Shown: positions 1 through 64,000 of the stretch, in pieces | Position numbering within the stretch: position 1 is the stretch's first letter | Layout of the letters: each line of letters begins with the position of its first letter | Source of the DNA: an uncultured Parasphingopyxis sp. | GTDB taxonomy: Bacteria > Pseudomonadota > Alphaproteobacteria > Sphingomonadales > Sphingomonadaceae | DNA: 64,000 nt | Assembly: GCF_937129435.1 (NCBI RefSeq) | Contig: NZ_CAKZNF010000024.1 | Span: 45,178 to 109,177, forward strand | Reading direction: 5' to 3' | The notes under the pieces: generated by a model | The model's database searches: none | The model's input: only the letters and a program-made list of their open reading frames with translations | What the model was told of the DNA's origin: nothing | Position numbers and translations under genes: made by a program

Positions 1-797
1 CGCTCGGCCAGCAACTCGCGCCGCATTTGCCTTTGCTCCGCAGGTTCGCGCGCGCCCTGACCGGCAGTCAGCACCATGGCGACACGTTCGTCCGGGCGAC
101 GCTGGAATCGATCGTTGCGGCACCCGACGAATTTCCCCGCGACGTCGATCCGCGTCTCGGCCTATATGCAAGTTTCCTGAAAATCTGGAGTTCGGCAGAA
201 TTGTCGGACGATCTGGCGGACACGCTGGCGGGCACCGGTGATCGCGCCGATGTCGCCTCGGCGCGCCTTGCGATGATCGACAAGCGGTCGCGGCAGGCGC
301 TGCTGCTGACCGAAGTGGAGGGATTCTCCCGCGAAGACGTCGCCTATCTGCTCGAGGCCGATCTCGACGAGGTGTCCGGTCTGGTCGAAACGGCGCGCGA
401 GGAAATCGACAATCAGCTGCGTACGCAGGTTCTGATCATCGAAGACGAACCGATCATCGCGATGGACCTGGAGGGGATCGTTCGCGATCTCGGCCATGAC
501 GTGGTCGGCATCGCCGTGACGCATCGCGAGGCCGTCGATCAGGCCAAGGGCGAAACGCCGGGTCTCGTGCTCGCCGATATTCAGCTCGCCGACGACAGTT
601 CAGGGATCGAGGCGGTGCAGGAAATCCTGACCGACATCGATATTCCCGTCATCTTCATCACCGCTTTCCCCGAACGATTGCTGACGGGCGAACGCCCCGA
701 ACCGGCCTTCCTGATTACGAAGCCGTTCCAGCATGCTACGATCAAGGCGGCCATCGCGCAGGCATTGTTCTTCAACAAGACCACATTGCCGGCCTAG
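1..797 (+). CDS. phyR: PhyR, general stress response regulator (5' end cut by window edge)
   Basis: Response regulator that, when phosphorylated, sequesters the anti-sigma factor NepR and so frees EcfG. The first ~125 residues form a sigma-factor-like domain and the last ~125 a receiver domain with the acidic pocket (IIEDEP), a phosphoacceptor Asp in LADIQL and the conserved Lys in TKPFQ. The reading frame is open to base 1 and reads LGQQLAPHLP before the TTG used by the ORF track, which matches the usual PhyR N-terminus. The true start is therefore probably only a codon or so upstream of the window. ecfG lies downstream on the same strand. Confidence 0.93.
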   Translation, partial: LGQQLAPHLPLLRRFARALTGSQHHGDTFVRATLESIVAAPDEFPRDVDPRLGLYASFLKIWSSAELSDDLADTLAGTGDRADVASARLAMIDKRSRQALLLTEVEGFSREDVAYLLEADLDEVSGLVETAREEIDNQLRTQVLIIEDEPIIAMDLEGIVRDLGHDVVGIAVTHREAVDQAKGETPGLVLADIQLADDSSGIEAVQEILTDIDIPVIFITAFPERLLTGERPEPAFLITKPFQHATIKAAIAQALFFNKTTLPA

Positions 798-845
798 CGG
801 CGGGCGACAGCCACGCCTAAGTCAGAACGAGAAAAGGACGCCACC

Positions 846-986
846 ATGACCGAAGAAGATCCGCATCTTTCGAAAACGGAGGCGCGCGCAGGCGCGACCC
901 CGCATATGACGCGCGTGATCCTCGCCTTCTCGCTCATTCTGATCGTGGGAATTTTCGTGCTGCTTTACCTGTTCTGGAAAAACTAG
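846..986 (+). CDS. 46-residue single-pass membrane peptide between phyR and ecfG
   Basis: This ORF is too short for the track. It starts at ATG 846 about 8 bases after a good AAAAGGA ribosome binding site and ends at TAG 984-986. The first ~20 residues are polar; the rest is one hydrophobic helix (VILAFSLILIVGIFVLLYL) followed by FWKN. I do not recognise a family. Its place inside the stress-response locus suggests a stress-related membrane peptide, but that is inference from position only. It does not resemble NepR. Confidence 0.6.
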   Translation: MTEEDPHLSKTEARAGATPHMTRVILAFSLILIVGIFVLLYLFWKN

Positions 987-1086
987 ATTTTTCCAGTAAA
1001 TACAATGCACTGGGCTTTGTCATCGCTTGGGTTTATGACAAAGGGAACGCGCGCCGAATCGGCAAGCGCTAGGCGGGGCTGACGAA

Positions 1087-1722
1087 TTGGCGAAAAATTC
1101 CAACACAGCCGATAAGGGCGGCGAGGCAAAGGAAAAGCCGACGCCGTTGCCCGATGACGAGTTCAAGGTCCAGCTGGGCCAGGTGATCCCGCATCTTCGC
1201 GCCTTCGGCCGGTCGCTTTCGGGCAACCGCGAGACCGCCGACGATCTGGTGCAGGAGACGCTGCTCAAGGCATGGGCGGCGCGCGAGCGTTTCCAGGCCG
1301 GCACCAATATGCGCGCCTGGACGTTCATCATCCTGCGCAACCTGTTCCTCTCCCAGATGCGGCGCGCCCGGTTCAAGGGCGAATGGGACGAAATGGCCGC
1401 CGACAAGCTGCTCGCGGCGCCGGCGAGCCAGGACCGTCATATCGAATTGAACGACATGCAGCGCGCGCTGCTGAAGCTGCCCGAACCCCAGCGCGAAGCG
1501 CTGATCCTCGTCGGTGCGGGCGGTTTTGCCTATGAAGAGGCGGCGGAAATCTGCGGCTGCGCGGTCGGCACGATCAAGAGCCGCGTGGCCCGGGGCCGGT
1601 CCGCGCTCGAAGCGTTGCTGGAAGAGGGCGATCTCAATCCCCGATCCGAAACCACCGGAAAATCCGATTTGAGCGCGCTTCAGGAAATCATGGACGAGGT
1701 CGACGAACTCAGCAACCGCTGA
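1087..1722 (+). CDS. ecfG: EcfG-type ECF sigma factor
   Basis: ECF sigma factor of 211 residues, the transcriptional output of the PhyR-NepR switch. Region 2 contains ADDLVQETLLKAW and the RAWTFIILRNLFLS segment. Region 4 contains LPEPQREALILVGAGGFAYEEAAEICGC followed by the GTIKSRVARGR recognition helix. TTG 1087 is the only start available between the in-frame stop at 1069 and the conserved domain. Upstream lies a near-miss of the stress promoter (GGAAC at 1044, 18 bases, then CGCT instead of CGTT), so autoregulation is possible but not clear. Confidence 0.92.
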   Translation: MAKNSNTADKGGEAKEKPTPLPDDEFKVQLGQVIPHLRAFGRSLSGNRETADDLVQETLLKAWAARERFQAGTNMRAWTFIILRNLFLSQMRRARFKGEWDEMAADKLLAAPASQDRHIELNDMQRALLKLPEPQREALILVGAGGFAYEEAAEICGCAVGTIKSRVARGRSALEALLEEGDLNPRSETTGKSDLSALQEIMDEVDELSNR

Positions 1723-1728
1723 GCCGGC

Positions 1729-1911
1729 CTAGGTGATCAGGCCGAGCAGGCGGTCGAATTCCTGGGCGTTTTCGTCCTTGTTGTGCTGCTCGCCAAAGGC
1801 CTTGCGCAGCACTTCGCCTACCCGGTTCGTCGGTTTCGCTTCGAACCGGATATGGCGCGGGTTTTCGCGCCCGGATTCAGATCGGGATGGCTTTTCACGC
1901 ATAGAGAACAT
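1729..1911 (-). CDS. nepR: NepR-like anti-sigma factor candidate
   Basis: Hidden in a long shadow ORF of the track. A minus-strand start at 1911 (or ATG 1902) gives 57-60 residues ending RVGEVLRKAFGEQ...EFDRLLGLIT. That two-helix pattern (VGxxLR, a short linker, then (D/E)FxxLLGxI) is what I expect of sphingomonad NepR proteins, and the charged N-terminal half also fits. The gene is convergent with ecfG (six bases between stops) and divergent from glnE. The residues between the two helices differ from the NepR sequences I remember, so it could be a diverged copy. Without it no NepR is visible in this locus. Confidence 0.55.
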   Translation of the reverse strand: MFSMREKPSRSESGRENPRHIRFEAKPTNRVGEVLRKAFGEQHNKDENAQEFDRLLGLIT

Positions 1912-1965
1912 TGGAACGCACAAATGGCGGTGAAGGTTTCCACTTTGCATGTTTGACCGGAACTG

Positions 1966-4689
1966 ATGCACAAAAGCGACATGGAAACGAACGGCGATCC
2001 GCCCGATTTCGGTTCGGTCTGGGACAGGGCCCGGGCCCATGCGCCGTTCCTCGCGCGCCTCGGCGAACGCAACCCCGACATGCTCGAACGCGCGCGGGCC
2101 GGTGAGTGGGTGCCGGAATGGACGGACGCGGGCGATACGCCGGATCGCGTCGCCGAAACTCTGCGGCGCGACAAGCAGCGGCTCGCGCTCGGCGTGGCGC
2201 TCGGCGACCTTGCGGGCGCGCTCCCGTTCGAACGTGTCGTCCATGCGCTCAGCGACTTCGCCGATCATGCGACAGCGGCGGCGATCGCGGCGGCGATGCA
2301 CGAGGTGACGGGTGCGGACGGTGTCGAGGGGATGAGCGTGCTCGCGCTCGGCAAGCATGGCAGCCGCGAACTCAACTATTCGTCGGACATCGATCTCGTC
2401 CTGCTGCTCGATCCCGATCGCCTTGCTTCGCCCAAGGGCGATCCGCGCGACACCGCCGTGCGGATCGGCCGCAAATTCGTGGGGCTGCTGCAGGACCGGA
2501 CGCAGGACGGCTATGTCTTTCGCGTCGATCTGCGGCTGCGGCCCTCGCCCGAGGTGACGCCGATCGCGCTGCCGGTGAATGCGGCGATTTCGCATTACGA
2601 AACGATCGCGGAAGCCTGGGAGCGTGCGGCCTTTATCCGTGCACGGCATGTCGGCGGCGACGCGTCGATCTCGGCCTATTTTCTCGATGCGCTGCGGCCC
2701 TTCGTCTGGCGCAGCGCGCTCGATTTCGGCACGATCAGCGAGATACGCGGTATCTCCAAGCGCATCCGCGATCATCATTCGCGCGGCCAGACTTTCGGTC
2801 CGGGCTTCGATCTGAAGCGCGGCCGTGGCGGCATCCGGGAAATCGAATTTTTCGCGCAGATCCACCAGCTCATCCATGGCGGCCGCGATCCGTCGCTTCG
2901 CGAGCCGGCAACGCTCGATGCGCTGGCGGCGCTCGCCGATGCGGGCTGGATCGGCAATGGGGAGGCGGAAACGCTGTCCGCGCATTACCGATTGTTCCGG
3001 ACGATCGAACACCGGCTGCAGATGGTGGAGGACCAGCAGACGCACAGGCTGCCCACCGACGGGGCCGCGCTCGACAATGTCGCCCGGCTCCATGGGCTTG
3101 CCGATGGTGACACGCTGATCGCATTGCTTGCCGACAAGGTGGCCTGGGTTGGCGATGCCTATGACCGGTTCGACGAAACGGACGAACCCCAGGACGCGAT
3201 GCCCCGCGATCCGGCGGAGCTGGAAAGATGGCTGGCCGACACGGGTTTTTCCGACTCGGAAGGCGCCGTCCGCCGGATCGAGCGCTGGCGCACCGGCAGT
3301 GTCGGGGCGACCCGGTCGAAGGCCTCGCGCGAGGCGCTAGAGGCAATCCTGCCGCAGCTCATCTCCGATCTCGGCGCTTCGCCGGCGCCGATCACCGCGC
3401 TCAATCGCCTCGACAGCCTGCTCGATCGCCTGCCGAGCGCACTCAACCTGTTCCGGCTGCTCGAGGCGCGCCCGGGCCTGGGGGCTTTGCTGACCGACAT
3501 TCTGGCGCATGCGCCCGCGCTCGCCGACGAACTGGCGCGGCGGGCGGAGCTGTTCGACGGCCTGATCGACGCGACCGCGCTCGACCCGCCCGAACCGGTC
3601 GGCGAGCTCGTGGAGATCTTTCGCGAGCGGACCGCCGGTCTCGACTATCAGGAGGTGCTCGACCGGATGCGGCAGCTCGTCGGCGAGGAACGGTTCGCGC
3701 TCGGCGTGCAGCTGGTCGAAGCCGCGAGCGATCCGCTCGATGTGGCAGCGGGTTATGCGCGCGTTGCCGAAGCCTCGATCGAGCTTCTCGCCGGCGACAC
3801 CGTTGACGCGTTTCGCGAGGAACATGGCGAGGTGCCCGGCAGCGAGTTTGTGATCCTGGCGCTCGGCAGGCTCGGCGGCGGCGCGCTGACCCACGCCTCC
3901 GACCTCGACCTCGTCTATCTGTTCACCGGCGACCATGGCGCCGAATCGGACGGCGAACGCCCGCTCGGCGCGACGCGCTATTATCAACGGGTGGCCCAGC
4001 GGGTCACCGCCGCGCTGAGCGTCCCGACGGCCGCTGGCCCGCTCTACGAGGTCGACACCAGGCTGCGGCCCTCGGGCGGCCAGGGGCTGATCGCCGTGTC
4101 GCTCGACAGTTTCGAGGGCTATCAGCGGCAGAGCGCCTGGACCTGGGAGCATATGGCGCTCGCCCGCGCCCGGCCGGTCTACGGTTCGCCCGAAGCGCGC
4201 GAAAAGCTCAGCGGGATTATCCGCGAAACGCTCATTCGGCCGCGCGATCCGGAAAAGCTTCTGGCTGATGCCCGCAATATGCGCGCCGAGATCACCGCGG
4301 CAAAGCCGCCCGCCGGTGCGCTCGACGTCAAGCTCGTACCGGGCGGGCTCGTCGATCTCGAATTCTGCACCCATGTGGCGCAATTGCGCGAGGGCAAGGG
4401 GCTTTCGCCCTATCTGCCCGAGGCGATTGGTGCCCTGATCGAAGCGGGCGTGCTCGATCCGGGCATGGCCGCCGCGCATGATCTGCTGACGCGGATGCTC
4501 GTGACGCTCCGGCTCGTCTCGCCCGATTCGACCGAGGTTTCGCCGGCCAGTCGCTCGCTCGTCGCCAAGGCCTGCCATGTCAAGGATTGGGACGCGCTGG
4601 TTGAAGCCTATGACAAAGCCCGGCATTGCGTGCGCGAACAGTTCGAGGCGCTCGGCCTCGCCAGCGATGAGGAAGGACAGACCCGATGA
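1966..4689 (+). CDS. glnE: Bifunctional glutamine synthetase adenylyltransferase/deadenylase
   Basis: Adjusts glutamine synthetase activity by attaching and removing AMP on its regulatory tyrosine, in response to PII. The 907-residue chain has the two nucleotidyltransferase modules typical of GlnE: GKHGSRELNYSSDIDLVLL near residue 128 and GRLGGGALTHASDLDLVYL near residue 633. Each is followed by a helical nucleotidyltransferase-associated domain. Length is normal for alphaproteobacteria. ATG 1966 is the track start; ATG 1981 is an equally plausible alternative. The stop overlaps the next gene (ATGA). Confidence 0.95.
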   Translation: MHKSDMETNGDPPDFGSVWDRARAHAPFLARLGERNPDMLERARAGEWVPEWTDAGDTPDRVAETLRRDKQRLALGVALGDLAGALPFERVVHALSDFADHATAAAIAAAMHEVTGADGVEGMSVLALGKHGSRELNYSSDIDLVLLLDPDRLASPKGDPRDTAVRIGRKFVGLLQDRTQDGYVFRVDLRLRPSPEVTPIALPVNAAISHYETIAEAWERAAFIRARHVGGDASISAYFLDALRPFVWRSALDFGTISEIRGISKRIRDHHSRGQTFGPGFDLKRGRGGIREIEFFAQIHQLIHGGRDPSLREPATLDALAALADAGWIGNGEAETLSAHYRLFRTIEHRLQMVEDQQTHRLPTDGAALDNVARLHGLADGDTLIALLADKVAWVGDAYDRFDETDEPQDAMPRDPAELERWLADTGFSDSEGAVRRIERWRTGSVGATRSKASREALEAILPQLISDLGASPAPITALNRLDSLLDRLPSALNLFRLLEARPGLGALLTDILAHAPALADELARRAELFDGLIDATALDPPEPVGELVEIFRERTAGLDYQEVLDRMRQLVGEERFALGVQLVEAASDPLDVAAGYARVAEASIELLAGDTVDAFREEHGEVPGSEFVILALGRLGGGALTHASDLDLVYLFTGDHGAESDGERPLGATRYYQRVAQRVTAALSVPTAAGPLYEVDTRLRPSGGQGLIAVSLDSFEGYQRQSAWTWEHMALARARPVYGSPEAREKLSGIIRETLIRPRDPEKLLADARNMRAEITAAKPPAGALDVKLVPGGLVDLEFCTHVAQLREGKGLSPYLPEAIGALIEAGVLDPGMAAAHDLLTRMLVTLRLVSPDSTEVSPASRSLVAKACHVKDWDALVEAYDKARHCVREQFEALGLASDEEGQTR

Positions 4690-5153
4690 TCGAAGCCGGA
4701 GACAAGGCCCCCGACGTCACCCTGCAGATGACCGACGAGAGCGAAGCCAAACTGTCGAGTTTCAAGGGCAAGCCGCTCGTCCTCTATTTCTATCCGAAGG
4801 ACGATACGCCCGGCTGCACCAAGGAAGCGCTGCAGTTCACCGAGCTTGCCAAGGAGTTCGACAAGGCCGGGGTGAAGGTGATCGGCGTTTCGAAGGACCC
4901 GCCGGCCAAGCACGAGAAGTTCATCGCCAAGCACGATCTCGCCATCGATCTCGCGACCGACGCCGATGGCAGCGTGACCGAGGCGTTCGGCGTCTGGGTC
5001 GAGAAGAATATGTACGGCCGCAAATATATGGGCATCCAGCGCGCGACCTTCCTGATCGATGCCAAGGGCAAGGTCGTAAAGGTCTGGCCCAAGGTGAAGG
5101 TCGCCGGCCATGCAGAGGATGTGCTGGCCGAAGCGAAGGCGCTCGACGCCTAG
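4686..5153 (+). CDS. bcp: Bcp/PrxQ-type thiol peroxidase
   Basis: Atypical peroxiredoxin reducing hydroperoxides with a thiol reductant. The thioredoxin-like fold is clear, with YFYPKDDTPGCTKEA carrying the peroxidatic Cys44. The resolving cysteine found five residues later in E. coli Bcp is absent, and I see no other Cys, so it should work as a 1-Cys enzyme needing an external thiol. 155 residues is the standard length. It starts within the stop of glnE and is probably co-transcribed with it. Confidence 0.92.
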   Translation: MIEAGDKAPDVTLQMTDESEAKLSSFKGKPLVLYFYPKDDTPGCTKEALQFTELAKEFDKAGVKVIGVSKDPPAKHEKFIAKHDLAIDLATDADGSVTEAFGVWVEKNMYGRKYMGIQRATFLIDAKGKVVKVWPKVKVAGHAEDVLAEAKALDA

Positions 5154-5167
5154 AAACGTTTTCCACC

Positions 5168-5971
5168 ATGGAATCGATTGCCAGCGCGGCCCGTTCGGTC
5201 CTTCTGAGCGCGGCGCCGAACGAAAAGGTGATGCGCGCGCGGCAGGTGGCGCGCGCATGGCGGGGCGGTTTGCTGGCGCACCGTTTCGATGTCCCGATGC
5301 CCGACGAACCGGCGCGGCCCGAGGCGCCCGCGCTGCTGCCGCCCAATCGGATGCCCCGGCGGGGGAAGATCGGGTCGGAGCGCGGCCGTGTGGCGATGCT
5401 CCACGCGCTCGCCCATATCGAATTCGTCGCGATCGATCTGGCGTTCGACCTGATCGGCCGTTTCGGCGGTGAATTCCCGCGCGATTTCGTCGACGACTGG
5501 ATCCGCGTCGGGGCGGAAGAGGCGATGCATTTCGCGCTGCTCGACCGGCGACTGAAGTCTCTGGGGAGCGGCTATGGCGCGCTGCCCGCCCATGGCGGCC
5601 TGTGGGAATCGGCGCAGGATACAGCGCATGACAGGGTGGCGCGGCTTGCCGTGGTGCCGATGGTGCTCGAAGCACGCGGGCTGGACGTCACCCCCGCAAC
5701 GGTCGACCGCTTCCGCGCCGCAGGCGACAAGAGGTCGGCAGAGATCCTCGAACGCATCGCCCGCGACGAAATCAGGCATGTGCATTTTGGCGTGAAATGG
5801 TTCGAATCGTGCTGCGCGGAGCAAGATTTGCTCCCTGAGGCGCACTGGCAATTGCTCGTAAAACGGTACTTTAACGGCCGGCTGAAGCCTCCGTTCAACG
5901 CTTCGGCGCGTCGACAAGCCGGTTTGTCCCGCGAATACTATCTTCCGCTTGCTTCGGTGGAACCTTGTTAA
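5168..5971 (+). CDS. DUF455 ferritin-like protein
   Basis: 267 residues when started at ATG 5168, 14 bases after the peroxiredoxin stop; the longer track ORF runs through glnE out of frame. The sequence has the DUF455 pattern of a diiron-type helical bundle: HALAHIEFVAIDLAFDL, then GAEEAMHFALLDRRL, and ARDEIRHVHFGVKWF near the end, each with Glu/His pairs at the right spacing. The biochemical role is not established. Grouping with glnE and a peroxidase suggests an operon but does not give a function. Confidence 0.85.
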   Translation: MESIASAARSVLLSAAPNEKVMRARQVARAWRGGLLAHRFDVPMPDEPARPEAPALLPPNRMPRRGKIGSERGRVAMLHALAHIEFVAIDLAFDLIGRFGGEFPRDFVDDWIRVGAEEAMHFALLDRRLKSLGSGYGALPAHGGLWESAQDTAHDRVARLAVVPMVLEARGLDVTPATVDRFRAAGDKRSAEILERIARDEIRHVHFGVKWFESCCAEQDLLPEAHWQLLVKRYFNGRLKPPFNASARRQAGLSREYYLPLASVEPC

Positions 5972-6084
5972 CAAACAGGCTCCAGACCGGTTGCGGGGAG
6001 GGCATTGCCGCCTCCGGAATACAAGGTTTCACAAAGGCGTAGACGGTTAATTAACCATCTTCGCCAAGTACGAACGGGTTGCGC

Positions 6085-6750
6085 ATGATGAACATTACTC
6101 GCCTTTTCCATTTCACGCGCCAGTCGCTGGCGCAGCCAATCTTCGCCGCGGCGGCATTCGTGTCCGCCGCGTTTTTTATGGCTGCCGCTCCGGCACAGGC
6201 ACAGACGCAGGGCAATAACAGCGAAGTTCGCGCGCTGTTCGCCAACTGGCAGCAGGACGCGCGTCAGCGTCAGGGCGTCATGGCGATCCCCTCGGGACGC
6301 CCCGTCGAAAATTACCGCCTCACCAGCAGCTTCGGCACACGCAGCGATCCGTTCGGCGCCGGCCGCCGCCGGCATAACGGCCTCGACATGGCAGGTCCGA
6401 TCGGCACCCCGATCTATGCCACCGCCGACGGCATCGTCGGCCGTGCGCAGTGGGTCGGTGGCTATGGCAATTATGTCGAAATCAATCATGGCGGCGACAT
6501 GCAGACGCGCTACGGCCATATGTCGCGCATCCTGGTCGAGCCGGGCGCCCGCGTCACCCGCGGCCAGATGATCGGCCATATGGGCTCGACCGGCCGTTCG
6601 ACAGGCAGCCATCTCCATTACGAGGTCCGCATCGCGGGACGCCCGATCAATCCGGTGCCGTTTCTGACCTCAAACGAATATCTCGCCTCGCTGCCGAACA
6701 CGCCCAATGCGGTCGAAGGCACGCAGGTCGCGCTCGGCGCCAGCCAGTAG
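6085..6750 (+). CDS. M23 family metallopeptidase, exported
   Basis: LytM-type peptidoglycan endopeptidase. A Met-rich, hydrophobic N-terminus ending APAQA is a signal peptide, so the enzyme acts in the periplasm. The catalytic zinc ligands are all present: HNGLD in the first strand and HLHYE near residue 180. This predicts an active hydrolase rather than an EnvC-like activator. ATG 6085 is preferred over the track TTG 6079; ATG 6088 is equally possible. A terminator follows at 6786. Confidence 0.88.
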   Translation: MMNITRLFHFTRQSLAQPIFAAAAFVSAAFFMAAAPAQAQTQGNNSEVRALFANWQQDARQRQGVMAIPSGRPVENYRLTSSFGTRSDPFGAGRRRHNGLDMAGPIGTPIYATADGIVGRAQWVGGYGNYVEINHGGDMQTRYGHMSRILVEPGARVTRGQMIGHMGSTGRSTGSHLHYEVRIAGRPINPVPFLTSNEYLASLPNTPNAVEGTQVALGASQ

Positions 6751-6785
6751 CGCCTAACCGCTACGCTTGTACTCCCAAGCGCTAG

Positions 6786-6820
6786 AACGGGTCGCCCGCT
6801 TGTCGCGAGCGGCCCGTTTT
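6786..6820 (+). terminator. Rho-independent terminator after the M23 peptidase gene
   Basis: AACGGG at 6786 pairs with CCCGTT at 6813. An inner CCGCT/AGCGG stem is offset by a small bulge, and a short T run follows at 6817-6820. It sits between the peptidase stop and erpA. Confidence 0.6.
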
Positions 6821-6834
6821 CCTATCTAGGGTCT

Positions 6835-7182
6835 ATGAGCGAGGTTCAGCCCATCGAAAAGGATATCGGCCTGTCCGAAGCGGCGGCGAAACGCGTGGCC
6901 GCGATCGCCGAGCGTCAGGGCAAGCCCGCGATCCTTCGCCTTGCCGTCGATGGCGGCGGCTGTGCGGGCTTCCAGTACCGTTTCGAAATGGCCGAAAGCG
7001 TCGAGGATGACGATGTCACCGCGGAAACCGGCGGCGTGACGCTGGTCGTCGACACGATCAGCCTCGATCTGGTGCGCGGCAGCGAAGTCGATTTCGTCGA
7101 AAATCTCGGCGGCGCGATGTTCCAGGTCAACAACCCCAACGCCCAGTCAGGTTGCGGCTGTGGAACCAGTTTTTCGATCTAG
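6835..7182 (+). CDS. erpA: Iron-sulfur cluster insertion protein ErpA
   Basis: A-type Fe-S carrier that delivers clusters to apoproteins. The 115-residue chain has the three conserved cysteines: Cys43 in GGCAGFQY and Cys107/Cys109 in the C-terminal GCGCGTSFSI. ErpA is preferred over IscA/SufA because the gene stands alone without isc or suf neighbours, but the family members are hard to separate by eye. Confidence 0.88.
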   Translation: MSEVQPIEKDIGLSEAAAKRVAAIAERQGKPAILRLAVDGGGCAGFQYRFEMAESVEDDDVTAETGGVTLVVDTISLDLVRGSEVDFVENLGGAMFQVNNPNAQSGCGCGTSFSI

Positions 7183-7252
7183 CGGCGACGCGTCTCCATA
7201 TGAGCGGTTTATAGTTGGTGAGGCGGCCACGCCTCGATCGAGCGCTTAACGC

Positions 7253-8500
7253 ATGCGAAAGACAGCCAATCGATTTCTGACCCTTGCGGCGGCCCCCTTA
7301 CTGGCCTGCGCGGCACCTCTCGACGCGCAAACAGGGAATATCGGGGCCTTGATGAACGCGCCGATCGCCATAGAGCGCGCGGCGCCCGTAACGTCGGTTC
7401 CGCTTGAACAGCGGGACGGCAAGTATTTTCTGGTCGCCTCTGTCGATGGCATAGAGCGCGAATTCGTGTTCGATACCGGCTCGCCGACGATCCTCTCGCG
7501 CGAATTGGCCGAGGCGCTGGAGCTCGAAATATTGGGGCAGAATACCGGAACGGACGCGCACGGTGCGGCCGTTACGATGGATATCGCTCGCACCGGGACG
7601 ATCGCACTCGGCGATATCGTGTTTCGCGATGTTCCCGTATTCGTTTACGATTTCGGCGCAATGCCCCTCGGCCGCTGCTTTTTCGATGGTGGCGTGCTGG
7701 GTTCGGAAATCTTTGCCGGCAGCGCCTGGCGGATCGACGCCGAAAACGGGCGGCTGGAGATCGCCGAGTCGACCGATGCCATCTCCATAGCCGATGATGC
7801 GTTGACGGCGCGGCTCCACGATATCGGATATCCGCATGCGCCGGTTGTCGACTATGCCATCGGTAGCCAGCACGACCGGGCGCTGTTCGACACGGGAAGT
7901 GAGGTGCCGCTGTCGCTCTATGCGCCGCTGTTGACGAATCCGGCGGTGGAAGATCGCCTGCACGCAGTCCAGCGCGGGCGGGGCTCGGAAGGCGTTTCGG
8001 CGGGCGGCCGCGGCGCGGTCGTGGATCTTGCGCGATTTCGTCTTTCTCGTATCGCGCTAGGCGATTCCGGGATTTCGAATATCGGCGGAATCTCGCGGAG
8101 CGTTCCGCCCACATTGCTGGGTGCCGGTTTGCTCGATCGTTTCGTTGTCACGCTCGATTATCCGGGCGAGCGCTTCGTACTCGAATCCAGAGCCGTGCCT
8201 GCCAATACCCGTCCCGAACCCGGCTATCGGCTGGCCCTTGTGGACGATCGCGTCGAGGTTGTGCAGCTGTTCGAAGGTTCGGCGGCCGATGACGCCGGTC
8301 TGCGTCTCGAAGATCGCATTATCGGGATCGACGGCCGGGTCGTGGATGTTGCCGGGGAGCAGGATCTGTGTGCCCTTGTGCGTTTCGTTTCCGGCCGGCC
8401 TTTCGAAGCGCGTGCCCTGTCACTGGAAATCGATCGCGACGGAAGCACCGTGTCGCTCAGAATTCCGGCGCCGGAGAGCCCTGCCGGCGCTGCGCGGTGA
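7253..8500 (+). CDS. Exported two-lobed retropepsin-like aspartyl protease with PDZ domain
   Basis: 415 residues. An N-terminal signal sequence ends near AAPLDA. Two DTG active-site motifs follow: FVFDTGSPT (Asp74) and ALFDTGSEV (Asp213). Each is followed by a retropepsin-type LG element (GVLGSEIF; TLLGAGLLDRF). A PDZ domain (GSAADDAGLRLEDRIIGIDG) fills residues ~318-400. Having both aspartates in one chain suggests an internally paired active site rather than a homodimer. Substrate is unknown; periplasmic or membrane-surface action is inferred from the signal peptide. Confidence 0.82.
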   Translation: MRKTANRFLTLAAAPLLACAAPLDAQTGNIGALMNAPIAIERAAPVTSVPLEQRDGKYFLVASVDGIEREFVFDTGSPTILSRELAEALELEILGQNTGTDAHGAAVTMDIARTGTIALGDIVFRDVPVFVYDFGAMPLGRCFFDGGVLGSEIFAGSAWRIDAENGRLEIAESTDAISIADDALTARLHDIGYPHAPVVDYAIGSQHDRALFDTGSEVPLSLYAPLLTNPAVEDRLHAVQRGRGSEGVSAGGRGAVVDLARFRLSRIALGDSGISNIGGISRSVPPTLLGAGLLDRFVVTLDYPGERFVLESRAVPANTRPEPGYRLALVDDRVEVVQLFEGSAADDAGLRLEDRIIGIDGRVVDVAGEQDLCALVRFVSGRPFEARALSLEIDRDGSTVSLRIPAPESPAGAAR

Positions 8501-8536
8501 TGGCCGGAACATGATCGGCGGCGAGCACCTGACGGA

Positions 8537-9031
8537 CTAGAGCCGTAGGATCATGGCGATCCGCCGCGCCATGTCGAACCCGTCGGCTTCCTCATCGGCC
8601 AGTTCCGCCAGGATCGCGGCTTCGGGCTTATCCCATTCGACGAAGCCCAGAGTGGCATAGAAGGGCGCGTTCCACGGCAAGGTCCGGTCCGTGATGAGTG
8701 AAACCGCCGAGAAACCGTGCCGCGCCTCTGCGATCGCCGTCTCCATCAGGCGGCGGCCGATGCCGTGCCCCTGAAAGTCCGCGCCGACCGCAAGCTCGTC
8801 GATATAGAGCGATTTCTGCATTGCATGGGCGCAGCATAAACCCGCGATGGCATCGCCTTGCTCCTCGACCCAGTGCGCCCCTTCTGCAATGGCGCGCGCA
8901 TGCTTGTCGGGGTGCAGCGTCTCGCCGCCGATGGCGCTTTCGAAATGCGTGCCGAGAAACAGCTCCGCCGCCGACCGTTCCACCGCGGCGAGCGCCTCGA
9001 TATCCCCCATCCCCGTCTTTCGGATCGTCAC
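8537..9031 (-). CDS. GNAT family N-acetyltransferase
   Basis: About 164 residues from GTG 9031 (VTIRKTGMGDIEAL). The longer track start would run into the divergent exonuclease gene. Motif A of the GNAT fold is clear: IDELAVGADFQGHGIGRRLM, binding acetyl-CoA, followed by the APFYATLGF segment. The acceptor substrate cannot be told. The start lies only ~50 bases from that of the divergent exonuclease III gene, so they share one promoter region. Confidence 0.8.
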   Translation of the reverse strand: MTIRKTGMGDIEALAAVERSAAELFLGTHFESAIGGETLHPDKHARAIAEGAHWVEEQGDAIAGLCCAHAMQKSLYIDELAVGADFQGHGIGRRLMETAIAEARHGFSAVSLITDRTLPWNAPFYATLGFVEWDKPEAAILAELADEEADGFDMARRIAMILRL

Positions 9032-9083
9032 GCGGCAAACTCCCGTCTGGCCGTGGCGGCCGGTTCGCGGCATAACGCCGCCC

Positions 9084-9857
9084 ATGAAAATCGCCACCTA
9101 TAACGTGAACGGGATCAACGCCCGGCTTCCCCGGCTGCTCGAATGGCTCGACGAGCAGAAGCCCGATGTCGTCTGCCTGCAGGAACTGAAGGCCGACGAC
9201 GACAAGATCCCCAAGGCGAAGATCGAGGAAGCCGGTTACGGCGCGGTCTGGCACGGGCAGAAGGGGTTTAACGGCGTCGCCATCCTCGCCCGCGATGCCG
9301 AGCCGAAAGAGCATCAGGTCCGCCTGCCCGGCAACGAGGAGGACGAACAGAGCCGTTATGTCGAGGCGGAAATCGGCGATGTCATCGTCGCCTCGATCTA
9401 CCTGCCCAACGGCAATCCGGTGCCGGGGCCGAAATTCGATTACAAGCTCGGCTGGATCGACCGGCTTCATGCGCGCGCAGACTATCTGCTCGGCCTGGAA
9501 AAGCCGGTGGTGCTGGCGGGCGATTACAATGTCATCCCGACCGACGAGGACGTCTATTCGGTCAAGGCGATGCAGGACGACGCGTTGATGCAGCCCGAAA
9601 GCCGCGCCGCCTTCCGCCGTCTGCTCTACCAGGGCTGGACCGATGCGATCCGGGCGCGGATCCCGACCGGACCCGTCTGGACCTTCTGGGACTATCAGCG
9701 CGGCGCCTGGCAGCGCGACGCGGGCTTCCGGATCGATCACCTCCTGCTGTCACCGGTGGCGGCAGACCGCCTTCGCGCGGCAGGCGTCGACAAGGAATAT
9801 CGCGGGCGGGAAAAGGCGTCGGACCACACGCCGGTCTGGATCGAACTGGCGGACTAG
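9084..9857 (+). CDS. xth: Exodeoxyribonuclease III
   Basis: AP endonuclease and 3'-5' exonuclease of base excision repair. The 257-residue chain has the Exo III/APE1 fold signatures: ATYNVNGINAR, LQELK with catalytic Glu34, AGDYNV, and the C-terminal SDHTPVW with the catalytic Asp-His. ATG 9084 gives the canonical MKIATYNVNG start; the longer track start is not real. Its stop overlaps that of the convergent halogenase-like gene. Confidence 0.93.
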   Translation: MKIATYNVNGINARLPRLLEWLDEQKPDVVCLQELKADDDKIPKAKIEEAGYGAVWHGQKGFNGVAILARDAEPKEHQVRLPGNEEDEQSRYVEAEIGDVIVASIYLPNGNPVPGPKFDYKLGWIDRLHARADYLLGLEKPVVLAGDYNVIPTDEDVYSVKAMQDDALMQPESRAAFRRLLYQGWTDAIRARIPTGPVWTFWDYQRGAWQRDAGFRIDHLLLSPVAADRLRAAGVDKEYRGREKASDHTPVWIELAD

Positions 9858-11323
9858 CTCGCGGTATCCTTTTCGGGCGGCATCGCGTCGATCGTGCGGG
9901 AAAAGGCGTCGACCATCTGTTTGAGGACCGGCGGCAAGCGCTTCATGTCGAGTGCGCCGGCGAGCGGGTCGTAGCGTTCGGGTGCGAAGCCGAAACCGAT
10001 CATCAGGTCGATCCAGCTCTGGTGGTCGAACATTTCGCGATCGAAGGTGACGAAGCGGCCGCGGCTGCGGAACTGGTCGAGCCGCAGCTGGAGCGTATCG
10101 GGTGCAGGGGCGTCGGCAATGGTTGTCCACACCGCCTCGTCCCTGCCGTTGAGCACGAACGGCAGCAGCGCGAAATCGCGGAGCTGCCGGACGATTTGGT
10201 GGTGCTTGGCGTTGAAGGTGCGCGCCTCGACGGTCATGGCGGGGCCTGCGGGGAGCAAAGCGACGAGATCGAGCGCCTGTTCCTGAAGCAGGATCGCATC
10301 GGCCGAATGAAATGGGCCGAGCCGGGCCGATGCGGGGCCAAGCCGGACGCAGTTCCCCGTCCAGGGTGTGCCGCAATGGATGTAAGCGAAGGGTGCTATG
10401 TCGAATGGCGCGCCCATCGTTTCTGCCACGGCTTTGGCTTCGTCGGCGCCGGAGCCGTGCCAATATTCGCGGACCAGTCCACCGCCGACCGGCGTTTCGA
10501 CGAGCACGCCGCCGGGCAGGGCTTTCGCGATCGTACAGCCATGGCCTGCCCTGGTACCGCCTTCGATAAATGCGCATGCGATTCGATCGAATGGCGGGAA
10601 TCCGTTCAGCGGTGAGGATTCGGGGCGACCATCGCCCGGCATCAGGGCGGAGAGCGTTCCCGAGACATCGATATAGAGATCGGCCGCGACGGCATCGCCG
10701 CTCTCGAGCGTGACGGTTGAGATCGCGCCCTCCGGCTCGCAATCGACGCTTGCCGGTGTCGACCGAAGGCGCTCGGCGTCTCGCACGAAGGCTTCGAAAA
10801 AGTCCCCATAACGCGCCCGGTCGACCTGAATCGTCGGGCCGAGCAGCTGCAGCGGCGATTCGCGATCGTCCGGTGGAAAGGCGAATTTACCGGCCATCGC
10901 GGCGCGCGCGGCGAAGCGGAAGGGGCGGAGGAGATAGGCGAGCGATTCCGGCTCGCCGCGCTCTATCGCCGCGCGCAGCATGATGTGGTGCAGTTCGATA
11001 TCGTTGATCTTCGGCAGCGTACCCGAGGGCGCGGCGAAGAACTGGCTGTCCTCGCCCTGCCAGCCCTGCAGGTCGATGCCGAGGCCGAACCGGGCCCCGG
11101 CGGCGCCCGCCAGGGCCTCGACATCGATATTCAGGCGCTGGTGAAACGCGCTGTTGCAGGGGAGCGTCAGCGCACACGGTCCGTCGTCGCGGGCAGGCTG
11201 CTCGACAAGCGTCAGCGCGGCATGCGGCGGCAGATTGGCCCACAGCGCGGCGGCCACCGGCCAGAGCGCATGCGCTTCGCCGAAGACCGCAATGCGCAGC
11301 GAAGGGCGGTCTGCGTTCGTCAT
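9854..11323 (-). CDS. Degenerate tryptophan-halogenase-family protein (likely pseudoenzyme)
   Basis: 489 residues. Length, overall spacing and blocks such as FAPERYDPLAG align with the halogenase encoded just upstream, but the enzymatic landmarks are missing. The FAD loop GGGTAGW is replaced by FGEAHALW. The position of the catalytic lysine reads RFGLGIDLQGW (Gly). The EPLEST glutamate block reads GPFHSADA. WxWxIP is not found. It overlaps the active paralogue by four bases and is surely co-expressed. A partner or regulatory subunit is a reasonable inference; a flavoprotein of another kind is the alternative. Confidence 0.72.
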   Translation of the reverse strand: MTNADRPSLRIAVFGEAHALWPVAAALWANLPPHAALTLVEQPARDDGPCALTLPCNSAFHQRLNIDVEALAGAAGARFGLGIDLQGWQGEDSQFFAAPSGTLPKINDIELHHIMLRAAIERGEPESLAYLLRPFRFAARAAMAGKFAFPPDDRESPLQLLGPTIQVDRARYGDFFEAFVRDAERLRSTPASVDCEPEGAISTVTLESGDAVAADLYIDVSGTLSALMPGDGRPESSPLNGFPPFDRIACAFIEGGTRAGHGCTIAKALPGGVLVETPVGGGLVREYWHGSGADEAKAVAETMGAPFDIAPFAYIHCGTPWTGNCVRLGPASARLGPFHSADAILLQEQALDLVALLPAGPAMTVEARTFNAKHHQIVRQLRDFALLPFVLNGRDEAVWTTIADAPAPDTLQLRLDQFRSRGRFVTFDREMFDHQSWIDLMIGFGFAPERYDPLAGALDMKRLPPVLKQMVDAFSRTIDAMPPEKDTAS

Positions 11324-12882
11324 GCGGTATCCGCCAGTTCGATCGACGCGCCATATTCGCAGATGAAATCGAGATGCGCCGGCGTCTGCTCGACATGGGC
11401 GTCGATCGACCGGCGCATCGTAGTGAACGCCTCGTCCAGCTCGGCCTCACTCATTCGGTCGGCGCGGGGATCGTATCGCTCGGGGATCACATTCTGCCCG
11501 ATAAAGACCGACAGCCAGCTCGGCGGCTGAAACAGCCCGCTTTCATATTCGGGCACGAGACCGCGCCGTTCGAACGCCTCGATCTTCTCCGCCAGGCTGT
11601 CGGGCAGATCCTGATTGCGCATGTCGCGCCAGAAGGGGGCGTCGTCGCGCTGGTTGGCAACATAATGGAGCATGAGGAAATCGCGGATCCGGCTGAATTC
11701 CAGATCCATCAGCCGGTTATACTCGGCGGCGTCGGCCTCGGCGCAATCGCGCTCCGGGAACAGCGCGATCAGGTTCAATATGCCGCTCTGGATCAGGTCG
11801 ATGCTCGTCGATTCGAGCGGCTCAAGGAAGCCGCCCGAAAGGCCGATGGCGACGCAATTCCGGTTCCACAATTTGCGTCGCTTGCCGGTCTTGAAGAACA
11901 GCCTGTTGGGCTCGGCCAGCGGCTCGCCCTCCAGAGTCGTCATCAGCTGGTCGAGCGCCTCGTCGTCGCTCAGATAGGCGTCGCAATAGACATGGCCGTT
12001 GCCGATCCGGTGCTGCAGCGGAATGCGCCATTGCCAGCCGCCCGTCCGCGCGGTGGCACGGGTGAAGGGGCCGGTGGGCCCGTTGATCGCGCAGGGAATG
12101 GCGATGGCGCGGTTGCACGGCAGGTAGCGGCTCCAGTCGTCATAGCCGGTCTGAAGCTCCTGCTCGATCAGCAACCCGCGAAAACCCGAGCAATCGACGA
12201 ACAGGTCGCCTGCGATCTCTTCGCCCGATTCCAGCATGACCGATTCGATGAAATCCGTTTCGCCGTTGGAGGAAGCGCCCACGATCTTGCCCTCGACCCG
12301 CTTCGCGCCTTTCCTCGTAGCGAAATCGGCGAGGAAGGCGCCATAGCGGCTCGCATCGAACTGGAAGGCATAGGAAAAGGCGGAAAGGCCCGATGCCACC
12401 GCTTCGTCGGGCAGCGCGAACCTGTCGCGCCGTGCGGCGACGATCGGGTAGCAATAGCTGCCGAACTCGTCCGCCTTGCCGCGCTGGTGCTGGCGGACCC
12501 AATAGTGATGGAAATCGGCGGGGCCGATCCGCTGACCGAACGCGCCGAAAGGATGGGTGTAGCGGTCGCCGATCGCACCCCAGTCGCAAAATTCGATGCC
12601 GAGTTTGATCGTCGCGCTGGTGCGCCTCATCATCTCGGCCTCGTCGATGCCGAGCGCGCGGTTGAAATCGCGAATCTGCGGCAGCGTCGCCTCGCCGACG
12701 CCGACGGTGCCGATGGCGGCGGATTCGATCAGGGTGATCTGGACACCGATGGGACCGAGCTTGTGCGCCAGCGCGGCGGCGGTCATCCAGCCTGCCGTGC
12801 CGCCGCCGACGATCACGACATCGCGGATGCGCCGATCCGGATTGTCGTTCACATCGTCTCTCCCGCGGTACTGTCCTGCCAT
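11320..12882 (-). CDS. Flavin-dependent tryptophan-halogenase family protein
   Basis: 520 residues with every hallmark of FADH2-dependent halogenases: the nucleotide-binding loop VVIVGGGTAGWM near residue 25, the catalytic Lys93 in ATIKLGIEF, WQWRIP (the WxWxIP halogenase motif) near residue 283, and the Glu of EPLEST near 357. Such genes in sphingomonads and caulobacters are often linked to TonB receptors, and their substrate is usually unknown, so free tryptophan should not be assumed. An FAD reductase is not seen nearby. Confidence 0.88.
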   Translation of the reverse strand: MAGQYRGRDDVNDNPDRRIRDVVIVGGGTAGWMTAAALAHKLGPIGVQITLIESAAIGTVGVGEATLPQIRDFNRALGIDEAEMMRRTSATIKLGIEFCDWGAIGDRYTHPFGAFGQRIGPADFHHYWVRQHQRGKADEFGSYCYPIVAARRDRFALPDEAVASGLSAFSYAFQFDASRYGAFLADFATRKGAKRVEGKIVGASSNGETDFIESVMLESGEEIAGDLFVDCSGFRGLLIEQELQTGYDDWSRYLPCNRAIAIPCAINGPTGPFTRATARTGGWQWRIPLQHRIGNGHVYCDAYLSDDEALDQLMTTLEGEPLAEPNRLFFKTGKRRKLWNRNCVAIGLSGGFLEPLESTSIDLIQSGILNLIALFPERDCAEADAAEYNRLMDLEFSRIRDFLMLHYVANQRDDAPFWRDMRNQDLPDSLAEKIEAFERRGLVPEYESGLFQPPSWLSVFIGQNVIPERYDPRADRMSEAELDEAFTTMRRSIDAHVEQTPAHLDFICEYGASIELADTA

Positions 12883-12918
12883 ACCCCGAATGGAGGGCAG
12901 GCGCCGCCGATCCTGTTG

Positions 12919-14076
12919 CTACAGACCCGCCTTCTCGTAAACCGCGTAGATTCGATTGGGATCGCCTTCGATCGCATCGGCAATCGCATTCATTCCCTGA
13001 TTGTCGTCGAGAATCCAGCCGACTTCGGCGCGCGTCGCGTGCATCGTCCCCACGCCCCAGCGGCGGATATATTCGATCATCATGAAGGCGAGCTGGCTCG
13101 CCAACCGGCTGTTCTGGTGCTCGGGCAGGACCCCCATCAGCGGCACGCGCCCGCCATTCCAGTCCTTGCGTTTCAGCTTCCAGAGCAGCTTCGCCCAGCC
13201 AAAGGGCAACAGCGAGCCCTTCATGCCGATCAGCGCCTCGTTGATATCGGGCAGCGCGAGCATGAAGGCGGCGGGCTTTCCGTCATATTCCGCGATCAGG
13301 TTGATCGGCGGATAGATGACGGGTTTCAGCTTCTTCTTGATGTACTGGACTTCGGTATCGGTGATCGGGACGAAGCCCCAATTCTTGCTCCAGGCCTGGT
13401 TGAGGATGGAGAGGATGAGGCTCGCTTCCTCGTCATAGCGGTCCATGTCGATCGGCCGGATGGTGATCCTGTCATTGCGTTCGCCGGAGGCGACGATGCG
13501 ATCGATCAGCTTCGGGAAACCGTCGACGATGGGAATGTCATAGGTGAAGAGCTGCTTGGCTTGGCTATAGCCTGCGCCCTCGATCCAGCCCCGATAGGCG
13601 GCCTTGTGATGCCCCATCATGATCATCGGCGCGTGGTCGTGACCTTTGATGAGCAGGCCCGGCTCGTCCCAGACGGACAGGCTGAGCGGACCGAGCGCCC
13701 GCGTCATGCCCTGTTCGCGCAGCCATTGTTCGGCCGCCGCGATCAGCGCGTGCATGACGGCTTCGTCCTCGGCCTCCATCAAGCCCCAATTGCCGGTGCC
13801 GGGGCCCATGCCCTGCTCGACGGGCTGTTCGAGCGCCAGATGATCGAGATGCGCCGAAATCCGTCCGACGACGCGGCCATCGCGTTCGGCCAGGAAGAGC
13901 TGGACCGTGGCATGCTCGAAGAACGGATTCTTTGCCGCGTCCAGCAGCTCGTACACGTCGGATTTGAGCGGCGGCACCCAGTGCGGCGTATCGGCGTTCA
14001 GCCGGTAGGCGAGTTCGACAAAGGCCTTGAGATCCGCCCGGCCATCGACCGGGCGGATGGTGATCGCGTCCGCCAT
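12919..14076 (-). CDS. GNAT-fold acyltransferase, candidate bacterial ceramide synthase
   Basis: 385-residue YghO-like protein. It has an N-terminal GNAT-like half (VQLFLAERDGRVVGRISAH) and a second half with INLIAEYDGKPAAFMLALPD. Proteins of this type are usually annotated as plain N-acetyltransferases. From memory, Caulobacter bCerS, which N-acylates the sphingoid base, belongs to this family and sits at the edge of a locus with spt, acpR and cerR. The same surroundings here make bCerS the best guess. It is 11 bases from the membrane hydroxylase gene and probably co-transcribed. Confidence 0.68.
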   Translation of the reverse strand: MADAITIRPVDGRADLKAFVELAYRLNADTPHWVPPLKSDVYELLDAAKNPFFEHATVQLFLAERDGRVVGRISAHLDHLALEQPVEQGMGPGTGNWGLMEAEDEAVMHALIAAAEQWLREQGMTRALGPLSLSVWDEPGLLIKGHDHAPMIMMGHHKAAYRGWIEGAGYSQAKQLFTYDIPIVDGFPKLIDRIVASGERNDRITIRPIDMDRYDEEASLILSILNQAWSKNWGFVPITDTEVQYIKKKLKPVIYPPINLIAEYDGKPAAFMLALPDINEALIGMKGSLLPFGWAKLLWKLKRKDWNGGRVPLMGVLPEHQNSRLASQLAFMMIEYIRRWGVGTMHATRAEVGWILDDNQGMNAIADAIEGDPNRIYAVYEKAGL

Positions 14077-14086
14077 CGGTCCGTGG

Positions 14087-14869
14087 CTAGCTTTTCATCC
14101 GTTCGACGGGATGGCCCGTGGCGACACCGCCCGACAGGTCGGCAACCCAGGGATAGCGCTTCGCCACTTCGGGCGTGTAGCCGAGGTTGAAGACGGTCTC
14201 GCTCTTCTCCTTGCGATCCTGCCGCTCGTAAAAGGTGCCGAGCAACCTGTCCCAGAAGAAGTTGGTGATGCCGTAATTGCCCTGCTCGTCATGGAAATGG
14301 TGCGCCATGTGACGGGCCTTCATCCGGGCGAGCCACTTGTTCTTCGGCTTGTACTTCAGGTGCTGCACGCAGTGGCAGAACTCGTAGAAACAGGTCGTCA
14401 GCAGGCCGGCGCCGATCGCCATCGCCATGCCGCCGATGCCGCCGATCAGCCAGCCGATCGGTGCGAGAATGACGATAATCGTCGGCAGCGTCGTATAGAG
14501 CGCGCCGAACAGCACCTCGAGATGATTGGGGTCCTGGTGGTGGTCGTAATGGATACGCTTCCAGACCGAGGCGAGCGACTTGTGCTTGAACATCCAGCGG
14601 CCGTGCAGCACCCAGCGGTGCAGCGCATACCAGGCGAGCGGATAGGCGGCGACGGCAATCGCTGCGGCCGCCAGCGACGGCAGCAGCGGCGCCGGATTGT
14701 AATAGAAAACCACGCCGCAGATCAGCGTCAACGCCAGATAGGCGATGATGGCCGGATACTGGAAATAGGCGACGACCAGTTCCCTGAGCGTCATCTTGTC
14801 GAGATAATGCGACCGGTTCCAGATCCCCGGACGCGCCATTGTTGCGGCTTTCACGTCAAAAATCCTCAA
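14087..14869 (-). CDS. Fatty acid hydroxylase/sterol desaturase superfamily membrane enzyme
   Basis: 260 residues with several hydrophobic helices and the histidine clusters that hold a diiron centre: HRWVLH, HYDHH, HCVQH and HMAHH. Members hydroxylate or desaturate lipids at the membrane. Directly downstream of the upstream flippase gene and next to a ceramide-synthase-like gene, its substrate is most likely a sphingoid base or the fatty acyl chain of a ceramide; that is inference from context. Confidence 0.85.
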   Translation of the reverse strand: MRIFDVKAATMARPGIWNRSHYLDKMTLRELVVAYFQYPAIIAYLALTLICGVVFYYNPAPLLPSLAAAAIAVAAYPLAWYALHRWVLHGRWMFKHKSLASVWKRIHYDHHQDPNHLEVLFGALYTTLPTIIVILAPIGWLIGGIGGMAMAIGAGLLTTCFYEFCHCVQHLKYKPKNKWLARMKARHMAHHFHDEQGNYGITNFFWDRLLGTFYERQDRKEKSETVFNLGYTPEVAKRYPWVADLSGGVATGHPVERMKS

Positions 14870-14995
14870 AAAATTGTTCTGCGGGAAGCGCGCTGCAAGC
14901 GCCCCGACCCGCCGCTCTAAGTGGATGGATATGAACGTGCAATGAGGCAGCTTTGCGACGAGAATCGCGCGCGCAGAAGGGGATTCGTCGCGGAT

Positions 14996-16516
14996 TCAGA
15001 CCAGTTTGGCGGTGCGGGCGGGTCTGCCCAGCGCCTCGCGATCCTCTCGATCGAGGCCAAGCCGTAGCGTCACCCAGCAAAGCGGCAAAAAAGTGACGAT
15101 CAATATGGCGGCACGAATCGGCGCGCCCAGCGGTTCCACGGCCCATCCGATCGCAGCCAGTGCGGCGAATCCCGCCAGGCCCGCGGCGAGCCCGCGCAGG
15201 AAGAGGCCGTCGAACGGGTGCAGCCGCTCGGCGAACCAGAGCTCGCATACGGCTGCCCAGGCGACCGCCACCGCGCCGACGGCAACCGCGATGGCCATGC
15301 CTTCGCCGCCCATGGACGGGGTGAGCAAGATGGCGAGAAGCGCCCAGCTGCCGATACCGATCAGGCTGTTGACGAGCGGCCAGCCGCGATGGCCGGTCAT
15401 CTCGACGATCGGCGTCGCCGGTCCGATCACCGCCTCGCCCATCCGCGCGGCGACGAGGATCGTCAGCATCATGATCGCCGCGCCGGCGCCGGGTGCGAAC
15501 AGGCTCAAGATTTCGCTCCCGAGCAGGATCAGCAGCCCGCCGATCGGAATGACGAGCGCGGCCGAGATGCGCGAGGCGAAGGCGTAGAGCGGCGCGATGC
15601 GTTTGCGGTCGCGCGCGGCCTGCGCCGAGCTGAGCGGTGCGAGCACGTAGAGGAAGGCCTGGCGCACGATCAGCGGGATCGAAGCGACCTTGCGCGCAAT
15701 GCCGAACAGCCCGGCCGCCGTCGCGCCCTGCGCGCCCGGCAGCATGACGTTGAGGAGCACGGGCGGGAGGTCGTTGAGCGTGCGGCGGGTGACCGCGCTG
15801 GGAAGCAACGCGACGCCGGACCCCAGCAGGTTGCCGCGCAGCGCGCCGGTCGTTGGCGCGGTGAGCAGCAGGCGAAGGTCGTAATAGCGGCCGAGCAGGC
15901 GGACCGCGAGGATGGCAACCAGCGCGAGCGAGAGGAGGTGTGCGACGAGCAGGCCGATGCTCGTCATCCCGGCGAAGAAAAGGGCCACCGCCAGCGCCAA
16001 CCGCACCAGCTGTTCCCAGAAGATCCGCAACCGGATTTCCGGCCCGAAGGCGCGGCGTGCGCGGGCCGCCGCGGTTGCCACCTCGATAAACGTCCAGAGC
16101 GGCAGCGCCCAGGCGAACAGCGCGATGATGAAGGGCAGGCGGGGCGCGTCTTCGGGCGCGACCGAGAGCAGCCCGGCGATCGCTTCGGCATTGAGCGAGA
16201 CGGCAAGCGCGATCAAGGTGGCGGGAATCACCGTCACCGTCAGCGCGAAGCGCACCGCCGCATGCGCGGCGTCCTCTTGCTGTGTCGGCACGACGCGCTG
16301 CAGGGCTTCGGTCAACGACAGGTCGACAATCTTTTCCGCCATGTTCACCGCCGACCAGAGCACGATGTAGATGCCGTAGGTCGCGATGCCGAAGAGCCAG
16401 GTGTAGATCGGCTGCGCGACGACCTCGATCACTGCGCCGAGCCGCGCAAGCGCCGCCATGCCCGCCCCCTGGGCAACGTCGCGGCGTTCGATATCTGTGT
16501 CCTGCCCCCCGGGCAC
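14996..16516 (-). CDS. Polysaccharide/lipid flippase of the Wzx-MATE (MOP) type
   Basis: 506 residues with about 12-14 hydrophobic helices spread along the whole chain, the pattern of oligosaccharide or lipid-linked-sugar flippases. It starts at a GTG five bases after the lptG stop and so belongs to the lptF-lptG transcription unit. In this setting it may turn over a sphingolipid or glycosphingolipid across the inner membrane, but the sequence alone cannot exclude an exopolysaccharide substrate. Confidence 0.72.
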   Translation of the reverse strand: MPGGQDTDIERRDVAQGAGMAALARLGAVIEVVAQPIYTWLFGIATYGIYIVLWSAVNMAEKIVDLSLTEALQRVVPTQQEDAAHAAVRFALTVTVIPATLIALAVSLNAEAIAGLLSVAPEDAPRLPFIIALFAWALPLWTFIEVATAAARARRAFGPEIRLRIFWEQLVRLALAVALFFAGMTSIGLLVAHLLSLALVAILAVRLLGRYYDLRLLLTAPTTGALRGNLLGSGVALLPSAVTRRTLNDLPPVLLNVMLPGAQGATAAGLFGIARKVASIPLIVRQAFLYVLAPLSSAQAARDRKRIAPLYAFASRISAALVIPIGGLLILLGSEILSLFAPGAGAAIMMLTILVAARMGEAVIGPATPIVEMTGHRGWPLVNSLIGIGSWALLAILLTPSMGGEGMAIAVAVGAVAVAWAAVCELWFAERLHPFDGLFLRGLAAGLAGFAALAAIGWAVEPLGAPIRAAILIVTFLPLCWVTLRLGLDREDREALGRPARTAKLV

Positions 16517-16520
16517 TTAC

Positions 16521-17621
16521 CTATTCCTCGGTTCGGATCAGCACGGCCTCGCCGATCAGCAGGAACAGGAAGAACGGCGCCCAGGCTGCGAGCATTGGCG
16601 GATAGGCGCCGATATTGCCCATGGCGAGCGCGAAATTGTCGGCGACGAAATAGGTGAAGCCGAGCGCCATGCCGATGATCGCGCGGATGAAGAGCTGCCC
16701 CGACCGTGCCAGCCCGAAGCCCGCGATCGCACCGAGGAGCGGCATCAATATCGTCGAAAGCGGGCCGGAAATCTTGTGCCAGAGCCCTGCCTCCAGTCCC
16801 ACGGTTGGCCGGCCCGCCGCCTGCAGGTCGGCAATCGCCTCCTGCAATTGCGGGAAATTGAGCGCGCGCGCCTCGACATTCGACAGCGTGAACTGATCCG
16901 GCGTCACGCCTTCGGCCACGGTGATCGTGCCGAGTTCCTCGCGCTCCACGCCGTCGACCTCGAAGCGCGTCGCGTTCTCCAACCGCCAGGCCTCGCCGTC
17001 GCGCCGCGCGATATCGCCATGGACGATCGTGTGCAGCGTGCCGTCGCGACGGTCGTAAATCGTCACGTCGCGCAGCACCGTGCCGTCGCGGCGCCCGCTG
17101 GCCGATGCCGCGTTGATCAGGTCGTCGCCGTCGCGCACCCAGACATTGGTGGAACTGCTGCTGTCCGGGATCGGGCCGTATTCGACCGCCTCCCAGGCGC
17201 TCAGCGTCGCATAGGCGGGCGCGGTGACGCGCTCGTTGAAGACGAAGAGCAGCCCGGCGATGACGAGGCTCGACAGGATCAGCGGCGCCAGGATCTGGTG
17301 CGCCGATGCGCCCGCCGCCTTCATCGAGATGACCTCGCTATTCGCGTTGAGGGTCGAGAGGGCGATCAACGAGCCCAATAGCGCTGAAAAAGGCAGGAAA
17401 CGCTCAATCAGTTGCGGTACGCGCAGCGAGACATAGAGCCACAGTTCGGCTTCGCCATTGCCGGGCTGGGCAAGAATCGCCCCCGATTCGCCGAGCAGGT
17501 CGAGCGCCATCAGGATGACGACGAGCCCGGCAAGCACAGCGAAGACGCGCGTCACGAAAACGCGCGCCATATACCAGGCGATCGTCCGCGACGGGAAGAA
17601 TTGAAGCGAGACGGCGGCCAT
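16521..17621 (-). CDS. lptG: LptG-family permease of an Lpt-type lipid exporter
   Basis: 366 residues, YjgP/YjgQ family: two N-terminal helices (RVFAVLAGLVVILMALDLL; LIERFLPFSALLGSLIALSTL), the coupling segment ELSSELDVF-like NANSEVISMKAAG, a beta-jellyroll periplasmic domain, and three to four C-terminal helices. With LptF and the LptB ATPase it extracts lipid from the inner membrane. The gene lies three bases after lptF. Placement inside a sphingolipid locus raises the possibility of a non-LPS cargo. Confidence 0.88.
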   Translation of the reverse strand: MAAVSLQFFPSRTIAWYMARVFVTRVFAVLAGLVVILMALDLLGESGAILAQPGNGEAELWLYVSLRVPQLIERFLPFSALLGSLIALSTLNANSEVISMKAAGASAHQILAPLILSSLVIAGLLFVFNERVTAPAYATLSAWEAVEYGPIPDSSSSTNVWVRDGDDLINAASASGRRDGTVLRDVTIYDRRDGTLHTIVHGDIARRDGEAWRLENATRFEVDGVEREELGTITVAEGVTPDQFTLSNVEARALNFPQLQEAIADLQAAGRPTVGLEAGLWHKISGPLSTILMPLLGAIAGFGLARSGQLFIRAIIGMALGFTYFVADNFALAMGNIGAYPPMLAAWAPFFLFLLIGEAVLIRTEE

Positions 17622-17624
17622 CGA

Positions 17625-18830
17625 CTAGTCGGCTGCCACGGTGCGGCGTCGCCGGAAGAGCGATTTCACTGCGCTGAACGTTTTCGAGAAGGCGCGTTCG
17701 AGTGCGCCAATCGGCTGGCCGCCGGGCACATAGGCGATCTGATAGTACATCCAGGCGATCATCGCACTGAACACGACGAACGGTACCCATAGCGAAATCC
17801 AGGGGCTGACAAGGCCCAGCGCCGCCGCATCTTCGCCATATTGGCAGATCTTGTGATAGGTCACGACGATCACGATCGACAGGAACACGCCGAGCGCCGA
17901 ACTCGATCGCTTGGGCGGCACGGCGAGCGCCACCGCCAGCAACGGCAGCAGGAACATCATCGCCACCTCGGCGAGGCGGTAATGGAAATTCGCCCGGCTC
18001 GCCATGCGCAGGTCCGGGGGCGCGCGTGGATCGTCTCCGACGCGAACGAGTTCGGGCAGGGTCAGCTCGCGATGAATGCCGCCGCGGCCGCGAAAGGCGT
18101 CGACCCGGGGCAGGTTGATGGGCAGGTCGTGGCTTTCGAAGCTCAGCACGCGGGGGCGGCTGAAATCGGCCTCGTCATGGACGAGGCGGCCATTGGTCAG
18201 GCGCAAGAGGATCGTGTCGGGATCGTCGGTGCCCATGAACGTGCCCTGCTCGGCGGCGACGGCGAGGTCGCGGCCCTCGTCGGTCGTCGTGCGGACGAAG
18301 ATGCCATAGAGATCGGTGCCTTCATTCTCGCTGCGTTCGACGCGCAATGTCATGCCGCTGCCCAGCCGGTTGAACTCGCCGACCTTGATCGAGGCGCCGA
18401 GCGCGCCCTGGCGCAGCTCGAACTGGAGATTCTCGTACGAGTATCGCGCCATCGGCTGAAGATAGCCGACGATGACGAGGTTCAGCAGCACGAAGCCGAT
18501 GGTGAAAAGATAGGGGACGAAGAGCAGCCGCCGATAGCCGAGGCCGACGGCGCGAAAGACGTCGAGCTCGGACGAAAGGGCGAGCTTGCGGAAGGCGAGC
18601 AGGATGCCGAGCAGCAGGCCGACCGGGATCGCCATCGACAGATATTCGGGAACGAGATTGGCCAGCATCTGCCAGACGACGCTGACCGGGCCGCCCTCCT
18701 TCGCCACGAAATCGAACAATCGCAGCATCTTGTCGAGCACCAGCAGCATGGCGGCAATGACCAGCGTTCCCACCAGCGGCAGGATGATGAGCCGGAACAT
18801 ATACCGGTCGGTGGCGGTAAAAAGTTGCAA
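17625..18830 (-). CDS. lptF: LptF-family permease of an Lpt-type lipid exporter
   Basis: 401 residues with the same architecture as LptG: N-terminal helices, the cytoplasmic coupling motif SSELDVFRAVGLG that contacts LptB, a periplasmic jellyroll, and C-terminal helices. First gene of a minus-strand run lptF-lptG-flippase, then hydroxylase and acyltransferase. Its 130-base upstream region is shared with the divergent DUF2141 gene. Many proteobacteria carry lptFG beside lptD/surA; that neighbourhood is absent here. Confidence 0.88.
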   Translation of the reverse strand: MQLFTATDRYMFRLIILPLVGTLVIAAMLLVLDKMLRLFDFVAKEGGPVSVVWQMLANLVPEYLSMAIPVGLLLGILLAFRKLALSSELDVFRAVGLGYRRLLFVPYLFTIGFVLLNLVIVGYLQPMARYSYENLQFELRQGALGASIKVGEFNRLGSGMTLRVERSENEGTDLYGIFVRTTTDEGRDLAVAAEQGTFMGTDDPDTILLRLTNGRLVHDEADFSRPRVLSFESHDLPINLPRVDAFRGRGGIHRELTLPELVRVGDDPRAPPDLRMASRANFHYRLAEVAMMFLLPLLAVALAVPPKRSSSALGVFLSIVIVVTYHKICQYGEDAAALGLVSPWISLWVPFVVFSAMIAWMYYQIAYVPGGQPIGALERAFSKTFSAVKSLFRRRRTVAAD

Positions 18831-18963
18831 CTTTCAGTCGTTCCATGACCACAATTTGGCCGCAAGGCTCGGCGATAGAAGGCAGAAATAGGGGAATAGC
18901 CTGTGTTTTGCCATGGCCGATATTGGGCGATCGGGCCGAGGCGCGTAATTTTTGGAGTTATTG

Positions 18964-19479
18964 ATGCTGAAAAGCAAAATCGTCCCGATCCTTGCCGCGA
19001 CCGCACTGACCGCTCTTTCGAGCGGCGCCAATGCGGGCACGCGTGTGCCGAACGACCTGTCCAACTGCCGCTCCGGCGCTTCGGGCACGGCGGTGCTCGT
19101 CAACGTCCAGGGCTTTCGCCAGGGCACCGGCCGCGTCCGCGTGCAATCCTATAGCGGCGCGAACAACTGGCTGGAACGCGGCCAGTGGCTGCACCGCGTC
19201 GACATTCCCGTACGGCTGCAGGGCAATGACATGACCGTCTGCCTGCCGCTTCCTGGTCCCGGTTCCTACGGCATCGCCGTGCGGCATGATCTCAACAATA
19301 ACGGCCGGTCGGACCGGCGCGACGGCGGCGGGTTCTCGCGCAATCCCAACATCTCCTTTCCGTTCAACATGGAGCCGAACTATTCGGAGGTTTCGTTCCG
19401 CGCCAATGCGGGCGTGAACCGCCTGAATATCGTCCTGAACTATCTTCAGGGCGCGTCCGTGGAGCCGATCCAGTTCTAG
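18964..19479 (+). CDS. DUF2141 exported protein
   Basis: 171 residues from ATG 18964, preceded by GGAG seven bases upstream; the track TTG start is rejected. A signal peptide ending NAGT/ANA is followed by the DUF2141 beta-rich core: VLVNVQGFRQGTGRVRVQSY, then a GSYGIAVRHDLNNNGRSDR block that resembles an EF-type Asp/Asn loop. Function unknown. The next gene starts four bases after its stop, which ties it to the lipid kinase. Confidence 0.82.
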   Translation: MLKSKIVPILAATALTALSSGANAGTRVPNDLSNCRSGASGTAVLVNVQGFRQGTGRVRVQSYSGANNWLERGQWLHRVDIPVRLQGNDMTVCLPLPGPGSYGIAVRHDLNNNGRSDRRDGGGFSRNPNISFPFNMEPNYSEVSFRANAGVNRLNIVLNYLQGASVEPIQF

Positions 19480-19482
19480 CCG

Positions 19483-20457
19483 ATGGTGTGCGTCGCCCTC
19501 CTCTCCAATCCGCGATCGACCGGAAATGTGGCCATGCTGCCGCGGATCCGGAAATATTGCGCGGAGAGGGCCGACATCTTCCATTATGAAGTGGAGGATG
19601 TCGACCAGATCGGGGCGGCGCTCGCGACCATCGCGCGGGTGAAACCGCAGATCCTGGCGATCAACGGCGGCGACGGCACGGTGCAGGCGGCGATGACCGA
19701 ACTGCACCATGGCGCGCATTTCGGCGATACGCCGCCGCCGGTCGCGGTCCTGCCCAACGGCAAGACGAACCTGATCGCGCTCGATCTGGGTGCCGAGGGC
19801 GATCCGATCGCCGCGCTCGACAAGATCATGGAAATCGCGCGCACGGGCCTCGACGGTCACATCGTCGGGCGCGAGCTGATCTCGCTGTCGGGCGGAACGG
19901 CGAACGGGCGGCCGGTGATCGGCATGTTCGTGGGCGGGGCCGGGCTGTCGGACACGATCCTCTATTGCCGGCACAAAATCTATCCGCTCGGCCTGCCGAA
20001 CGGGATCAGCCATGTGCTCACCGCCATTGCGCTGATCTTCGCCTCGTTCTTGCGGATCAAGGCGCGCTTCCTGCCGCCGCCGGCCCGGCCGGTCAGCATT
20101 TCGATCATGCAGCAGGGGGAATATCAGGGGAAATATGCCCTGTTGATCATCACCACGCTCGAACGGCTGCTGCTGAAGACGCAGACCAATCATGACGACG
20201 GCACCACCGGCCCGCTGAAGCTGATGGCGGTCGAACAGCGCCCGCTCGCGATGATGCGCGCGCTCTGGGCCAGCCTGATGGGCAAGCTCGGCCGGTCGAA
20301 AATGTCGGGCGTGCACCTGTCGCGCGGCACCGAAATCCGCATCGAAGGCGCCCATTCCAGCGTGATCTTCGACGGCGAACTGTTCGAGACCAATAACGAC
20401 CGGCCGATCGTCCTGACGCCGACACGGCCTGTACCGTTCGTCTCGCTGGCGGCGTGA
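19483..20457 (+). CDS. Diacylglycerol-kinase-family lipid kinase, candidate ceramide kinase
   Basis: 324 residues with the DAGK/LCB5 catalytic loop AINGGDGTVQAA at residues 60-70 and the PNGKTNLIA segment. The family phosphorylates diacylglycerol, sphingoid bases or ceramide with ATP. Caulobacter has a ceramide kinase of this family (CpgB, in the ceramide phosphoglycerate pathway) in its sphingolipid locus, so ceramide is the favoured substrate here; diacylglycerol is the alternative. The stop overlaps the start of the nucleotidyltransferase gene, so the two are translationally coupled. Confidence 0.75.
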   Translation: MVCVALLSNPRSTGNVAMLPRIRKYCAERADIFHYEVEDVDQIGAALATIARVKPQILAINGGDGTVQAAMTELHHGAHFGDTPPPVAVLPNGKTNLIALDLGAEGDPIAALDKIMEIARTGLDGHIVGRELISLSGGTANGRPVIGMFVGGAGLSDTILYCRHKIYPLGLPNGISHVLTAIALIFASFLRIKARFLPPPARPVSISIMQQGEYQGKYALLIITTLERLLLKTQTNHDDGTTGPLKLMAVEQRPLAMMRALWASLMGKLGRSKMSGVHLSRGTEIRIEGAHSSVIFDGELFETNNDRPIVLTPTRPVPFVSLAA

Positions 20458-21344
20458 CCTCGCTTCCCGAACTGGTCGCGGCCGAGCTCGGCGAGCCGGT
20501 CGATCCGCGCGTATCGGCCTTCGCCGCGCACATCGCCGGCGAATATGGCGAGGCTGCGCGCGCCGTGCTGTTCTACGGCTCTTGCCTTCGCAGCGAGCAG
20601 CTCGATGGCGAGATGCTCGATTTCTACCTGATCGTTTCCGATTATCGCGCCGCCTATGCCAAGCGCTGGCTGGCGACCGCGAACCGCCTGATCCCGCCCA
20701 ACGTCTTTCCGGCGAACTATGACGGGTTGCAGGCGAAGATCGCCGTGCTCAGCGAAGCCGATTTTCTGCGCGAGATGGGCGATGATGCGCGCAGCGTATC
20801 GGTCTGGGCGCGCTTCGCCCAGCCTTCGCGGCTGGTCTGGGCGGCCGACGAAGCGGCGCGGCGGGATGCGATCGAAACCGTCGCGCAGGCTGCGCCAACG
20901 CTCTTCCGGCACACATTGCCCATGATGGACGAGGCCGATGCGGCCGATGCGCTGGCGATATGGCGCCGCGGCTTCGCGCTGACCTATTCCGCCGAACTGC
21001 GCGCCGAACGCAAGACGCGGTCGGGTTCGATCGTCGATGCGACGCCCGATCGCTATGCGCGTTTCGGCGAGGCGGCGCTGGCGGCGATCGGAGACGAGGC
21101 GGCGAAAAACCCGAAGCGGATGGCGCGCTGGTGGCGGTCGACCCGCCGCAAAGGCAAGGCGTTGACCCTGCTACGCCTCACCAAGGCAAGCGCGACCTAT
21201 GCCGGCGGCGTCGATTATCTCGCCTGGAAGATCAACCGGCATGCCGGCACCGATATCCGCGTCAAACCCTGGCAACGGCGATGGCCGCTGCTCGGCGCGG
21301 TCGTGCTGCTGCCGCGACTCCTGATTAGGGGCGCCGTCCGCTAG
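20454..21344 (+). CDS. Nucleotidyltransferase-fold protein, possibly Tam41-like
   Basis: 296 residues from GTG 20454. Residues 39-60 read LFYGSCLRSEQLDGEMLDFYLI: a GS motif followed after ~12 residues by a single Asp region, the signature of the nucleotidyltransferase fold. The YGSxxxxQ...MLDFxxxV spacing resembles Tam41-type CDP-diacylglycerol synthases. The C-terminus is helical and basic with a hydrophobic tail (LLGAVVLLPRLL) that may touch the membrane. Coupling to a lipid kinase suggests it acts on the phospholipid or ceramide phosphate product. The exact reaction is not shown by the sequence. Confidence 0.6.
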   Translation: MTSLPELVAAELGEPVDPRVSAFAAHIAGEYGEAARAVLFYGSCLRSEQLDGEMLDFYLIVSDYRAAYAKRWLATANRLIPPNVFPANYDGLQAKIAVLSEADFLREMGDDARSVSVWARFAQPSRLVWAADEAARRDAIETVAQAAPTLFRHTLPMMDEADAADALAIWRRGFALTYSAELRAERKTRSGSIVDATPDRYARFGEAALAAIGDEAAKNPKRMARWWRSTRRKGKALTLLRLTKASATYAGGVDYLAWKINRHAGTDIRVKPWQRRWPLLGAVVLLPRLLIRGAVR

Positions 21345-21363
21345 GCGCCGGTGCGGTTCGCCC

Positions 21364-23337
21364 CTATTCCGCCGCGATCTGTGCCCGGGTCCGCTCGCGA
21401 AGCGCGGTGCGGATCGCTTCGGCAAGTTCGGCCATGGTGAACGGCTTTCGCAGCACCATCCGGTTTTCGAGCTGATCGAGTTCGCCGCCCTCGCCGACAT
21501 AGCCGGTCACGAAAACGACAGGCAGATCGGGATGATCGGGGGCGATATGGGCGACGAGTTCGGGCCCGGTCATATCCGGCATCACGACATCGGTGAGCAA
21601 CAGGTCGATCGGCTGCGACCCGCTGAGAGCAGCAAGCGCGGCTTGCGCACCGTCGCACGGAATGACGGCGCATTGCAGCTCCTCAAGCGCCTCGGACGTC
21701 GCGCGAAGCACCCTCGGATCGTCCTCGACGACGAGGATTGTGTGGCCGGCAATGTGCCGCTCGCCTGCTTCGGGACCGAGCGAACCGGCATCGGCCGACG
21801 CCTTTTGCACCGCGCCGCCATGGCGCGGGAGATAGATCGAAACCGTCGTTCCCTCGCCGACGGTGCTGTCGATCCCGACATCGCCGCCCGATTGCCGGGC
21901 GAAACCGAAAATCTGGCTCATCCCGAGGCCGGTACCCTTGCCGACCTCCTTGGTCGTGAAAAAGGGTTCGAACACGCGCTCGATCACCTCGGGTCCCATA
22001 CCGCAGCCATCGTCGCTGACGGCGATGCGGACATAGTCGCCCGCCGGCAGCTCGTTGATCTGCCGATCGTCGAGCGGGCAATTGGCGACGGCGATCCGCA
22101 TGGCGCCGGTGCCGTCCATCGCGTCGCGGCCGTTGACGGCGAGGTTGACGATGGCGCTTTCCAGCTGGCGCGGATCGACCCAGACCGGCCAGCAATCGGT
22201 TTCGCAATCGATCGACACCTCGATCCGCTCGCCGATCGTCCGTTCGATCAGCCCGGCCATCTGATCGACAAGCTCGGCCGGATCGGTCGCCGCGGGCAAT
22301 AACGGTTCGGACCGGGCAAAGGCGAGCAGGCGTCGCGTCAGCGCGGCGGCCCTGTCGGCGCCGTCCGCCGCATTGTCCAAATGCCGCCGGATCGCATCGT
22401 CGTCATCGTCCAGCTTGCGCCGGGCGAGATCGATTCCGCCGACCACGACCGACAGCATATTGTTGAAATCGTGCGCGATGCCGCCGGTCAGCCGGCCGAC
22501 GGCTTCCAGTTTCTGCGCCTGGCGGAGCTTCTGTTCGGCGGCGACGCGCTCGGTCACCTCGGCGCGCAATTCGGCGTTGAGCGTTTCGAGTTCGGCGGTG
22601 CGCTGGCTGACCGCTTCTTCCAGTTCATCGGCACGCTGGTCGGCGCGGTGGCGGTCGCGAAATGCCCGTACCGTGGCCCATGCAAGGGCCAGCGCGACGA
22701 TCCCGAGGATCACGCCCGCAATCGTCAACAGTGTCGCGAGCAGGTTCGACTTTTCGGTGGTCTCGATCCGTGCTGCCGACAGCTCGGCGAGCCGGGCACG
22801 CTCATTGTCGGCGATCCGGTCGAGCGTACTGGTGATGCCCGCTCCCGCACTGCTGACGGCGGTCTCGTTATGCAACGACAGAGCCTCCCAATTGCGCCGG
22901 GCATTGGCGTAGCTGGCCGTCCGTGAAAGCTCCCGGCCATATTGATCGTAGAGCAGACCGACCTGACGCGTCAGTTCGAGTTGCTCGGGCCGGTCGTCGA
23001 GCAATTGTTCGAGCCGGCCGATCTGGCGGCCCGCAATGCGCCATTCGTCGCGATAGATTGTGCCGAGCCGACGGTCGCTGTTGATGACGAACCGGCCGAG
23101 CGCCGCTTCCGAGCGCGATCGCGCGCCCTCGATGGCGCGGGTCAGCATGATGATCTCGTAGCTGCGGCGTTCGCGATCCGCCGCCGCGTCGCGCTCGCTG
23201 TTCGACTGGGCGACGAGATAGAGCAGCCCGGCCATCATCAGCGCGAGCAGCAGTGCCCCTGCGCTCAGCAGGCCGCGACGCCAGGCCTGGCGGGAACTAT
23301 TCTCCCCGCCGCCGAAAAGCCAGTTTTCTTCCACCAT
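21364..23337 (-). CDS. Hybrid sensor histidine kinase with CHASE3-like sensor
   Basis: 657 residues. One N-terminal helix (~22-44), a helical periplasmic CHASE3-type sensor (~45-195), a second helix (~199-222) and a coiled coil lead to HisKA with His289 in GGIAHDFNNML. The ATPase domain has Asn402, DDGCG and GTGLGM. A C-terminal receiver carries Asp583 in LTDVVMPD. It is convergent with the nucleotidyltransferase gene and lies inside the lipid locus, so it may sense envelope state. No output regulator is encoded next to it. Confidence 0.87.
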   Translation of the reverse strand: MVEENWLFGGGENSSRQAWRRGLLSAGALLLALMMAGLLYLVAQSNSERDAAADRERRSYEIIMLTRAIEGARSRSEAALGRFVINSDRRLGTIYRDEWRIAGRQIGRLEQLLDDRPEQLELTRQVGLLYDQYGRELSRTASYANARRNWEALSLHNETAVSSAGAGITSTLDRIADNERARLAELSAARIETTEKSNLLATLLTIAGVILGIVALALAWATVRAFRDRHRADQRADELEEAVSQRTAELETLNAELRAEVTERVAAEQKLRQAQKLEAVGRLTGGIAHDFNNMLSVVVGGIDLARRKLDDDDDAIRRHLDNAADGADRAAALTRRLLAFARSEPLLPAATDPAELVDQMAGLIERTIGERIEVSIDCETDCWPVWVDPRQLESAIVNLAVNGRDAMDGTGAMRIAVANCPLDDRQINELPAGDYVRIAVSDDGCGMGPEVIERVFEPFFTTKEVGKGTGLGMSQIFGFARQSGGDVGIDSTVGEGTTVSIYLPRHGGAVQKASADAGSLGPEAGERHIAGHTILVVEDDPRVLRATSEALEELQCAVIPCDGAQAALAALSGSQPIDLLLTDVVMPDMTGPELVAHIAPDHPDLPVVFVTGYVGEGGELDQLENRMVLRKPFTMAELAEAIRTALRERTRAQIAAE

Positions 23338-23451
23338 TTAAGCGCCCCTTATAGGGGCTGATCGCCGATCGGGGTAGTTATGCGGAGCTTAACGCGCCTG
23401 CGCCCGGTCCATTGACCGCAGCGGCAGCGCGCTCTGCCGCGCGACACGCGG

Positions 23452-24711
23452 TCAGCCGATCGCGCCGGTCGCCTTGCCCGCGGATTCGAACATGCCGAGG
23501 ATCTGTTCGACCTGTTCGGCCGAATGCTCCGCACATAGCGAACAGCGCAGCAGGTAGATGCCCGCAGGCGTCGCAGGCGGCCGCGCCATGTTCACATACA
23601 GCCCTTCTTCGAGCAGCGCCTGCCACATCCGCACGGCCTGTTCCTGGTCGTCGAGCAGCACGGCGAGGATCGCGCTTTCGGGTTCCTCTGTCGCGAGCCG
23701 GAAACCGAGATCGCGCAACCCCTTGTGCAGCCGCTTCGAATTTTCCCACAGATGCGCGCGCTTGTTCCCGGCGTGCATCAGCTTGCGGATCGAGGTCGCG
23801 GCGGTGGCGACCACCGATGGCGGCAGCGAGGCCGTGAAGGTGTAGGGACGGCAGACGAGCCGGAGAAATTCGGTCTTGGGATGGTTGGACACGCAGAAAC
23901 CGCCGACGGTGCCGACGCTTTTGGAGAAGGTCCCGATCACGAAATCGACCTGGTCGAGCACCCCCTGCGCTTCGGCGACGCCGCGGCCATGTTCGCCGAA
24001 AAAGCCCATCGAATGCGCTTCGTCGACCAGCACCATCGCGCCGAACTTCTTGGCCACCGTCACCATCTTGTCGAGCGGCGCGATATCACCGAGCATCGAA
24101 TAGACGCCCTCGAGCACGACGAGTTTGCCGGCCTCGGGCGGCAGGCGGCCGAGACGCTTTTCGAGGTCTTCGACATTGTTGTGGCGGAAGCGGACGATAT
24201 CGGCATTGCCGAGAAAGCAGCCGTCATAGATGGAGGCATGGCTGTCGGCGTCGAGGATGACATAATCGCCCTTGCCGGCGAGCGTGGAAACGATGCCGAG
24301 ATTGGCCTGGTAGCCGGTCGAAAAGACCATGGCATGGCCCATGCCGTAGAATTCGCACAGCGCCGCCTCGACATCCTTGTGCCCGACATAGGTGCCGTTA
24401 AGCACCCGGCTGCCCGTCGTGCCCGATCCGAATTCCTTGAGCGCGTCGACACCGGCCTGGATGACATCGGGATCGAAGGTCATGCCCATATAGTTGTAGG
24501 TGCCGAGCAGGATCGTGTCCTTGCCCTGGATCACCGCTTCGGTCGGCGATTTCACCTCGTCCATGACGATGGCGAAGGGGTCGCGCACGCCCGTTCCGAG
24601 CAGCCGGTCGCGTTCCTGGATCAGCGGTTCGAATTTTTCGAACAGGTCGCGCGATTGTGGTCCATCCGCGGCCAGCACATCGGCTGCGGTCTGGCTTCCG
24701 GCCATACTCAT
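23452..24711 (-). CDS. spt: Serine palmitoyltransferase
   Basis: PLP enzyme condensing serine with palmitoyl thioester to 3-ketosphinganine, the committed step of sphingolipid synthesis. From ATG 24711 it is 419 residues. The catalytic set His158 (DADSHAS), Asp230 and His233 (DEAHSMG) and PLP-Lys264 (GTFSKSVGT) is offset by one from the numbering of the 420-residue Sphingomonas paucimobilis enzyme. The soluble length, with no membrane helix, is typical of the bacterial form. Its start overlaps the acpR stop by four bases. Confidence 0.94.
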   Translation of the reverse strand: MSMAGSQTAADVLAADGPQSRDLFEKFEPLIQERDRLLGTGVRDPFAIVMDEVKSPTEAVIQGKDTILLGTYNYMGMTFDPDVIQAGVDALKEFGSGTTGSRVLNGTYVGHKDVEAALCEFYGMGHAMVFSTGYQANLGIVSTLAGKGDYVILDADSHASIYDGCFLGNADIVRFRHNNVEDLEKRLGRLPPEAGKLVVLEGVYSMLGDIAPLDKMVTVAKKFGAMVLVDEAHSMGFFGEHGRGVAEAQGVLDQVDFVIGTFSKSVGTVGGFCVSNHPKTEFLRLVCRPYTFTASLPPSVVATAATSIRKLMHAGNKRAHLWENSKRLHKGLRDLGFRLATEEPESAILAVLLDDQEQAVRMWQALLEEGLYVNMARPPATPAGIYLLRCSLCAEHSAEQVEQILGMFESAGKATGAIG

Positions 24712-24950
24712 TGCTGCAACTCTCCCACGGCGTCGACCAGCTGGCCCACCGTCTCGATTTCCGCCTGCTGGTTCATCGTGATGATGATATCGAATTCGTC
24801 CTCGACCGAGGCGACGAAGTCCATCACGGTCAGGCTGTCCCATTCGAGGTCGCCGACGAAGGTGGTTTCTTCCTTGAGGTCGACGCCCTTTTCATTGAAC
24901 GGCTCGATCAAGCCCTTCACCTTTTCGAACGTCGCGGTGCGATCTGTCAT
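24708..24950 (-). CDS. acpR: Acyl carrier protein dedicated to sphingolipid synthesis (AcpR)
   Basis: 80 residues, acidic, with the phosphopantetheine site DLEWDSLTVMDF (Ser39). The overlap with spt implies that it delivers the acyl group used by serine palmitoyltransferase, as known for AcpR in Caulobacter. It is the first gene of the acpR-spt unit. The dedicated acyl-ACP synthetase described beside it in Caulobacter is not found in this window. Confidence 0.88.
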   Translation of the reverse strand: MTDRTATFEKVKGLIEPFNEKGVDLKEETTFVGDLEWDSLTVMDFVASVEDEFDIIITMNQQAEIETVGQLVDAVGELQQ

Positions 24951-25049
24951 ATTGCGTCCCTAAAAGCCAAGATTCGGGCTTGGCAAGAGAATTGGGCGGC
25001 AAAGCGGCGAAGGCTTGTTGATTTGAGCGCGCCGTGGCAGATCGCCGCG

Positions 25050-25574
25050 ATGACGCAAACGCCCGAAAATGCCGAGGATGCGTGGCCCGAGGCGATGAAC
25101 TACCTGCTTCGCACCGCGCAGCAGAACCACGTGCATTGGAGCCTGATTGCCGACCAGAAGGCGAGTGTGCTCGTCGGCGCGAGCTTCGTCGTGTTCACAC
25201 TGGCGCTGCGGGAGGGGATGGGCGCGTCGCCGAGCATCGCCTCGTTCATTCTGGCCGCCGCATCCTTCCTTTCCGCCGTGCTCGCCGTGATGGCGATCAT
25301 TCCTTCGACGAAAAAGGCGCCCGGCACGCCCAATCTGCTGTTTTTCGGCGGTTTCGCGGGGATCGGCGAGGATGAATATATCACCGACATGCTGGAAAGG
25401 ACGAAGGACCGCGAGGAGATCTACCGTCTCATGCTGCGCGACATCCACCAGAATGGCAGCGTGCTTCACCGGAAGAAATACCGCTTTCTCGCCTATGCGT
25501 TTCGGGCCTTTCTTGTCGGCCTGGTGCTCTCCTTCGGCGCCTATATCGCCGAACTCGTGCTGCGCGCGGGCTAG
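25050..25574 (+). CDS. DUF5706 (Pycsar-effector-like) membrane protein
   Basis: 174 residues from ATG 25050. The N-terminal NHVHWSLIADQKASVLVGASFVVF is the DUF5706 signature (helix, AD-K-A, then a first membrane helix). Further helices lie near residues 60-82 and at the C-terminus (FLVGLVLSFGAYIAELVL). Family members serve as pore-forming effectors in Pycsar defence when paired with a cyclic nucleotide cyclase, but no cyclase gene is present. Stand-alone members are common in sphingomonads and may have another job. Confidence 0.72.
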   Translation: MTQTPENAEDAWPEAMNYLLRTAQQNHVHWSLIADQKASVLVGASFVVFTLALREGMGASPSIASFILAAASFLSAVLAVMAIIPSTKKAPGTPNLLFFGGFAGIGEDEYITDMLERTKDREEIYRLMLRDIHQNGSVLHRKKYRFLAYAFRAFLVGLVLSFGAYIAELVLRAG

Positions 25575-26479
25575 AGCCAGCCCTTTTCGCGATACCAGTT
25601 TGCGGTCTGGGCCAGTCCGTCGTCGTCCCGATAGCGCGGCGCCCATAGATCGGCTGGCGGCGCGCGATCGGGATCGACCGCCCAGTCCGGATGGCAGAAA
25701 TAACGGGCGCGGTCCGGCGTCAGCTTCGCATTCTTTCCCCGATACAGCCGGTCCGACCGGGCGGCGAGACGGACGAGCCAGGCGGGCATCGAATAGGTAC
25801 GCACCTTTCGCCCGACGGCGCGGCCCAGCGCTTCGCCGAATTCGCGGTGCGTCAGCCCGCCCTCGCGCCGGTCGTCGGGTTCGTAAAGAGCGCCGATCGT
25901 ACCCGCCGCGTTGACGATAGCGGCGATGAGCTCACACAGGTCCGCGACATGGATGAGCGAGATCCGGCCCGGGGGCGGGAGAATGATTCTGCCCTTCGCC
26001 GCCATCTTGAACAGCTCCAGCGTTTCGCGGTCGCCGGGGCCGTAGACGGCGGGCGGGCGGATGATCGTCCAGTCGAGCCCGCTCTCGCGCACCCGCTCTT
26101 CGCTCCCCGCCTTCGACCAGCCATAGAGCGAAAGGTCGGGCTCACGCGCGGCGAGCGAGGAGATATGGACGAAGCGCCGCACGCCCTTCGCCTGCGCCGC
26201 CGCGATCATGCGTTCGGTGCCGGCGATATTCGCCTCGGCAAAGCCCTCGCGATCGGGCGCGGAGATGGCGCCGGCGATATGGACCACCGCACCCGCGCCC
26301 TCGCAGAGCTTTTCGAGGGCCGGGGTGTCGCCGAGATCGCCTTCGATCCAGCAAACGCCGTCGCGCGGCTCCTGCGGACGGCGCGTCAGGGCGCGGAGCG
26401 TGTGGCCGCTGCCGAGCGCCAGGTCGAGAAAGTGCCGGCCGACGAAACCGGTGCCGCCCGTAACGGCGATAACGCTCAC
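25571..26479 (-). CDS. Atypical SDR, candidate ceramide reductase (CerR-like)
   Basis: 302-residue NAD(P)-dependent epimerase/dehydratase. It has the Rossmann loop VTGGTGFVG at residues 6-14, the AGAVVHIAGAI segment and a YGWSK (YxxxK) catalytic pair near residue 131. In Caulobacter an atypical SDR next to spt and acpR (CerR) reduces the keto group after N-acylation; the same neighbourhood supports that role here. General sugar-epimerase activity is less likely in this context but cannot be excluded. It overlaps proB by four bases. Confidence 0.72.
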   Translation of the reverse strand: MSVIAVTGGTGFVGRHFLDLALGSGHTLRALTRRPQEPRDGVCWIEGDLGDTPALEKLCEGAGAVVHIAGAISAPDREGFAEANIAGTERMIAAAQAKGVRRFVHISSLAAREPDLSLYGWSKAGSEERVRESGLDWTIIRPPAVYGPGDRETLELFKMAAKGRIILPPPGRISLIHVADLCELIAAIVNAAGTIGALYEPDDRREGGLTHREFGEALGRAVGRKVRTYSMPAWLVRLAARSDRLYRGKNAKLTPDRARYFCHPDWAVDPDRAPPADLWAPRYRDDDGLAQTANWYREKGWL

Positions 26480-27591
26480 AGCAGCACCATATGGTCGCGG
26501 TGGACGAGCGCGGCGCGCGGGGCGTAGCCGAGCAGGTCTCCCAGTTCGTCCGAGCGGTGGCCGACGATGCGCGCCGCCGTGTCCGCATCATATTCGGCGA
26601 GGCCATGGGCGATCTTCGCGCCGTCCGGCCCTGCGATCTCGACGACATCGCCCCGCGCGAACGCGCCCGTGACACCGGTCGCGCCCGCCGGCAGCAGGCT
26701 CTTGCCCGACCGCAGCGCATCCACAGCACCGGCATCGATGGTGATGCAGCCATGCACGGTCAGCCGCCCGGCGAGCCAGGTCTTGCGGGCATTCGCGCCG
26801 GCCTCGGCCGTGAACACCGTGCCGCGCCTGGTTTCGGCGAAGCGCGCCAGCGGATGGTCTTCGATGCCCGAGATGATCGCGAGCGGGATTCCTGCCGTGG
26901 TCGCGATCCGGGCGGCCTCGACTTTCGATGCCATGCCGCCCGACCCAAGACCCGATCCCGATGACGAACCGGCCATGGCCGTAATATCGCCGTCGATCGC
27001 GTCCACCGTTTCGATCAGCCGCGCATCGGCGTCGCTCGCCGGATCGGCGGTGAAAAGGCCCTCGACATCGGAGAGCAGGATCACGCCGTCCGCGCGTGCG
27101 GCCTGGCCGATCCGCGCGGCGAGCCGGTCATTGTCGCCGAAGCGGATTTCCTCGGTCGCGACGCTGTCATTCTCGTTGACGATGGGGATGGCGCCAAGGC
27201 CGATCAGCCGGTCGAGCGTCGCCGCCGCGTTCAGGTAGCGCCGCCTGTCCTCGAGATCGCCGAGCGTTACGAGGATCTGCGCCGCCGCGATATCGTGTGC
27301 ACCGAGCAGCTCGGCCCAGCATTGCGACAACGCGATCTGGCCGGCCGCCGCCGCCGCCTGCGCATCGTCGAGGCTCCGCCGCCCGCCATGCGACAGCCCG
27401 AGCCGCCGCGCGCCGAGGGCAATGGCGCCCGAGCAGACGATGACGATCTGCTGCCCGGCGCTGCGCCGCTCGACCAGGTCGGCGACCAGCGTCTCCAGCC
27501 ACTCCCGCCGCACCGCGCCTTCGTCGCCGACAAGCAGCGACGAGCCGATCTTGACGACAAGGCGGGGGCAGGCGGTGGGGGTGAAGGTCAT
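26476..27591 (-). CDS. proB: Glutamate 5-kinase
   Basis: First enzyme of proline synthesis. The amino-acid kinase domain (VVKIGSSLLV; VCSGAIALG; IPIVNENDSVATEEIRFGDND) covers residues ~1-260 and a PUA domain follows. 371 residues is standard. A run of Ser/Gly (SSSGSGLGSGGM) lies in the usual SG-rich loop. It shares the strand with obgE, from which it is separated by a large palindrome. Confidence 0.95.
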   Translation of the reverse strand: MTFTPTACPRLVVKIGSSLLVGDEGAVRREWLETLVADLVERRSAGQQIVIVCSGAIALGARRLGLSHGGRRSLDDAQAAAAAGQIALSQCWAELLGAHDIAAAQILVTLGDLEDRRRYLNAAATLDRLIGLGAIPIVNENDSVATEEIRFGDNDRLAARIGQAARADGVILLSDVEGLFTADPASDADARLIETVDAIDGDITAMAGSSSGSGLGSGGMASKVEAARIATTAGIPLAIISGIEDHPLARFAETRRGTVFTAEAGANARKTWLAGRLTVHGCITIDAGAVDALRSGKSLLPAGATGVTGAFARGDVVEIAGPDGAKIAHGLAEYDADTAARIVGHRSDELGDLLGYAPRAALVHRDHMVLL

Positions 27592-27596
27592 TATAA

Positions 27597-27729
27597 TCCT
27601 CCCCGGTACGGGGAGGGGGACCGGCGAAGCCGGTGGAGGGGCGCTTTCCTCTTCAGCGAAAGGCTATGGGAGGGTGCCCCTCCACCCCGCCGCTTCGCGT
27701 CGCGGTCCCCCTCCCCGTACCGGGGAGGA
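27597..27729. repeat. REP-like palindrome with 27-bp perfect arms between obgE and proB
   Basis: The arm 27597-27623 is an exact inverted repeat of 27703-27729. Each arm itself contains the smaller palindrome CCCCGGTACGGGG. The core has further near-symmetry (GGAGGGGC/GCCCCTCC). Elements of the same style, TCCTCCCC...GGGGAGGA, recur at 30.8, 43.35 and 49.4 kb. As RNA it would form a very stable hairpin downstream of obgE on the antisense side and upstream of proB. Confidence 0.85.
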
Positions 27730-27739
27730 CCTTCCGCCC

Positions 27740-29323
<1,584 letters not shown>

Positions 29324-29337
29324 CTAGGGCGCGACAC

Positions 29338-29490
29338 GCTTCATCGCCACCGTACGGCCCGCCGAACGCGATAGACTTTTCCCGCCGGAAGCCGACCGCC
29401 CCCGGCCCGCCCGTGCCGGACTTCAGGACAATCCTGACCTGATCGAGAAAATGCTTGGCCGCGATGTAGGCGAGGGCGTGGGAGTGGCGA
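29338..29490. pseudogene. Degenerate duplicate of the obgE 5' end
   Basis: This stretch closely matches 28665-28815, the start of obgE plus its upstream flank. For example, CTGATCGAGAAAATGC and GGCCGCGATGTAGGCGAGGG occur in both copies, with scattered substitutions that change codons and the start (ATGCAT to ATGCTT). It lies in the same orientation as the real obgE 5' end and about 670 bases from it. It codes for nothing useful and looks like a decayed tandem duplication around the 28943-29317 gene. Confidence 0.8.
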
Positions 29491-29621
29491 GGGGTGCGTA
29501 TCCCTTTGGTCCAGCCATCGCCAAGTTTGAGCTTCTAGGGTGCGAGTTCGGGAATTCGGTCGCTGGACAGCATAAGTGGAGAAATGGGTGTCCGATATTG
29601 GGTGGAAAGCGGACTTTTGCT

Positions 29622-30053
29622 TCAGTTCATGCGATGCCCGTTCGGAGGCAATTCAAGGCTTTTACGGAAGGCTTGTGCATCATCCGTGGACTGTTTCATC
29701 GCCTTGCGAAAAAGCTTTGTAAGTTCGGCTCGAAGATCATCCTTGCCGTGCCAGTCCTCCTCATCCAGATGAACCAGCGCGGAAAGAACATCACCGGGAT
29801 AATAATCACCTTCAATCAGAGGATCGAGCCGAAGCCGTTCGATTGCTAGCTCCAACAAGTAGGGCAAGCTGACCTTTTGACCGATTGCAAGGCGCACCTC
29901 TCCATCTGAAAGAGTGTGGAGAGGTTTGCGGCGAAGAGCCAGGACACGCCCAATCATTGGCGTTTCTGCCGTTTCTGGATCACCCCAATCTTCCCCTTCT
30001 AACTCTTGAAGGGTTTTGAATCGGTCGATGTGATTCGAAGTGGACACGGCCAA
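29622..30053 (-). CDS. CdiI-like contact-dependent inhibition immunity protein (orphan)
   Basis: 143 residues with the pattern I associate with the CdiI_3 immunity family: LQELEGEDWGDP near the start, KPLHTLSDGEVRLAIGQKVSLPYLLELAIERL in the middle, and DPLIEGDYYPGDVLSALV after it. No cdiA, toxin tip or cdiB lies nearby. Such orphan immunity genes can protect against toxins of neighbours. It sits in a decayed region with a lower GC content than its flanks, in keeping with acquisition. Confidence 0.7.
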   Translation of the reverse strand: MAVSTSNHIDRFKTLQELEGEDWGDPETAETPMIGRVLALRRKPLHTLSDGEVRLAIGQKVSLPYLLELAIERLRLDPLIEGDYYPGDVLSALVHLDEEDWHGKDDLRAELTKLFRKAMKQSTDDAQAFRKSLELPPNGHRMN

Positions 30054-30204
30054 ATACCTACAACAGTGGTGAACGACCGCAATTGGGTCGTTAGCAGACT
30101 GTCCGATTTGATGACGAATGCAGATTGCGGTCTCGGCGCCGGGATTTGGCTCCGGTTCGGAAAATTTCTGTCCTACACCACCAAATTCTGTTTCATCCTA
30201 TTGG

Positions 30205-30714
30205 ATGAAGCACACTCCCTCTCCCACAAACCCACCCGCTCCCCATCCGCGCACGGCCGCCGCGCAACCGCACCGCGTCCGTAGCATCCCCGCCTTCGCG
30301 CCCGTGCCGGTTCGCGCGCGGACCGATGGGTGGACGGGGGCGCGGCAGGCGACGTTTATCGGCTGGCTGGCGGAGACGCGGTGTGTGGCGACAGCGGCGG
30401 CGCGGGCCGGGATGAGCCGGGAGAGCGCCTATCGGCTGCGGCGGCATGAGGGGGCCGAGGGGTTTCGGCTGGCATGGGACGCGGCGCTCGGCGATATAGA
30501 GGCGGCGGCCGCGCTCCGGCGGAAGGTCACACTCGACGAGGCGTTTTCGCGGGTCCGGACGGGCGTTTGGCGGCCGGTGATGCGTGCCGGGCGCTTCTCC
30601 CATGCCGTGCACGAAGCCGACAAATCCGCGCTTTTTCGCGCCCTGTCGCATATCGATCGGGTCGCCGAGGGGCGGTTGCGCGCCGGCAATCCGTTGCGGG
30701 GTTTCGGGGCGTGA
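30205..30714 (+). CDS. Small basic protein with helix-turn-helix-like segment
   Basis: 169 residues from ATG 30205 (MKHTPSPTNPP); the longer track start adds an unlikely leader. After a Pro-rich region the core reads GWTGARQATFIGWLAETRCVATAAARAGMSRESAYRLRRHEGAEGF, which looks like a resolvase or TetR-type helix-turn-helix. The remainder is helical and basic. I have seen this type as an uncharacterised protein in sphingomonads but do not know its role. REP-like repeats follow. Confidence 0.6.
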   Translation: MKHTPSPTNPPAPHPRTAAAQPHRVRSIPAFAPVPVRARTDGWTGARQATFIGWLAETRCVATAAARAGMSRESAYRLRRHEGAEGFRLAWDAALGDIEAAAALRRKVTLDEAFSRVRTGVWRPVMRAGRFSHAVHEADKSALFRALSHIDRVAEGRLRAGNPLRGFGA

Positions 30715-30765
30715 AAAAGGGCGTTCGGTGTCAAGCGGGCGGCACGTTGTGCGGGCGAGCCAGCG

Positions 30766-30912
30766 ATCCTCCCCTGAGAGGGGAGGTGGCGCGCGTAGCG
30801 CGACGGAGAGGTGTCACTACAGGCGAAGCGTGAAACCTCAACGCCGATACCCCTCCACCGGCTTCGCCGGTCCCGCTGTTGCTGCGCAACGCCTTCGGCT
30901 CCCCCTGCAGGG
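30766..30912. repeat. REP-like palindromic repeat
   Basis: Begins with TCCTCCCCTGAGAGGGGAGG, a perfect short palindrome, continues with GCGCGCGTAGCGCG, and ends with CCTCCACCGGCTTCGCCGG...CCCCCTGCAGGGG blocks. Same family as the elements at 27.6, 43.35 and 49.4 kb. No gene is supported between 30715 and 31122; the ORFs there are on repeats. Confidence 0.65.
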
Positions 30913-30987
30913 GTGGAATTACCGCGCAGCTCGCACGCGTGGAGGCGGGACTTGTGCGACTTCTGGTGGCTTCGGTCCTACCGCCTC

Positions 30988-31100
30988 GTCATTGCGAGGA
31001 GCCGAAGGCGACGCGGCAATCCAGAGCCGCGCGTGCTGCCCCGCGTGGCTCTGGATTAGTTGACCTTCGGTCGCCTTCGGCCCGCTTTGCTCGCAATGAC
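30988..31100. repeat. Second type of REP-like palindrome (GTCATTGCGAG arms)
   Basis: GTCATTGCGAG at 30988 is repeated exactly in inverse at 31090-31100, with inner symmetry (GCCGAAGGCGA/TCGCCTTCGG; CCAGAGCC/GGCTCTGG). It lies inside sequence that continues the 3' flank of the tetR copy: CAAGTCGCAC is close to the stop of the intact gene at 51.08 kb but here sits on the far side of the palindrome. The element therefore probably inserted after the duplication. Confidence 0.7.
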
Positions 31101-31122
31101 CTGTTGCTCAGGGCGTCGCGCC

Positions 31123-31452
31123 TCAGCCGCCGTTCCGCACCTCAAGCGATTGCGCCAGCCGCCGCTCGGCCAAATCCCGCGCCGTGCCGCGTTTCAACCC
31201 GAGCGAACCCGCCAGCTGCCGCCCCATCAGCGCGTCGCCCAGCGCCAGCAGGACGAGTTCGAACGTGTTCTCATGGATCGCGGCATCGGCATGGCCTTCC
31301 TCGCCCAGATCGTCGACCAGCTCGTGGATCGTCTCGACGATCGGGTCGAGCGCGTCCTCGTTTCCCGACACGAGCATCCAGCTGGCGAGCGCGCCGGCGC
31401 CCTCCTTGTTGAACGCGTCGAAGGTCAGGTCGACGATGTCGCGCGGGCGGCC
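31123..31452 (-). pseudogene. 3' fragment of a duplicated tetR gene
   Basis: Reads RDIVDLTFDAFNKEGAGALASWMLVSGNEDALDP and on to LAQSLEVRNGG, nearly identical to the last ~110 residues of the TetR protein at 50477-51064. The DNA-binding half is missing. The 5' edge is fused to an IS5-type transposase fragment within a stretch that both parents share (AAGGC.GCCCGCGCGACATC). No product is expected. Confidence 0.85.
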
Positions 31453-31890
31453 TTTGCCGTCGCACAGGGCATGGAGCTTGGAGTTCAGCCCGCCCCTGGT
31501 GCGCCCGATACGTCGAGGAAGACCACCCTTTTAGAAGGCTCGCCGCCGTGCGGTGTGCCTTGGGTGGCATCGATCATGATCGCATCGGGCTCCCCTGCCT
31601 CGCCCGCCAGTTCGGCGAAGATGCGGTTGAACACGCCCATTTTGCTCCAACAGATGAGCCGGTCGTAGATGGTCTTGTGCGGCCCGTAACCCTTGGTGCA
31701 TCGCGCCACATCAGGCCGTGCTTGTGACGTAGACCATCTCCGATACGATCCGCCGGTCGTCGACCCTCGGGATGCCATGCGACAACGGGAACAACGGCTC
31801 GATCCGGCGCATCTGCGCACGGCTCAGCATAAACGGAACATGCATCGGTAGCGCTTCTTCGACACCGTCCTTGGATCAACCTATCCTCTA
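31453..31890 (-). mobile_element. Relic of an IS5-family transposase gene
   Basis: On the minus strand the pieces MLSRAQMRRIEPLFPLSHG, HGLMWRDAP, YGPHKTIYDRLICWSKMGVFNRIF and GRTRGGLNSKLHALCDGKGRP are recognisable IS5 transposase blocks, but at least two frameshifts separate them and the DDE C-terminal half is gone. The relic ends where the tetR fragment begins. AGGTCCTGAGCCTAGGA just left of 31930 may be part of the old terminal repeat. Confidence 0.8.
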
Positions 31891-32011
31891 TCATGCAAGC
31901 TAATTAATAGGTCCTGAGCCTAGGACTTTTGCCGAATTTCGGAAAGGCTGGCGGAGAGGGTGTCCGCCATACTGGCGGCTCAAAGCTGGGATAGCGGGCG
32001 CGAACATACGT

Positions 32012-32030
32012 CGACCCCTGATCTAACCCC
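32012..32030 (+). promoter_or_regulatory. Left copy of end-specific repeat (possible integrase arm site)
   Basis: CGACCCCTGATCTAACCCC at 50 bases inside the left attachment repeat matches CGACCCCTGATATAACCCC at 41735-41753 in 18 of 19 positions, same orientation. Nothing similar was noticed elsewhere in the window. Integrase or Xis arm-binding is an inference from the location. Confidence 0.45.
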
Positions 32031-32226
32031 CCGAAAAACAATTGGGTACGAACTCAGCGAACCACTCTTGCCAACATTGAGGCCGACGCTCATACGAGCA
32101 GAGTTGTGCAGTCGGAAGCGTTAGGAGGCAACCGCAGGGACTGCTTAAAAAACTGAAATGTCTCCGATGCTGGCCTTATGCGTGGTTTTCGGCTCATCAA
32201 GAGGTCCGCGCACGATAGAGGAGGAT

Positions 32227-32355
32227 ATGCTTATGCATTTCACCTTTTCCATCGAAGCCGGCCAGTCCAGCGGCACATCGTTCCGCTTGGCCTTGGGAAT
32301 TTCGGTTCCCGTTGGTCTGGTATGGGCGGTGTGCAGTTTTTTTGGACTGTCCTGA
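32227..32355 (+). CDS. 42-residue membrane peptide with strong RBS and terminator
   Basis: ATG 32227 follows AGGAGG at four bases, one of the best ribosome binding sites in the window, and the gene is followed within six bases by a near-perfect terminator. The peptide is MLMHFTFSIEAGQ... with one hydrophobic C-terminal helix (LALGISVPVGLVWAVCSFFGL). It lies at the left end of the satellite. The longer track start at 32158 is not needed. Unknown family; the complete small transcription unit argues that it is real. Confidence 0.6.
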   Translation: MLMHFTFSIEAGQSSGTSFRLALGISVPVGLVWAVCSFFGLS

Positions 32356-32360
32356 TGATT

Positions 32361-32391
32361 GGGGCGTCTCGGCAACGAGACGTCCCTTTTT
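32361..32391 (+). terminator. Rho-independent terminator of the small membrane peptide gene
   Basis: GGGGCGTCTCG, loop GCAA, CGAGACGTCCC, then TTTTT. One mismatch at the base of an 11-bp stem and a UUUUU tail make this a textbook terminator. It touches the convergent HicA-like gene stop. Confidence 0.85.
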
Positions 32392-32680
32392 ATGTGGCCT
32401 GTCGTTGCGATCCTAACAATTTTTCGTAGCCCTTCTGATCTAGGGTGCAATCGACAAGCTCCAAAAATTTCTTTTTTGGAAGCTTGATCTGCCGAGCCAT
32501 TACGGTGAGCAAAGAATCATCGATATCCTTGTGCTGCGTGCCATGACTGAGCTTCGTCCTCTTAGTCGTTTTTCGCCCGCTAAGATCATGGTATATATAG
32601 TAGGAATGATCGTTCTCGCTCTTTTTGAATCCCTTTTTTTGTAGCGCCTTATCAATGTCTCTTCTCTTACGCTGCGCCAT
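32390..32680 (-). CDS. HicA-like small protein (possible RNA-binding toxin)
   Basis: 96 residues, very basic. RRDIDKALQKKGFKKSENDHSYYIYHDLSGRK resembles the HicA/YcfA dsRBD-like fold, with a His where HicA has its catalytic one. The second half (TKLSHGTQHKDIDDSLLTVMARQIKLPKKKFLELV) is longer than in classical HicA. No HicB antitoxin follows. It overlaps the upstream 353-residue gene by 14 bases, so the two are made together. GC is clearly lower than in the core genes. Confidence 0.58.
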   Translation of the reverse strand: MAQRKRRDIDKALQKKGFKKSENDHSYYIYHDLSGRKTTKRTKLSHGTQHKDIDDSLLTVMARQIKLPKKKFLELVDCTLDQKGYEKLLGSQRQAT

Positions 32681-33728
32681 TTCCCCTCCCTAGGCGATTT
32701 AGCAATTTCTTCTTAAGACCGATGGCGTCCTTATCGAGCGCTTCATCTTCCGCCATGGCGTATTCAAGCCACAAGATTTTAAGGTCCGACAATATCTCGT
32801 CGCGAATTTTTTCGTATGAGCTTGATATCACATCAATACCAAGCTCTTCGTCCGAGTATACAAATATTCTATTTTGCCAATCAAACTCTACCGGAATTGA
32901 AAGAGGTTTATTAAAAAATATCTCCTCTTTATCAATATAAAACGATTTTATAGCGGGCAATGAAGGCTCAATTTCGCCGAGCAATTTAATATCAGAGAAT
33001 GAAGTGATATCACCCTTTTGGTCATAATTCGGATCGCCTACGACGCGCACACGCTTACGCACATTCGCCTGCAACCACGCCTCAATCTTCATGGGGTAAT
33101 CGAAGCGGACGGCGCGGTTTGCTCCCGGCTTAACGGTAATAATCGTCCGCTGATAATCGATAGTGTGGAGCTTTCCGACCAGTTCGTGCTCTTCGCTCTC
33201 CGGAAATTTCCCCTCGCGCAATCGCTCAATGATAACGCGCGCTCTGTCAGCCCTGAAACTAAATGGGCCGCGTTTGCCCGGCCTAATTGAGATCGTAAGC
33301 TCTTCATCATCAGGGGGAAGCAGCCCCTTGGCGGCATCGGCCATGAACCAACGCTCCCGCGCGTTGGGCAACATAGCGATCACACGTTCTTCTTCACCGC
33401 TGTCGAACGCTTTCAGCGTCTTCAGCAGCTCCTCACGCGCAACCAGTGTCTGGGTCGAAATATCACCTGTGTGCGAACACACACTTACGGGTTGAACATG
33501 GCTCCCTTTTTCCGGCTCTCGGCAGACAACGGAGTATTCGCGCCGAACTTTCGCGGTCGGTCGTATACGCTGACCCAGTGCTCGGCCCTCTTTGCGCATT
33601 CCAATGATATGAACCATGCGTTGAAGGGCCCAAAGCGAGCTAATTACGGCTTCCGCTGGCGCGCCATCAAGGTTCCGGACTAGCTTTCCGGAAAACTTTA
33701 CCTGAATGTCGTTTGGATATTCTTCCAC
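32667..33728 (-). CDS. 353-residue unknown protein, partner of HicA-like gene
   Basis: I do not recognise the family. The chain is soluble and mixed alpha/beta. The segment VGKLHTIDYQRTIITVKPG...RVRVVGDPNYDQKGDITSFSDIKLL (about residues 165-250) has the alternation of an OB-like beta barrel. The C-terminus ends in a helical, charged stretch (DEALDKDAIGLKKKLLNRLGRG). It is the first gene of a two-gene unit with the HicA-like ORF, and its codon use and AT content differ from the phage genes beside it. It could be cargo for phage competition or defence. Confidence 0.75.
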   Translation of the reverse strand: MEEYPNDIQVKFSGKLVRNLDGAPAEAVISSLWALQRMVHIIGMRKEGRALGQRIRPTAKVRREYSVVCREPEKGSHVQPVSVCSHTGDISTQTLVAREELLKTLKAFDSGEEERVIAMLPNARERWFMADAAKGLLPPDDEELTISIRPGKRGPFSFRADRARVIIERLREGKFPESEEHELVGKLHTIDYQRTIITVKPGANRAVRFDYPMKIEAWLQANVRKRVRVVGDPNYDQKGDITSFSDIKLLGEIEPSLPAIKSFYIDKEEIFFNKPLSIPVEFDWQNRIFVYSDEELGIDVISSSYEKIRDEILSDLKILWLEYAMAEDEALDKDAIGLKKKLLNRLGRGNGAA

Positions 33729-33813
33729 GATTTGCCCGGTGCCTAGCCCCTCGAAAAGCGGCTATCGCAAGAAAGTATTAAAATGTCTATTGACGCGCCA
33801 TGCGACGCGTCAC

Positions 33814-34242
33814 CTAGCCCTGCGGCGCGACGCGCGGCGATCCCTTCACTGCCACGGCCGCAATCGGCGTCCCCGTTCCGTGGGCGCCGGAGAAATCGGC
33901 GAGCAGCTGTAGGTAGCGGAGATTGCCCTTGTAGCCGAAGCGATAGCTCGCCGGATCGGCGTGTTCTTCGTTCAGCGTCATGATGATGCCGTCCGCGATG
34001 CCCTCCATGCCGATCATGTCGGCGTCGGTGACGGCCTCATAGGCCTGCCCGTCTTCGGAGTGCGTCAGAACGAACTCAATCTTGTTCGCGCCGTCGAAGA
34101 CAATGCCGCCTTCGCCGATGGCGAGGATGATTTCCGCCGCCTTGAAGCCCGATAGGTCCACGGCGACCGGCACGTTGTCCGCATCCAGCGTGGCGTTGCC
34201 GATGAGCGTTTCGACGGCGATGTTCGAGTGCAAATCCTTCAT
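33814..34242 (-). CDS. Putative capsid-associated (head/decoration-type) phage protein
   Basis: 142 residues, 24 bases after the capsid gene. It starts MKDLHSNIAVETLIGNATLDADN and has repeated beta-strand segments (VPVAVDLSGFKAAEIILAIGEGG; SYRFGYKGNLRYLQLLADF; GTPIAAVAVKG). Proteins of this sort follow HK97 capsid genes in many alphaproteobacterial prophages. Decoration or head-tail joining is inferred from position. Confidence 0.65.
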   Translation of the reverse strand: MKDLHSNIAVETLIGNATLDADNVPVAVDLSGFKAAEIILAIGEGGIVFDGANKIEFVLTHSEDGQAYEAVTDADMIGMEGIADGIIMTLNEEHADPASYRFGYKGNLRYLQLLADFSGAHGTGTPIAAVAVKGSPRVAPQG

Positions 34243-34266
34243 GGGGATATCCTTTCGGTGTCGCCG

Positions 34267-35472
34267 TTACGCGGCGGAGAATTTCAGGAACTTGATGGCG
34301 TTCGTGTCCAGTGGAGCGCCGCCCGTGCGCTTCGAGAAATAGAACTTGGTCCAGCCCTTCTTCGTGACGTTGTCGCGAATGAGGGACATGCCGGGCCGGT
34401 CCACGATGGCGTAGCCGCGCTTCCAGTTGCCGAAGGCGATGGCGAGAGCGCCCGCCTCGATATCGGGCATGCTCTCGTCGATCCCGACCGGATAGCCGAG
34501 CAGCCGCGCAGGTTCGCGGGCGTCGAGAGCCTCTCTCCACAGCAGCCTTCCGTCACCATCTCTAAACTTCATTACGATGCTCGCGGTCAGTGAGTTCATA
34601 AGCCAGCCTACACCTTGACCCGATCGGTAGGGCGCGGGCAGCGAGAAGATGAGGTCGATCAGGTTGTTCTGGAAACCGCCGTCGCCATCGGCGAGGAAAT
34701 CGCCGTCCACGCCCGAAACGACATGCTGATAGGTGCCGAAGGCGCGAACCGCATCCGCCTCGTCAGTGGTGGCGCGATGCACCAGGCCGAGCGGCTTCTT
34801 CACGCCGTCGCCGCCGATGAACGCTTCGTTCTCGGCCAACACGAACTCCGCCGCCACATCTTCGTCGAGAAAGGCTTTGAGGTCGAAGCTGCTGTCGTCG
34901 AGAATAAAATTCGTGATTTCTGGGATGGCATATACTTCGCTGGGCGTAATTTCGACTGCTCCCAGAACGGGCGTGTCGGTGTCTTCGCGGGTCTCCAATT
35001 CGTGAGCCCATCGGGACGATCCGCCCGTGCGCTTGACGATTTTACGCCAGCTTCCCGATCCTTTGCCGAGCGTGACCACGGTGGCCATGCTGCGTAGAGG
35101 AGAGCGGTCTCGCAGAAGCGACATGATCGCTCCGTCCACCTGCGTCGGGACGGTGAAGCCGCCATCGGGATCGGAGCCGATCTCCATCGCCGCCTGCGGC
35201 GCGCCACGGAGCGCCGAAACGAACTGGGAGCGGACCTCGCCGGTGAGGGGATCGAAACCGGACGGGCCGTTGCTTTGGTTTGCGAGCCGATCAGAAAAAT
35301 TGTTGAGCGCCGTTTCGGCGTTGTCCATCGCCGTTTCGATTTCCGTGATCCGGCGCGCGTGATCGGTGCGAATTTCTTCGACCGCGGCGTTGATGCGCTG
35401 GACGAGAGCCTTGGGATCGACCTCGGCGTGGACGGTGCCGATCAGGGCGCGGGGGACATTGGGGTGAAGCAC
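34267..35472 (-). CDS. HK97-family major capsid protein
   Basis: 401 residues. An N-terminal helical delta domain (AAVEEIRTDHARRITEIETAMDNAETALNNF) is followed by the HK97 core: GGFTVPTQVDGAIMSLLRDRSPLRSMATVV, the E-loop SGSWRKIVKRTGGSSRWAHE, then AFIGGDGVKKPLGL and the GVGWLMNSLTASIVMKFRDGDGRLLW segment. No separate protease or scaffold gene is present, so the delta domain may serve as scaffold. This is the only firm structural gene in the element. Confidence 0.9.
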   Translation of the reverse strand: MLHPNVPRALIGTVHAEVDPKALVQRINAAVEEIRTDHARRITEIETAMDNAETALNNFSDRLANQSNGPSGFDPLTGEVRSQFVSALRGAPQAAMEIGSDPDGGFTVPTQVDGAIMSLLRDRSPLRSMATVVTLGKGSGSWRKIVKRTGGSSRWAHELETREDTDTPVLGAVEITPSEVYAIPEITNFILDDSSFDLKAFLDEDVAAEFVLAENEAFIGGDGVKKPLGLVHRATTDEADAVRAFGTYQHVVSGVDGDFLADGDGGFQNNLIDLIFSLPAPYRSGQGVGWLMNSLTASIVMKFRDGDGRLLWREALDAREPARLLGYPVGIDESMPDIEAGALAIAFGNWKRGYAIVDRPGMSLIRDNVTKKGWTKFYFSKRTGGAPLDTNAIKFLKFSAA

Positions 35473-35566
35473 GGATCAACTCCTCGGATTGGTTTCGAGG
35501 AGGGTCGTCCATCGCTTTTGGCGAAAATTGCATTTCTGCCAGCGATAGTAATAAAAACCGATAACC

Positions 35567-36151
35567 ATGTTCGACGGTGAAAATTCTGGTCAATACCCGC
35601 GAAGGGTCAAATCTCTGAGAGGGAAGGCTCGTTGGTTGGCGAGCGATGGGCATAGCTACAAATCAAAGACTGATGCCAAACGCGCTTCCAAAGGCACTCT
35701 AAAGAGAAGCTATGAGCAGTGGAATTCACGCCCAGAGGACAAAATTGCGCGTCCCGGTATGCTATCAATCGCATTGTCGTGTTTGGGGTCTGCGCTGTTG
35801 GCATTTGCAATCTATGCAATCGCCAACGGCACAATCTCGTCCAATTCGTGGATTCAATTGATCGGGATAATCACGTTTTCGATCTTGCTTCTCTATTGCA
35901 TCGCTATATTCGTTGTCTCAGTCCAAGCGATCTCGGCAGGCAAGGCTAGCGAGACCGATCTAGATCAAGAGTCAGAAAGCTTGGCTTGGGCTATCGGTTG
36001 CTTCAGTGTGATCGCTGTCATCGGTGTTGCTGGCCTCGCCAAGTTACCAGACCTATTTGAAGGCGTTTCCAGAGGCCAAACAATCATAGCGGTGCTTCTA
36101 TTCGCCATCCTCATGGCGCTCATCGCGTTGCTCGGAAAACACCGAACCTAG
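35567..36151 (+). CDS. Membrane protein of unknown function (satellite cargo)
   Basis: 194 residues on the strand opposite to the phage genes. A basic soluble N-terminus (RRVKSLRGKARWLASDGHSYKSKTDAKRASKG) precedes about four membrane helices (SIALSCLGSALLAFAIYAI; LIGIITFSILLLYCIAIFVV; AIGCFSVIAVIGVAGLA; IIAVLLFAILMALIALLG). GC is lower than its neighbours. The opposite orientation and own promoter region are typical of a lysogeny-expressed cargo gene, possibly superinfection exclusion, but no family is recognised. Confidence 0.65.
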   Translation: MFDGENSGQYPRRVKSLRGKARWLASDGHSYKSKTDAKRASKGTLKRSYEQWNSRPEDKIARPGMLSIALSCLGSALLAFAIYAIANGTISSNSWIQLIGIITFSILLLYCIAIFVVSVQAISAGKASETDLDQESESLAWAIGCFSVIAVIGVAGLAKLPDLFEGVSRGQTIIAVLLFAILMALIALLGKHRT

Positions 36152-36591
36152 GCCCGTAACTGTCGAATGTAGCGCTGCGATAGTCGCCGCTCTATTCGGT
36201 CAAGGATCGCTGCCAGTTCCACGCATTGGCCTTCCGGGGAGAGATACTGGCCAGAACGGGCTTCGAGGCGTTCGCGGCGCATCTTCATATAGTCGCCGTG
36301 GACATCGATCTCAGGACACGTCGCGAGCGTCACGAAGGGAGACGGAGCCACGTTGCGCTCAAGCTCCGTGAGCGCAGCGCTCAGGCGGTCGTCGGGATCG
36401 CTCGCCAAGTCGCGGCGCAATTCTTCGACTACGCGGCGGGCAATCTCTGTGCCGAGCGCGTGTGCCTTTGATTTGTCGGTTTCCATTTCGACGATCACCG
36501 CCGCCTCGCGAAGTGCGACTAGCTCCGCAGCGGGGCGTGCGGGCCGGGCCATCGCCATCACGGGGCTACGAAGGGCGCGAGGCGGGGTCAT
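36148..36591 (-). CDS. Unknown helical phage-type protein
   Basis: 147 residues; charged and mostly helical (EMETDKSKAHALGTEIARRVVEELRRDLASDPDDRLSAALTELERN) and ending ILDRIERRLSQRYIRQLRA. It overlaps the downstream cargo gene tail to tail by four bases and the upstream 68-residue gene by four bases (36588-36591). No domain recognised. Part of the satellite's minus-strand operon. Confidence 0.6.
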   Translation of the reverse strand: MTPPRALRSPVMAMARPARPAAELVALREAAVIVEMETDKSKAHALGTEIARRVVEELRRDLASDPDDRLSAALTELERNVAPSPFVTLATCPEIDVHGDYMKMRRERLEARSGQYLSPEGQCVELAAILDRIERRLSQRYIRQLRA

Positions 36592-36794
36592 TGATCCGGC
36601 ACCAAGGCAATCACATTGAAGCCTTTCAGGCTCTTGGTCATCTCGCGGGCCTTGGTCCGGGTGAACCCAGCGTCCATGAATGCGCGGTCCAGATCGCGAG
36701 GGCTCATGGGGCGGCTCACCTCGTCCAAAAGCTCAATTGCCAAGGCCCGGCTGTCACTTGGTGCGTTCACGAGTCTTTGAATTCCAGATTGCAT
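36588..36794 (-). CDS. Small unknown protein, possible winged-helix
   Basis: 68 residues: ALAIELLDEVSRPMSPRDLDRAFMDAGFTRTKAREMTKSLKGFNVIALVP has the helix pattern of a small winged-helix domain. It overlaps the next gene in the same operon. Regulation of the satellite is a possible role, not shown. Confidence 0.55.
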   Translation of the reverse strand: MQSGIQRLVNAPSDSRALAIELLDEVSRPMSPRDLDRAFMDAGFTRTKAREMTKSLKGFNVIALVPDQ

Positions 36795-36861
36795 GGTGAT
36801 GTCCTTACGCGCGCGGGCGCGCGAGTTGGTTTGCCGTTAATGGTGTTTGCATTTTTCATCC

Positions 36862-37191
36862 TCACCGCCGTCCGGTCGGGGAAGCCGGAAGCGTAAACTT
36901 TCGAGGCCCCCGGTCGTCAGGCTCCAGCCCGCATCCTTCCGGCACGGCCCAAGTGAAGCTCCGCATCACTGGATCCCAGCGCAGAGCCGGATCGCGTTTA
37001 AGTGAGCGGATCGTGCGCGAGGGGAGATGAGCGACTGCCCCGCGAAGCGCCCGGTGGCGTTGAGCGTTCTTTCGCCCGGCTCCCACAAGCCGCTTGTAGT
37101 CTACGCGAGGAGGATGGGTGCGCGGACAAAAGCCCTCGTGGATTGGGACGCCGTGCTTGGCGGCCCATGCGCGAAACTCACTGTATGTCAT
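36862..37191 (-). CDS. Unknown basic phage-type protein
   Basis: 109 residues starting MTYSEFRAWAAKHGVPIHEGFCP, strongly basic and rich in Arg (KRLVGAGRKNAQRHRALRGAVAHL). Likely nucleic-acid binding. It lies just beyond the repeat-rich stretch at 37212-37457. Confidence 0.5.
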   Translation of the reverse strand: MTYSEFRAWAAKHGVPIHEGFCPRTHPPRVDYKRLVGAGRKNAQRHRALRGAVAHLPSRTIRSLKRDPALRWDPVMRSFTWAVPEGCGLEPDDRGPRKFTLPASPTGRR

Positions 37192-37211
37192 CGGTGCCTC
37201 CTATCGAAGCG

Positions 37212-37457
37212 CGAACCTCCCTCGCTCCGGGGAGGGGGTTCGGAAGAAAGTGTGGTGTCTCGGTGACTTAGCTGGTGCCGAACCCCCCGAACCTCCCGAA
37301 CCGGGTTAACCCGAGAGAGGAGCTCGCCGCCTCTCCTGCTTCTCTCGCTATCGGCTTCTTTTAGAGAAAGAGGGGGTTCGGGGGGTTCGGAAGGCGAAAG
37401 ATCCAGCTTTTCCGGGCAAAAGCGCGAACCCCCTTGGCGGGGTTCGGAGGGGGTTCG
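37212..37457. repeat. Array of ten short CGAACCYCC repeats, possible replication origin
   Basis: Five copies read CGAACC(C/T)CC or close to it on the plus strand (37212, 37279, 37288, 37297, 37425) and five read GGGGGTTCG on it (37234, 37372, 37381, 37439, 37449). The perfect palindrome GGGTTAACCC lies at 37303-37312 and an AT-richer stretch (TTCTTTTAGAGAAAG) at about 37355-37370. The array fills the gene-free gap next to the primase-helicase gene, as iteron origins do in P4-like satellites. Confidence 0.6.
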
Positions 37458-37474
37458 ACGGGGGCGCGGAAGGA

Positions 37475-39505
37475 TCACATCGGCCTCCCATTGTCGCCTT
37501 GATCTGTTTGGCCCAGCACAACACGACGCGGCACTTCCTCGAAGGCCGATACCGACGCTCCCTCATCGCCCTTGACCCATGCGTGCTGCGGCGGTCCACC
37601 GAAGCGGAGTTTTGATTTCGGTCGTCGCCAGCCGATCTTTTGCATCGCTGAGCTGAGACGGACATTATGATCCTGGGTCCGCTTGCCGGCGTCCCCAAGG
37701 CCGACAGCCTCCCATATATCGCTCGCACGTATCTTACCCTCTAGGCCGTCGAGCCGCTCGCTAAGAAGCTCGTGCCACGGCTCTCGCACCTCACGCTGGC
37801 TTTGCTGAAGGCCAGCCGCTGACCATAAATTTTCAGGCAATCGGATCGGCTCACCATCAGCCTCGCGCATCGCCGCCTCGGCCCACAGTTGGTCGCGATC
37901 AGCCCGCAGCCTCTTGATGTCGAATTGAGAAACCTTCACCGGCCAAAAGCGGCGATTGCCGGTCATGTCGCGCAGATATTCATGATCGTTGGTCGTGCCG
38001 ATGAAGATCGATTGTCTCGGCTGTTCGGTCGTCATGCGGCCATAAGCCAAGCGAGCCTTATCGATGCGTCGGCTCAGCATGGATTTGACGTGCTCGATTT
38101 CGCCCCGCTTCATGCCTTTCAATTCTGCTAACTCAGCAAGCCAGCACCCGGCGATGCGTTCCATGAGCACCTTACTATCGGCGTCCAACGGCACGTCATC
38201 CGTGAACCAATCGTCCCGCACCGCCAGAACTCCGAGCGCGGTGCTTTTGTTCGTTCCTTGCGAGCTTTCGAGGACAAGCATCTCGTCATACTTGCATCCC
38301 GGCTTCCGCACCCGGCGCACCGCCGCGATCAGACAGATCGCGCCGACACTTCGCACATACTCGCTGTCTTCCGCGCCGCCATATTCGTGCAGCCAGCGGT
38401 CCAGTCGCTCGATGCCGTCCCATGTCAGCCCGTCCAGATACTCGCAGACCGGGTGACAAGAATTATCCCGTGCATGGTCGAGAACAATGTCGCAAAAGCG
38501 TTCCTTTGCGAACGCCAACAGAAACCGTTCCTCAATTGAGAGCCGCAGCCTCGTAAGCGCGGCGTCGTCGAGCGCCGGGCCGAAGCCCTCAAGCCCCGAC
38601 AAGAGATACCGATTGGCAAAAGTGTCATAGCTCACCGACACGCCGAGCATTTGCAAAGCACGACGCGCATTAGGTGGCGATCGATAGGGAATGTCGTTTT
38701 GATCGCGGTTGAAATCGTCGGCTTCCGATATCCAAGTGCCGCCGGTGACCGGCGGCGACTCCTCCACGATGGCCAAAAGGTCACCTTTGGTATTTCCTGC
38801 TTCGAGCCAATCGGTCACGTCGCCGTGTTCCGGGAGGCCGGGCAGCTCGATCACCTTTATCGAGCGCGCGACTGGGGCGAGGGCAGCGTAGATCGTGCGC
38901 GCCCGCTGCCGACCGCGATCATCGTTATCGACCATGATGACGACATCGCGGTCCGCGAAATATGAATTGAATTCGTCTTTCCAGTTGAGCGCACCGTTGG
39001 GATTGGTTGTCGCGTTCAGGCCTAGCGCGATCAGCGTGTCGGCATCTTTCTCACCCTCGACGATGAACACCGACCCATCGTCCGCAGCCGTCGCGGCGGT
39101 GAGCTTGTCGAGCGCGTAAAGCAGGTCGGGCGCGTCGCCCTTTCCCTTCAAAATGAGTGTCAGGCCGGGATAATTGTAGAAGGCACGTGGATCTTCGGCC
39201 TTCGCAATTTGAAGGTCGTTCGAGTTGTCGATCCGCCGCCCGATTACGAAGACCTTTTCACCATCAGGGCGTTGCCCCTTGAACACGAAGTAGGCATCGC
39301 GGCCATTGGCGTCGCAGTAGCGAAATTTGGCCTCTATGGTCGTGGCGCTATCCCACAAGGGCCTATCTGGATCGTCGTGCGAATAGGAGCCGGAAGGGGC
39401 TTTATTCTGAATTGTCGTTGGCGGAGAAGGATCGCGAGGGTTTTCATCGTCCCCTTCGGCGGCCCCGGATTCATCGTCCGGGGCCGTTTCCGTATCTCTA
39501 GACAT
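37475..39505 (-). CDS. TOPRIM primase fused to VapE-type helicase/ATPase
   Basis: 676 residues. The first part carries a TOPRIM domain: VFIVEGEKDADTLIALG with Glu150, then VVIMVDNDDRGR. The second is a virulence-associated-E (VapE) ATPase with the P-loop LESSQGTNKSTAL at ~412-424, where Asn replaces the usual Gly before Lys, and the FIGTTNDHEYLRDMTGNRRFWPV sensor block. It should prime and unwind the element's own origin. The neighbouring repeat array fits that role. The stop region of the upstream 156-residue gene overlaps its start. Confidence 0.85.
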   Translation of the reverse strand: MSRDTETAPDDESGAAEGDDENPRDPSPPTTIQNKAPSGSYSHDDPDRPLWDSATTIEAKFRYCDANGRDAYFVFKGQRPDGEKVFVIGRRIDNSNDLQIAKAEDPRAFYNYPGLTLILKGKGDAPDLLYALDKLTAATAADDGSVFIVEGEKDADTLIALGLNATTNPNGALNWKDEFNSYFADRDVVIMVDNDDRGRQRARTIYAALAPVARSIKVIELPGLPEHGDVTDWLEAGNTKGDLLAIVEESPPVTGGTWISEADDFNRDQNDIPYRSPPNARRALQMLGVSVSYDTFANRYLLSGLEGFGPALDDAALTRLRLSIEERFLLAFAKERFCDIVLDHARDNSCHPVCEYLDGLTWDGIERLDRWLHEYGGAEDSEYVRSVGAICLIAAVRRVRKPGCKYDEMLVLESSQGTNKSTALGVLAVRDDWFTDDVPLDADSKVLMERIAGCWLAELAELKGMKRGEIEHVKSMLSRRIDKARLAYGRMTTEQPRQSIFIGTTNDHEYLRDMTGNRRFWPVKVSQFDIKRLRADRDQLWAEAAMREADGEPIRLPENLWSAAGLQQSQREVREPWHELLSERLDGLEGKIRASDIWEAVGLGDAGKRTQDHNVRLSSAMQKIGWRRPKSKLRFGGPPQHAWVKGDEGASVSAFEEVPRRVVLGQTDQGDNGRPM

Positions 39506-39968
39506 TGGCGACCGCCCGGCGCTGGCCCGCCTTTTCGAGGGCGGTATCTACGCGAGCGGCGAGGTTGCGAACGTCGATCATCATCGTAAACGACACGAGG
39601 CCGCCATTGATGAATCCGCTATCGAAATTGAGGCCGTCGGTCGGCTGGATTGAAATCGCGCCGCTCTGAATTACGGTCATGGTGAGTTGGGGCGCGTCGG
39701 GATATTCGCGGACGGCGATCATGAACCGTTCGGCGATCCGAAGCGCGAGCGGCGATTTCATCCCGAAGTGCATCAGGTCATCGACCAGCATCATCATTCC
39801 CGCCTGCCTCGGCGAGAGGCAGCGGGCCTTTCCGAGTTGGGCCTTGTCGCCGCACACGGGACTGCCGGGGTTTTGCTCGAAGATGCCCTGTTTCTGGGGC
39901 CTCGTCATACGCAGCGCGTCGTCCATGACGCGCGGCAGGACTTCCGGGTGGGATTCAAAAATGGACAT
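39498..39968 (-). CDS. Unknown phage-type protein
   Basis: 156 residues: PRVMDDALRMTRPQKQGIFEQ, a Cys (PVCGDKAQLGKARCLSPRQAGMMMLVDDLMHFG), then beta-rich GAISIQPTDGLNFDSGFINGGLVSFTMMIDV. It overlaps the primase-helicase start by eight bases and is probably made with it. No family recognised. Confidence 0.6.
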   Translation of the reverse strand: MSIFESHPEVLPRVMDDALRMTRPQKQGIFEQNPGSPVCGDKAQLGKARCLSPRQAGMMMLVDDLMHFGMKSPLALRIAERFMIAVREYPDAPQLTMTVIQSGAISIQPTDGLNFDSGFINGGLVSFTMMIDVRNLAARVDTALEKAGQRRAVANV

Positions 39969-40079
39969 AAGACTTCTCCTTCCGAAGGCGGCTCTCGGCT
40001 GCGGCTATTTCAAAGCCGACAAGAAAAGCCGGTCGGTTTTTCAGATTGGGAGAGACGCTACGAGCGGATCGCCGACGCC

Positions 40080-40334
40080 TCACAGGGCGCAGGGGCGCTC
40101 CGGGCGTTCACGTTCAATGCGTTCGGCGGCTCTCTGGTCAAGCCAAGCGTGCACTTCCGCAGCCAGCCATCCCTTGGATCGGGAGGACAACTTGATGGGG
40201 TGCGGTAGACCTTCAGCTTCCATGAGGCGTTCTATTGCGTTGCGCGAAAGCCCCAAGAGTTGCTGTAATTCCTTTTGCCGGTAGATCAGCCGCGACGGGG
40301 GCGGCTCCATTTCGGCGGTGTCGAGATCGGACAT
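40080..40334 (-). CDS. AlpA-family phage regulator (excisionase-like HTH)
   Basis: 84 residues with LIYRQKELQQLLGLSRNAIERLMEAEGLPHPIKLSSRSKGWLAAEVHAWLDQR, the MerR-type winged helix of AlpA/DNA-binding regulators found in P4-like elements. It probably controls excision or the replication operon downstream. It is the first gene of the minus-strand operon; 150 bases without a gene separate it from the integrase. Confidence 0.85.
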   Translation of the reverse strand: MSDLDTAEMEPPPSRLIYRQKELQQLLGLSRNAIERLMEAEGLPHPIKLSSRSKGWLAAEVHAWLDQRAAERIERERPERPCAL

Positions 40335-40488
40335 GGCTGCATTCCTTCATTAAGGGGTGCCGAGGCACCAGGAAGGCGCTCGAAAGCGCGCAGCCCTTCA
40401 AGAATACCGAGCCTATTACAGTGTAAAGTGTTTTCTTTTCTGCATAATATCAGTGAGTTAGTGAAGAAGATTGCGAACTCGCTCCGAA

Positions 40489-41700
40489 TCACCCCGCAGT
40501 TCGGATCGGTTCGACGTTTTCGGCACGCGGCTCGATCACCTCGCAATAAGCCGCCCAGTCATCCATCAGCCGCCGCCGCTTCTCGAAAAGATCACCCCGG
40601 CGATAAGCCGCTTCGACAGCGTCGCTGATCGCATGGGCCAGCGCCATCTCGGCCACTGAATCGGGATAGCTGGTCCGCTCCGCCGCCCAATCGCGGAATG
40701 TCGAACGGAAACCGTGAGCGGTGATATCGGTCCGGTCCATCCTGCGAAGCACGGCCAAGAACGACATATTGCTGAGCGGCTTTCCCTTCGACTTGGGACT
40801 GATGAAGACGAAATCATTGCCGTCTTCGCGCGGAAGCTCCGACAGGATTTGGACGGCTCGCGCCGAAAGTGGGATGCGGTGTTCACGCCGTGCCTTCATC
40901 CGCTCTGCCGGAATCGTCCAAGTCCGCTGTTGCAGATCGATCTCACTCCAAGTCGCGCCGATAGTCTCACTAGTGCGGGCGGCGGTCAGAATAGTGAACT
41001 CGAATGCGCGGGCAGCCACACCCTCTCGCGCCCGTAGATCGTGCAGGAACATAGCTACATCGTCGAAAGGTAGGGCGGCGTGGTTCTTTACTCGCTTCAC
41101 CTTCGAGAGGGGCGCTAGCAGATGGTCGAGATTGCCCTTCAGTCGCGCCGGGTTTTCACCGGTGCGCAGCTTTCGAGCCTTTGCCCGATCCAGCACTTTT
41201 TCGATCCGCGACCGAACGCGCCCGGCTGTTTCAGACTTCGTGGTCCAGATCGGCTCTAGGACCGCATACACATCGTCGGTCGATATGTCGGCGACGCTCA
41301 TATCTCCGATTTTCGGAAATGCGTGCATCTCCAGCGAGGATCGCCACTGCTTCTCGCTCTTGTCGTTCGTCCAGCTGGGAGCGAGCGCCTTGATGCAATC
41401 TTCGGCCATCTCGCGAAACGTGGTTTGCTTCTTGCGACGCTTCGCTTGATTGCCTTTCCGCTCTTCGATTGGATCCACGCCCTCGCGCACGAGCTTGCGA
41501 AGAAGGACGGCTTGATCCCTCGCTTCGTCCAGCGTCACCAAGTCGAGCGGACCAATGCCCATCTCGCGCGGCTTCCCGTCGAACGAATATCGGAACTCCC
41601 ATCGCTTCGCCCCGGTCGGCGAAACGATCAGCCACAGGTTGCGGCCGTCGCCGTGTTTGCCCGGTTTGGCCTTGTCGATCCTCGTTTTAGTCAGCTTCAT
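40489..41700 (-). CDS. P4-type tyrosine recombinase (integrase)
   Basis: 403 residues from ATG 41700. The N-terminal DUF4102 arm domain (MKLTKTRIDKAKPG...KRWEFRYSFDGKPREMGIG) and core-binding region are followed by the catalytic domain with Arg242 (TAARTSE), His329 and Arg332 (HGFRSTFRDWA), His356 and Tyr366. All are present, so it should be active. It is next to the tRNA-Ser gene into which the element is inserted. Confidence 0.93.
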   Translation of the reverse strand: MKLTKTRIDKAKPGKHGDGRNLWLIVSPTGAKRWEFRYSFDGKPREMGIGPLDLVTLDEARDQAVLLRKLVREGVDPIEERKGNQAKRRKKQTTFREMAEDCIKALAPSWTNDKSEKQWRSSLEMHAFPKIGDMSVADISTDDVYAVLEPIWTTKSETAGRVRSRIEKVLDRAKARKLRTGENPARLKGNLDHLLAPLSKVKRVKNHAALPFDDVAMFLHDLRAREGVAARAFEFTILTAARTSETIGATWSEIDLQQRTWTIPAERMKARREHRIPLSARAVQILSELPREDGNDFVFISPKSKGKPLSNMSFLAVLRRMDRTDITAHGFRSTFRDWAAERTSYPDSVAEMALAHAISDAVEAAYRRGDLFEKRRRLMDDWAAYCEVIEPRAENVEPIRTAG

Positions 41701-41734
41701 TTGAACCGCCCTCCAGAGCAAGCCTGTGATCTAC

Positions 41735-41753
41735 CGACCCCTGATATAACCCC
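41735..41753 (+). promoter_or_regulatory. Right copy of end-specific repeat (possible integrase arm site)
   Basis: CGACCCCTGATATAACCCC, paired with the copy at 32012-32030. It lies between the integrase start and the tRNA, where integrase arm sites or the int promoter are expected. Confidence 0.45.
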
Positions 41754-41880
41754 TGATTTGTTCGGTAGTCTACAGGTAATTCGAGGGCGCTAGAGGCACA
41801 AGGCACACCGCAAATGGTTCAAAAAATCTCGGAAAACCGTGATCTAGAGGTCTGTTCGAGGATAGGAGCTATCGGGCAGG

Positions 41881-41969
<89 letters not shown>

Positions 41970-42095
41970 GCAAGACTTGAGGGGCAACCCGGCGATGCCG
42001 GGCGGGCCGTTCAGGGCGCGCGCATTAGCCGATGCCAACACGCTTGCCAAGCCGGTGCTTGTCTCTCCGGGGCCCCACGCCTACATTCCTGGGCA

Positions 42096-42479
42096 ATGAA
42101 TAGCGAAACGCCCTCCCTCCCCGGCCGCGCCGCGCTTGGCGCCGATGCGCCGCCCGTGGCGCATGCGAAGTTCAATATCGGCGATGTGCTGAAGCACCGC
42201 CTGTTCGAATTTCGCGGCGTCGTGTTCGATATCGATCCCGTCTTCGCCAATAGCGAGGAATGGTATGAGGCGATCCCCGAACATGTCCGCCCGGCCAAGG
42301 ACCAGCCCTTTTATCACCTGCTCGCCGAAAACGAGGATTCGAGCTACGTCGCCTATGTGAGCCAGCAGAACCTGCTCCATGACGACAGCGACGAGCCGAT
42401 CGACCATCCCGCGATCGGCGGTATCTTCGACAGCTATGGCAGCGGCCGATACACGCTGCGCCCCGAACACAAGCATTGA
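42096..42479 (+). CDS. hspQ: HspQ/YccV family heat shock protein
   Basis: 127 residues from ATG 42096. After a ~25-residue leader the conserved core reads AKFNIGDVLKHRLFEFRGVVFDIDPVF, EEWYEAIPEHVRPAKDQPFYHLL and YVSQQNLLHDDSDEPIDHP. The family binds hemimethylated DNA and, in enterobacteria, acts as a Lon substrate and specificity factor. The track start 94 codons upstream runs through the tRNA and is rejected. Confidence 0.9.
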   Translation: MNSETPSLPGRAALGADAPPVAHAKFNIGDVLKHRLFEFRGVVFDIDPVFANSEEWYEAIPEHVRPAKDQPFYHLLAENEDSSYVAYVSQQNLLHDDSDEPIDHPAIGGIFDSYGSGRYTLRPEHKH

Positions 42480-42544
42480 TCCTGCCGTGACGCGGTACGA
42501 CGGGACGAAACGACAAGAGCCGCGACACGGGTAGGAGAGACAAT

Positions 42545-43345
42545 TTGGCAACCGCTGCACAACCGGCACCGCGTGAGGTGTCCCGACCATCGCGCCTGCT
42601 GACCTTTTCGGAGCTGCACCGCGCGATGTTCGAACTCGGCACGCTGCCGCTGGCATCGCCGCTGCTTTATTCGGCGCCGCGGGGCGACGGGCATCCGGTG
42701 CTCGTCTTGCCCGGCTTCATGACGAGCGACCGTTCGACGCGGATCCTGCGGCGCTATCTTCGCCGCCTCGGCTATGACGTGCATCGCTGGGAGCTGGGGC
42801 GCAATCTCGGCCCCCGCGCGGTGGGCGAGAATGGCGAGCTGCTGCACGAGCGGCTGCACGAAATCATGGACAATTGCAGCGGACAGAAGGTCAGCCTTGT
42901 CGGCTGGAGCCTTGGCGGCGCGATGGCGCGGCAGCTTGGCCAGCGCTTTCCCGATACGGTGCGCCAAGTGATTACGCTGGGTTCGCCGCTGCAGGGCAGC
43001 CCGCGATCGACGACGGTGTGGCGCGTCTATGAGGCGGCGACCGGCGAAAAGGTGACGAGCGACAAGGTGCGTGAGCAGATGGCGGAGATCGCCGCGCCGC
43101 CGCCCGTTCCGACCACCGCGATCTTCAGCAAAGGCGATGGCGTCGTCCCTTGGCAGAATTGCTGCGTCGCAGAGGGCGAGCAGAGCGAGAATGTCGAGGT
43201 CTATGGCAGCCATTGCGGGCTCGGCGTCAACGGCACGGTGCTTTACGTCGTCGCCGACCGGCTCGCGCAGCCCGAAGGCGAGTGGTCCAAGTTCGACAAT
43301 TCGGGATTGCGCCGCCTGATCTATCCGTCGGGTGCCATGCACTAA
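42545..43345 (+). CDS. Lipase-like alpha/beta hydrolase
   Basis: 266 residues from TTG 42545, preceded by TAGGAGAG. It has HPVLVLPGFMTSDRS, the nucleophile elbow LVGWSLGGAMA, an acid in IFSKGDGVVPW and a His in GSHCGLGVN. This is the layout of intracellular or membrane-associated lipases/esterases. The substrate is unknown. The convergent wax ester synthase gene is separated from it only by a palindrome. Confidence 0.8.
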   Translation: MATAAQPAPREVSRPSRLLTFSELHRAMFELGTLPLASPLLYSAPRGDGHPVLVLPGFMTSDRSTRILRRYLRRLGYDVHRWELGRNLGPRAVGENGELLHERLHEIMDNCSGQKVSLVGWSLGGAMARQLGQRFPDTVRQVITLGSPLQGSPRSTTVWRVYEAATGEKVTSDKVREQMAEIAAPPPVPTTAIFSKGDGVVPWQNCCVAEGEQSENVEVYGSHCGLGVNGTVLYVVADRLAQPEGEWSKFDNSGLRRLIYPSGAMH

Positions 43346-43346
43346 A

Positions 43347-43367
43347 TCCTCCCCGGAACGGGGAGGA
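43347..43367. terminator. Short REP-type palindrome acting as likely bidirectional terminator
   Basis: TCCTCCCCG, GAA, CGGGGAGGA: a perfect 9-bp stem that fills the 23-base gap between two convergent stop codons. It has the same outer sequence as the larger REP-like elements at 27.6 and 49.4 kb. Confidence 0.6.
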
Positions 43368-43368
43368 A

Positions 43369-44847
43369 TTAGCCCGCAGCCGCCTTCTTCCGGCTCGCCG
43401 TCTTCTTCGAGGATGACTTACGCTTGGGCTTCGGCAGCGCCGCCGCCTTCAACTCCTCGAACGCTTCGCGCAGGCAATCGGCATAGCGCTCCGGATCGTT
43501 CACCGTATCGCGATCGGCGGTGAACGAGACGCAGATCGTGCCGTTATAGCTGTACACCGGGTGGATCAGGCCCATGCCGTCGAAGATCGGGCCGGTGCCG
43601 TATTGCTCGATCAGCTGCGCGCCGGCGAAATAGAGCGGGACGGGCGGGCCCGGCACGTTGGTGACGACGCAGTTGAAGGCGGGGTCGTGGGCATTGGCGA
43701 GACCCGCACGCGAATAGAGCCGCGCGCCGAGCCCCATCAGCCCGCCGGGCGAAACCTCGCTGAACTGGGCGAGGTTGCGCGCGCCGATGGCGTTGGTGAG
43801 CGCCTTCGCGCCCTTCGACTTGTCGTGCACCAGCCGCAGCCGCTCCACCGGTTCCTCGACGCTCGTGCCGAGATTGACGAGCATGCCGGAAACCTGGTTG
43901 CCGAGCGCGCTTTTCTCTTCCTCGGTCCGCACGGAGATCGGCGCAAAGGCGATCAGGTCCTTCTTCGGCAGGTCCTCATGATGCGTCAGATATTTGCGCA
44001 AGGCCCCGCCGACGACCGACAGGATAACGTCGTTCACCGTCGCGCCTTCGACGGCGTTCTTGATCGCCTTCACCTCGTCGAGATCGAACCGCACGCCATC
44101 GACGACGCGGTGCGAGGAGACCGTCCGGTTGAACAGCGTCTTCGGCGCGCTTCCCGTCGTAGGCAGGTTGAGGTCGCGCGACAAAAGCCCCGTCGACGCC
44201 TTGGCCATGCCGGGGATCGAGCGAGCGATGATGTCGGCGACTTTCAGCGGCTGCCGCACGGCGTTGACCTGTGCGCGGATCAGCAGTTCGGCATCGCTCG
44301 GCTTGGTGTCCGCCTTCCAGCTGACGTCGAACTTGCGCTCCGGCACGTCGGGCGTGAGATCGTGGATCGCCGTCGTCATCTCGACGCCCGACATGCCGTC
44401 GATCGCGGCATGGTGCACCTTGGAAAGGATGGCGATGGAGCCCTTGGGCAGCCCGTCGATATTGTCGAGGCCTTCGATGATCGTGAATTCCCAGAGCGGC
44501 TTGTTGAGATCGAGCGGCCGGGCATGGAGCCGGGCGGCGAGGATGCAGAGTTGCCGCCAGTCGCCGGGCTCGGGCAGCGCGATATGGCGGACATGATATT
44601 CGAGATCGAAATCGGGGTCTTCGATCCAATAGGGATGATCGAGATCGAACGGCACGCGCACCAGCCGCCGCCGGAACGCCCAGGCGCCGTCGAGCCGGCT
44701 CTCCACAAAGGCAAGCACCTCCTTGAAGCGCAGCCTGCCATTGGGCGAAGTCGACGGATCGTAGATGGCGAGGCTGCCGATATGCATCGGCGTGTTCGGC
44801 GTTTCGAGATAGACGAAGCTCGCATCGAGCCCGGTCAGTTGCTGCAT
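43369..44847 (-). CDS. Wax ester synthase/diacylglycerol acyltransferase (WS/DGAT)
   Basis: 492 residues from ATG 44847 (MQQLTGLDASFVYLE, the canonical start). Active site HHAAIDG at 145-151, and the C-terminal VTNVPGPPVPLYFAGA block. It esterifies long-chain alcohols or diacylglycerol with acyl-CoA to make storage lipid. The C-terminus has a Lys/Ser-rich tail (KPKRKSSSKKTASRKKAAAG) not seen in most members. It is divergent from phaC, which suggests joint carbon-storage regulation. Confidence 0.9.
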   Translation of the reverse strand: MQQLTGLDASFVYLETPNTPMHIGSLAIYDPSTSPNGRLRFKEVLAFVESRLDGAWAFRRRLVRVPFDLDHPYWIEDPDFDLEYHVRHIALPEPGDWRQLCILAARLHARPLDLNKPLWEFTIIEGLDNIDGLPKGSIAILSKVHHAAIDGMSGVEMTTAIHDLTPDVPERKFDVSWKADTKPSDAELLIRAQVNAVRQPLKVADIIARSIPGMAKASTGLLSRDLNLPTTGSAPKTLFNRTVSSHRVVDGVRFDLDEVKAIKNAVEGATVNDVILSVVGGALRKYLTHHEDLPKKDLIAFAPISVRTEEEKSALGNQVSGMLVNLGTSVEEPVERLRLVHDKSKGAKALTNAIGARNLAQFSEVSPGGLMGLGARLYSRAGLANAHDPAFNCVVTNVPGPPVPLYFAGAQLIEQYGTGPIFDGMGLIHPVYSYNGTICVSFTADRDTVNDPERYADCLREAFEELKAAALPKPKRKSSSKKTASRKKAAAG

Positions 44848-45025
44848 GTCACCTCTCCCCGCCGACTCGTTTTGGGTGCGGTCGGCTTTGTTCGCCAACG
44901 GCTAGCATGGACGGCAGCGATCCCCAAAAGCACGGCCGCCGCAAAATGGGACGTCCGCAAGCGCAATCCGCATTTGACATGGCCCGGCTTTCCGTCGAAT
45001 CTTGCCCGCTGAGAGAGGAGACATC

Positions 45026-46717
45026 ATGGCAACCAGGGGTCCGGATATCGGAGAGGAAGCCGCGCAATCGACCATGGCGCTCGGCCCGCTAGTCGGGCTG
45101 GCGCGCGAGGATTTCGTCGGCGCGATCGCGCTGATGCTGCGGCAGACGGCGGCCGATCCGGCGACGACCTTCAAGCATATGCGCGGTTTTTCCGACGATG
45201 TCGTCCAGATCATGACGGGCAAGTCGGAGCTTGCGCCCGAGCCGCGCGACAAACGCTTCAAGGACCCCGCCTTTCAGTACAACCCCTTCATGAAGGCGGG
45301 GATGCAGTATTTCCTTGCCGTGCAGAAGGGCATGAAGAACTGGATCGACGAGCTCGAGCTCGATGCGATCGAGCGCGACCGGGCAAGCTTCATCTCGCAG
45401 ATCATCATCGACGCCTTGTCGCCGACCAACACGCTCGCCGGCAATCCGATGGCGCAGAAACGGCTGATCGACAGCGGCGGAATGTCGCTGATCAAGGGCC
45501 TCAAAAACGCCTATGAGGACATCACCCAGAATGAGGGGATGGTCAGCCAGGTCGACAAGAAGCCGTTCAAGCTCGGCGAGAATGTCGCCACGTCGGAAGG
45601 CGCCGTCGTCTACCGCAACGAGATGATGGAGCTGATCCAGTATGCGCCGCAGACCGACACGGTCCATGCGATCCCGCAGCTCACCATCCCGCCGCAGATC
45701 AACAAGATGTACATCAACGACCTGTCGCCCGACAAAAGTGTGGTGAAGTGGCAGGTCGACAACGGCATCCAGACCTTCGTCATCTCGTGGCGCAACCCGC
45801 AGCCCGAGCACGGGGACTGGGGCATGGACGAATATATCGAAAGCTGTATCGAGGCGCTCGACGCGATCCAGGAGATTACGGGGTCGGACACGATCAACCT
45901 GTCGGGCGGCTGTTCGGGGGGGCAGACGCTGTCGGTGCTGCTGTCCAAACTCGCGGCAGACGGCGACAAGCGCGCCGGTGCGGCGACGATCATGGTCTGC
46001 GTGCTTGAACCCAAGCCCGGCGATACCGAGGCCGCCTCGCTGGTTTCCAAGAACAGCCTCGAAATCGCCAAGCGGCGCGCCGCCAAGGGCGATGTCATTC
46101 CGGGCAGCGATCTCGCGCGCGGTTTCGCCTGGCTGCGTCCCAACGACCTGATCTGGAACTATGTCATCAACAATTACCTGATGGGAGGCGATCCGCCGGC
46201 CTTCGACGTGTTGTTCTGGAACGCCGACGCGACCAATCTCTCGGCGACGCTGATGGGCGATTTCCTGAAAATCTACGAAAGCAACGGCTTTGCCGAACCC
46301 GGCGCGCTGCATATCGCCGGTCACGATCTCGACCTGACCAGGGTGAAGAGCGACCTCTTCATCCTGGGCGGCGTCACCGATCATATCACGCCCTGGCGCG
46401 CCTGCTATCGTTCGACGCAACTCTTCGGATCGAAGAGCGTCGAATTCGTGCTGTCGCAATCGGGGCATATGCAGGCGATCCTCAACCCGCCCGGCAATCC
46501 CAAGGCGAAATATTTCAAGGCGGGAAAGAAGGGCCAGCCGCCGGCATCGGTCGACAAGTGGCTCGAGGGCGCCGCCGAAGTCGGCGAAAGCTGGTGGCCC
46601 TATTGGATGGAATGGCTGCAGACGCGATCGGGCGACAAGGTGGACGCACCCAAATCGCTCGGCAGCAAGAAGCACAAGCCGATGGAGCCCGCGCCGGGGA
46701 CATATGTCTTTGACTGA
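45026..46717 (+). CDS. phaC: Class I poly(R)-hydroxyalkanoate synthase
   Basis: 563 residues from ATG 45026, with GAGAGGAG as ribosome binding site. It polymerises 3-hydroxyacyl-CoA on the granule surface. The catalytic triad is visible: Cys296 in GGCSGGQ (the lipase-like box with Cys), Asp401 in NADATN and His481 in SGHMQAILNPP. The WRNPQPEHGDWGMDEYI segment is also typical. No phaA, phaB, phaP or phaR lies nearby. A PhaZ-like gene follows. Confidence 0.94.
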   Translation: MATRGPDIGEEAAQSTMALGPLVGLAREDFVGAIALMLRQTAADPATTFKHMRGFSDDVVQIMTGKSELAPEPRDKRFKDPAFQYNPFMKAGMQYFLAVQKGMKNWIDELELDAIERDRASFISQIIIDALSPTNTLAGNPMAQKRLIDSGGMSLIKGLKNAYEDITQNEGMVSQVDKKPFKLGENVATSEGAVVYRNEMMELIQYAPQTDTVHAIPQLTIPPQINKMYINDLSPDKSVVKWQVDNGIQTFVISWRNPQPEHGDWGMDEYIESCIEALDAIQEITGSDTINLSGGCSGGQTLSVLLSKLAADGDKRAGAATIMVCVLEPKPGDTEAASLVSKNSLEIAKRRAAKGDVIPGSDLARGFAWLRPNDLIWNYVINNYLMGGDPPAFDVLFWNADATNLSATLMGDFLKIYESNGFAEPGALHIAGHDLDLTRVKSDLFILGGVTDHITPWRACYRSTQLFGSKSVEFVLSQSGHMQAILNPPGNPKAKYFKAGKKGQPPASVDKWLEGAAEVGESWWPYWMEWLQTRSGDKVDAPKSLGSKKHKPMEPAPGTYVFD

Positions 46718-46745
46718 AGTAGAAGACCCGCAGCTGGACACGACC

Positions 46746-46855
46746 TTCTCCCCTCCCGCTTGCGGGAGGGGCCGGGGGTGGGTCCTGTCTAAAGCGACAT
46801 ACCCGTCTACGACCGGCACACCCACCCCTAACCCCTCCCGCAAGCGGGAGGGGAA
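46746..46855. repeat. REP-like inverted repeat between phaC and the PhaZ-like gene
   Basis: Two near-identical palindromes (CCCCTCCCGCTTGCGGGAGGGG and its inverse, with CAAG instead of CTTG) face each other and are bordered inside by GGGGGTGGGT/ACCCACCCC. The whole forms a long hairpin. It fills the gap before the hydrolase gene. Confidence 0.8.
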
Positions 46856-46878
46856 TTGAAATTTTCAACGGAGACCCA

Positions 46879-47724
46879 ATGCCCAAATCGCACATGGCCG
46901 CGCCGGAATGCCGGCTCGAAAAGGTCGACGGCAAGACGCTGAACGTGGCGCATTGGCGCTATACGGGGCCGGAGAACGGCAAGTTGCCGATCCTGTTCTT
47001 CAACGGCATCGGCGCCAATACCGAAGTCGTCGCGCCGCTGCCCGACATGCTCGGCGACCGGGACTTCATCACCTTCGACATGCCCGGTATCGGCGATTCC
47101 CCCGATCCGGTCATCCCCTACACTCCGATCTGGATGGCGCGGATCGCGGCGCTGATTCTCGATCGATACGAGATGGAAGCCGTCGATGTGATGGGCGTCA
47201 GCTGGGGCGGCGGGCTGGCCCAGCAATTCGCGCTCCAGCATCCCGAGCGCACCTACCGGCTCATCCTCGTCGCGACGACGGCGGGAATGGTGATGGTGCC
47301 GGGCAAATGGGAGGCACTGTCGAAAATGGCCGACCCGCGCCGCTATATCGACCCGAAGTTCATGGAGACGCATTTCGAAACGCTCTACGGGGACCGGCGC
47401 AAGGATTCGCAAGGCCATACGCTCCGGATCAAGCCACCGTCGAAGCGCGGCTATTTCTATCAGCTACTCGCCATGGCGGGCTGGACGAGCGCGCCCTTCC
47501 TGCCCTTCCTGAAGGCGCCGACGCTGGTGATGACCGGAGATCGCGACCCGATCGTGCGCCCGATCAACGGCCAGATCCTGCATACGTTGATCCCCGACAG
47601 CCAGCTCGAGATCATTCCCGATGGCGGCCATCTGTTCATGCTCAGCCATGCCGAAGAATTCGTCGCCCATGTCCGGCGTTTCCTCGATGCAGAGGCTTCG
47701 GAAAAGGCGGCGCAAGCGGCCTGA
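46879..47724 (+). CDS. Alpha/beta hydrolase, likely intracellular PHA depolymerase
   Basis: 281 residues. It has FNGIGANTEVVAPLPDML, the nucleophile box DVMGVSWGGGLAQQFA, Asp in MTGDRDPIVRP and His in DGGHLFMLSHAE. The sequence and the place after phaC fit PhaZ-type depolymerases of medium-chain-length PHA, which have the same GVSWGG box. A general esterase is the alternative. Confidence 0.72.
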   Translation: MPKSHMAAPECRLEKVDGKTLNVAHWRYTGPENGKLPILFFNGIGANTEVVAPLPDMLGDRDFITFDMPGIGDSPDPVIPYTPIWMARIAALILDRYEMEAVDVMGVSWGGGLAQQFALQHPERTYRLILVATTAGMVMVPGKWEALSKMADPRRYIDPKFMETHFETLYGDRRKDSQGHTLRIKPPSKRGYFYQLLAMAGWTSAPFLPFLKAPTLVMTGDRDPIVRPINGQILHTLIPDSQLEIIPDGGHLFMLSHAEEFVAHVRRFLDAEASEKAAQAA

Positions 47725-47742
47725 TTTATCGCGCCGCGTCGG

Positions 47743-47771
47743 TTGACATCGGCGGCACCTTCCCATATTTG
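47743..47771 (+). promoter_or_regulatory. Sigma70-type promoter of rplU-rpmA
   Basis: A perfect TTGACA at 47743-47748, a 17-base spacer, then TATTTG at 47766-47771, about 80 bases before the rplU start. It begins 19 bases after the stop of the PhaZ-like gene. Confidence 0.6.
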
Positions 47772-47847
47772 GCGCGCTTTCCCGCGCGGGGGATGGGCCG
47801 TGGCCGATTCTGCGCGCGATATCAAAATTGAAGAGAAGACCAGGACC

Positions 47848-48366
47848 ATGTTCGCAGTCGTGCGCACGGGCGGCAAGCAGTATCGCGTCGCCGAAGGAGA
47901 TATGATCACCGTCGAGAAGATCGCCGGGGAAGCGGGTGATTCCGTTTCGCTGGGCGACGTCCTGATGGCGGGCGATGGCGGCGATCTGAAGGACGTCAAG
48001 GACCTGACCGTGGCGGCCGAGATCGTCGAGCAGGGCAAGGGCGACAAGGTTCTCGTCTTCAAGAAGAAGCGCCGGCACAATTATCGCCGCAAGAACGGCC
48101 ATCGCCAGCAACTGACGACGCTGAAGATCACCTCGATCGGCGGCGCCGCGAAGAAGGCCGCGCCGAAAAAGACCGCTGCTGCGAAGGATGAGGGCGACAC
48201 GGCCGAGACGGCCAAGGCCGCCCCCGCCAAGAAGGCCCCGGCAAAGAAGGCTTCGACTGCGAAGGCCGACGAAGCCGCTGCAACGAACGACGCCAAAAAG
48301 GCTCCGGCCAAAAAGGCACCCGCCAAGAAAACGGCGGCGAAGAAGACCGAAGATAAGGACGCGTAA
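47848..48366 (+). CDS. rplU: Ribosomal protein L21 with long Lys/Ala-rich tail
   Basis: From ATG 47848 the first ~102 residues are normal L21 ([18 protein letters not shown]...[23 protein letters not shown]). About 70 further residues consist of AKKAPAKKA-type repeats mixed with acidic patches, similar to histone H1 tails. Tails on L21 occur in alphaproteobacteria, but this one is long. The reading frame is intact and rpmA follows at two bases. Confidence 0.95.
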
Positions 48367-48368
48367 CC

Positions 48369-48635
48369 ATGGCACATAAAAAAGCTGGCGGTTCGTCGCG
48401 CAACGGCCGCGATTCCAACCCGAAATATCTGGGCGTCAAGAAGTTCGGCGGCGAAGTCGTCGCGGCGGGCAACATTATCGTGCGCCAGCGCGGGACCAAA
48501 TGGATTCCCGCGGACAATGTCGGTCTCGGTCGCGATCATACCATTTTTGCGCTCGTAGACGGCACGGTCCGCTTCAAGAAAGGCCGCAACAGCCGAACCT
48601 ATGTCGGCGTGGAAATGGCCGAAGCAGCCGAATAG
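48369..48635 (+). CDS. rpmA: Ribosomal protein L27
   Basis: 88 residues beginning [29 protein letters not shown], the universal L27 N-terminus that reaches the peptidyl transferase centre. Co-transcribed with rplU. A strong terminator follows. Confidence 0.97.
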
Positions 48636-48701
48636 GGACCTGCCGATAAAGGGCGGTCCCATGGAGGGGCAGCCCGAAAGGTTCTGAAAACAGGATCAAA
48701 A

Positions 48702-48734
48702 GAGGGAGACGGGGCTGCCCGATCTCCCTTTTTT
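48702..48734 (+). terminator. Rho-independent terminator of rplU-rpmA
   Basis: AGGGAGACGGG, loop, CCCGATCTCCCT, then TTTTTT. The stem has one small internal mismatch. It lies 70 bases after the rpmA stop. Confidence 0.85.
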
Positions 48735-48800
48735 GTGGTCTCCCTCACAGAAACGTCATCGGATGTCCTTAAGGCTCCGGCGCGTGAAGGAGTGAGAGAG

Positions 48801-49364
48801 ATGTTCGCGGTTACGAAGCGGTTGTTGCTGAGACCCGGCTGGGTCGAAGATGCCCCCGAACTGGCGGCGGCGATCGGCCATAAGGCGGTCGTGCGCAACC
48901 TGGCGCGCGCGCCCTGGCCCTATCGGCTGGAGGACGCCGAGGGTTTCCTCGCGTCGGACCGCGATGCCCGCTTCCCGAATTTCCAGATCGTCGACCGGAA
49001 GAGCGATCCCGTGCGCATGATCGGCGGCGTCGGCTTCCAGCCCGACGAAAATGGCGACATTGAATTCGGCTACTGGATCGAGCCCGGCAGCTGGGGCAAG
49101 GGCTATGCGACCGAAGCGGGCCGCGCGGCGCTCGATGCGGCGCGCAGCTGGCTCGGCTATGGCCGCATCGTCGCCGGCCATTTCATCGACAACCCTGCAT
49201 CGGGCAAGGTTCTCCGCAAGCTCGGCTTCCGGCCGACGGGGCGGATCGTGCCGCGCTACAGCCGCGCGCGCGGCGAAGAGGCCGATTGCATCCTGTTCGC
49301 GCAGGAACCGGACGACAGCGACGATGCGATGCCATCGGCCGACCAACCGGCGCTTGCGGCATAG
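48801..49364 (+). CDS. GNAT family acetyltransferase (RimJ/RimL type)
   Basis: 187 residues from ATG 48801 with AAGGAG about eight bases upstream; the track start lies in the terminator. TKRLLLRPGWVEDAPELA at the start and EFGYWIEPGSWGKGYATEAGRAAL with the acetyl-CoA loop, then NPASGKVLRKLGFRPTGR, are typical of the family. It may acetylate a ribosomal protein N-terminus or a small molecule; the substrate is unknown. Confidence 0.85.
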   Translation: MFAVTKRLLLRPGWVEDAPELAAAIGHKAVVRNLARAPWPYRLEDAEGFLASDRDARFPNFQIVDRKSDPVRMIGGVGFQPDENGDIEFGYWIEPGSWGKGYATEAGRAALDAARSWLGYGRIVAGHFIDNPASGKVLRKLGFRPTGRIVPRYSRARGEEADCILFAQEPDDSDDAMPSADQPALAA

Positions 49365-49367
49365 CTG

Positions 49368-49528
49368 ATCCTCCCCAGCGCGCAGCGCGTTAGGGGGAGG
49401 TGGCACGAATGTGCCGGAGGGGTGGCGGCGGGACATCAGCGGTTAGCAATGACGCTGGCGTCATGCCCCACCCCTCCGCCGCGTTCGCGGCACCTCCCCC
49501 AACGGCCCTTCGGGCCTGGGGAGGATCG
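49368..49528. repeat. Large REP-like inverted repeat
   Basis: GATCCTCCCCAG at the left matches CTGGGGAGGATC at the right. Inside are GCGCGCAGCGCGTTAGGGGGAGGTG facing CACCTCCCCCAACG, and GGAGGGGTGG facing CCACCCCTCC. It occupies the whole gap between the convergent acetyltransferase and PF10118 genes, and its GACGCTGGCGTC centre is also palindromic. Confidence 0.8.
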
Positions 49529-49531
49529 TTC

Positions 49532-50413
49532 CTAAGCGGCGAGCGCCTCTCGGCGCCCTTCGCTCTCGCCCTGCGGCATCCGCGCGTCCTCATACTCGCT
49601 GTCGACGAGCTGGATCAGCTGCCGGTCGTCGCGGTTCCACGGGTGGAAGCCGGGGAGGAAATAGGAGAGCCAGCCGGGGATCGCCTTGCGCAAGATGCCG
49701 GGCGAGATCAGCAGCCGCTTGAACAGCCCCCAACCCGCGCGCCAGCCGGTGATGCCGTCCTGCTTCAGCAGGTAGAGCATCCCCGAAATCCGCCGCTTCC
49801 AGAAGATCACCGTGATGATCGCCATCACCCGCGATTTCACGCTCCACCGCTTCCAGCGCGACCAGTCCTTCGTCGCGTGCAGCCAGGTGTCATAGGCGAC
49901 GCCCTTATGCTCGATCTCCTCGATCGCGTGCCAGCGCCACAGATCGACCCACTCCTTGTCCGCGCCCTCGAACCATTCGGGGTTCTTCAGAATGCCCTCG
50001 GCGAGCAGCGCAGTATAATGTTCGAGCGCCATGGTGACGCACAGGTCGATGATCGGCGCGCGGCCCTTCACCTGCTCCATCGAATCGATGACCGCCTGCT
50101 CGAGCGGCTGGATGTCATAGCCCGTCTCGGCAACCTTGCGGTTGAAGACGACATGTTCGCGGCTGTGCATCACCTCCTGCTGCACAAAGGCGCGGATCTC
50201 GCGCTCCAGCTTGGGCGGCACGCCGTCGCGGAACGCCTTCACCGATTCGACGAAATAGGCCTCGCCGCGCGGAAAGGTCACCGACAGCGCATTCAGGAAC
50301 GCCGTCTTGAACGGATCGCCGGCGAACCACCAGCGATCCTGCTTCGCATCGCGCCCGAAGCGCCGATCGCGCGGCGTAATCGTCAGGTCGACAGGGGTCT
50401 TGTCTTTGGCCAT
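49532..50413 (-). CDS. PF10118 family predicted metal-dependent hydrolase
   Basis: 293 residues from ATG 50413 (MAKDKTPVDLTITPRDRRF); the track start is eight codons longer. Conserved blocks RAFVQQEVMHSREHVVFNR, TMALEHYTALLAEG and WRWHAIEEIEHKGVAYD provide the Glu/His set of a ferritin-like metal site. Found in many lipid-degrading bacteria; the reaction is not established. Divergent from tetR and probably its target. Confidence 0.85.
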   Translation of the reverse strand: MAKDKTPVDLTITPRDRRFGRDAKQDRWWFAGDPFKTAFLNALSVTFPRGEAYFVESVKAFRDGVPPKLEREIRAFVQQEVMHSREHVVFNRKVAETGYDIQPLEQAVIDSMEQVKGRAPIIDLCVTMALEHYTALLAEGILKNPEWFEGADKEWVDLWRWHAIEEIEHKGVAYDTWLHATKDWSRWKRWSVKSRVMAIITVIFWKRRISGMLYLLKQDGITGWRAGWGLFKRLLISPGILRKAIPGWLSYFLPGFHPWNRDDRQLIQLVDSEYEDARMPQGESEGRREALAA

Positions 50414-50476
50414 GGTGCGACTCCAAGGAAAAATCATGTTCCGAACTTTTCTGTGATCTGGATCTTACTTACATAA

Positions 50477-51064
50477 ATGTCAATAGCACGTAAACGCCTG
50501 AGCCCCGAAGAAAGCCGCCTTGCTGCGCTGCAGGCCGCGCGCGAGCTTCTGATCGAGACCGGCCCGCAATCGGTGACGCTGAAGGCCGTTGCGACGCGGA
50601 TCGGGCGCACCCATGCCAATCTGCTCCACCATTTCGGCTCCGCATCGGGCCTGCAAAAGGCGCTTGCCGGCTATCTCGCCGAAACAATCTGCGACACCAT
50701 CGCCCAGGCGGTGATGAAATCGCGCGCCGGCGAAGGCAGCCCGCGCGACATCGTCGACCTGACCTTCGACGCGTTCAACAAGGAAGGCGCCGGCGCGCTC
50801 GCCAGCTGGATGCTGGTGTCGGGCAACGAGGACGCGCTCGACCCGATCGTCGAGACGATCCACGAGCTGGTCGACGATCTGGGCGAGGAAGGCCATGCCG
50901 ATGCCGGGCTGCATGAAGACACGTTCGAACTCGTTCTGCTGGCGCTGGGCGACGCGCTGATGGGGCGGCAGCTGGCGGGATCGCTTGGACTGAAGCGCGA
51001 CACGGCGCGCGATTTGGCCGAGCGGCGCTTGGCGCAATCGCTGGAGGCGCGAAACGGCGGCTGA
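50477..51064 (+). CDS. TetR family transcriptional regulator
   Basis: 195 residues. N-terminal helix-turn-helix (LQAARELLIETGPQSVTLKAVATRIGRTHANLLHHFGSASGL) and a helical ligand domain. It probably represses itself and the divergent hydrolase. The 63-base gap between the genes contains ACATAAATGT (50471-50480), a small palindrome that overlaps the start codon and could be part of an operator. Its last ~110 codons are duplicated in inverted orientation at 31123-31452. Confidence 0.9.
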   Translation: MSIARKRLSPEESRLAALQAARELLIETGPQSVTLKAVATRIGRTHANLLHHFGSASGLQKALAGYLAETICDTIAQAVMKSRAGEGSPRDIVDLTFDAFNKEGAGALASWMLVSGNEDALDPIVETIHELVDDLGEEGHADAGLHEDTFELVLLALGDALMGRQLAGSLGLKRDTARDLAERRLAQSLEARNGG

Positions 51065-51614
51065 GGCGCTCCGCGCCGCCACAAGTCGCACAGATCCCGT
51101 CTCTCGCGCGCGGATCGGCACGGGAGCCAACGCCACTGCGATATCGCCAAGACCGATGCCGATGTAACTCACGCGCCGGCGGAACAAGATCGAGATGGTC
51201 TTCGTCCACCCAAACACATTGGCCAGTGCGGGCATCATCCCCGGTGTCGACCGGCAGTCGATCGACCAAATCTGTTACTCAAGCGACATGGCGGCTAGCC
51301 GCCCTGTCGGCCTGTCCAACCTGACGCCGGACGGACGAGCGATCAGCGATCATTTTGGTCTGCACGCTAAAATCAGCACGCACGATGACGAAGAGTGGGT
51401 TGAACGCCTAAATGGGGAAACGCCACATTGACGGCGTTGGTATGCGCAGCAGCGTCGCCACCGAAGCTGTCAAACCAGTCCGCACAGCTAGCATGGGCTT
51501 ACCCGACACATATTAAGCGTCGAATTTTGACAGTGACTAAGCCTCAATGTGCTTACTATGTGATTACATTTCTGAAGCGGCTAACCTACTGATCGCCCTA
51601 AGCTATTGAGAATA
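51065..51614. other. Gap between tetR and the left end of the second element
   Basis: About 550 bases. The ORF at 51195-51431 (78 residues) has no ribosome binding site or family I can name, and composition here is lower in GC than the core. The first ~60 bases share CAAGTCGCAC with the flank of the tetR fragment at 30.95 kb. It may be the remains of an older insertion. I see no RNA gene or clear promoter. Confidence 0.4.
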
Positions 51615-51664
51615 TGGCGCACCCGACAGGATTCGAACCTGTGGCCTCTGCCTTCGGAGGGCAG
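51615..51664. repeat. attL: 50-bp copy of the 3' part of tRNA-Arg(CCG)
   Basis: Exactly repeats 62638-62687, from the encoded CCA end through the T arm and variable loop to the anticodon stem, and diverges after GGAGGGCAG. It is the scar expected from integration into the tRNA-Arg gene. It is not a functional tRNA because the D arm and the 5' acceptor strand are missing. Confidence 0.93.
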
Positions 51665-51801
51665 GGATTGCCGATAATCTCAGACAAGCCCGGACGCTAG
51701 GAAGCGCACAAAACCGCTGCTTTCTGTCTTGGCATGTCCGGCCGCATCCGGTAATGTTTTCCGTACGCATTCCATACGTACATAACGAAGGGCGGCCGGG
51801 C

Positions 51802-52983
51802 ATGGCGTTGGACCTCAGCAAGATTGGCGAGCGGGAGCGGTTGAAGGCGCGGCGGGAGCCGCATTGGCAGCGGTTGCGCGCGGGCTGCTTTCTCGGCTTC
51901 CGGCCGTCGAAGCGCGGCGGCAAGGGAACGTGGATTGCTCGCGTCTATGACGAGGATAATCGGAAGTACCGGCTCAAATCGCTTGGCGACTTCGGCGCAC
52001 TGAAGGGAAATGAGATATTCACGGCTGCGCGGAAGGAAGCAGAGGCGCTTGCCGAACTGGTCGAGAGCGGCGGGGAGGTGCGGGCCAAGGTTGAAACCGT
52101 GGCCGATGCCTGCCGCGAATATGCGAAAACGAAGAGCAGGCATGGGAATTTGCGAACAGAAGCCGAACCCCGTTTCAAGCGCTATGTTTACTACGATCCT
52201 GTTGCCAAGGTGAAGCTGACGAAGTTGCGTAAGCGCCATCTGAAGGAGTGGCGAAAGCGACTGGAGGCACGGCCTGCCCTTGTGAGCCGAAACAAGACTG
52301 GTGAACAGAAGATGCGCGAGCGTGCGCCATCTACAATAAACCGCGATATGACGGCTCTACGGGCAGCACTGATGGAGTTTGTTGCGCCCGGTACACCTAA
52401 GACGGAAGGGGCCTGGCAAGAAGCGCTCACGCCCATTCCGAATGCAGACCGGCGGCGCAGTGTCTATCTAAATCGCGATCAACGACGGTCATTGCTTGAG
52501 CATATCGAAACCGAAGCAGAACCATTCGCGCGGGCGCTTTGCCTTTTGCCGCTCCGGCCGGGTGCGCTGGCGGGATTGACCGTAGGCGACTTTGATCGGC
52601 GCACCTCCGAACTGACGATTGGCAAGGACAAGACCGGGAAGCCGCGCCGCATCCAACTTCCGGCCGAAGCGGCGGGCTTGCTCGCCGAACAGGCAGCGGA
52701 CAAGCTACCGAGCGCGCCGTTAATCATGCGAGCGAACGGTAAGCCGTGGGACAAGGAAACTTGGAAGCGACCCATTGCCGCTGCCGTCGCTGCCGCAAAA
52801 CTGCCGGGTGAGGCGACAGCTTACACCTTGCGGCACAGCACGATAACCGACCTTGTGAGTGCCGGACTACCCTTGCTCACCATAGCTCAAATCTCCGGCA
52901 CCAGTGCCGAAATGATCGAAAGGCATTACGGGCACCTTGCGAGCGATGCGGCGGTGACAGCACTTGGAAAGCTTGCGTTGTGA
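51802..52983 (+). CDS. Tyrosine recombinase (integrase) of the tRNA-Arg element
   Basis: 393 residues from ATG 51802. The catalytic domain is complete: Arg252 (LPLRPGALAGL), Arg344-His345 (YTLRHSTITDLV), His375-Tyr376 (ERHYGHLA). The N-terminal half (RYVYYDPVAKVKLTKLRKRHLKEWRKRLEAR) is the core-binding domain. The gene is next to attL rather than next to the intact tRNA. Its stop overlaps the GTG start of the next gene. Confidence 0.92.
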   Translation: MALDLSKIGERERLKARREPHWQRLRAGCFLGFRPSKRGGKGTWIARVYDEDNRKYRLKSLGDFGALKGNEIFTAARKEAEALAELVESGGEVRAKVETVADACREYAKTKSRHGNLRTEAEPRFKRYVYYDPVAKVKLTKLRKRHLKEWRKRLEARPALVSRNKTGEQKMRERAPSTINRDMTALRAALMEFVAPGTPKTEGAWQEALTPIPNADRRRSVYLNRDQRRSLLEHIETEAEPFARALCLLPLRPGALAGLTVGDFDRRTSELTIGKDKTGKPRRIQLPAEAAGLLAEQAADKLPSAPLIMRANGKPWDKETWKRPIAAAVAAAKLPGEATAYTLRHSTITDLVSAGLPLLTIAQISGTSAEMIERHYGHLASDAAVTALGKLAL

Positions 52984-53690
52984 AAAAGGTGCTACTGCCA
53001 AGATCGGCACCAAATTACTTCATCGATTCTCAAGCCGGTGTTTATCGCATCCGGCCAAGGGAAAAGTTGCTAGAGACAATTGAGCCGACAGAAAGTCGCA
53101 TCGTGGCTTTCAACCGGCTGCATGAAGGCCTTGCTGTAGCAACCGAGCTTTTCCAACATCATGGTGATAGCGGACGCACCGGTGTATATCGCGCTATGGG
53201 CTACGTGATGGAGTACCTCACGAGCAGAGGTATCCCGCCCGCGACATTGCGACCTATCGAAGCGGTAATTTCCGCCATTGTCGACGCGAAGCGCGGAACG
53301 TCTAGTCCGATCTTTGAGCCAACACGGGTGGGCAAGGCAGGTGCGCCGCCAAAGCCAATTTCTCAACTCGAATTTGAAGGGCTTGTGGCGGTCGTGGTCG
53401 AGTGTTGCGTGCGCCATTGCCGCGAAGAAGGGCAGCGTCCTTACGTAAAACCGGGTGTTCAACTCGCAGCGCGCTTGATCAATGAATCCGATTGGCCGGT
53501 TCAGGTTACAGGCCGCGAAATGGAAGAACTCAGAGAGCGAGTGCGCCAACGTAAAAATCGCCGATCTCCGGATCGTATCGCGCTAGACAACATGCTTGCA
53601 AGCCATGTGGCTCAAGAGCGACCCCTAGACTGGGCAAGACTTTTGCTGGTTCACCAGTGGGTTAATCCGCCACCCAAAAATTCCAGCTAA
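52980..53690 (+). CDS. Unknown protein downstream of the integrase
   Basis: 236 residues from GTG 52980, overlapping the integrase stop (GTGA). Soluble, helical and charged, with REMEELRERVRQRKNRRSPDRIALDNMLASHVAQERPLDWARLLLVHQW at the end. No recognised domain. Coupling to the integrase suggests a role in maintenance or excision of the element. Confidence 0.65.
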   Translation: MKKVLLPRSAPNYFIDSQAGVYRIRPREKLLETIEPTESRIVAFNRLHEGLAVATELFQHHGDSGRTGVYRAMGYVMEYLTSRGIPPATLRPIEAVISAIVDAKRGTSSPIFEPTRVGKAGAPPKPISQLEFEGLVAVVVECCVRHCREEGQRPYVKPGVQLAARLINESDWPVQVTGREMEELRERVRQRKNRRSPDRIALDNMLASHVAQERPLDWARLLLVHQWVNPPPKNSS

Positions 53691-53776
53691 ACCCTGCTTT
53701 TATTCGGAATGACAGTCAGGCTTCACCGTCCCGCAACGCCGTCCACAATCCCGTGCGGTGTTGCGGGAGACAGAAA

Positions 53777-53965
53777 ATGGAAGCACCTCTGGCGGTCACC
53801 ATTCCGGACGCCGTACGAACCACCGGACTTTCACGCAGCGCAATCTATTTGGCCTTGCAACGAGGCGAACTGAACGCCCGAAAGGCGGGGCGGCGCACGC
53901 TAATCCCCTTCGCCGAATTGGAAGCCTATCTCGCCAACCTCCCGACCTATCAGAGGGAGGCATGA
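53777..53965 (+). CDS. Excisionase-type helix-turn-helix protein
   Basis: 62 residues from ATG 53777: VTIPDAVRTTGLSRSAIYLALQRGELNARKAGRRTLIPFAELEAYLANLP is the classic MerR/Xis DNA-binding fold (pfam HTH_17). Likely recombination directionality factor or regulator. It is followed closely by four small genes in the same direction. Confidence 0.8.
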   Translation: MEAPLAVTIPDAVRTTGLSRSAIYLALQRGELNARKAGRRTLIPFAELEAYLANLPTYQREA

Positions 53966-53968
53966 ACC

Positions 53969-54157
53969 ATGACGCCACATATGCAAAACCCCGGCGTGCA
54001 GGCCGGGGTCTCGCGCGATCAACTTGGCTGCTGTTCGCGCGTTTCATTTACCGCGCCCGACTGGCGCTGGCAACATATTGCGGAGCGCTATCACCTGCCG
54101 CCATCGATGGCGCAGCAAGTCGTTTTGCAATGTTTTGGGGAGGCAAGCGATGACTAA
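53969..54157 (+). CDS. Small unknown protein in the rep operon
   Basis: 62 residues, three bases after the excisionase-like gene, ending eight bases inside the next gene. Contains PDWRWQHIAERYHLPPSMAQQVVLQCFGE, helical. The tight packing supports translation; the function is unknown. Confidence 0.5.
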   Translation: MTPHMQNPGVQAGVSRDQLGCCSRVSFTAPDWRWQHIAERYHLPPSMAQQVVLQCFGEASDD

Positions 54158-54350
54158 GCATGCCTATCCCGACCACCGCCGCGCGGCGCTCGCCTTGCTT
54201 GGCGAAAAACCGGATCTGAAGCACAAGGAAGCCGGATTCCTGGGCCATGTCTGCGTAGCGGCTGATTTGACTCCGAAGCAACGCGATTGGCTGGTGAAGC
54301 TGTTGGAACGGCATGGCCTGCCACCGGTAGCAACGGGAGGCGCAAAATGA
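54150..54350 (+). CDS. Small unknown protein in the rep operon
   Basis: 66 residues from ATG 54150 with GGGGAGG upstream; RRAALALLGEKPDLKHKEAGFLGHVCVAADLTPKQRDWLVKLLERHGLPP. Helical and basic. It overlaps both neighbours (ATGA-type junctions), typical of a compact phage-like operon. Confidence 0.6.
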   Translation: MTKHAYPDHRRAALALLGEKPDLKHKEAGFLGHVCVAADLTPKQRDWLVKLLERHGLPPVATGGAK

Positions 54351-54637
54351 GCACCTATCCCAACGCGCCGGGGCATCGGCGTGTCGATACATCGGTTGCC
54401 GCTGCCGAAGCAATTGCTCCCAAACTGGGACGGCTACAGCGTATGGCGCAATGCGCGATCGACGCGGCGGGCGAGCAAGGGCTGACGGCGGATGAATTGG
54501 CGGCGCGGCTCACGCTCGATCGCTATTCGATCCAGCCGCGCACAAGCGAGTTGAAGCGCAGGGGTTTGATCCGCGACAGTGGACGGCGAAGGCCCAATGC
54601 GAGCGGAAAGCAAGCTATCGTCCGGATTGCCAGCTGA
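54347..54637 (+). CDS. Winged-helix protein in the rep operon
   Basis: 96 residues from ATG 54347 with GGGAGG upstream. QRMAQCAIDAAGEQGLTADELAARLTLDRYSIQPRTSELKRRGLIRDSGRRRPNASGKQAIV is a winged-helix domain with a basic wing. It may regulate the rep operon or assist origin binding. Its stop TGA overlaps the ATG of the Rep-like gene. Confidence 0.7.
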   Translation: MSTYPNAPGHRRVDTSVAAAEAIAPKLGRLQRMAQCAIDAAGEQGLTADELAARLTLDRYSIQPRTSELKRRGLIRDSGRRRPNASGKQAIVRIAS

Positions 54638-55446
54638 TGGCCTGCACCCTATCGACCCTTGCAAGCAATCGCGGGATCGATGCTTTTGAAACTTCACCGG
54701 TCTGCGGATTCGGTGAAGTTTCAATGCTCCCGCCACCCTTCGATAGCGGCGAAAAACGGGCGCTTGGCGAAGCTGGCGCGGACCTTGCACTTAATTACCC
54801 TAGGATAGGTGTTGCACCAGATTTGCCTTGCAGTACCGGCCGGGGAGGTGCGCGCAACCGTGCCGACCGGGAAAGCCATGCACTGACACTGGCGCAGATT
54901 GCCAATCTGACGGCCGCTGAGCGCCATGCAGAGGCGATCGGGCTTCCCTTTACCCGTTTCACCACAATCCATTGGGAAGGCGCTGGCGTGCCTCTGAGCG
55001 GCATGGTGCGGGCAACCGGCCGGTATATCGATTTGCTGACTAAAGCACTGGCGCGGCGCAGCTGCCGGACGGCATGGATTTGGGTGCTTGAAAACGGCGA
55101 GGGCAAGGGCGGGCATTGCCATCTGCTGGTGCATATCCCGGCCGGTCTAGTTGGCGACGTGACAGCCCTTCAACGGCGTTGGCTTCGGTCCATCACCGGC
55201 AACGCATATCGCAGTGGCGTCATTCGCAGCGTTCCGATTGGAGGCCGGTTGGGATTGGAGGCGAGCCATCCCGAATTGCACGCAGTCAATCGGGAGGCGG
55301 CGCTCGCCTATCTGCTGAAGGGAGCAGATGCGGAGGCGGCAAAACGATTCGGCCTGGAGCGATTGGAGCCGGGCGGCCGGATCATCGGGCGGCGTTGCAG
55401 CACATCACAGAATATCGGCGCGAAGGCGCGCGGGGAAAGGAACTGA
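54637..55446 (+). CDS. HUH-type Rep-like endonuclease
   Basis: 269 residues. The HUH motif is GGHCHLLVHIP (His160 and His162), preceded by FTTIHWEGAG as motif I and followed by Tyr225 with Lys228 in ALAYLLKGA, the single-tyrosine nicking motif. Such proteins start rolling-circle replication of plasmids and filamentous or small phages. The first ~80 residues have low similarity to the rest and may be a linker; ATG 54727 is an alternative start. This gives the element a means to replicate after excision. Confidence 0.75.
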   Translation: MACTLSTLASNRGIDAFETSPVCGFGEVSMLPPPFDSGEKRALGEAGADLALNYPRIGVAPDLPCSTGRGGARNRADRESHALTLAQIANLTAAERHAEAIGLPFTRFTTIHWEGAGVPLSGMVRATGRYIDLLTKALARRSCRTAWIWVLENGEGKGGHCHLLVHIPAGLVGDVTALQRRWLRSITGNAYRSGVIRSVPIGGRLGLEASHPELHAVNREAALAYLLKGADAEAAKRFGLERLEPGGRIIGRRCSTSQNIGAKARGERN

Positions 55447-55448
55447 GC

Positions 55449-56279
55449 ATGGCCAAGGCGAAAAAGAACACGGTGCAACCAGAGGAGCAAACGGTGACAA
55501 TTCCGTACCCCGACACGGACAGCGAGCATGAGGCGAAAGCCATTCTGGCGAAGCAAATTCCGGGCTGGGCTAGTCTGGCCAAGGACGAGCAAGCGGAACT
55601 GTTGCAGCTCATTCGTGCGCTTCGAGCACGTGGCGCTCCCGCCAAGGTGAAACTGACGCGGAAACCCGACGGCGGCTTGAGCATCGAACCGGCCGGAGAC
55701 AGCGAGGTGCTGGGGCTGCTGAAGCTGTATGACGCCTTCGCCGCCAATTCGATCGATCCGGTGAACGCCCGCGCGCAGGAGTTGCTCAAATATCTGGGAT
55801 CGGTCGGTGCTGATACCGAAAACCGCTACAATGCGGCGCTGTCATTTATCGAGAGCATGAAGCCACGGGATCAGGCGGAAGCGCTTTTGCTGGTTCAAAT
55901 GTACGTCACCCATGACGCCGCCATAAGGGCGCTAAGCCAGCTGGGATCGGCGGAATGGGTGCCAACGGCGCAAACGTTCGGAAACCTCGCGACAAAGCTG
56001 CTGCGGACCTCTCAGGCACAGATGGAAACGCTGGCCAAGATGCGGCGCGGCGGCGAGCAGGTTATTCGGCACGTGCATGTCGATAACCGGGGCGGGCAAG
56101 CCGTCATTGCGGAAAATGTACAGACGGGGGGAGGGAAAGCGAAAAATGACAAACAATCTCATGCAACCGGCTCAACTGGCCAAAGCGCCGCGATGCTTGG
56201 CCATGACCCGCAAGGGAACGGCGTGCCAGTCCCCGGCCGTGAAAGGCAAGCGGCGATGCAGGATGCACGGCGGGACTAA
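55449..56279 (+). CDS. Unknown element-borne protein
   Basis: 276 residues from ATG 55449, two bases after the Rep-like stop. It has a charged N-terminus, central helices (NRYNAALSFIESMKPRDQAEALLLVQMYVTHDAAIRAL) and HVHVDNRGGQAVIAENV near residue 215. I know this type as a recurrent uncharacterised protein paired with the small HGG-motif protein that follows. DNA packaging or plasmid maintenance are open guesses. Confidence 0.65.
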   Translation: MAKAKKNTVQPEEQTVTIPYPDTDSEHEAKAILAKQIPGWASLAKDEQAELLQLIRALRARGAPAKVKLTRKPDGGLSIEPAGDSEVLGLLKLYDAFAANSIDPVNARAQELLKYLGSVGADTENRYNAALSFIESMKPRDQAEALLLVQMYVTHDAAIRALSQLGSAEWVPTAQTFGNLATKLLRTSQAQMETLAKMRRGGEQVIRHVHVDNRGGQAVIAENVQTGGGKAKNDKQSHATGSTGQSAAMLGHDPQGNGVPVPGRERQAAMQDARRD

Positions 56280-56400
56280 TCCGGGCGCGCCGATCGGCAA
56301 TCGACATGCGTGGAAGCATGGCGGCCGGTCGGCTGAAGTCGTTTCCGCAGCACAATATCTGAGGCAAATCGCGAAACTAGTGGGAGAGCTTGACCGCTAG
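56146..56400 (+). CDS. Small HGG-motif protein
   Basis: 84 residues from ATG 56146, overlapping the previous gene in another frame. CLAMTRKGTACQSPAVKGKRRCRMHGGTNPGAPIGNRHAWKHGGRSAE contains two Cys pairs and the HGG...GxPxGNxxAxKHG motif of a widespread small protein found in mobile elements. A zinc- or DNA-binding role is plausible. The strong conservation of the motif supports the frame. Confidence 0.7.
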   Translation: MTNNLMQPAQLAKAPRCLAMTRKGTACQSPAVKGKRRCRMHGGTNPGAPIGNRHAWKHGGRSAEVVSAAQYLRQIAKLVGELDR

Positions 56401-56555
56401 CGTCCGCTTCGCGGAGTTTCCTCTCCCGGTGTCATTTGACCGTTTTTGGGTGGATTGCGGATATGTGAGGCTACCAATGGGCCGATGGCAAGCGAACTGC
56501 TTACGCATTACCGTGAGATAGTGACACCAACCACAAACTGAAATAATCTCTTCGT

Positions 56556-58115
56556 ATGCCAATCACCGAACTGGATTCCGCGACAGCGATTGACACTATG
56601 AAGGCGAACGGCGCGGCGACGTGGCCAAAGCGTGGTTCGCCAAACCGGCTTTCCCCCATCGCAAAGCCCCGATTACAATCGAGATTCGAGCTTGAAGGGG
56701 GTGAATCGGTCTTCACCATCGGCTCATGTTTTGCGCGCAACGTCGAACGGGAGCTTGCGGCTCGGGGATTTGTGCTTCCGGCGAATGATGCGATTAAGGA
56801 CGATCCTGATCTTGTTGCGATGGGAACGGGAGTGCTCAACAATTACGGCACTCCCTCAATCTATAACGAGATATATTGGGCGCTGGAGCGCGATTACCGG
56901 GATGAGGAGTGTTTTTACCCGGTCGGATCGAAATGGGTGGATATGCACCTTCTCCAGAAATTGCGGCCGACCGACCTTGATACCTGCAGGTTGCGACGGA
57001 GAGCCATCACCGAAGCCTATCGCGAGATCCCGAATAGCCGGGTGATTGTCATTACACTAGGCCTTTCGGAAGTCTGGCTCGACACGAAAACAGGGGTGTA
57101 TCTCAACAACCCGCCCCGCCGGGGAATGCTCCGCGACGATCCCGATCGTTTCAAGCTGCATGTCTTGACCTTCGACGAGGCGATGGGATTCATGCGCGGC
57201 GCGATGGAACTGATCGCCAAACACGGCAGGCCGGACGTACGGGTGATGATGACGGTCTCGCCGGTCCCGCTGTCGGCGACGCATCGCGACATGGATGTCA
57301 TGGAGGCCAACGCATACTCGAAGGCTGTTCTTCGTGTCGTTGCAGAGCACATCCGGTCAGAGTTCGATTTTGTCGATTACTATCCGAGCTTCGAAAGCGT
57401 CACACTTTCCGAACGTCATGTGGCCTGGCAAGACGATGAGGTGCATGTCACGCCCGATATTGTCTCTGTAAATATCGGGCGAATGGTCAATGCTTACACA
57501 GCAACGACGAAGCTGACGTTGGATGAGCTAAAAGACCGTGTGCGGTCGGAAAAGCCAGCCGAGCGCTGGAGGTTGATCGAAGAAAACAGCGAGCACCTAT
57601 CGGACCGGGAAATTGTCTCGGCATATGTCGATTCGGCCATCCGAACGAACAGATTTGCGGAAGCCGAAAAGTATCTCGACTTGGCCGACGATCCTCTAGG
57701 TCTGCACCACGCGGCCATTGCGTATCGTAAGGATGATTTTCAGGCATGTCTCGACAGCCTCAAACCAACCGATCGTCCGACAGTGGCGTGGTTTCGTTAC
57801 AAACTGCGCAGTTACATTGGGCTGGGAGAGATCGAAAACGCAAAAAAGGTGCTCCGGGAATGGTCGGCAAGGACGCCGCAGTCGTTCGACGGCCATATTT
57901 ATATTGCCCATGGCATTGACGATTTCTGCGAGGCCGCTCCGTACTACGAAAAAGCCATCGAGATTTCGGGAAATGCGCCAAAGCCGAATGTCGAATATGC
58001 CGAACGGCTGCTTCGCGAGGGTAAGGTCGCGGAGGCAAAGCGGCAGATAGAAGGCGTCGTTCCCGACACCTCGCCACTTCGCGACCGGATCGAGAGAATC
58101 ATCGCCGCTATCTGA
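56556..58115 (+). CDS. GSCFA domain protein with C-terminal repeats
   Basis: 519 residues. The GSCFA signature is VFTIGSCFARNVERELAARGF near residue 50, followed by LGLSEVWLD, MMTVSPVPLSATH and a long catalytic-type domain to ~330. The rest is TPR-like (IRTNRFAEAEKYLDLADDP, LRSYIGLGEIENAKKVLREW, APYYEKAIEIS). GSCFA proteins are related to SGNH hydrolases and often sit near glycan genes. Here the gene stands alone as cargo, with lower GC than the core. Confidence 0.8.
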   Translation: MPITELDSATAIDTMKANGAATWPKRGSPNRLSPIAKPRLQSRFELEGGESVFTIGSCFARNVERELAARGFVLPANDAIKDDPDLVAMGTGVLNNYGTPSIYNEIYWALERDYRDEECFYPVGSKWVDMHLLQKLRPTDLDTCRLRRRAITEAYREIPNSRVIVITLGLSEVWLDTKTGVYLNNPPRRGMLRDDPDRFKLHVLTFDEAMGFMRGAMELIAKHGRPDVRVMMTVSPVPLSATHRDMDVMEANAYSKAVLRVVAEHIRSEFDFVDYYPSFESVTLSERHVAWQDDEVHVTPDIVSVNIGRMVNAYTATTKLTLDELKDRVRSEKPAERWRLIEENSEHLSDREIVSAYVDSAIRTNRFAEAEKYLDLADDPLGLHHAAIAYRKDDFQACLDSLKPTDRPTVAWFRYKLRSYIGLGEIENAKKVLREWSARTPQSFDGHIYIAHGIDDFCEAAPYYEKAIEISGNAPKPNVEYAERLLREGKVAEAKRQIEGVVPDTSPLRDRIERIIAAI

Positions 58116-58406
58116 CGGCGTAGTTCCAGTAACGAGTAGTTTGCAGCGCGGGGGCGCCTCCGTCAGAGAATGTCGTCGTGCTGGCGGCGACAACGCCCTC
58201 AACATCAAGTTGAGACGTGGCAGCATGGTCAGCGCCGCATTTCGCTGAGCTAGTATCCTTGCCGATGAGAAATAGCATCCCGTTATGGGTCGATAGCTGA
58301 CCGGCCGGTTGCGGTTCCAGATTCCATAAAACTGCCCGTCCTGCCCGGCATAGCGACTGAGCGCGGCTATCTTGCCAAGTCGTTCCCACTTTGTTCACTT
58401 GGGCGC
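58116..58406. other. Gap with an uncertain minus-strand ORF
   Basis: About 290 bases between the GSCFA gene and the next plus-strand gene. The minus-strand ORF 58108-58398 (GTG start, 96 residues, ending STTTFSDGGAPALQTTRYWNYAVR) is convergent with GSCFA. Its ending looks like a protein C-terminus, so it could be the tail of a lost gene, but no ribosome binding site or family supports it. Confidence 0.3.
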
Positions 58407-58730
58407 ATGGCGCGATTCACCACCCGGCAATTAGAAGCGAAGGCGCTCGACATTCTCGAAACTGCGCTGCGCGAAGGCGTGGAACATTGCTTCCGGCCGT
58501 TGGGAACTGCGTTTGCGCTAGCCTATCTCGCAAACGAAAAAGAGGATCGGCGGCTGTTCGATCAGTTCTGGCGTGCGCTCACGCTCGACAGTCGGCAGGA
58601 GCGGGTCAAGCGTGCCAGCTATTCCCTAGAAGCGATCTACATTCTGACAGGCCATCAGCGGCCGGAATCGCGGCGACGAAATTTCTACCAATGCCTGAAC
58701 TGGTATGAGCGGCAGCTGGTCGATCGATGA
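58407..58730 (+). CDS. Small unknown protein
   Basis: 107 residues, charged and helical (RQLEAKALDILETALREGVEHCFRPLGTAFALAYLANEKEDRRLFDQFWRAL). No domain recognised. ATG 58407 is preceded only weakly by a ribosome binding site. Followed by the coiled-coil gene on the same strand. Confidence 0.55.
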   Translation: MARFTTRQLEAKALDILETALREGVEHCFRPLGTAFALAYLANEKEDRRLFDQFWRALTLDSRQERVKRASYSLEAIYILTGHQRPESRRRNFYQCLNWYERQLVDR

Positions 58731-58809
58731 TCTGCGATGACACTTGCGATGTTTCGTGTCAGACAGCTGTAATAACAGCCTGCAGCGATACGGGAGAGGG
58801 AGACCGAAG

Positions 58810-59328
58810 ATGGCATTTTGGAATCGCAAGACTCCGGCGGAGCCATCCGCGCTTGCGCAGGTGCCACTTCCAGACGAACTGCGTGAAAGACATCCCAATA
58901 TCGCGGCTTGGCAGGAAGGTCTCCGAGCTTGGCAGGACAACCTTGAGAAACGCAGAGACGAGTTGGACGCGCGAAAGGAGCGCCAAGATGCCCGCGTCGC
59001 CGAAATTGCAGAAATGTCTGAAGCGCTAGAACGGCAAAAGACCGAAGCTAAGAGCACGATAAAGGCGCTTGAAGCCGAAATTGACATGCTGTCGGAGCGC
59101 AAGCGCGCACTGGCGAAAGGCGTGCCGATGGACGAGGCGTTGGCGGGGCACTCTAATGTCATTCCGGTACGCCGAACTGGCCCGAAGTCCTACGAGTTTG
59201 AACTGCTGCGCTTTCAACAAGGAGTCTGGGACGACAGCTTTCGATACATTGTCGACGTTGACGAGGAGGGAGAGGTTTCCAGTCGCTATGAGAAAATCGA
59301 ACCGGAGGATTCAGCAACACTCAATTAG
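58810..59328 (+). CDS. Coiled-coil protein of unknown function
   Basis: 172 residues from ATG 58810 with GGGAGAGGGAG upstream. After DELRERHPNIAAWQEGL a long coiled coil spans residues ~40-100 (EKRRDELDARKERQDARVAEIAEMSEALERQKTEAKSTIKALEAEIDML). A small beta-rich domain then ends the chain (SYEFELLRFQQGVWDDSFRYIVDVDEEGEV). Possibly a scaffold or sensor; not recognised. Confidence 0.65.
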   Translation: MAFWNRKTPAEPSALAQVPLPDELRERHPNIAAWQEGLRAWQDNLEKRRDELDARKERQDARVAEIAEMSEALERQKTEAKSTIKALEAEIDMLSERKRALAKGVPMDEALAGHSNVIPVRRTGPKSYEFELLRFQQGVWDDSFRYIVDVDEEGEVSSRYEKIEPEDSATLN

Positions 59329-59529
59329 CGCCCGTCCTGACTGAGCGGAGGCAATAAAGTTTCCTATCATGGAGAGTTCATCGTCGAGCGGACAGATGCG
59401 CCTTGGGCGCAGCGACAGTTCGCAGACGCGGGCTATATGATAGCCGCTCGGAAAAACTCCTGAATTGATTTGCGTTTTCAGAGTTATTGGGGAATCGTTC
59501 TTTCGGGGATTCCTTACGGGGGCATTAAA

Positions 59530-60264
59530 ATGAAAATAATCTGTGCAGCATCCGCTGCAGTTTTGCTTTGTGCGTCACCTTCACTCGCGCAAGAGCCTGT
59601 TCCTGCTTCGGTGCCAGTGCCGGTCCAAGCGGTTGCGGCGCAACAACATCAGCACGTCCTTCCGGCCAATACCGAGATCGTTCTCAGCATGAACGAGGAG
59701 ATCACGACACGCCGGAATGAGGAAGGCGACACGTTCAATCTATCGGTCGTGCACAACGTGATGTTGGGTGATTACGTCGTCATTCCAGCCGGGACGCGTG
59801 CCGTTGGCGAGATCACCTGGATGACCGGCAGAGGGATGTTCGGCAAGTCCGGCAAGATGGATGTCGAGCTGCGCTATATCGACCTGAATGGCCGCCGCAT
59901 CGACATTGAAGGATCCTACCGTCAGGAAGGCGAGGGAAACACGGTTGCGACTGTGGCCGGGGTTGTCCTGATCCCAGTGGCGGGCCTGTTCATCACGGGC
60001 CGTAGCGGCGTCATCCCGGAAGGGCGGGAATTGACGGCGCGTCTTTCAAGCAATCTACCGGTGGCCTTGCCTGCCGGTGCCGTTATTCGGGAGAATGCAG
60101 CAGTTGTGGCCCAGCCTGTGAGCGCCGTTGCTCCGGCCGCTGTTGCCGCACAGCCTGCTGTCGTGACAAACGCGCCCGCGCCACAAGCGCAGCCGGAAAC
60201 GCCGCAACCCAATTTTCCGGGGTTGGAAGACGTGGACATGAGTGTCGAGCGCGACGAGCAATAG
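59530..60264 (+). CDS. Exported TrbI/VirB10-like domain protein
   Basis: 244 residues from ATG 59530. It has a signal peptide ending SPSLAQ, then a beta-rich core (VLPANTEIVLSMNEEITTRRNEEGDTFNLSVVHNVMLGDYVVIPAGTRAVGEITWMTGRG). That core resembles the C-terminal OB-like domain of TrbI/VirB10 proteins in outline (IPxGTRaxG). A Pro/Ala/Val-rich tail follows. No other conjugation gene accompanies it, so it is more likely an independent periplasmic protein. Confidence 0.6.
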   Translation: MKIICAASAAVLLCASPSLAQEPVPASVPVPVQAVAAQQHQHVLPANTEIVLSMNEEITTRRNEEGDTFNLSVVHNVMLGDYVVIPAGTRAVGEITWMTGRGMFGKSGKMDVELRYIDLNGRRIDIEGSYRQEGEGNTVATVAGVVLIPVAGLFITGRSGVIPEGRELTARLSSNLPVALPAGAVIRENAAVVAQPVSAVAPAAVAAQPAVVTNAPAPQAQPETPQPNFPGLEDVDMSVERDEQ

Positions 60265-60270
60265 GCTGCT

Positions 60271-60399
60271 GTGTCGCGGTGGCCCGATCTCGACGAACCA
60301 CACGAAGGCGAAGCGTGGCTGACGTTTGAGTTTGTGGGTATCGCGCTGGCGATTACGTTCGTGGGCGGTTGGGCGCTTTGGAGCTGGCTGGCTAGTTGA
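60271..60399 (+). CDS. 42-residue membrane peptide
   Basis: Not on the track because of length. GTG 60271 gives SRWPDLDEPHEGEAWLTFEFVGIALAITFVGGWALWSWLAS, one clear membrane helix. It starts six bases after the exported protein's stop and so is probably translated with it. Unknown function. Confidence 0.45.
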   Translation: MSRWPDLDEPHEGEAWLTFEFVGIALAITFVGGWALWSWLAS

Positions 60400-60583
60400 G
60401 CTTGCGGCCAGCGAACCATTCCCGCGTCATCCGCATTTCCGAAACGGCATCACGCAATTCCTCGCTCACGTCGTCACCCGCGATATGTTTGGCGAGAATT
60501 TCGAGCGTCTGTTCCGTAATGACGCGGCATCGCTCTAACCCGTCTTTCACTGCTTCCAATTCGAGATAGGGATTTGTGGACAT
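60392..60583 (-). CDS. Small helical protein on the opposite strand
   Basis: 63 residues from ATG 60583 with GGAG upstream: MSTNPYLELEAVKDGLERCRVITEQTLEILAKHIAGDDVSEELRDAVSEMRMTREWF. One or two helices. It is divergent from the nuclease-like gene and its 3' end overlaps the membrane peptide gene by eight bases. The track ORF is longer but enters the next gene. Confidence 0.5.
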   Translation of the reverse strand: MSTNPYLELEAVKDGLERCRVITEQTLEILAKHIAGDDVSEELRDAVSEMRMTREWFAGRKLN

Positions 60584-60619
60584 TGCGCGTTGCTCCTGCT
60601 GGCGTGCTATTGATCTACC

Positions 60620-61054
60620 ATGCTTGCTGAGATTGTCGCCGCCGGTCTGACATTCGCCTGCACGCCCATCAGCGTCTGGGATGGCGACGGGCCGATCCGG
60701 TGTGCTGAGGGCTATGATGTGAGGCTGTGGGCTATCAGCGCGCGCGAGAGAGACGAAACGTGCCGTGAGGGCCATCCATGCCCCGAAGCCGGGGGAATGG
60801 ATGCAGCGCGCCATCTGGCGGAACTAACGGGGGAGATCGTAGGCGAAGGCCCACACGGCCATTTTCTCGTCGATGGTCCGGCGATTTGGTGTGAGTCGAA
60901 AGGCCAGAGTTATGGCCGCATCGTTGCTCGCTGCGAATCATTGGAGCACGGTGATCTGGGATGCCGCATGGTGATAGATGGCTTTGCGCTAGAGTGGCGG
61001 CGATACGGGCGCGTATGCGTATTTTCCATGCCTGGCATCGGCAATCCTCAGTGA
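60620..61054 (+). CDS. Staphylococcal-nuclease-like (thermonuclease family) protein
   Basis: 144 residues. FACTPISVWDGDGPIRCAEGYDVRLWAISARERDETC matches the SNase core with its Asp pair and the Arg...Glu pair, and GQSYGRIVARC supplies the second Arg. The start gives a short hydrophobic N-terminus (LAEIVAAGLTFAC), perhaps a weak export signal. Six cysteines suggest an extracytoplasmic, disulfide-bonded form. Cutting of DNA or RNA is plausible. Confidence 0.65.
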   Translation: MLAEIVAAGLTFACTPISVWDGDGPIRCAEGYDVRLWAISARERDETCREGHPCPEAGGMDAARHLAELTGEIVGEGPHGHFLVDGPAIWCESKGQSYGRIVARCESLEHGDLGCRMVIDGFALEWRRYGRVCVFSMPGIGNPQ

Positions 61055-61168
61055 GGTCTGTTCCGGTCAGCTAGCCGATCTCAAACGGGAGCAGGTGTTG
61101 CAGGGCGCAACAAACCCGGGCGAGCCTGTTGGGCACCACAATGTCAGAAAGCATGACTGGCGTTGACG

Positions 61169-62500
61169 TCAGATTGTCGCCCCTTCAGCCGGTTCATCAT
61201 CATCGTCATCCTGCTTTAAGCGGGGAGCAGGAGCCTGCCATGCCCTAATCCTGCTCAGAACTTGCTCATAAAACGCTAACGCGATCTCCTCTAGTTCCGC
61301 GATAAATGTATTTCGGCCTCCGAACTTTCGTCCATCCTCCAAGCGCATGGCGACCGTGAAGGTGTGTGGGAGCATGTCTTTGCCAGAATGAGAATGGATT
61401 CCGGGATCGCTTCTCGCCTCGTTCAATGAACTCTCGATTACGGCTGCCCGTCCGGGCCAATGCGATTGTATCCGAACCGCTTCGCCATCTGCGTCGTTGA
61501 GTTGCCTTACCAGCCAGCTCAAGCGTGAAGATGGCCTAACTTTGTCAAGGGGAGCAGGCAGTTGCGAAAAGATACGCAAGGTTCTGCTCGATAGGTCTGC
61601 TTCGATCTCAATGGCTGTTGCTGCATTCGGCACAACGAGGGCAGCTTGCAAAAGCTTTTCCTCGGACACCAATCTACAGTCCATATCTACGCGGGCCTGC
61701 GCGTCGTTCCGTAACTTTGGCGACAACTTTAGGTCCACTATAGCGCCAGTGCGTCTGCTCAACAGAAGGCAAAGGTCGCTAATTTCGGAATGCCAACTAG
61801 ACACCACGTCCGATACCTCTTCGCTGGATTTGGAAAGCCCCAATCCGCCCCGAATACGGTCTAAAACTGCCGTCCAAGCGGGAGACATCTGCGTAAAACG
61901 TTGCAGGCCCGCGCTCGGATGCAACAGGAAGCGCTCAAGCTCGGTCAGAACAAACCGATGATCCCGGTCTTCAACTGTTCCGGCGCTCTCTAGCAATCTA
62001 ATTGCAGTGAGAAACGAAAACCAAGATAGGTGAAAAAGCTCGGTCTTGCGCAACAGGCGCTTGTCCACGTTAATGGGATGCTTACCGGGCATAAGGGTGA
62101 AGTCGTTCGAGATTGTGATAAGTGCGTCCGCTCCAACTTCCCGAGCAATTCCGAGATATTTTTCCACCTGATCTGCGCGTAGTTTGCCATTGCCAACCTT
62201 GGCCTCAATCAAGGCGCGCCAAACCGTCTTGCCGGTTTTGACGACCAGGAGACCATCAGGGCGGCAATGCGGGTCGCTGCATGTCTCAAAACTTACTTCT
62301 GAAAAAGCTTCCACCACAGTCCGCGAACCGACAGGGCGTCCGAGTGGCCTCAAGACCGCATCTGCAAATTCGGTAACGTGAGACATCGTGGCTAGCAGTA
62401 TTGAAAGTGTACGACCCTCTTTTGAACTGTCGGCCAACACAGGGAATAGCCTTGCTGACTCGCCTTTGCCCTTCAATTCCGTCAAGCTCTCGAAATTCAT
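61169..62500 (-). CDS. PD-(D/E)XK nuclease-like protein
   Basis: 443 residues from ATG 62500 (MNFESLTELKGKGESARLFPVLAD), with GGGG upstream. The motif CRPDGLLVV...WRALIEAKVGNGKLRADQVEKYL (Asp82, Glu99, Lys101, Gln111) is the PD-(D/E)XK nuclease core, as in restriction enzymes and DNA repair nucleases. The rest (residues 130-440) is not recognised. It is the only large minus-strand gene of the element and lies directly beside the tRNA end, a usual position for defence cargo. Confidence 0.7.
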   Translation of the reverse strand: MNFESLTELKGKGESARLFPVLADSSKEGRTLSILLATMSHVTEFADAVLRPLGRPVGSRTVVEAFSEVSFETCSDPHCRPDGLLVVKTGKTVWRALIEAKVGNGKLRADQVEKYLGIAREVGADALITISNDFTLMPGKHPINVDKRLLRKTELFHLSWFSFLTAIRLLESAGTVEDRDHRFVLTELERFLLHPSAGLQRFTQMSPAWTAVLDRIRGGLGLSKSSEEVSDVVSSWHSEISDLCLLLSRRTGAIVDLKLSPKLRNDAQARVDMDCRLVSEEKLLQAALVVPNAATAIEIEADLSSRTLRIFSQLPAPLDKVRPSSRLSWLVRQLNDADGEAVRIQSHWPGRAAVIESSLNEARSDPGIHSHSGKDMLPHTFTVAMRLEDGRKFGGRNTFIAELEEIALAFYEQVLSRIRAWQAPAPRLKQDDDDDEPAEGATI

Positions 62501-62587
62501 TTTCCCCGCCCCCAAACTGCTTCAATAGTTTGGAGTTATGGAGAACGTCGAACTTCCCGAAAAGAGGAATCCGAACCTAACTTTCCC

Positions 62588-62602
62588 GTACGGATTCCGT
62601 AC
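62588..62602. promoter_or_regulatory. GTACGGATTCCGTAC palindrome near the right end
   Basis: Seven-base arms around a single T, 36 bases inside the tRNA-Arg end of the element. A related sequence, CCGTACGCATTCCATAC, lies at 51761-51777 inside the left end. Together they look like binding sites for the integrase, the excisionase or a regulator. Confidence 0.45.
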
Positions 62603-62637
62603 TGAGCTGGAATGGGTTCTGTAAGCCATTGAAAATG

Positions 62638-62714
<77 letters not shown>

Positions 62715-62797
62715 GTGCACGCTGTGCGAGGGCGCCGCTTAGCAAAGGGCGGGGCGGGTCGCCAGCCCTGAATTGCCGGCGGCCCGCCATGGCCGGC

Positions 62798-63205
62798 TCA
62801 GCCTTCCGGGATCTCGATCGGCACGAACTGGCCGAGGCCGCAGCGCGCGCCGGGAATGCCGCTGCTGACCGGTTGGGGCAGCACGGTGATGATGTCGGTC
62901 GAGCACAGCCGGCTCAGGCTCGTCGAATAGGAGATCGCGTCCGATCGGCTCATCCCGCCGCACGGGTGCGACAGCGTGTTGCGATAGGTCCGATTGCCGG
63001 TCATTTCGAAATCGATCGTCTGGTGGTCGCGGATCCGCGTTTGGCGGATCTGCACCAACGGCACGCAGCTTTCGGGCTCCCCGGTGACGCGGGCCTGTTG
63101 CCAGGGCGCGAGTTCGTCTTCGGCGGCGGAACTGGCCGGCAGCGATAGCGCGGCAACGCCGGCCGCAGCGGCAATGGCGGTCAGGGAATAGAGGGAATTG
63201 CGCAT
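62798..63205 (-). CDS. DUF6491-type exported protein
   Basis: 135 residues. A signal peptide (SLTAIAAAAGVAALSLPASSAAED) is followed by CVPLVQIRQTRIRDHQTIDFEMTGNRTYRNTLSHPCGGMSRSDAISYSTSLSRLCSTDIITVL and a C-terminal CGLGQFVPI. The four cysteines and the QIRxTxxRDxxTIDF and CGLGxFVP blocks are those of a conserved sphingomonad family of unknown function. Confidence 0.75.
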   Translation of the reverse strand: MRNSLYSLTAIAAAAGVAALSLPASSAAEDELAPWQQARVTGEPESCVPLVQIRQTRIRDHQTIDFEMTGNRTYRNTLSHPCGGMSRSDAISYSTSLSRLCSTDIITVLPQPVSSGIPGARCGLGQFVPIEIPEG

Positions 63206-63256
63206 GATCCTTCTCCTTGAGTCACCGACGATGCCCCGATCCGCCTGAACGCAGCT

Positions 63257-63922
63257 TTAAGCCTTCGCCTTGCCCTTCTTTTTCGGCGCCTCGGTCTTGG
63301 GCTTGTAGCGGCAGAATTCGGCCACCGCGCATCGCCAGCATTCGGGCGTCCGCGCCTTGCAGACATAGCGGCCGTGGAGGATCAGCCAGTGATGTGCGCC
63401 GAGGCGGAAGTCCTCGGGCGTCACCTTTTCCAGCTTCTTTTCGACCGCTAGCGGCGTCTTGCCCGACGCGAGGCCGGTGCGGTTCGACACGCGAAAAATA
63501 TGGGTGTCGACCGCGATCGTCGGATGGCCGAACGCCTCGTTCATGACGACGTTCGCGGTCTTGCGGCCGACCCCGGGAAGCGCCTCGAGCGCTTCGCGAT
63601 CCGCCGGCACCTCGCCGCCATGCTCATCGACCAGGATCTGCGCCGCCCTGATGACGTTCTTCGCCTTGGTGTTGAACAGCCCGACCGTCTTGATGTGCTC
63701 CTTCAGCGCTTCTTCGCCGAGATCGAGCATCTGTTGCGGGGTCTGCACCTTTTCGAACAGCGCGCGCGTCGCCTTGTTCACGCCGACATCGGTCGCCTGC
63801 GCCGAAAGCGCGACGGCGACGACGAGGGTATAGGGGTTGGTGTAGTTCAGCTCGGTCTTCGGTTCGGGCCGTTCCTCGGCGAGCCGGGCGTAGAATTCAT
63901 AGCGATCGGCAGCTTTGACCAT
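63257..63922 (-). CDS. nth: Endonuclease III
   Basis: 221 residues from ATG 63922 (MVKAADRYEFYARL). Base-excision glycosylase/AP lyase for oxidised pyrimidines. The helix-hairpin-helix with catalytic Lys (LPGVGRKTANVV), the catalytic Asp (VDTHIFRVSNR) and the Fe-S ligands C-x6-C-x2-C-x5-C at the end are all present. A Lys-rich tail (PKKKGKAKA) follows. The track start 21 codons upstream is not supported. Confidence 0.95.
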   Translation of the reverse strand: MVKAADRYEFYARLAEERPEPKTELNYTNPYTLVVAVALSAQATDVGVNKATRALFEKVQTPQQMLDLGEEALKEHIKTVGLFNTKAKNVIRAAQILVDEHGGEVPADREALEALPGVGRKTANVVMNEAFGHPTIAVDTHIFRVSNRTGLASGKTPLAVEKKLEKVTPEDFRLGAHHWLILHGRYVCKARTPECWRCAVAEFCRYKPKTEAPKKKGKAKA

Positions 63923-64000
63923 GTTTGTCAGACCTCGCCTACGGCTCGGCGCCGCACCAGCCCTCTCCCCCACCCGGCCTCCCATTCAGGATACTCACGT

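What the first reader, a model, noticed from the sequence alone, without database searches (positions are those of the whole stretch)
19483..21344. Lipid kinase translationally coupled to a Tam41-like nucleotidyltransferase
The kinase stop overlaps the GTG start of a protein with YGSxxxxQ...MLDF spacing like Tam41 CDP-diacylglycerol synthases. A kinase followed by a nucleotidyltransferase would suggest phosphorylation of a lipid and then activation with CTP, that is, a route to a CDP-ceramide or CDP-lipid intermediate for anionic sphingolipid head groups.
Basis: inference. Interest (0 to 1): 0.65.

Follow-up and report, generated by a model that had tools for sequence, protein, structure and literature searches.

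The report
Ceramide kinase with Tam41-like CTP enzyme
Two overlapping bacterial genes encode a ceramide kinase and a partner shaped like the mitochondrial enzyme that loads phospholipids with CTP; together they probably turn ceramide into an activated CDP-ceramide for making charged sphingolipids, a step whose chemistry is still unproven in any organism.

Summary
The kinase gene (19483-20457) and the next gene (20454-21344) share the 4 bases GTGA. The second protein has no Pfam or NCBIfam match of its own, but it has the Tam41 fold: AlphaFold pLDDT 90, and the five best PDB matches are all Tam41. Its family passes a decoy-controlled profile comparison with Tam41, and one distant member exceeds Pfam's Tam41 cut-off.

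The pair lies in the alphaproteobacterial phosphosphingolipid cluster and corresponds to Caulobacter cpgB (proven ceramide kinase) and cpgC (needed for ceramide phosphoglycerate, mechanism 'unidentified'). In 385 sampled Alphaproteobacteria the two proteins occur in exactly the same 42 genomes, even where unlinked. Every genome checked also has CdsA. A nucleotide-activated ceramide was already suggested (PMC11324152); CDP-ceramide is named in no paper of the library searched.

This genome lacks a CpgA-type transferase and a close CpgD, so a one-unit head group is expected; which enzyme condenses it with CDP-ceramide is open. Verdict: new member of a known pair, with a strong mechanistic prediction but no biochemical proof.

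The parts
19483..20457 (+). Lipid kinase, CpgB-type ceramide kinase (inferred substrate: ceramide)
   Evidence: Pfam DAGK_cat 8.5e-13; GGDGT at 62-66 and DGE at 297-299 conserved; model pLDDT 79 matches DgkB, SphK1 and YegS structures; co-occurs with the downstream gene in every sampled genome
20454..21344 (+). Tam41-fold nucleotidyltransferase, CpgC-type; predicted CTP:ceramide-1-phosphate cytidylyltransferase
   Evidence: Model pLDDT 90.3; top five PDB matches are Tam41; profile comparison above all decoys; invariant Y41, G42, D56, K95, R120, P124, E181, R183
20454..20457 (+). GTGA overlap of the kinase stop and the nucleotidyltransferase start (translational coupling, inferred)
   Evidence: Sequence; same overlap in 21 of 56 linked homologous loci
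18952..19479 (+). DUF2141 protein, first gene of the probable three-gene operon (stop 3 bases before the kinase ATG)
   Evidence: Pfam PF09912 5.5e-18; the same family lies directly upstream of the kinase in L145, L146, L148, L158
23452..24843 (-). Serine palmitoyltransferase (spt); the ORF as listed has an over-extended start
   Evidence: NCBIfam NF047603, 792 bits against a cut-off of 670
24708..24950 (-). Acyl carrier protein of the ceramide cluster (acpR position)
   Evidence: PP-binding 3e-09; conserved next to spt
25571..26479 (-). NAD-dependent reductase at the CerR position
   Evidence: Pfam Epimerase 3.8e-25; conserved in the cluster
12919..14076 (-). GNAT-family protein at the position of bacterial ceramide synthase (cerS)
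   Evidence: Pfam Acetyltransf_1 1.1e-07; conserved in the cluster
14087..14869 (-). Fatty acid hydroxylase family protein of the same cluster
   Evidence: Pfam PF04116 2.1e-21; conserved in the cluster
16521..17621 (-). LptF/LptG-type permease (second copy type; sphingolipid export, inferred)
   Evidence: Pfam PF03739 1e-74
17625..18830 (-). LptF/LptG-type permease, partner of the above
   Evidence: Pfam PF03739 2.3e-59
14996..16516 (-). Polysaccharide-flippase-like membrane protein, candidate lipid flippase
   Evidence: Pfam Polysacc_synt_3 1.6e-07; conserved in L145, L146, L148, L158

Best explanation
The two genes are the CpgB-CpgC pair of alphaproteobacterial phosphosphingolipid synthesis. 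The kinase phosphorylates ceramide (made by the spt, ACP, reductase and GNAT genes of the same window) to ceramide 1-phosphate. The second protein is a peripheral Tam41-fold cytidylyltransferase that couples ceramide 1-phosphate to CMP from CTP, releasing pyrophosphate and giving CDP-ceramide. A phosphotransfer step that is not encoded next to the pair in this genome then swaps CMP for the head group (glycerate or phosphoglycerate), giving an anionic ceramide phospholipid that the LptF/LptG pair helps export. Shown here: gene anatomy, fold, single-Asp active-site pattern, obligate pairing and pathway context. Shown by others in Caulobacter: CpgB makes ceramide 1-phosphate, and CpgC is needed for ceramide phosphoglycerate. 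Inferred: that this nucleotidyltransferase is CpgC (by position and conserved partners), that CTP is the nucleotide, ceramide 1-phosphate the acceptor and CDP-ceramide the product.
For: Fold: AlphaFold model pLDDT 90.3; Foldseek ranks 7ecd (bacterial Tam41 with CTP-Mg, E 7.4e-7, TM 0.55-0.60) first and the S. pombe Tam41 chains of 6ig4 and 6ig2 next. Sequence: hhalign score 29.9 against a two-sequence Tam41 profile, versus at most 20.4 in 150 shuffles and 22.2 in 146 unrelated profiles; distant member L027 exceeds Pfam's Tam41 cut-off (29.0 against 24 bits) and L030 and L182 fall just short. Tam41 has only one of the three usual acidic residues (PMC11646218), as here (D56 invariant, Y58 at the next metal position). 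Pairing: the same 42 of 385 genomes. Cluster: spt, ACP, reductase, AMP-binding enzyme, CDP-alcohol transferase, phosphoesterase and LptF/G around the pair, in the order reported for CC_1165-CC_1155. Caulobacter genetics: CC_1160 and CC_1161 are both needed for CPG, and CC_1160 is a ceramide kinase. CdsA is present in all 25 genomes checked.
Against: No assay of the substrate. The window protein itself scores nothing against Pfam or NCBIfam. Several positions shared by the solved Tam41 proteins differ: the Lys of RFQKP is Gln, the Asp of GDxRM is Glu, and the HYS/DYS region has no counterpart. No dedicated CDP-alcohol transferase is found in this genome beyond two enzymes that are probably PgsA and Pss, so the condensation step is unexplained. 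The C. crescentus CpgC sequence itself could not be fetched, so orthology rests on position and gene partners.
Confidence: 0.66

Rival explanations
1. The second protein is a second CDP-diacylglycerol synthase: it acts on phosphatidic acid, and the kinase makes that phosphatidic acid from diacylglycerol.
For: Solved Tam41 proteins use phosphatidic acid, and the kinase family includes diacylglycerol kinases.
Against: All 25 genomes checked have ordinary CdsA. The kinase's relative CpgB phosphorylates ceramide (PMC10331486). The pair sits with ceramide genes, and the Caulobacter counterpart is needed for ceramide phosphoglycerate. Some positions shared by the solved Tam41 proteins are changed in this family.
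Confidence: 0.12
2. The second protein is a nucleotidyltransferase-fold enzyme of the sphingolipid pathway that activates the head group rather than the lipid, or joins ceramide 1-phosphate and a glycerate unit directly, so no CDP-ceramide forms.
For: Zik and co-workers' model has CpgC convert ceramide 1-phosphate to CPG in one step (cited). This genome has no dedicated transferase for CDP-ceramide. CpgD, another CTP enzyme of the pathway, activates phosphoglycerate (PMC12275187).
Against: The nearest fold is a lipid-acting enzyme, and the match runs over the C-terminal domain through which Tam41 binds membranes. Direct condensation without activation is energetically unfavourable, as PMC11324152 notes. 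The ceramide kinase is needed for CPG, which head-group activation alone would not require.
Confidence: 0.16
3. The protein is a catalytically dead Tam41-fold scaffold or regulator for the kinase.
For: The second Asp of the classical nucleotidyltransferase motif is missing (Y58).
Against: Tam41 lacks it too and is active (PMC11646218). YG, D56, K95, R120, E181, R183, R241 and K244 are invariant across 42 diverse members. Kinase and nucleotidyltransferase persist together even when unlinked.
Confidence: 0.04

Closest known systems
CpgB-CpgC (CC_1160-CC_1161 / ccna_01218-01219) of Caulobacter crescentus phosphosphingolipid synthesis
   Same: Neighbouring kinase and predicted CDP-DAG-synthase-like protein in a cluster with spt, ACP, reductase, ceramide synthase and LptF/G copies
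   Different: Here there is a GTGA overlap, a DUF2141 gene directly upstream, and no CpgA and no close CpgD in the genome; CpgC has no proven activity in any organism
Tam41 / TAMM41 CDP-diacylglycerol synthase (Pfam PF09139; PDB 6ig2, 6ig4, 7ecd)
   Same: Whole-length fold, motif order, single acidic residue, conserved Lys and Arg
   Different: About 12-17% identity; YGS-to-Asp spacing 15 versus 19; RFQKP is RFAQP, GDxRM is AELRA; strictly tied to a ceramide kinase rather than to cardiolipin synthesis
CdsA (PF01148)
   Same: Would catalyse the analogous reaction, CTP plus lipid phosphate
   Different: Unrelated integral membrane protein, present separately in every genome checked
CpgD / CC_1152 phosphoglycerate cytidylyltransferase
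   Same: CTP enzyme of the same lipid pathway
   Different: Different family (MobA-like), acts on phosphoglycerate; only a 32% paralog exists in this genome

Membership tests
CpgB ceramide kinase | DAGK_cat domain with GGDG ATP motif | tested here: met
   GGDGT at residues 62-66
CpgB ceramide kinase | Genome makes ceramide and encodes a CpgC-type partner | tested here: met
   spt, ACP, reductase, GNAT in the window; AMP-binding enzyme at G000 C48, 48% identity; identical 42-genome set
CpgB ceramide kinase | Lack of the CxxxCxxC motif of eukaryotic ceramide kinase (PMC10331486) | tested here: met
   Only three scattered Cys in the translation, no CxxxCxxC
CpgB ceramide kinase | Phosphorylates ceramide in vitro | not testable with these tools
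   Needs an assay
CpgC (CC_1161) | Gene position between spt and the ceramide kinase in the phosphosphingolipid cluster | tested here: met
   Order spt, NT, kinase, CDP-alcohol transferase, phosphoesterase in several class members matches CC_1162-CC_1158; in the window a histidine kinase gene has slipped in between NT and spt
CpgC (CC_1161) | Direct sequence orthology to the C. crescentus protein | not tested
CpgC (CC_1161) | Required for ceramide phosphoglycerate | not testable with these tools
   Shown only in Caulobacter
Tam41 (PF09139) | Whole-length Tam41 fold | tested here: met
   Foldseek top five, TM 0.47-0.60
Tam41 (PF09139) | Pfam model above curated cut-off | tested here: not met
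   Window protein: no match; 1 of 42 family members passes (L027, 29.0 bits), L030 falls just short. So it is Tam41-like, not filed as Tam41
Tam41 (PF09139) | Single conserved acidic residue in the nucleotidyltransferase motif | tested here: met
   D56 invariant, second position Tyr in most; Tam41 pattern from PMC11646218
Tam41 (PF09139) | CDP-DAG synthase activity on phosphatidic acid | not testable with these tools
   Needs an assay

The most novel reading that the evidence does not exclude
A Tam41-related enzyme family has been recruited to make CDP-ceramide, a nucleotide-activated sphingolipid not named in any paper of the library searched, and household CDP-alcohol transferases (PgsA or Pss) or an unknown enzyme then use it. 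Bacteria would thus run a CDP-lipid pathway on ceramide parallel to the CDP-diacylglycerol pathway.
Probability: 0.5. Interest if true: 0.75.

Novelty: new member of a known kind. Interest (0 to 1): 0.52.

Why it matters
CpgC is the enzyme needed for ceramide phosphoglycerate whose mechanism the 2025 and 2026 papers still call unidentified. The single-Asp Tam41 fold gives a concrete reaction, a point mutant and an assay. If CDP-ceramide exists, it is a new activated lipid and explains how Gram-negative bacteria build anionic sphingolipids that can stand in for lipopolysaccharide. The strict kinase-nucleotidyltransferase pairing also gives a genomic marker for phosphosphingolipid makers.

Tried and rejected
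Direct PDB sequence search with the nucleotidyltransferase found nothing; its profile found only a generic nucleotidyltransferase at E 0.038. NCBIfam gave nothing useful for the family. The genome-collection scan returned only sphingomonads and unnamed relatives, no Caulobacter, so orthology to CC_1161 was argued from gene order. The viral fold library gave only generic nucleotidyltransferases. A possible fused form in L194 is an artefact of a masked stretch. Apparent loss of the kinase in Sphingobium was rejected: it is elsewhere in the genome. The promoter scan found no sigma-70-like site near the operon. CdsA replacement was rejected because CdsA is always present.

Full report
Observation. 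ORF 19483-20457 (+) encodes 324 residues with a diacylglycerol-kinase catalytic domain (8.5e-13). Its stop TGA (20455-20457) overlaps the GTG start (20454) of a 296-residue ORF that ends at 21344. A DUF2141 gene ends 3 bases before the kinase ATG, so the three look like one operon. The overlap is conserved: among 58 homologous loci from other genomes, 56 have the kinase directly upstream, 21 with the same 4-base overlap, including 8 of 9 genomes of the window's genus. One congener's contig has the same length as the Parasphingopyxis marina contig, so the window's genus is probably Parasphingopyxis (inference).

What the second protein is. On its own it matches nothing in Pfam or NCBIfam and nothing in the PDB by sequence. 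An alignment of 42 relatives gives invariant Y41, G42, D56, P81, P82, V84, K95, W118, R120, Q123, P124, E181, R183, E185, R241, K244, T248, Y255 and K259. AlphaFold with 58 sequences gives pLDDT 90.3 and pTM 0.88. Foldseek against the PDB puts Tam41 structures in the first five places: 7ecd (Firmicutes Tam41 with CTP-Mg) at E 7.4e-7, then chains of 6ig4 and 6ig2 (S. pombe); aminoglycoside and other nucleotidyltransferases follow at E 3e-4 or weaker, with much lower TM-scores. Profile comparison with the two Tam41 sequences taken from the PDB alignments aligns YGS, the [ML][LI]DF strand, the K-[YI]-[AG]-V strand, the RF-x-x-P segment and the Y-x-x-[DE]-x-R segment in order. Its score of 29.9 exceeds 150 column shuffles (maximum 20.4) and 146 unrelated two-sequence profiles (maximum 22.2). 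Member L027 passes the Pfam Tam41 cut-off (29.0 against 24 bits), while L030 (23.2) and L182 (21.8) fall just short.

Context. In 20 neighbourhoods from the class, the nucleotidyltransferase and kinase mostly sit beside spt, acyl carrier protein, an SDR-type reductase, an AMP-binding enzyme, an LptF/LptG pair, a GNAT protein, a fatty acid hydroxylase and, in several, a CDP-alcohol phosphatidyltransferase, a calcineurin-type phosphoesterase and a MobA-like nucleotidyltransferase. This is the order and content described for C. crescentus CC_1168-CC_1152, with the nucleotidyltransferase at CC_1161 (CpgC) and the kinase at CC_1160 (CpgB). The window itself carries spt (792 bits to NF047603), the ACP, the reductase, the GNAT protein, the hydroxylase, both LptF/G proteins and a flippase-like protein. 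The remaining ceramide gene, the AMP-binding enzyme, is elsewhere in the genome at 48% identity.

Pairing. In a class-wide sample of 385 genomes the nucleotidyltransferase is found in 42 and the CpgB-type kinase in 42, and the two lists are identical. The hypergeometric chance is 4e-57, though genomes are related and not independent. In G123, G186, G202 and G227 the two genes lie on different contigs, and in Sphingobium the kinase is likewise elsewhere in the genome, so the pairing is functional and not mere linkage. Two sphingomonads with spt (G012, G145) lack both. 33 of the 42 genomes also hit the serine palmitoyltransferase model at a strict threshold; the other nine were not examined at a looser one.

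Literature. CpgB is a ceramide kinase (PMC10331486). Mutants in CC_1160 or CC_1161 make no CPG (PMC11324152). That paper noted an InterPro CDP-DAG-synthase domain in CC_1161 and suggested an NDP-activated ceramide; it also said that the condensing enzyme is unknown. PMC12275187 (2025) and PMC13228409 (2026) still call CpgC's mechanism unidentified. The phrase CDP-ceramide occurs in none of the 5.39 million papers held.

What is missing here. This genome has only two CDP-alcohol phosphatidyltransferases, probably PgsA and Pss by score and length, as do most of its congeners, and only a 32% paralog of the CpgD-like protein. So CPG2 is not expected. In Caulobacter CPG forms without CpgA, which fits. 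The first condensation must use PgsA, Pss or an enzyme outside this family. CdsA is present in all 25 genomes checked, so the Tam41-like protein is not the household CDP-DAG synthase. The genome is a draft of 93 contigs, 93% complete, so single absences carry some doubt; complete congeners agree.

Kinase fold. The kinase model (pLDDT 79) matches DgkB, sphingosine kinase 1 and YegS, as expected for a ceramide kinase of the bacterial class.

Conclusion. The finding is right in substance. It is a new genomic instance of the CpgB-CpgC pair. What this work adds is the evidence that CpgC-type proteins are a Tam41-related family with an obligate ceramide kinase partner. The product CDP-ceramide is the best prediction (0.66 for the whole mechanism) but has not been shown.

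Noticed in passing
18952-19479: A DUF2141 protein gene lies 3 bases upstream of the kinase; the same order (DUF2141, kinase, nucleotidyltransferase) recurs in four other genomes of the class (L145, L146, L148, L158). Its role is unknown.
   Followed up: partly
14996-18830: An LptF/LptG-type pair plus a flippase-like protein in the sphingolipid cluster, a candidate sphingolipid export machine.
   Followed up: partly
21364-23337: A hybrid histidine kinase with CHASE3-like and receiver domains sits between the nucleotidyltransferase and spt genes; possible regulator.
   Followed up: no
11320-12882: Tryptophan-halogenase family flavoprotein next to the ceramide cluster.
   Followed up: no
L141:10013-11119 and L141:14615-15826: In some alphaproteobacteria two CDP-alcohol phosphatidyltransferase genes lie in the cluster, one directly upstream of the kinase, giving a transferase, kinase and CTP-enzyme set in one operon.
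   Followed up: partly
L080, L082, L085, L086, L093, L065: In Sphingobium and some relatives the nucleotidyltransferase gene is separated from the kinase, which is elsewhere in the genome.
   Followed up: yes

Follow-up and report, generated by a model that had tools for sequence, protein, structure and literature searches.

With high probability, a satellite-like island of about 9.9 kb, located at a tRNA-Ser gene, has its replication origin at 37212-37457. Coordinates are those of the window, the 64-kb piece of DNA that was analysed as a whole. The initiator would be the product of the adjacent gene, pri-rep, acting through winged-helix binding, opposed helicases, melting of a spacer and TOPRIM priming. 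The features on which this reading is built are as follows.

31949-31962, plus strand: other copy of the 14-bp attachment site, at the distal end of the island
34267-35472, minus strand: HK97-type major capsid protein (PF05065, E 1.8e-70; TIGR01554)
35567-36151, plus strand: open reading frame (ORF) for a TM protein
37212-37457, no strand assigned: putative origin, with ten iterons in four blocks and a spacer of ~70 bp between them; the related loci L049 and L050 have a homologous, inverted origin
37212-37242, no strand assigned: block D, the outer pair 37237-37242 (minus) and 37212-37217 (plus)
37279-37302, plus strand: block C, three tandem iterons (37279, 37288, 37297) with a 9-bp step, opposed to block B
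37303-37312, no strand assigned: palindrome GGGTTAACCC, adjoining block C
37345-37374, no strand assigned: AT-richer spacer abutting block B, a candidate melting site by inference from published PICI origins
37375-37389, minus strand: block B, two tandem iterons (37375, 37384) with a 9-bp step
37425-37457, no strand assigned: block A, adjoining the primase stop, with iterons 37452-37457 (minus), 37441-37446 (minus) and 37425-37430 (plus)
37475-39505, minus strand: pri-rep, fused primase-helicase initiator of 676 aa, with a TOPRIM-like N-terminus, a VapE/SF3-like AAA+ helicase (357-572) and a C-terminal winged helix (~576-646)
39498-39968, minus strand: 156-aa ORF between alpA and pri-rep, without family match
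40080-40334, minus strand: AlpA-type regulator/excisionase (PF05930, E 5.8e-10)
40489-41721, minus strand: tyrosine integrase
41881-41894, plus strand: attachment-site copy TGGCGGAGAGGGTG at the 3' end of tRNA-Ser

The repeat array and its island

The array sits directly 3' of pri-rep, in a 283-bp gap that extends from the primase stop (37475) to position 37191, where a potential ATG follows an AGGAGG. No family match was found over this gap, in agreement with the first-pass annotation, which had described it as non-coding and adjoining the primase-helicase gene. Ten copies of a CGAACC core (iteron consensus CCCGAACCCCC) occur within 37212-37457, five per strand. The plus-strand cores start at 37212, 37279, 37288, 37297, and 37425, and the minus-strand cores lie at 37237, 37375, 37384, 37441, and 37452. 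The first-pass annotation had counted ten copies of the longer word CGAACCYCC, five on each strand; the number and its even division hold for the core, but only eight of the ten copies (four forward and four reverse) match the longer word exactly. The exceptions are 37297, which reads CGAACCGGG, and 37441 on the minus strand, which reads CGAACCCCG.

Beyond the eight array copies, CGAACCYCC does not occur in the 64-kb window. When the 283-bp gap was shuffled with its dinucleotide composition preserved, this word appeared 0.05 times on average and at most twice (2000 shuffles), and the CGAACC core, observed ten times, had a shuffle mean of 0.45 and a maximum of 4. The tandem 9-bp pair CGAACCYCCCGAACC has three occurrences in the 3.0-Mb genome, all of which are inside the array. 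The shuffles, together with the absence of the tandem pair from the rest of the genome, rule out a chance origin of the repeats.

Read outward from the primase stop, the array consists of block A, block B, the spacer, the palindrome GGGTTAACCC, block C, and block D. The inner copies are spaced exactly 9 bp apart (37279/37288/37297 and 37375/37384), a step that had not been noted previously, and inner blocks B and C point toward each other, which was likewise absent from the first-pass annotation. The palindrome that it had placed between the clusters is borne out at 37303-37312. The AT-richer patch that it had reported there exists but is modest: even at its richest, over the 30 bases 37345-37374 between the inner clusters, AT content reaches 53%, while the window as a whole has 38%. 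This spacer includes CTTTTAGAGAAAGAGGG, and its aligned counterpart in L049 is TTTTGTCGAAAAGAGGG.

The island that carries the array spans 31949-41894 and is bounded by a 14-bp direct repeat, one copy of which begins exactly at the 3' end of the tRNA-Ser (41881) and the second at 31949. Its minus-strand genes are, in order, the integrase, the AlpA-type gene, the 156-aa ORF, pri-rep and the array, two or three small ORFs, the HK97 capsid gene, a phrog_5707 protein, and a 353-aa ORF. Integrase, alpA, pri-rep and capsid thus share the minus strand, and the TM-protein ORF at 35567-36151 is on the plus strand. Family profile scans of the island ORFs recognised no large terminase or portal, and neither terS nor a capsid-redirecting PICI-gene family was recognised within the island. 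A weak small-terminase match lies outside the attachment repeats, at 30118-30714. No empty site was found in nine same-genus genomes, as they do not share the left flank. The island presumably excises and is a satellite.

Several further observations concern these genes and their surroundings. The 353-aa ORF at the far end of the island (32667-33728) has a third-position GC of 0.53, compared with ~0.7 in its neighbours, and no family match; it is possibly foreign cargo or an unrecognised defence gene. The capsid protein encoded at 34267-35472 shares 37-47% identity with the product of a capsid gene in 194 of 301 family genomes, nearly always with one such gene per genome, which suggests that the latter is a conserved gene-transfer-agent capsid. 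Just outside the island, a CdiI_3-type immunity protein (PF18616, E 3.6e-22) is encoded at 29622-30053, and 31485-31820, a short way to the left of the 31949 attachment-site copy, gives a weak, below-cutoff match to an IS4/5-type transposase model.

The initiator and related origins

Profile searches matched the helicase domain of pri-rep to VapE-like helicases (E 4e-70), and the TOPRIM-like N-terminal part gave weak profile matches. In the structure model, pLDDT is below 50 over residues 1-194 and the C-terminal half is confident, so interpretation is restricted to that half. There, the model predicts a winged helix, comprising helices at 576-585, 594-600, and 611-623, followed by strands up to 645; as modelled, the C-terminal segment is a winged helix. 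The top PDB structural match is staphylococcal PriRep1 with dsDNA (7pds, Foldseek E 6e-22), which is also the sole strong sequence match (E 5e-42), and the SaPI5 primase-helicase (7ola) was matched lower in the Foldseek list.

A mechanism can be proposed on this basis. The C-terminal winged helix of pri-rep would bind the CGAACCCCC iterons, and the opposed tandem sets B and C, with their 9-bp step and aided by the outer copies, would assemble facing helicase rings across the spacer. The spacer would then melt next to block B, the helicases would load themselves, and the TOPRIM domain of pri-rep would prime synthesis on the excised circle. Binding, melting and helicase loading at the array are proposed here by analogy with known systems, and we infer that the array supports autonomous replication.

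Related primase/helicase genes came from viral contigs as well as from members of the same family, order and class; a search for related loci over genome contigs gave one distant match. In 22 of 47 related genes, the stop is directly followed by an array of 8-mers that none of 100 dinucleotide shuffles equalled. The corresponding figure was 2 of 136 for control flanks, located downstream of other ORFs in these contigs. The other 25 genes have no array above all shuffles. One of these is L048, which alone among the relatives resembles pri-rep along its whole length (about 54-56% identity) and where 8100-8340 contains only degenerate GAAGCCG repeats, two opposed to two with a 9-bp step, that do not rise above shuffles. 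Many carriers of the module are viral contigs of 20-120 kb, and the module is therefore not confined to satellites.

Although the iteron words of the relatives vary widely (TGTAATCG, TGTAAGCG, GGTAACA, GAAACCG, CGTTCCCC, among others), the arrangement of opposed tandem sets flanking a spacer recurs. For adjacent same-strand copies, 9 bp is the commonest spacing (32 of 95 counted within 30 bp). When iteron positions in the window were matched with those of phage origins, the outcome was mixed, with p from 0.003 to 0.99 across loci; what is claimed across distant origins is therefore a shared plan, not base-exact spacing.

Two loci with a similar TOPRIM-side N-terminus, L051 and L053, carry a different helicase family (DUF5906). 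Opposed arrays of AGCGCGTGA or AGCGCTAGA, with 2 + 3 copies and a 9-bp step, lie 3' of these TOPRIM-DUF5906 primase-helicases (L051 7198-7345 and L053 7463-7610); they were recognised by eye, and their copy count is not above all shuffles. The two origin-like regions have in common an inner GATCGCCTATCCCCC-like box. Elsewhere, near a VapE-type primase gene, an array with a 65-66-bp period at L058 3247-4529, whose repeat contains CTCCCCGTGCGGGGGCGTGGATCGAAAC, looks like a CRISPR array.

In L049, the AAA+ core is 64% identical to that of the window. The plus strand of the window origin aligned with the L049 origin, taken in the direction of its own pri-rep, over 37211-37463 with a score of 77, an alignment that the iterons themselves help to drive. 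In the forward orientation, the score was 41, and shuffles reached at most 37. For L050, the inverted score was 64, against 30 forward, and since L049 and L050 are close relatives (AAA+ 93%), they amount to nearly one observation. Because the inverted orientation scores higher, the window origin is flipped relative to pri-rep when compared with L049 and L050. If inversion is tolerated, this would accord with a nearly symmetric origin. In a strict local alignment, each of the ten window iterons lies 0-6 bp from an L049 iteron on the same strand, with an offset of 0 for eight of them, and CGAACC of the window becomes CGTACC or CGTTCC in every aligned L049 copy (L049-type word: CGTACCCCC). A global alignment with very permissive settings was dropped for these origins, as it inflated identity and registered the iterons wrongly.

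The AAA+ core is 53-68% identical to that of the window in 21 of the 23 compared relatives, and 48-49% in the other two, while identity in the winged helix drops to 19-52%. Iteron similarity correlates with winged-helix identity when AAA+ identity is controlled for (partial r 0.31, permutation p 0.0012, 17 loci), a correlation that shared ancestry may inflate. The rewriting of every repeat in relatives points to joint change of the repeats and of the protein by which they are read. A broader proposition stands at roughly even odds: that the fused primase-VapE helicase/origin cassettes of temperate phages and satellite-like islands follow one plan of opposed 9-bp-step blocks, in which the iteron word is rewritten in all copies along with the winged helix and the whole origin can be flipped against the gene, giving rise to new, mutually blind replication codes. 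The collected origins yield matched pairs, that is, homologous origins with all iterons changed at the same bases, plus changed winged helices. Such pairs make it directly testable how an initiator and ten scattered sites change specificity jointly, and the answer decides which elements can replicate side by side.

Competing explanations

Other functions for the array fit the comparative data less well than an origin does. The repeats could be operators for a regulator, AlpA or pri-rep itself, that controls genes downstream of pri-rep while replication starts elsewhere. The possible downstream gene after the array (ATG at 37191 with AGGAGG) would suit such a role, and autoregulation is frequent among initiators. 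However, primase genes of unrelated phages and islands, with different genes downstream, are also followed by arrays of 8-17 copies, opposed tandem sets flanking a spacer suit initiators better, and the iteron words follow the winged helix of the helicase, all of which leaves an operator function with a slim chance. It is even more improbable, to the point of being hardly credible, that the array works in packaging (as a pac/cos-like site) or in partition/incompatibility of the island and is not its origin. Satellites do have packaging sites, and plasmid partition sites can be clusters of repeats, but neither a large terminase nor par genes were found in the island, and the site tracks the initiator gene, including on phage contigs of 20-120 kb.

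A variant of the origin reading, rather than a contradiction of it, is that the origin was formerly functional and now belongs, in decayed form, to a defective island. The single capsid gene without a recognised large terminase or portal, several uncharacterised ORFs in the island, and, just beyond its left end, an IS-like ORF all point in this direction, and decay of the whole island is possible. Against this, the frames of pri-rep, alpA and the integrase are intact, and with eight of ten iterons exact, no decay is visible in the repeats. A decayed origin is rather unlikely. The array is best taken as the island's origin, read by pri-rep.

Comparison with known elements

The closest counterpart of this origin is the pri-rep-ori module of PICIs and SaPIs (EcCICFT073, SaPIbov1, SaPI5). 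In published PICIs, the origin directly follows a fused pri-rep gene and has an AT-rich spacer with an iteron set on either side (PMC6092414; PMC7581432). This pairing of iteron sets about an AT-rich region is invariable in E. coli PICIs, whose rep-ori segment maintains a plasmid (PMC6092414). The iterons recognised by the C-terminal domain of SaPI Rep lie immediately after the gene that encodes it (PMC7581432). The island likewise combines a primase with an initiator helicase, here fused, which matches the PriRep1 and SaPI5 structures and bears a C-terminal winged helix, and the origin lies immediately 3' of this gene as two iteron sets around an AT-richer spacer, albeit only 53% AT at its richest. 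Integrase and regulator (alpA, as in Gram-negatives) are upstream of pri-rep, with the replication genes on one strand and all three reading in one direction, and the attachment site is flanked by direct repeats (the 14-bp repeat at tRNA-Ser). The island differs in its HK97 capsid gene, its iteron sequence, and what appears to be an alphaproteobacterial-type host family. Moreover, the primases of SaPIbov1 and SaPI5 are AEP enzymes (PMC7581432), whereas the island's primase domain is TOPRIM-type.

Other elements share parts of this plan. The gene set of capsid-forming PICIs (cfPICIs) includes an element-encoded capsid and packaging genes (terminase, portal/connectors). The island resembles them in having int, alpA, pri-rep and its own HK97 capsid in a PICI-like context, but they are cited at ~14 kb (PMC10803314), compared with ~9.9 kb here, where large terminase and portal were not recognised. 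PICMIs of Vibrio have in common with the island a minimal int-alpA-primase core (PMC10803314), which is seen, by reading, especially at L049 and L050 (int, AlpA-like ORF, pri-rep, origin). PICMIs, however, integrate beside fis, while the island is at tRNA-Ser, and iterons go unmentioned in the PICMI paper (PMC10803314). In SCCmec, the self-loading helicase Cch2 likewise uses its C-terminal domain to bind direct repeats (AAGTG) that lie downstream of the cch2 gene (PMC7581432), but there are only three 5-nt repeats, a separate polymerase-primase, and no AlpA or satellite context.

The first-pass annotation had likened the array to that of P4, whose alpha protein is a functional analogue in being a primase-helicase fusion initiator with its own origin. 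P4-like satellites are marked by alpha (PF03288), psu, sid, delta, and epsilon (PMC8628076). Pfam scans of the island ORFs found none of PF03288, PF07455, PF04606, and PF10554 (sid has no public profile), and TIGR01613 had no match. With these marker families (alpha, Psu, delta, epsilon) absent, a P4-like satellite was rejected under the published criteria (PMC8628076), and with a helicase of VapE type, P4 is not the best comparison. The earlier interpretation is thus partly supported: that the array is a replication origin with recognition repeats is well supported by the relatives and by the initiator's homologues, PriRep1 and the SaPI5 primase-helicase. In the literature searched, no described satellite was found in this bacterial family, in which a PICI-type pri-rep-origin with an element-encoded capsid is now placed. 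The best reading of the island's layout is the PICI pri-rep-ori type rather than P4.
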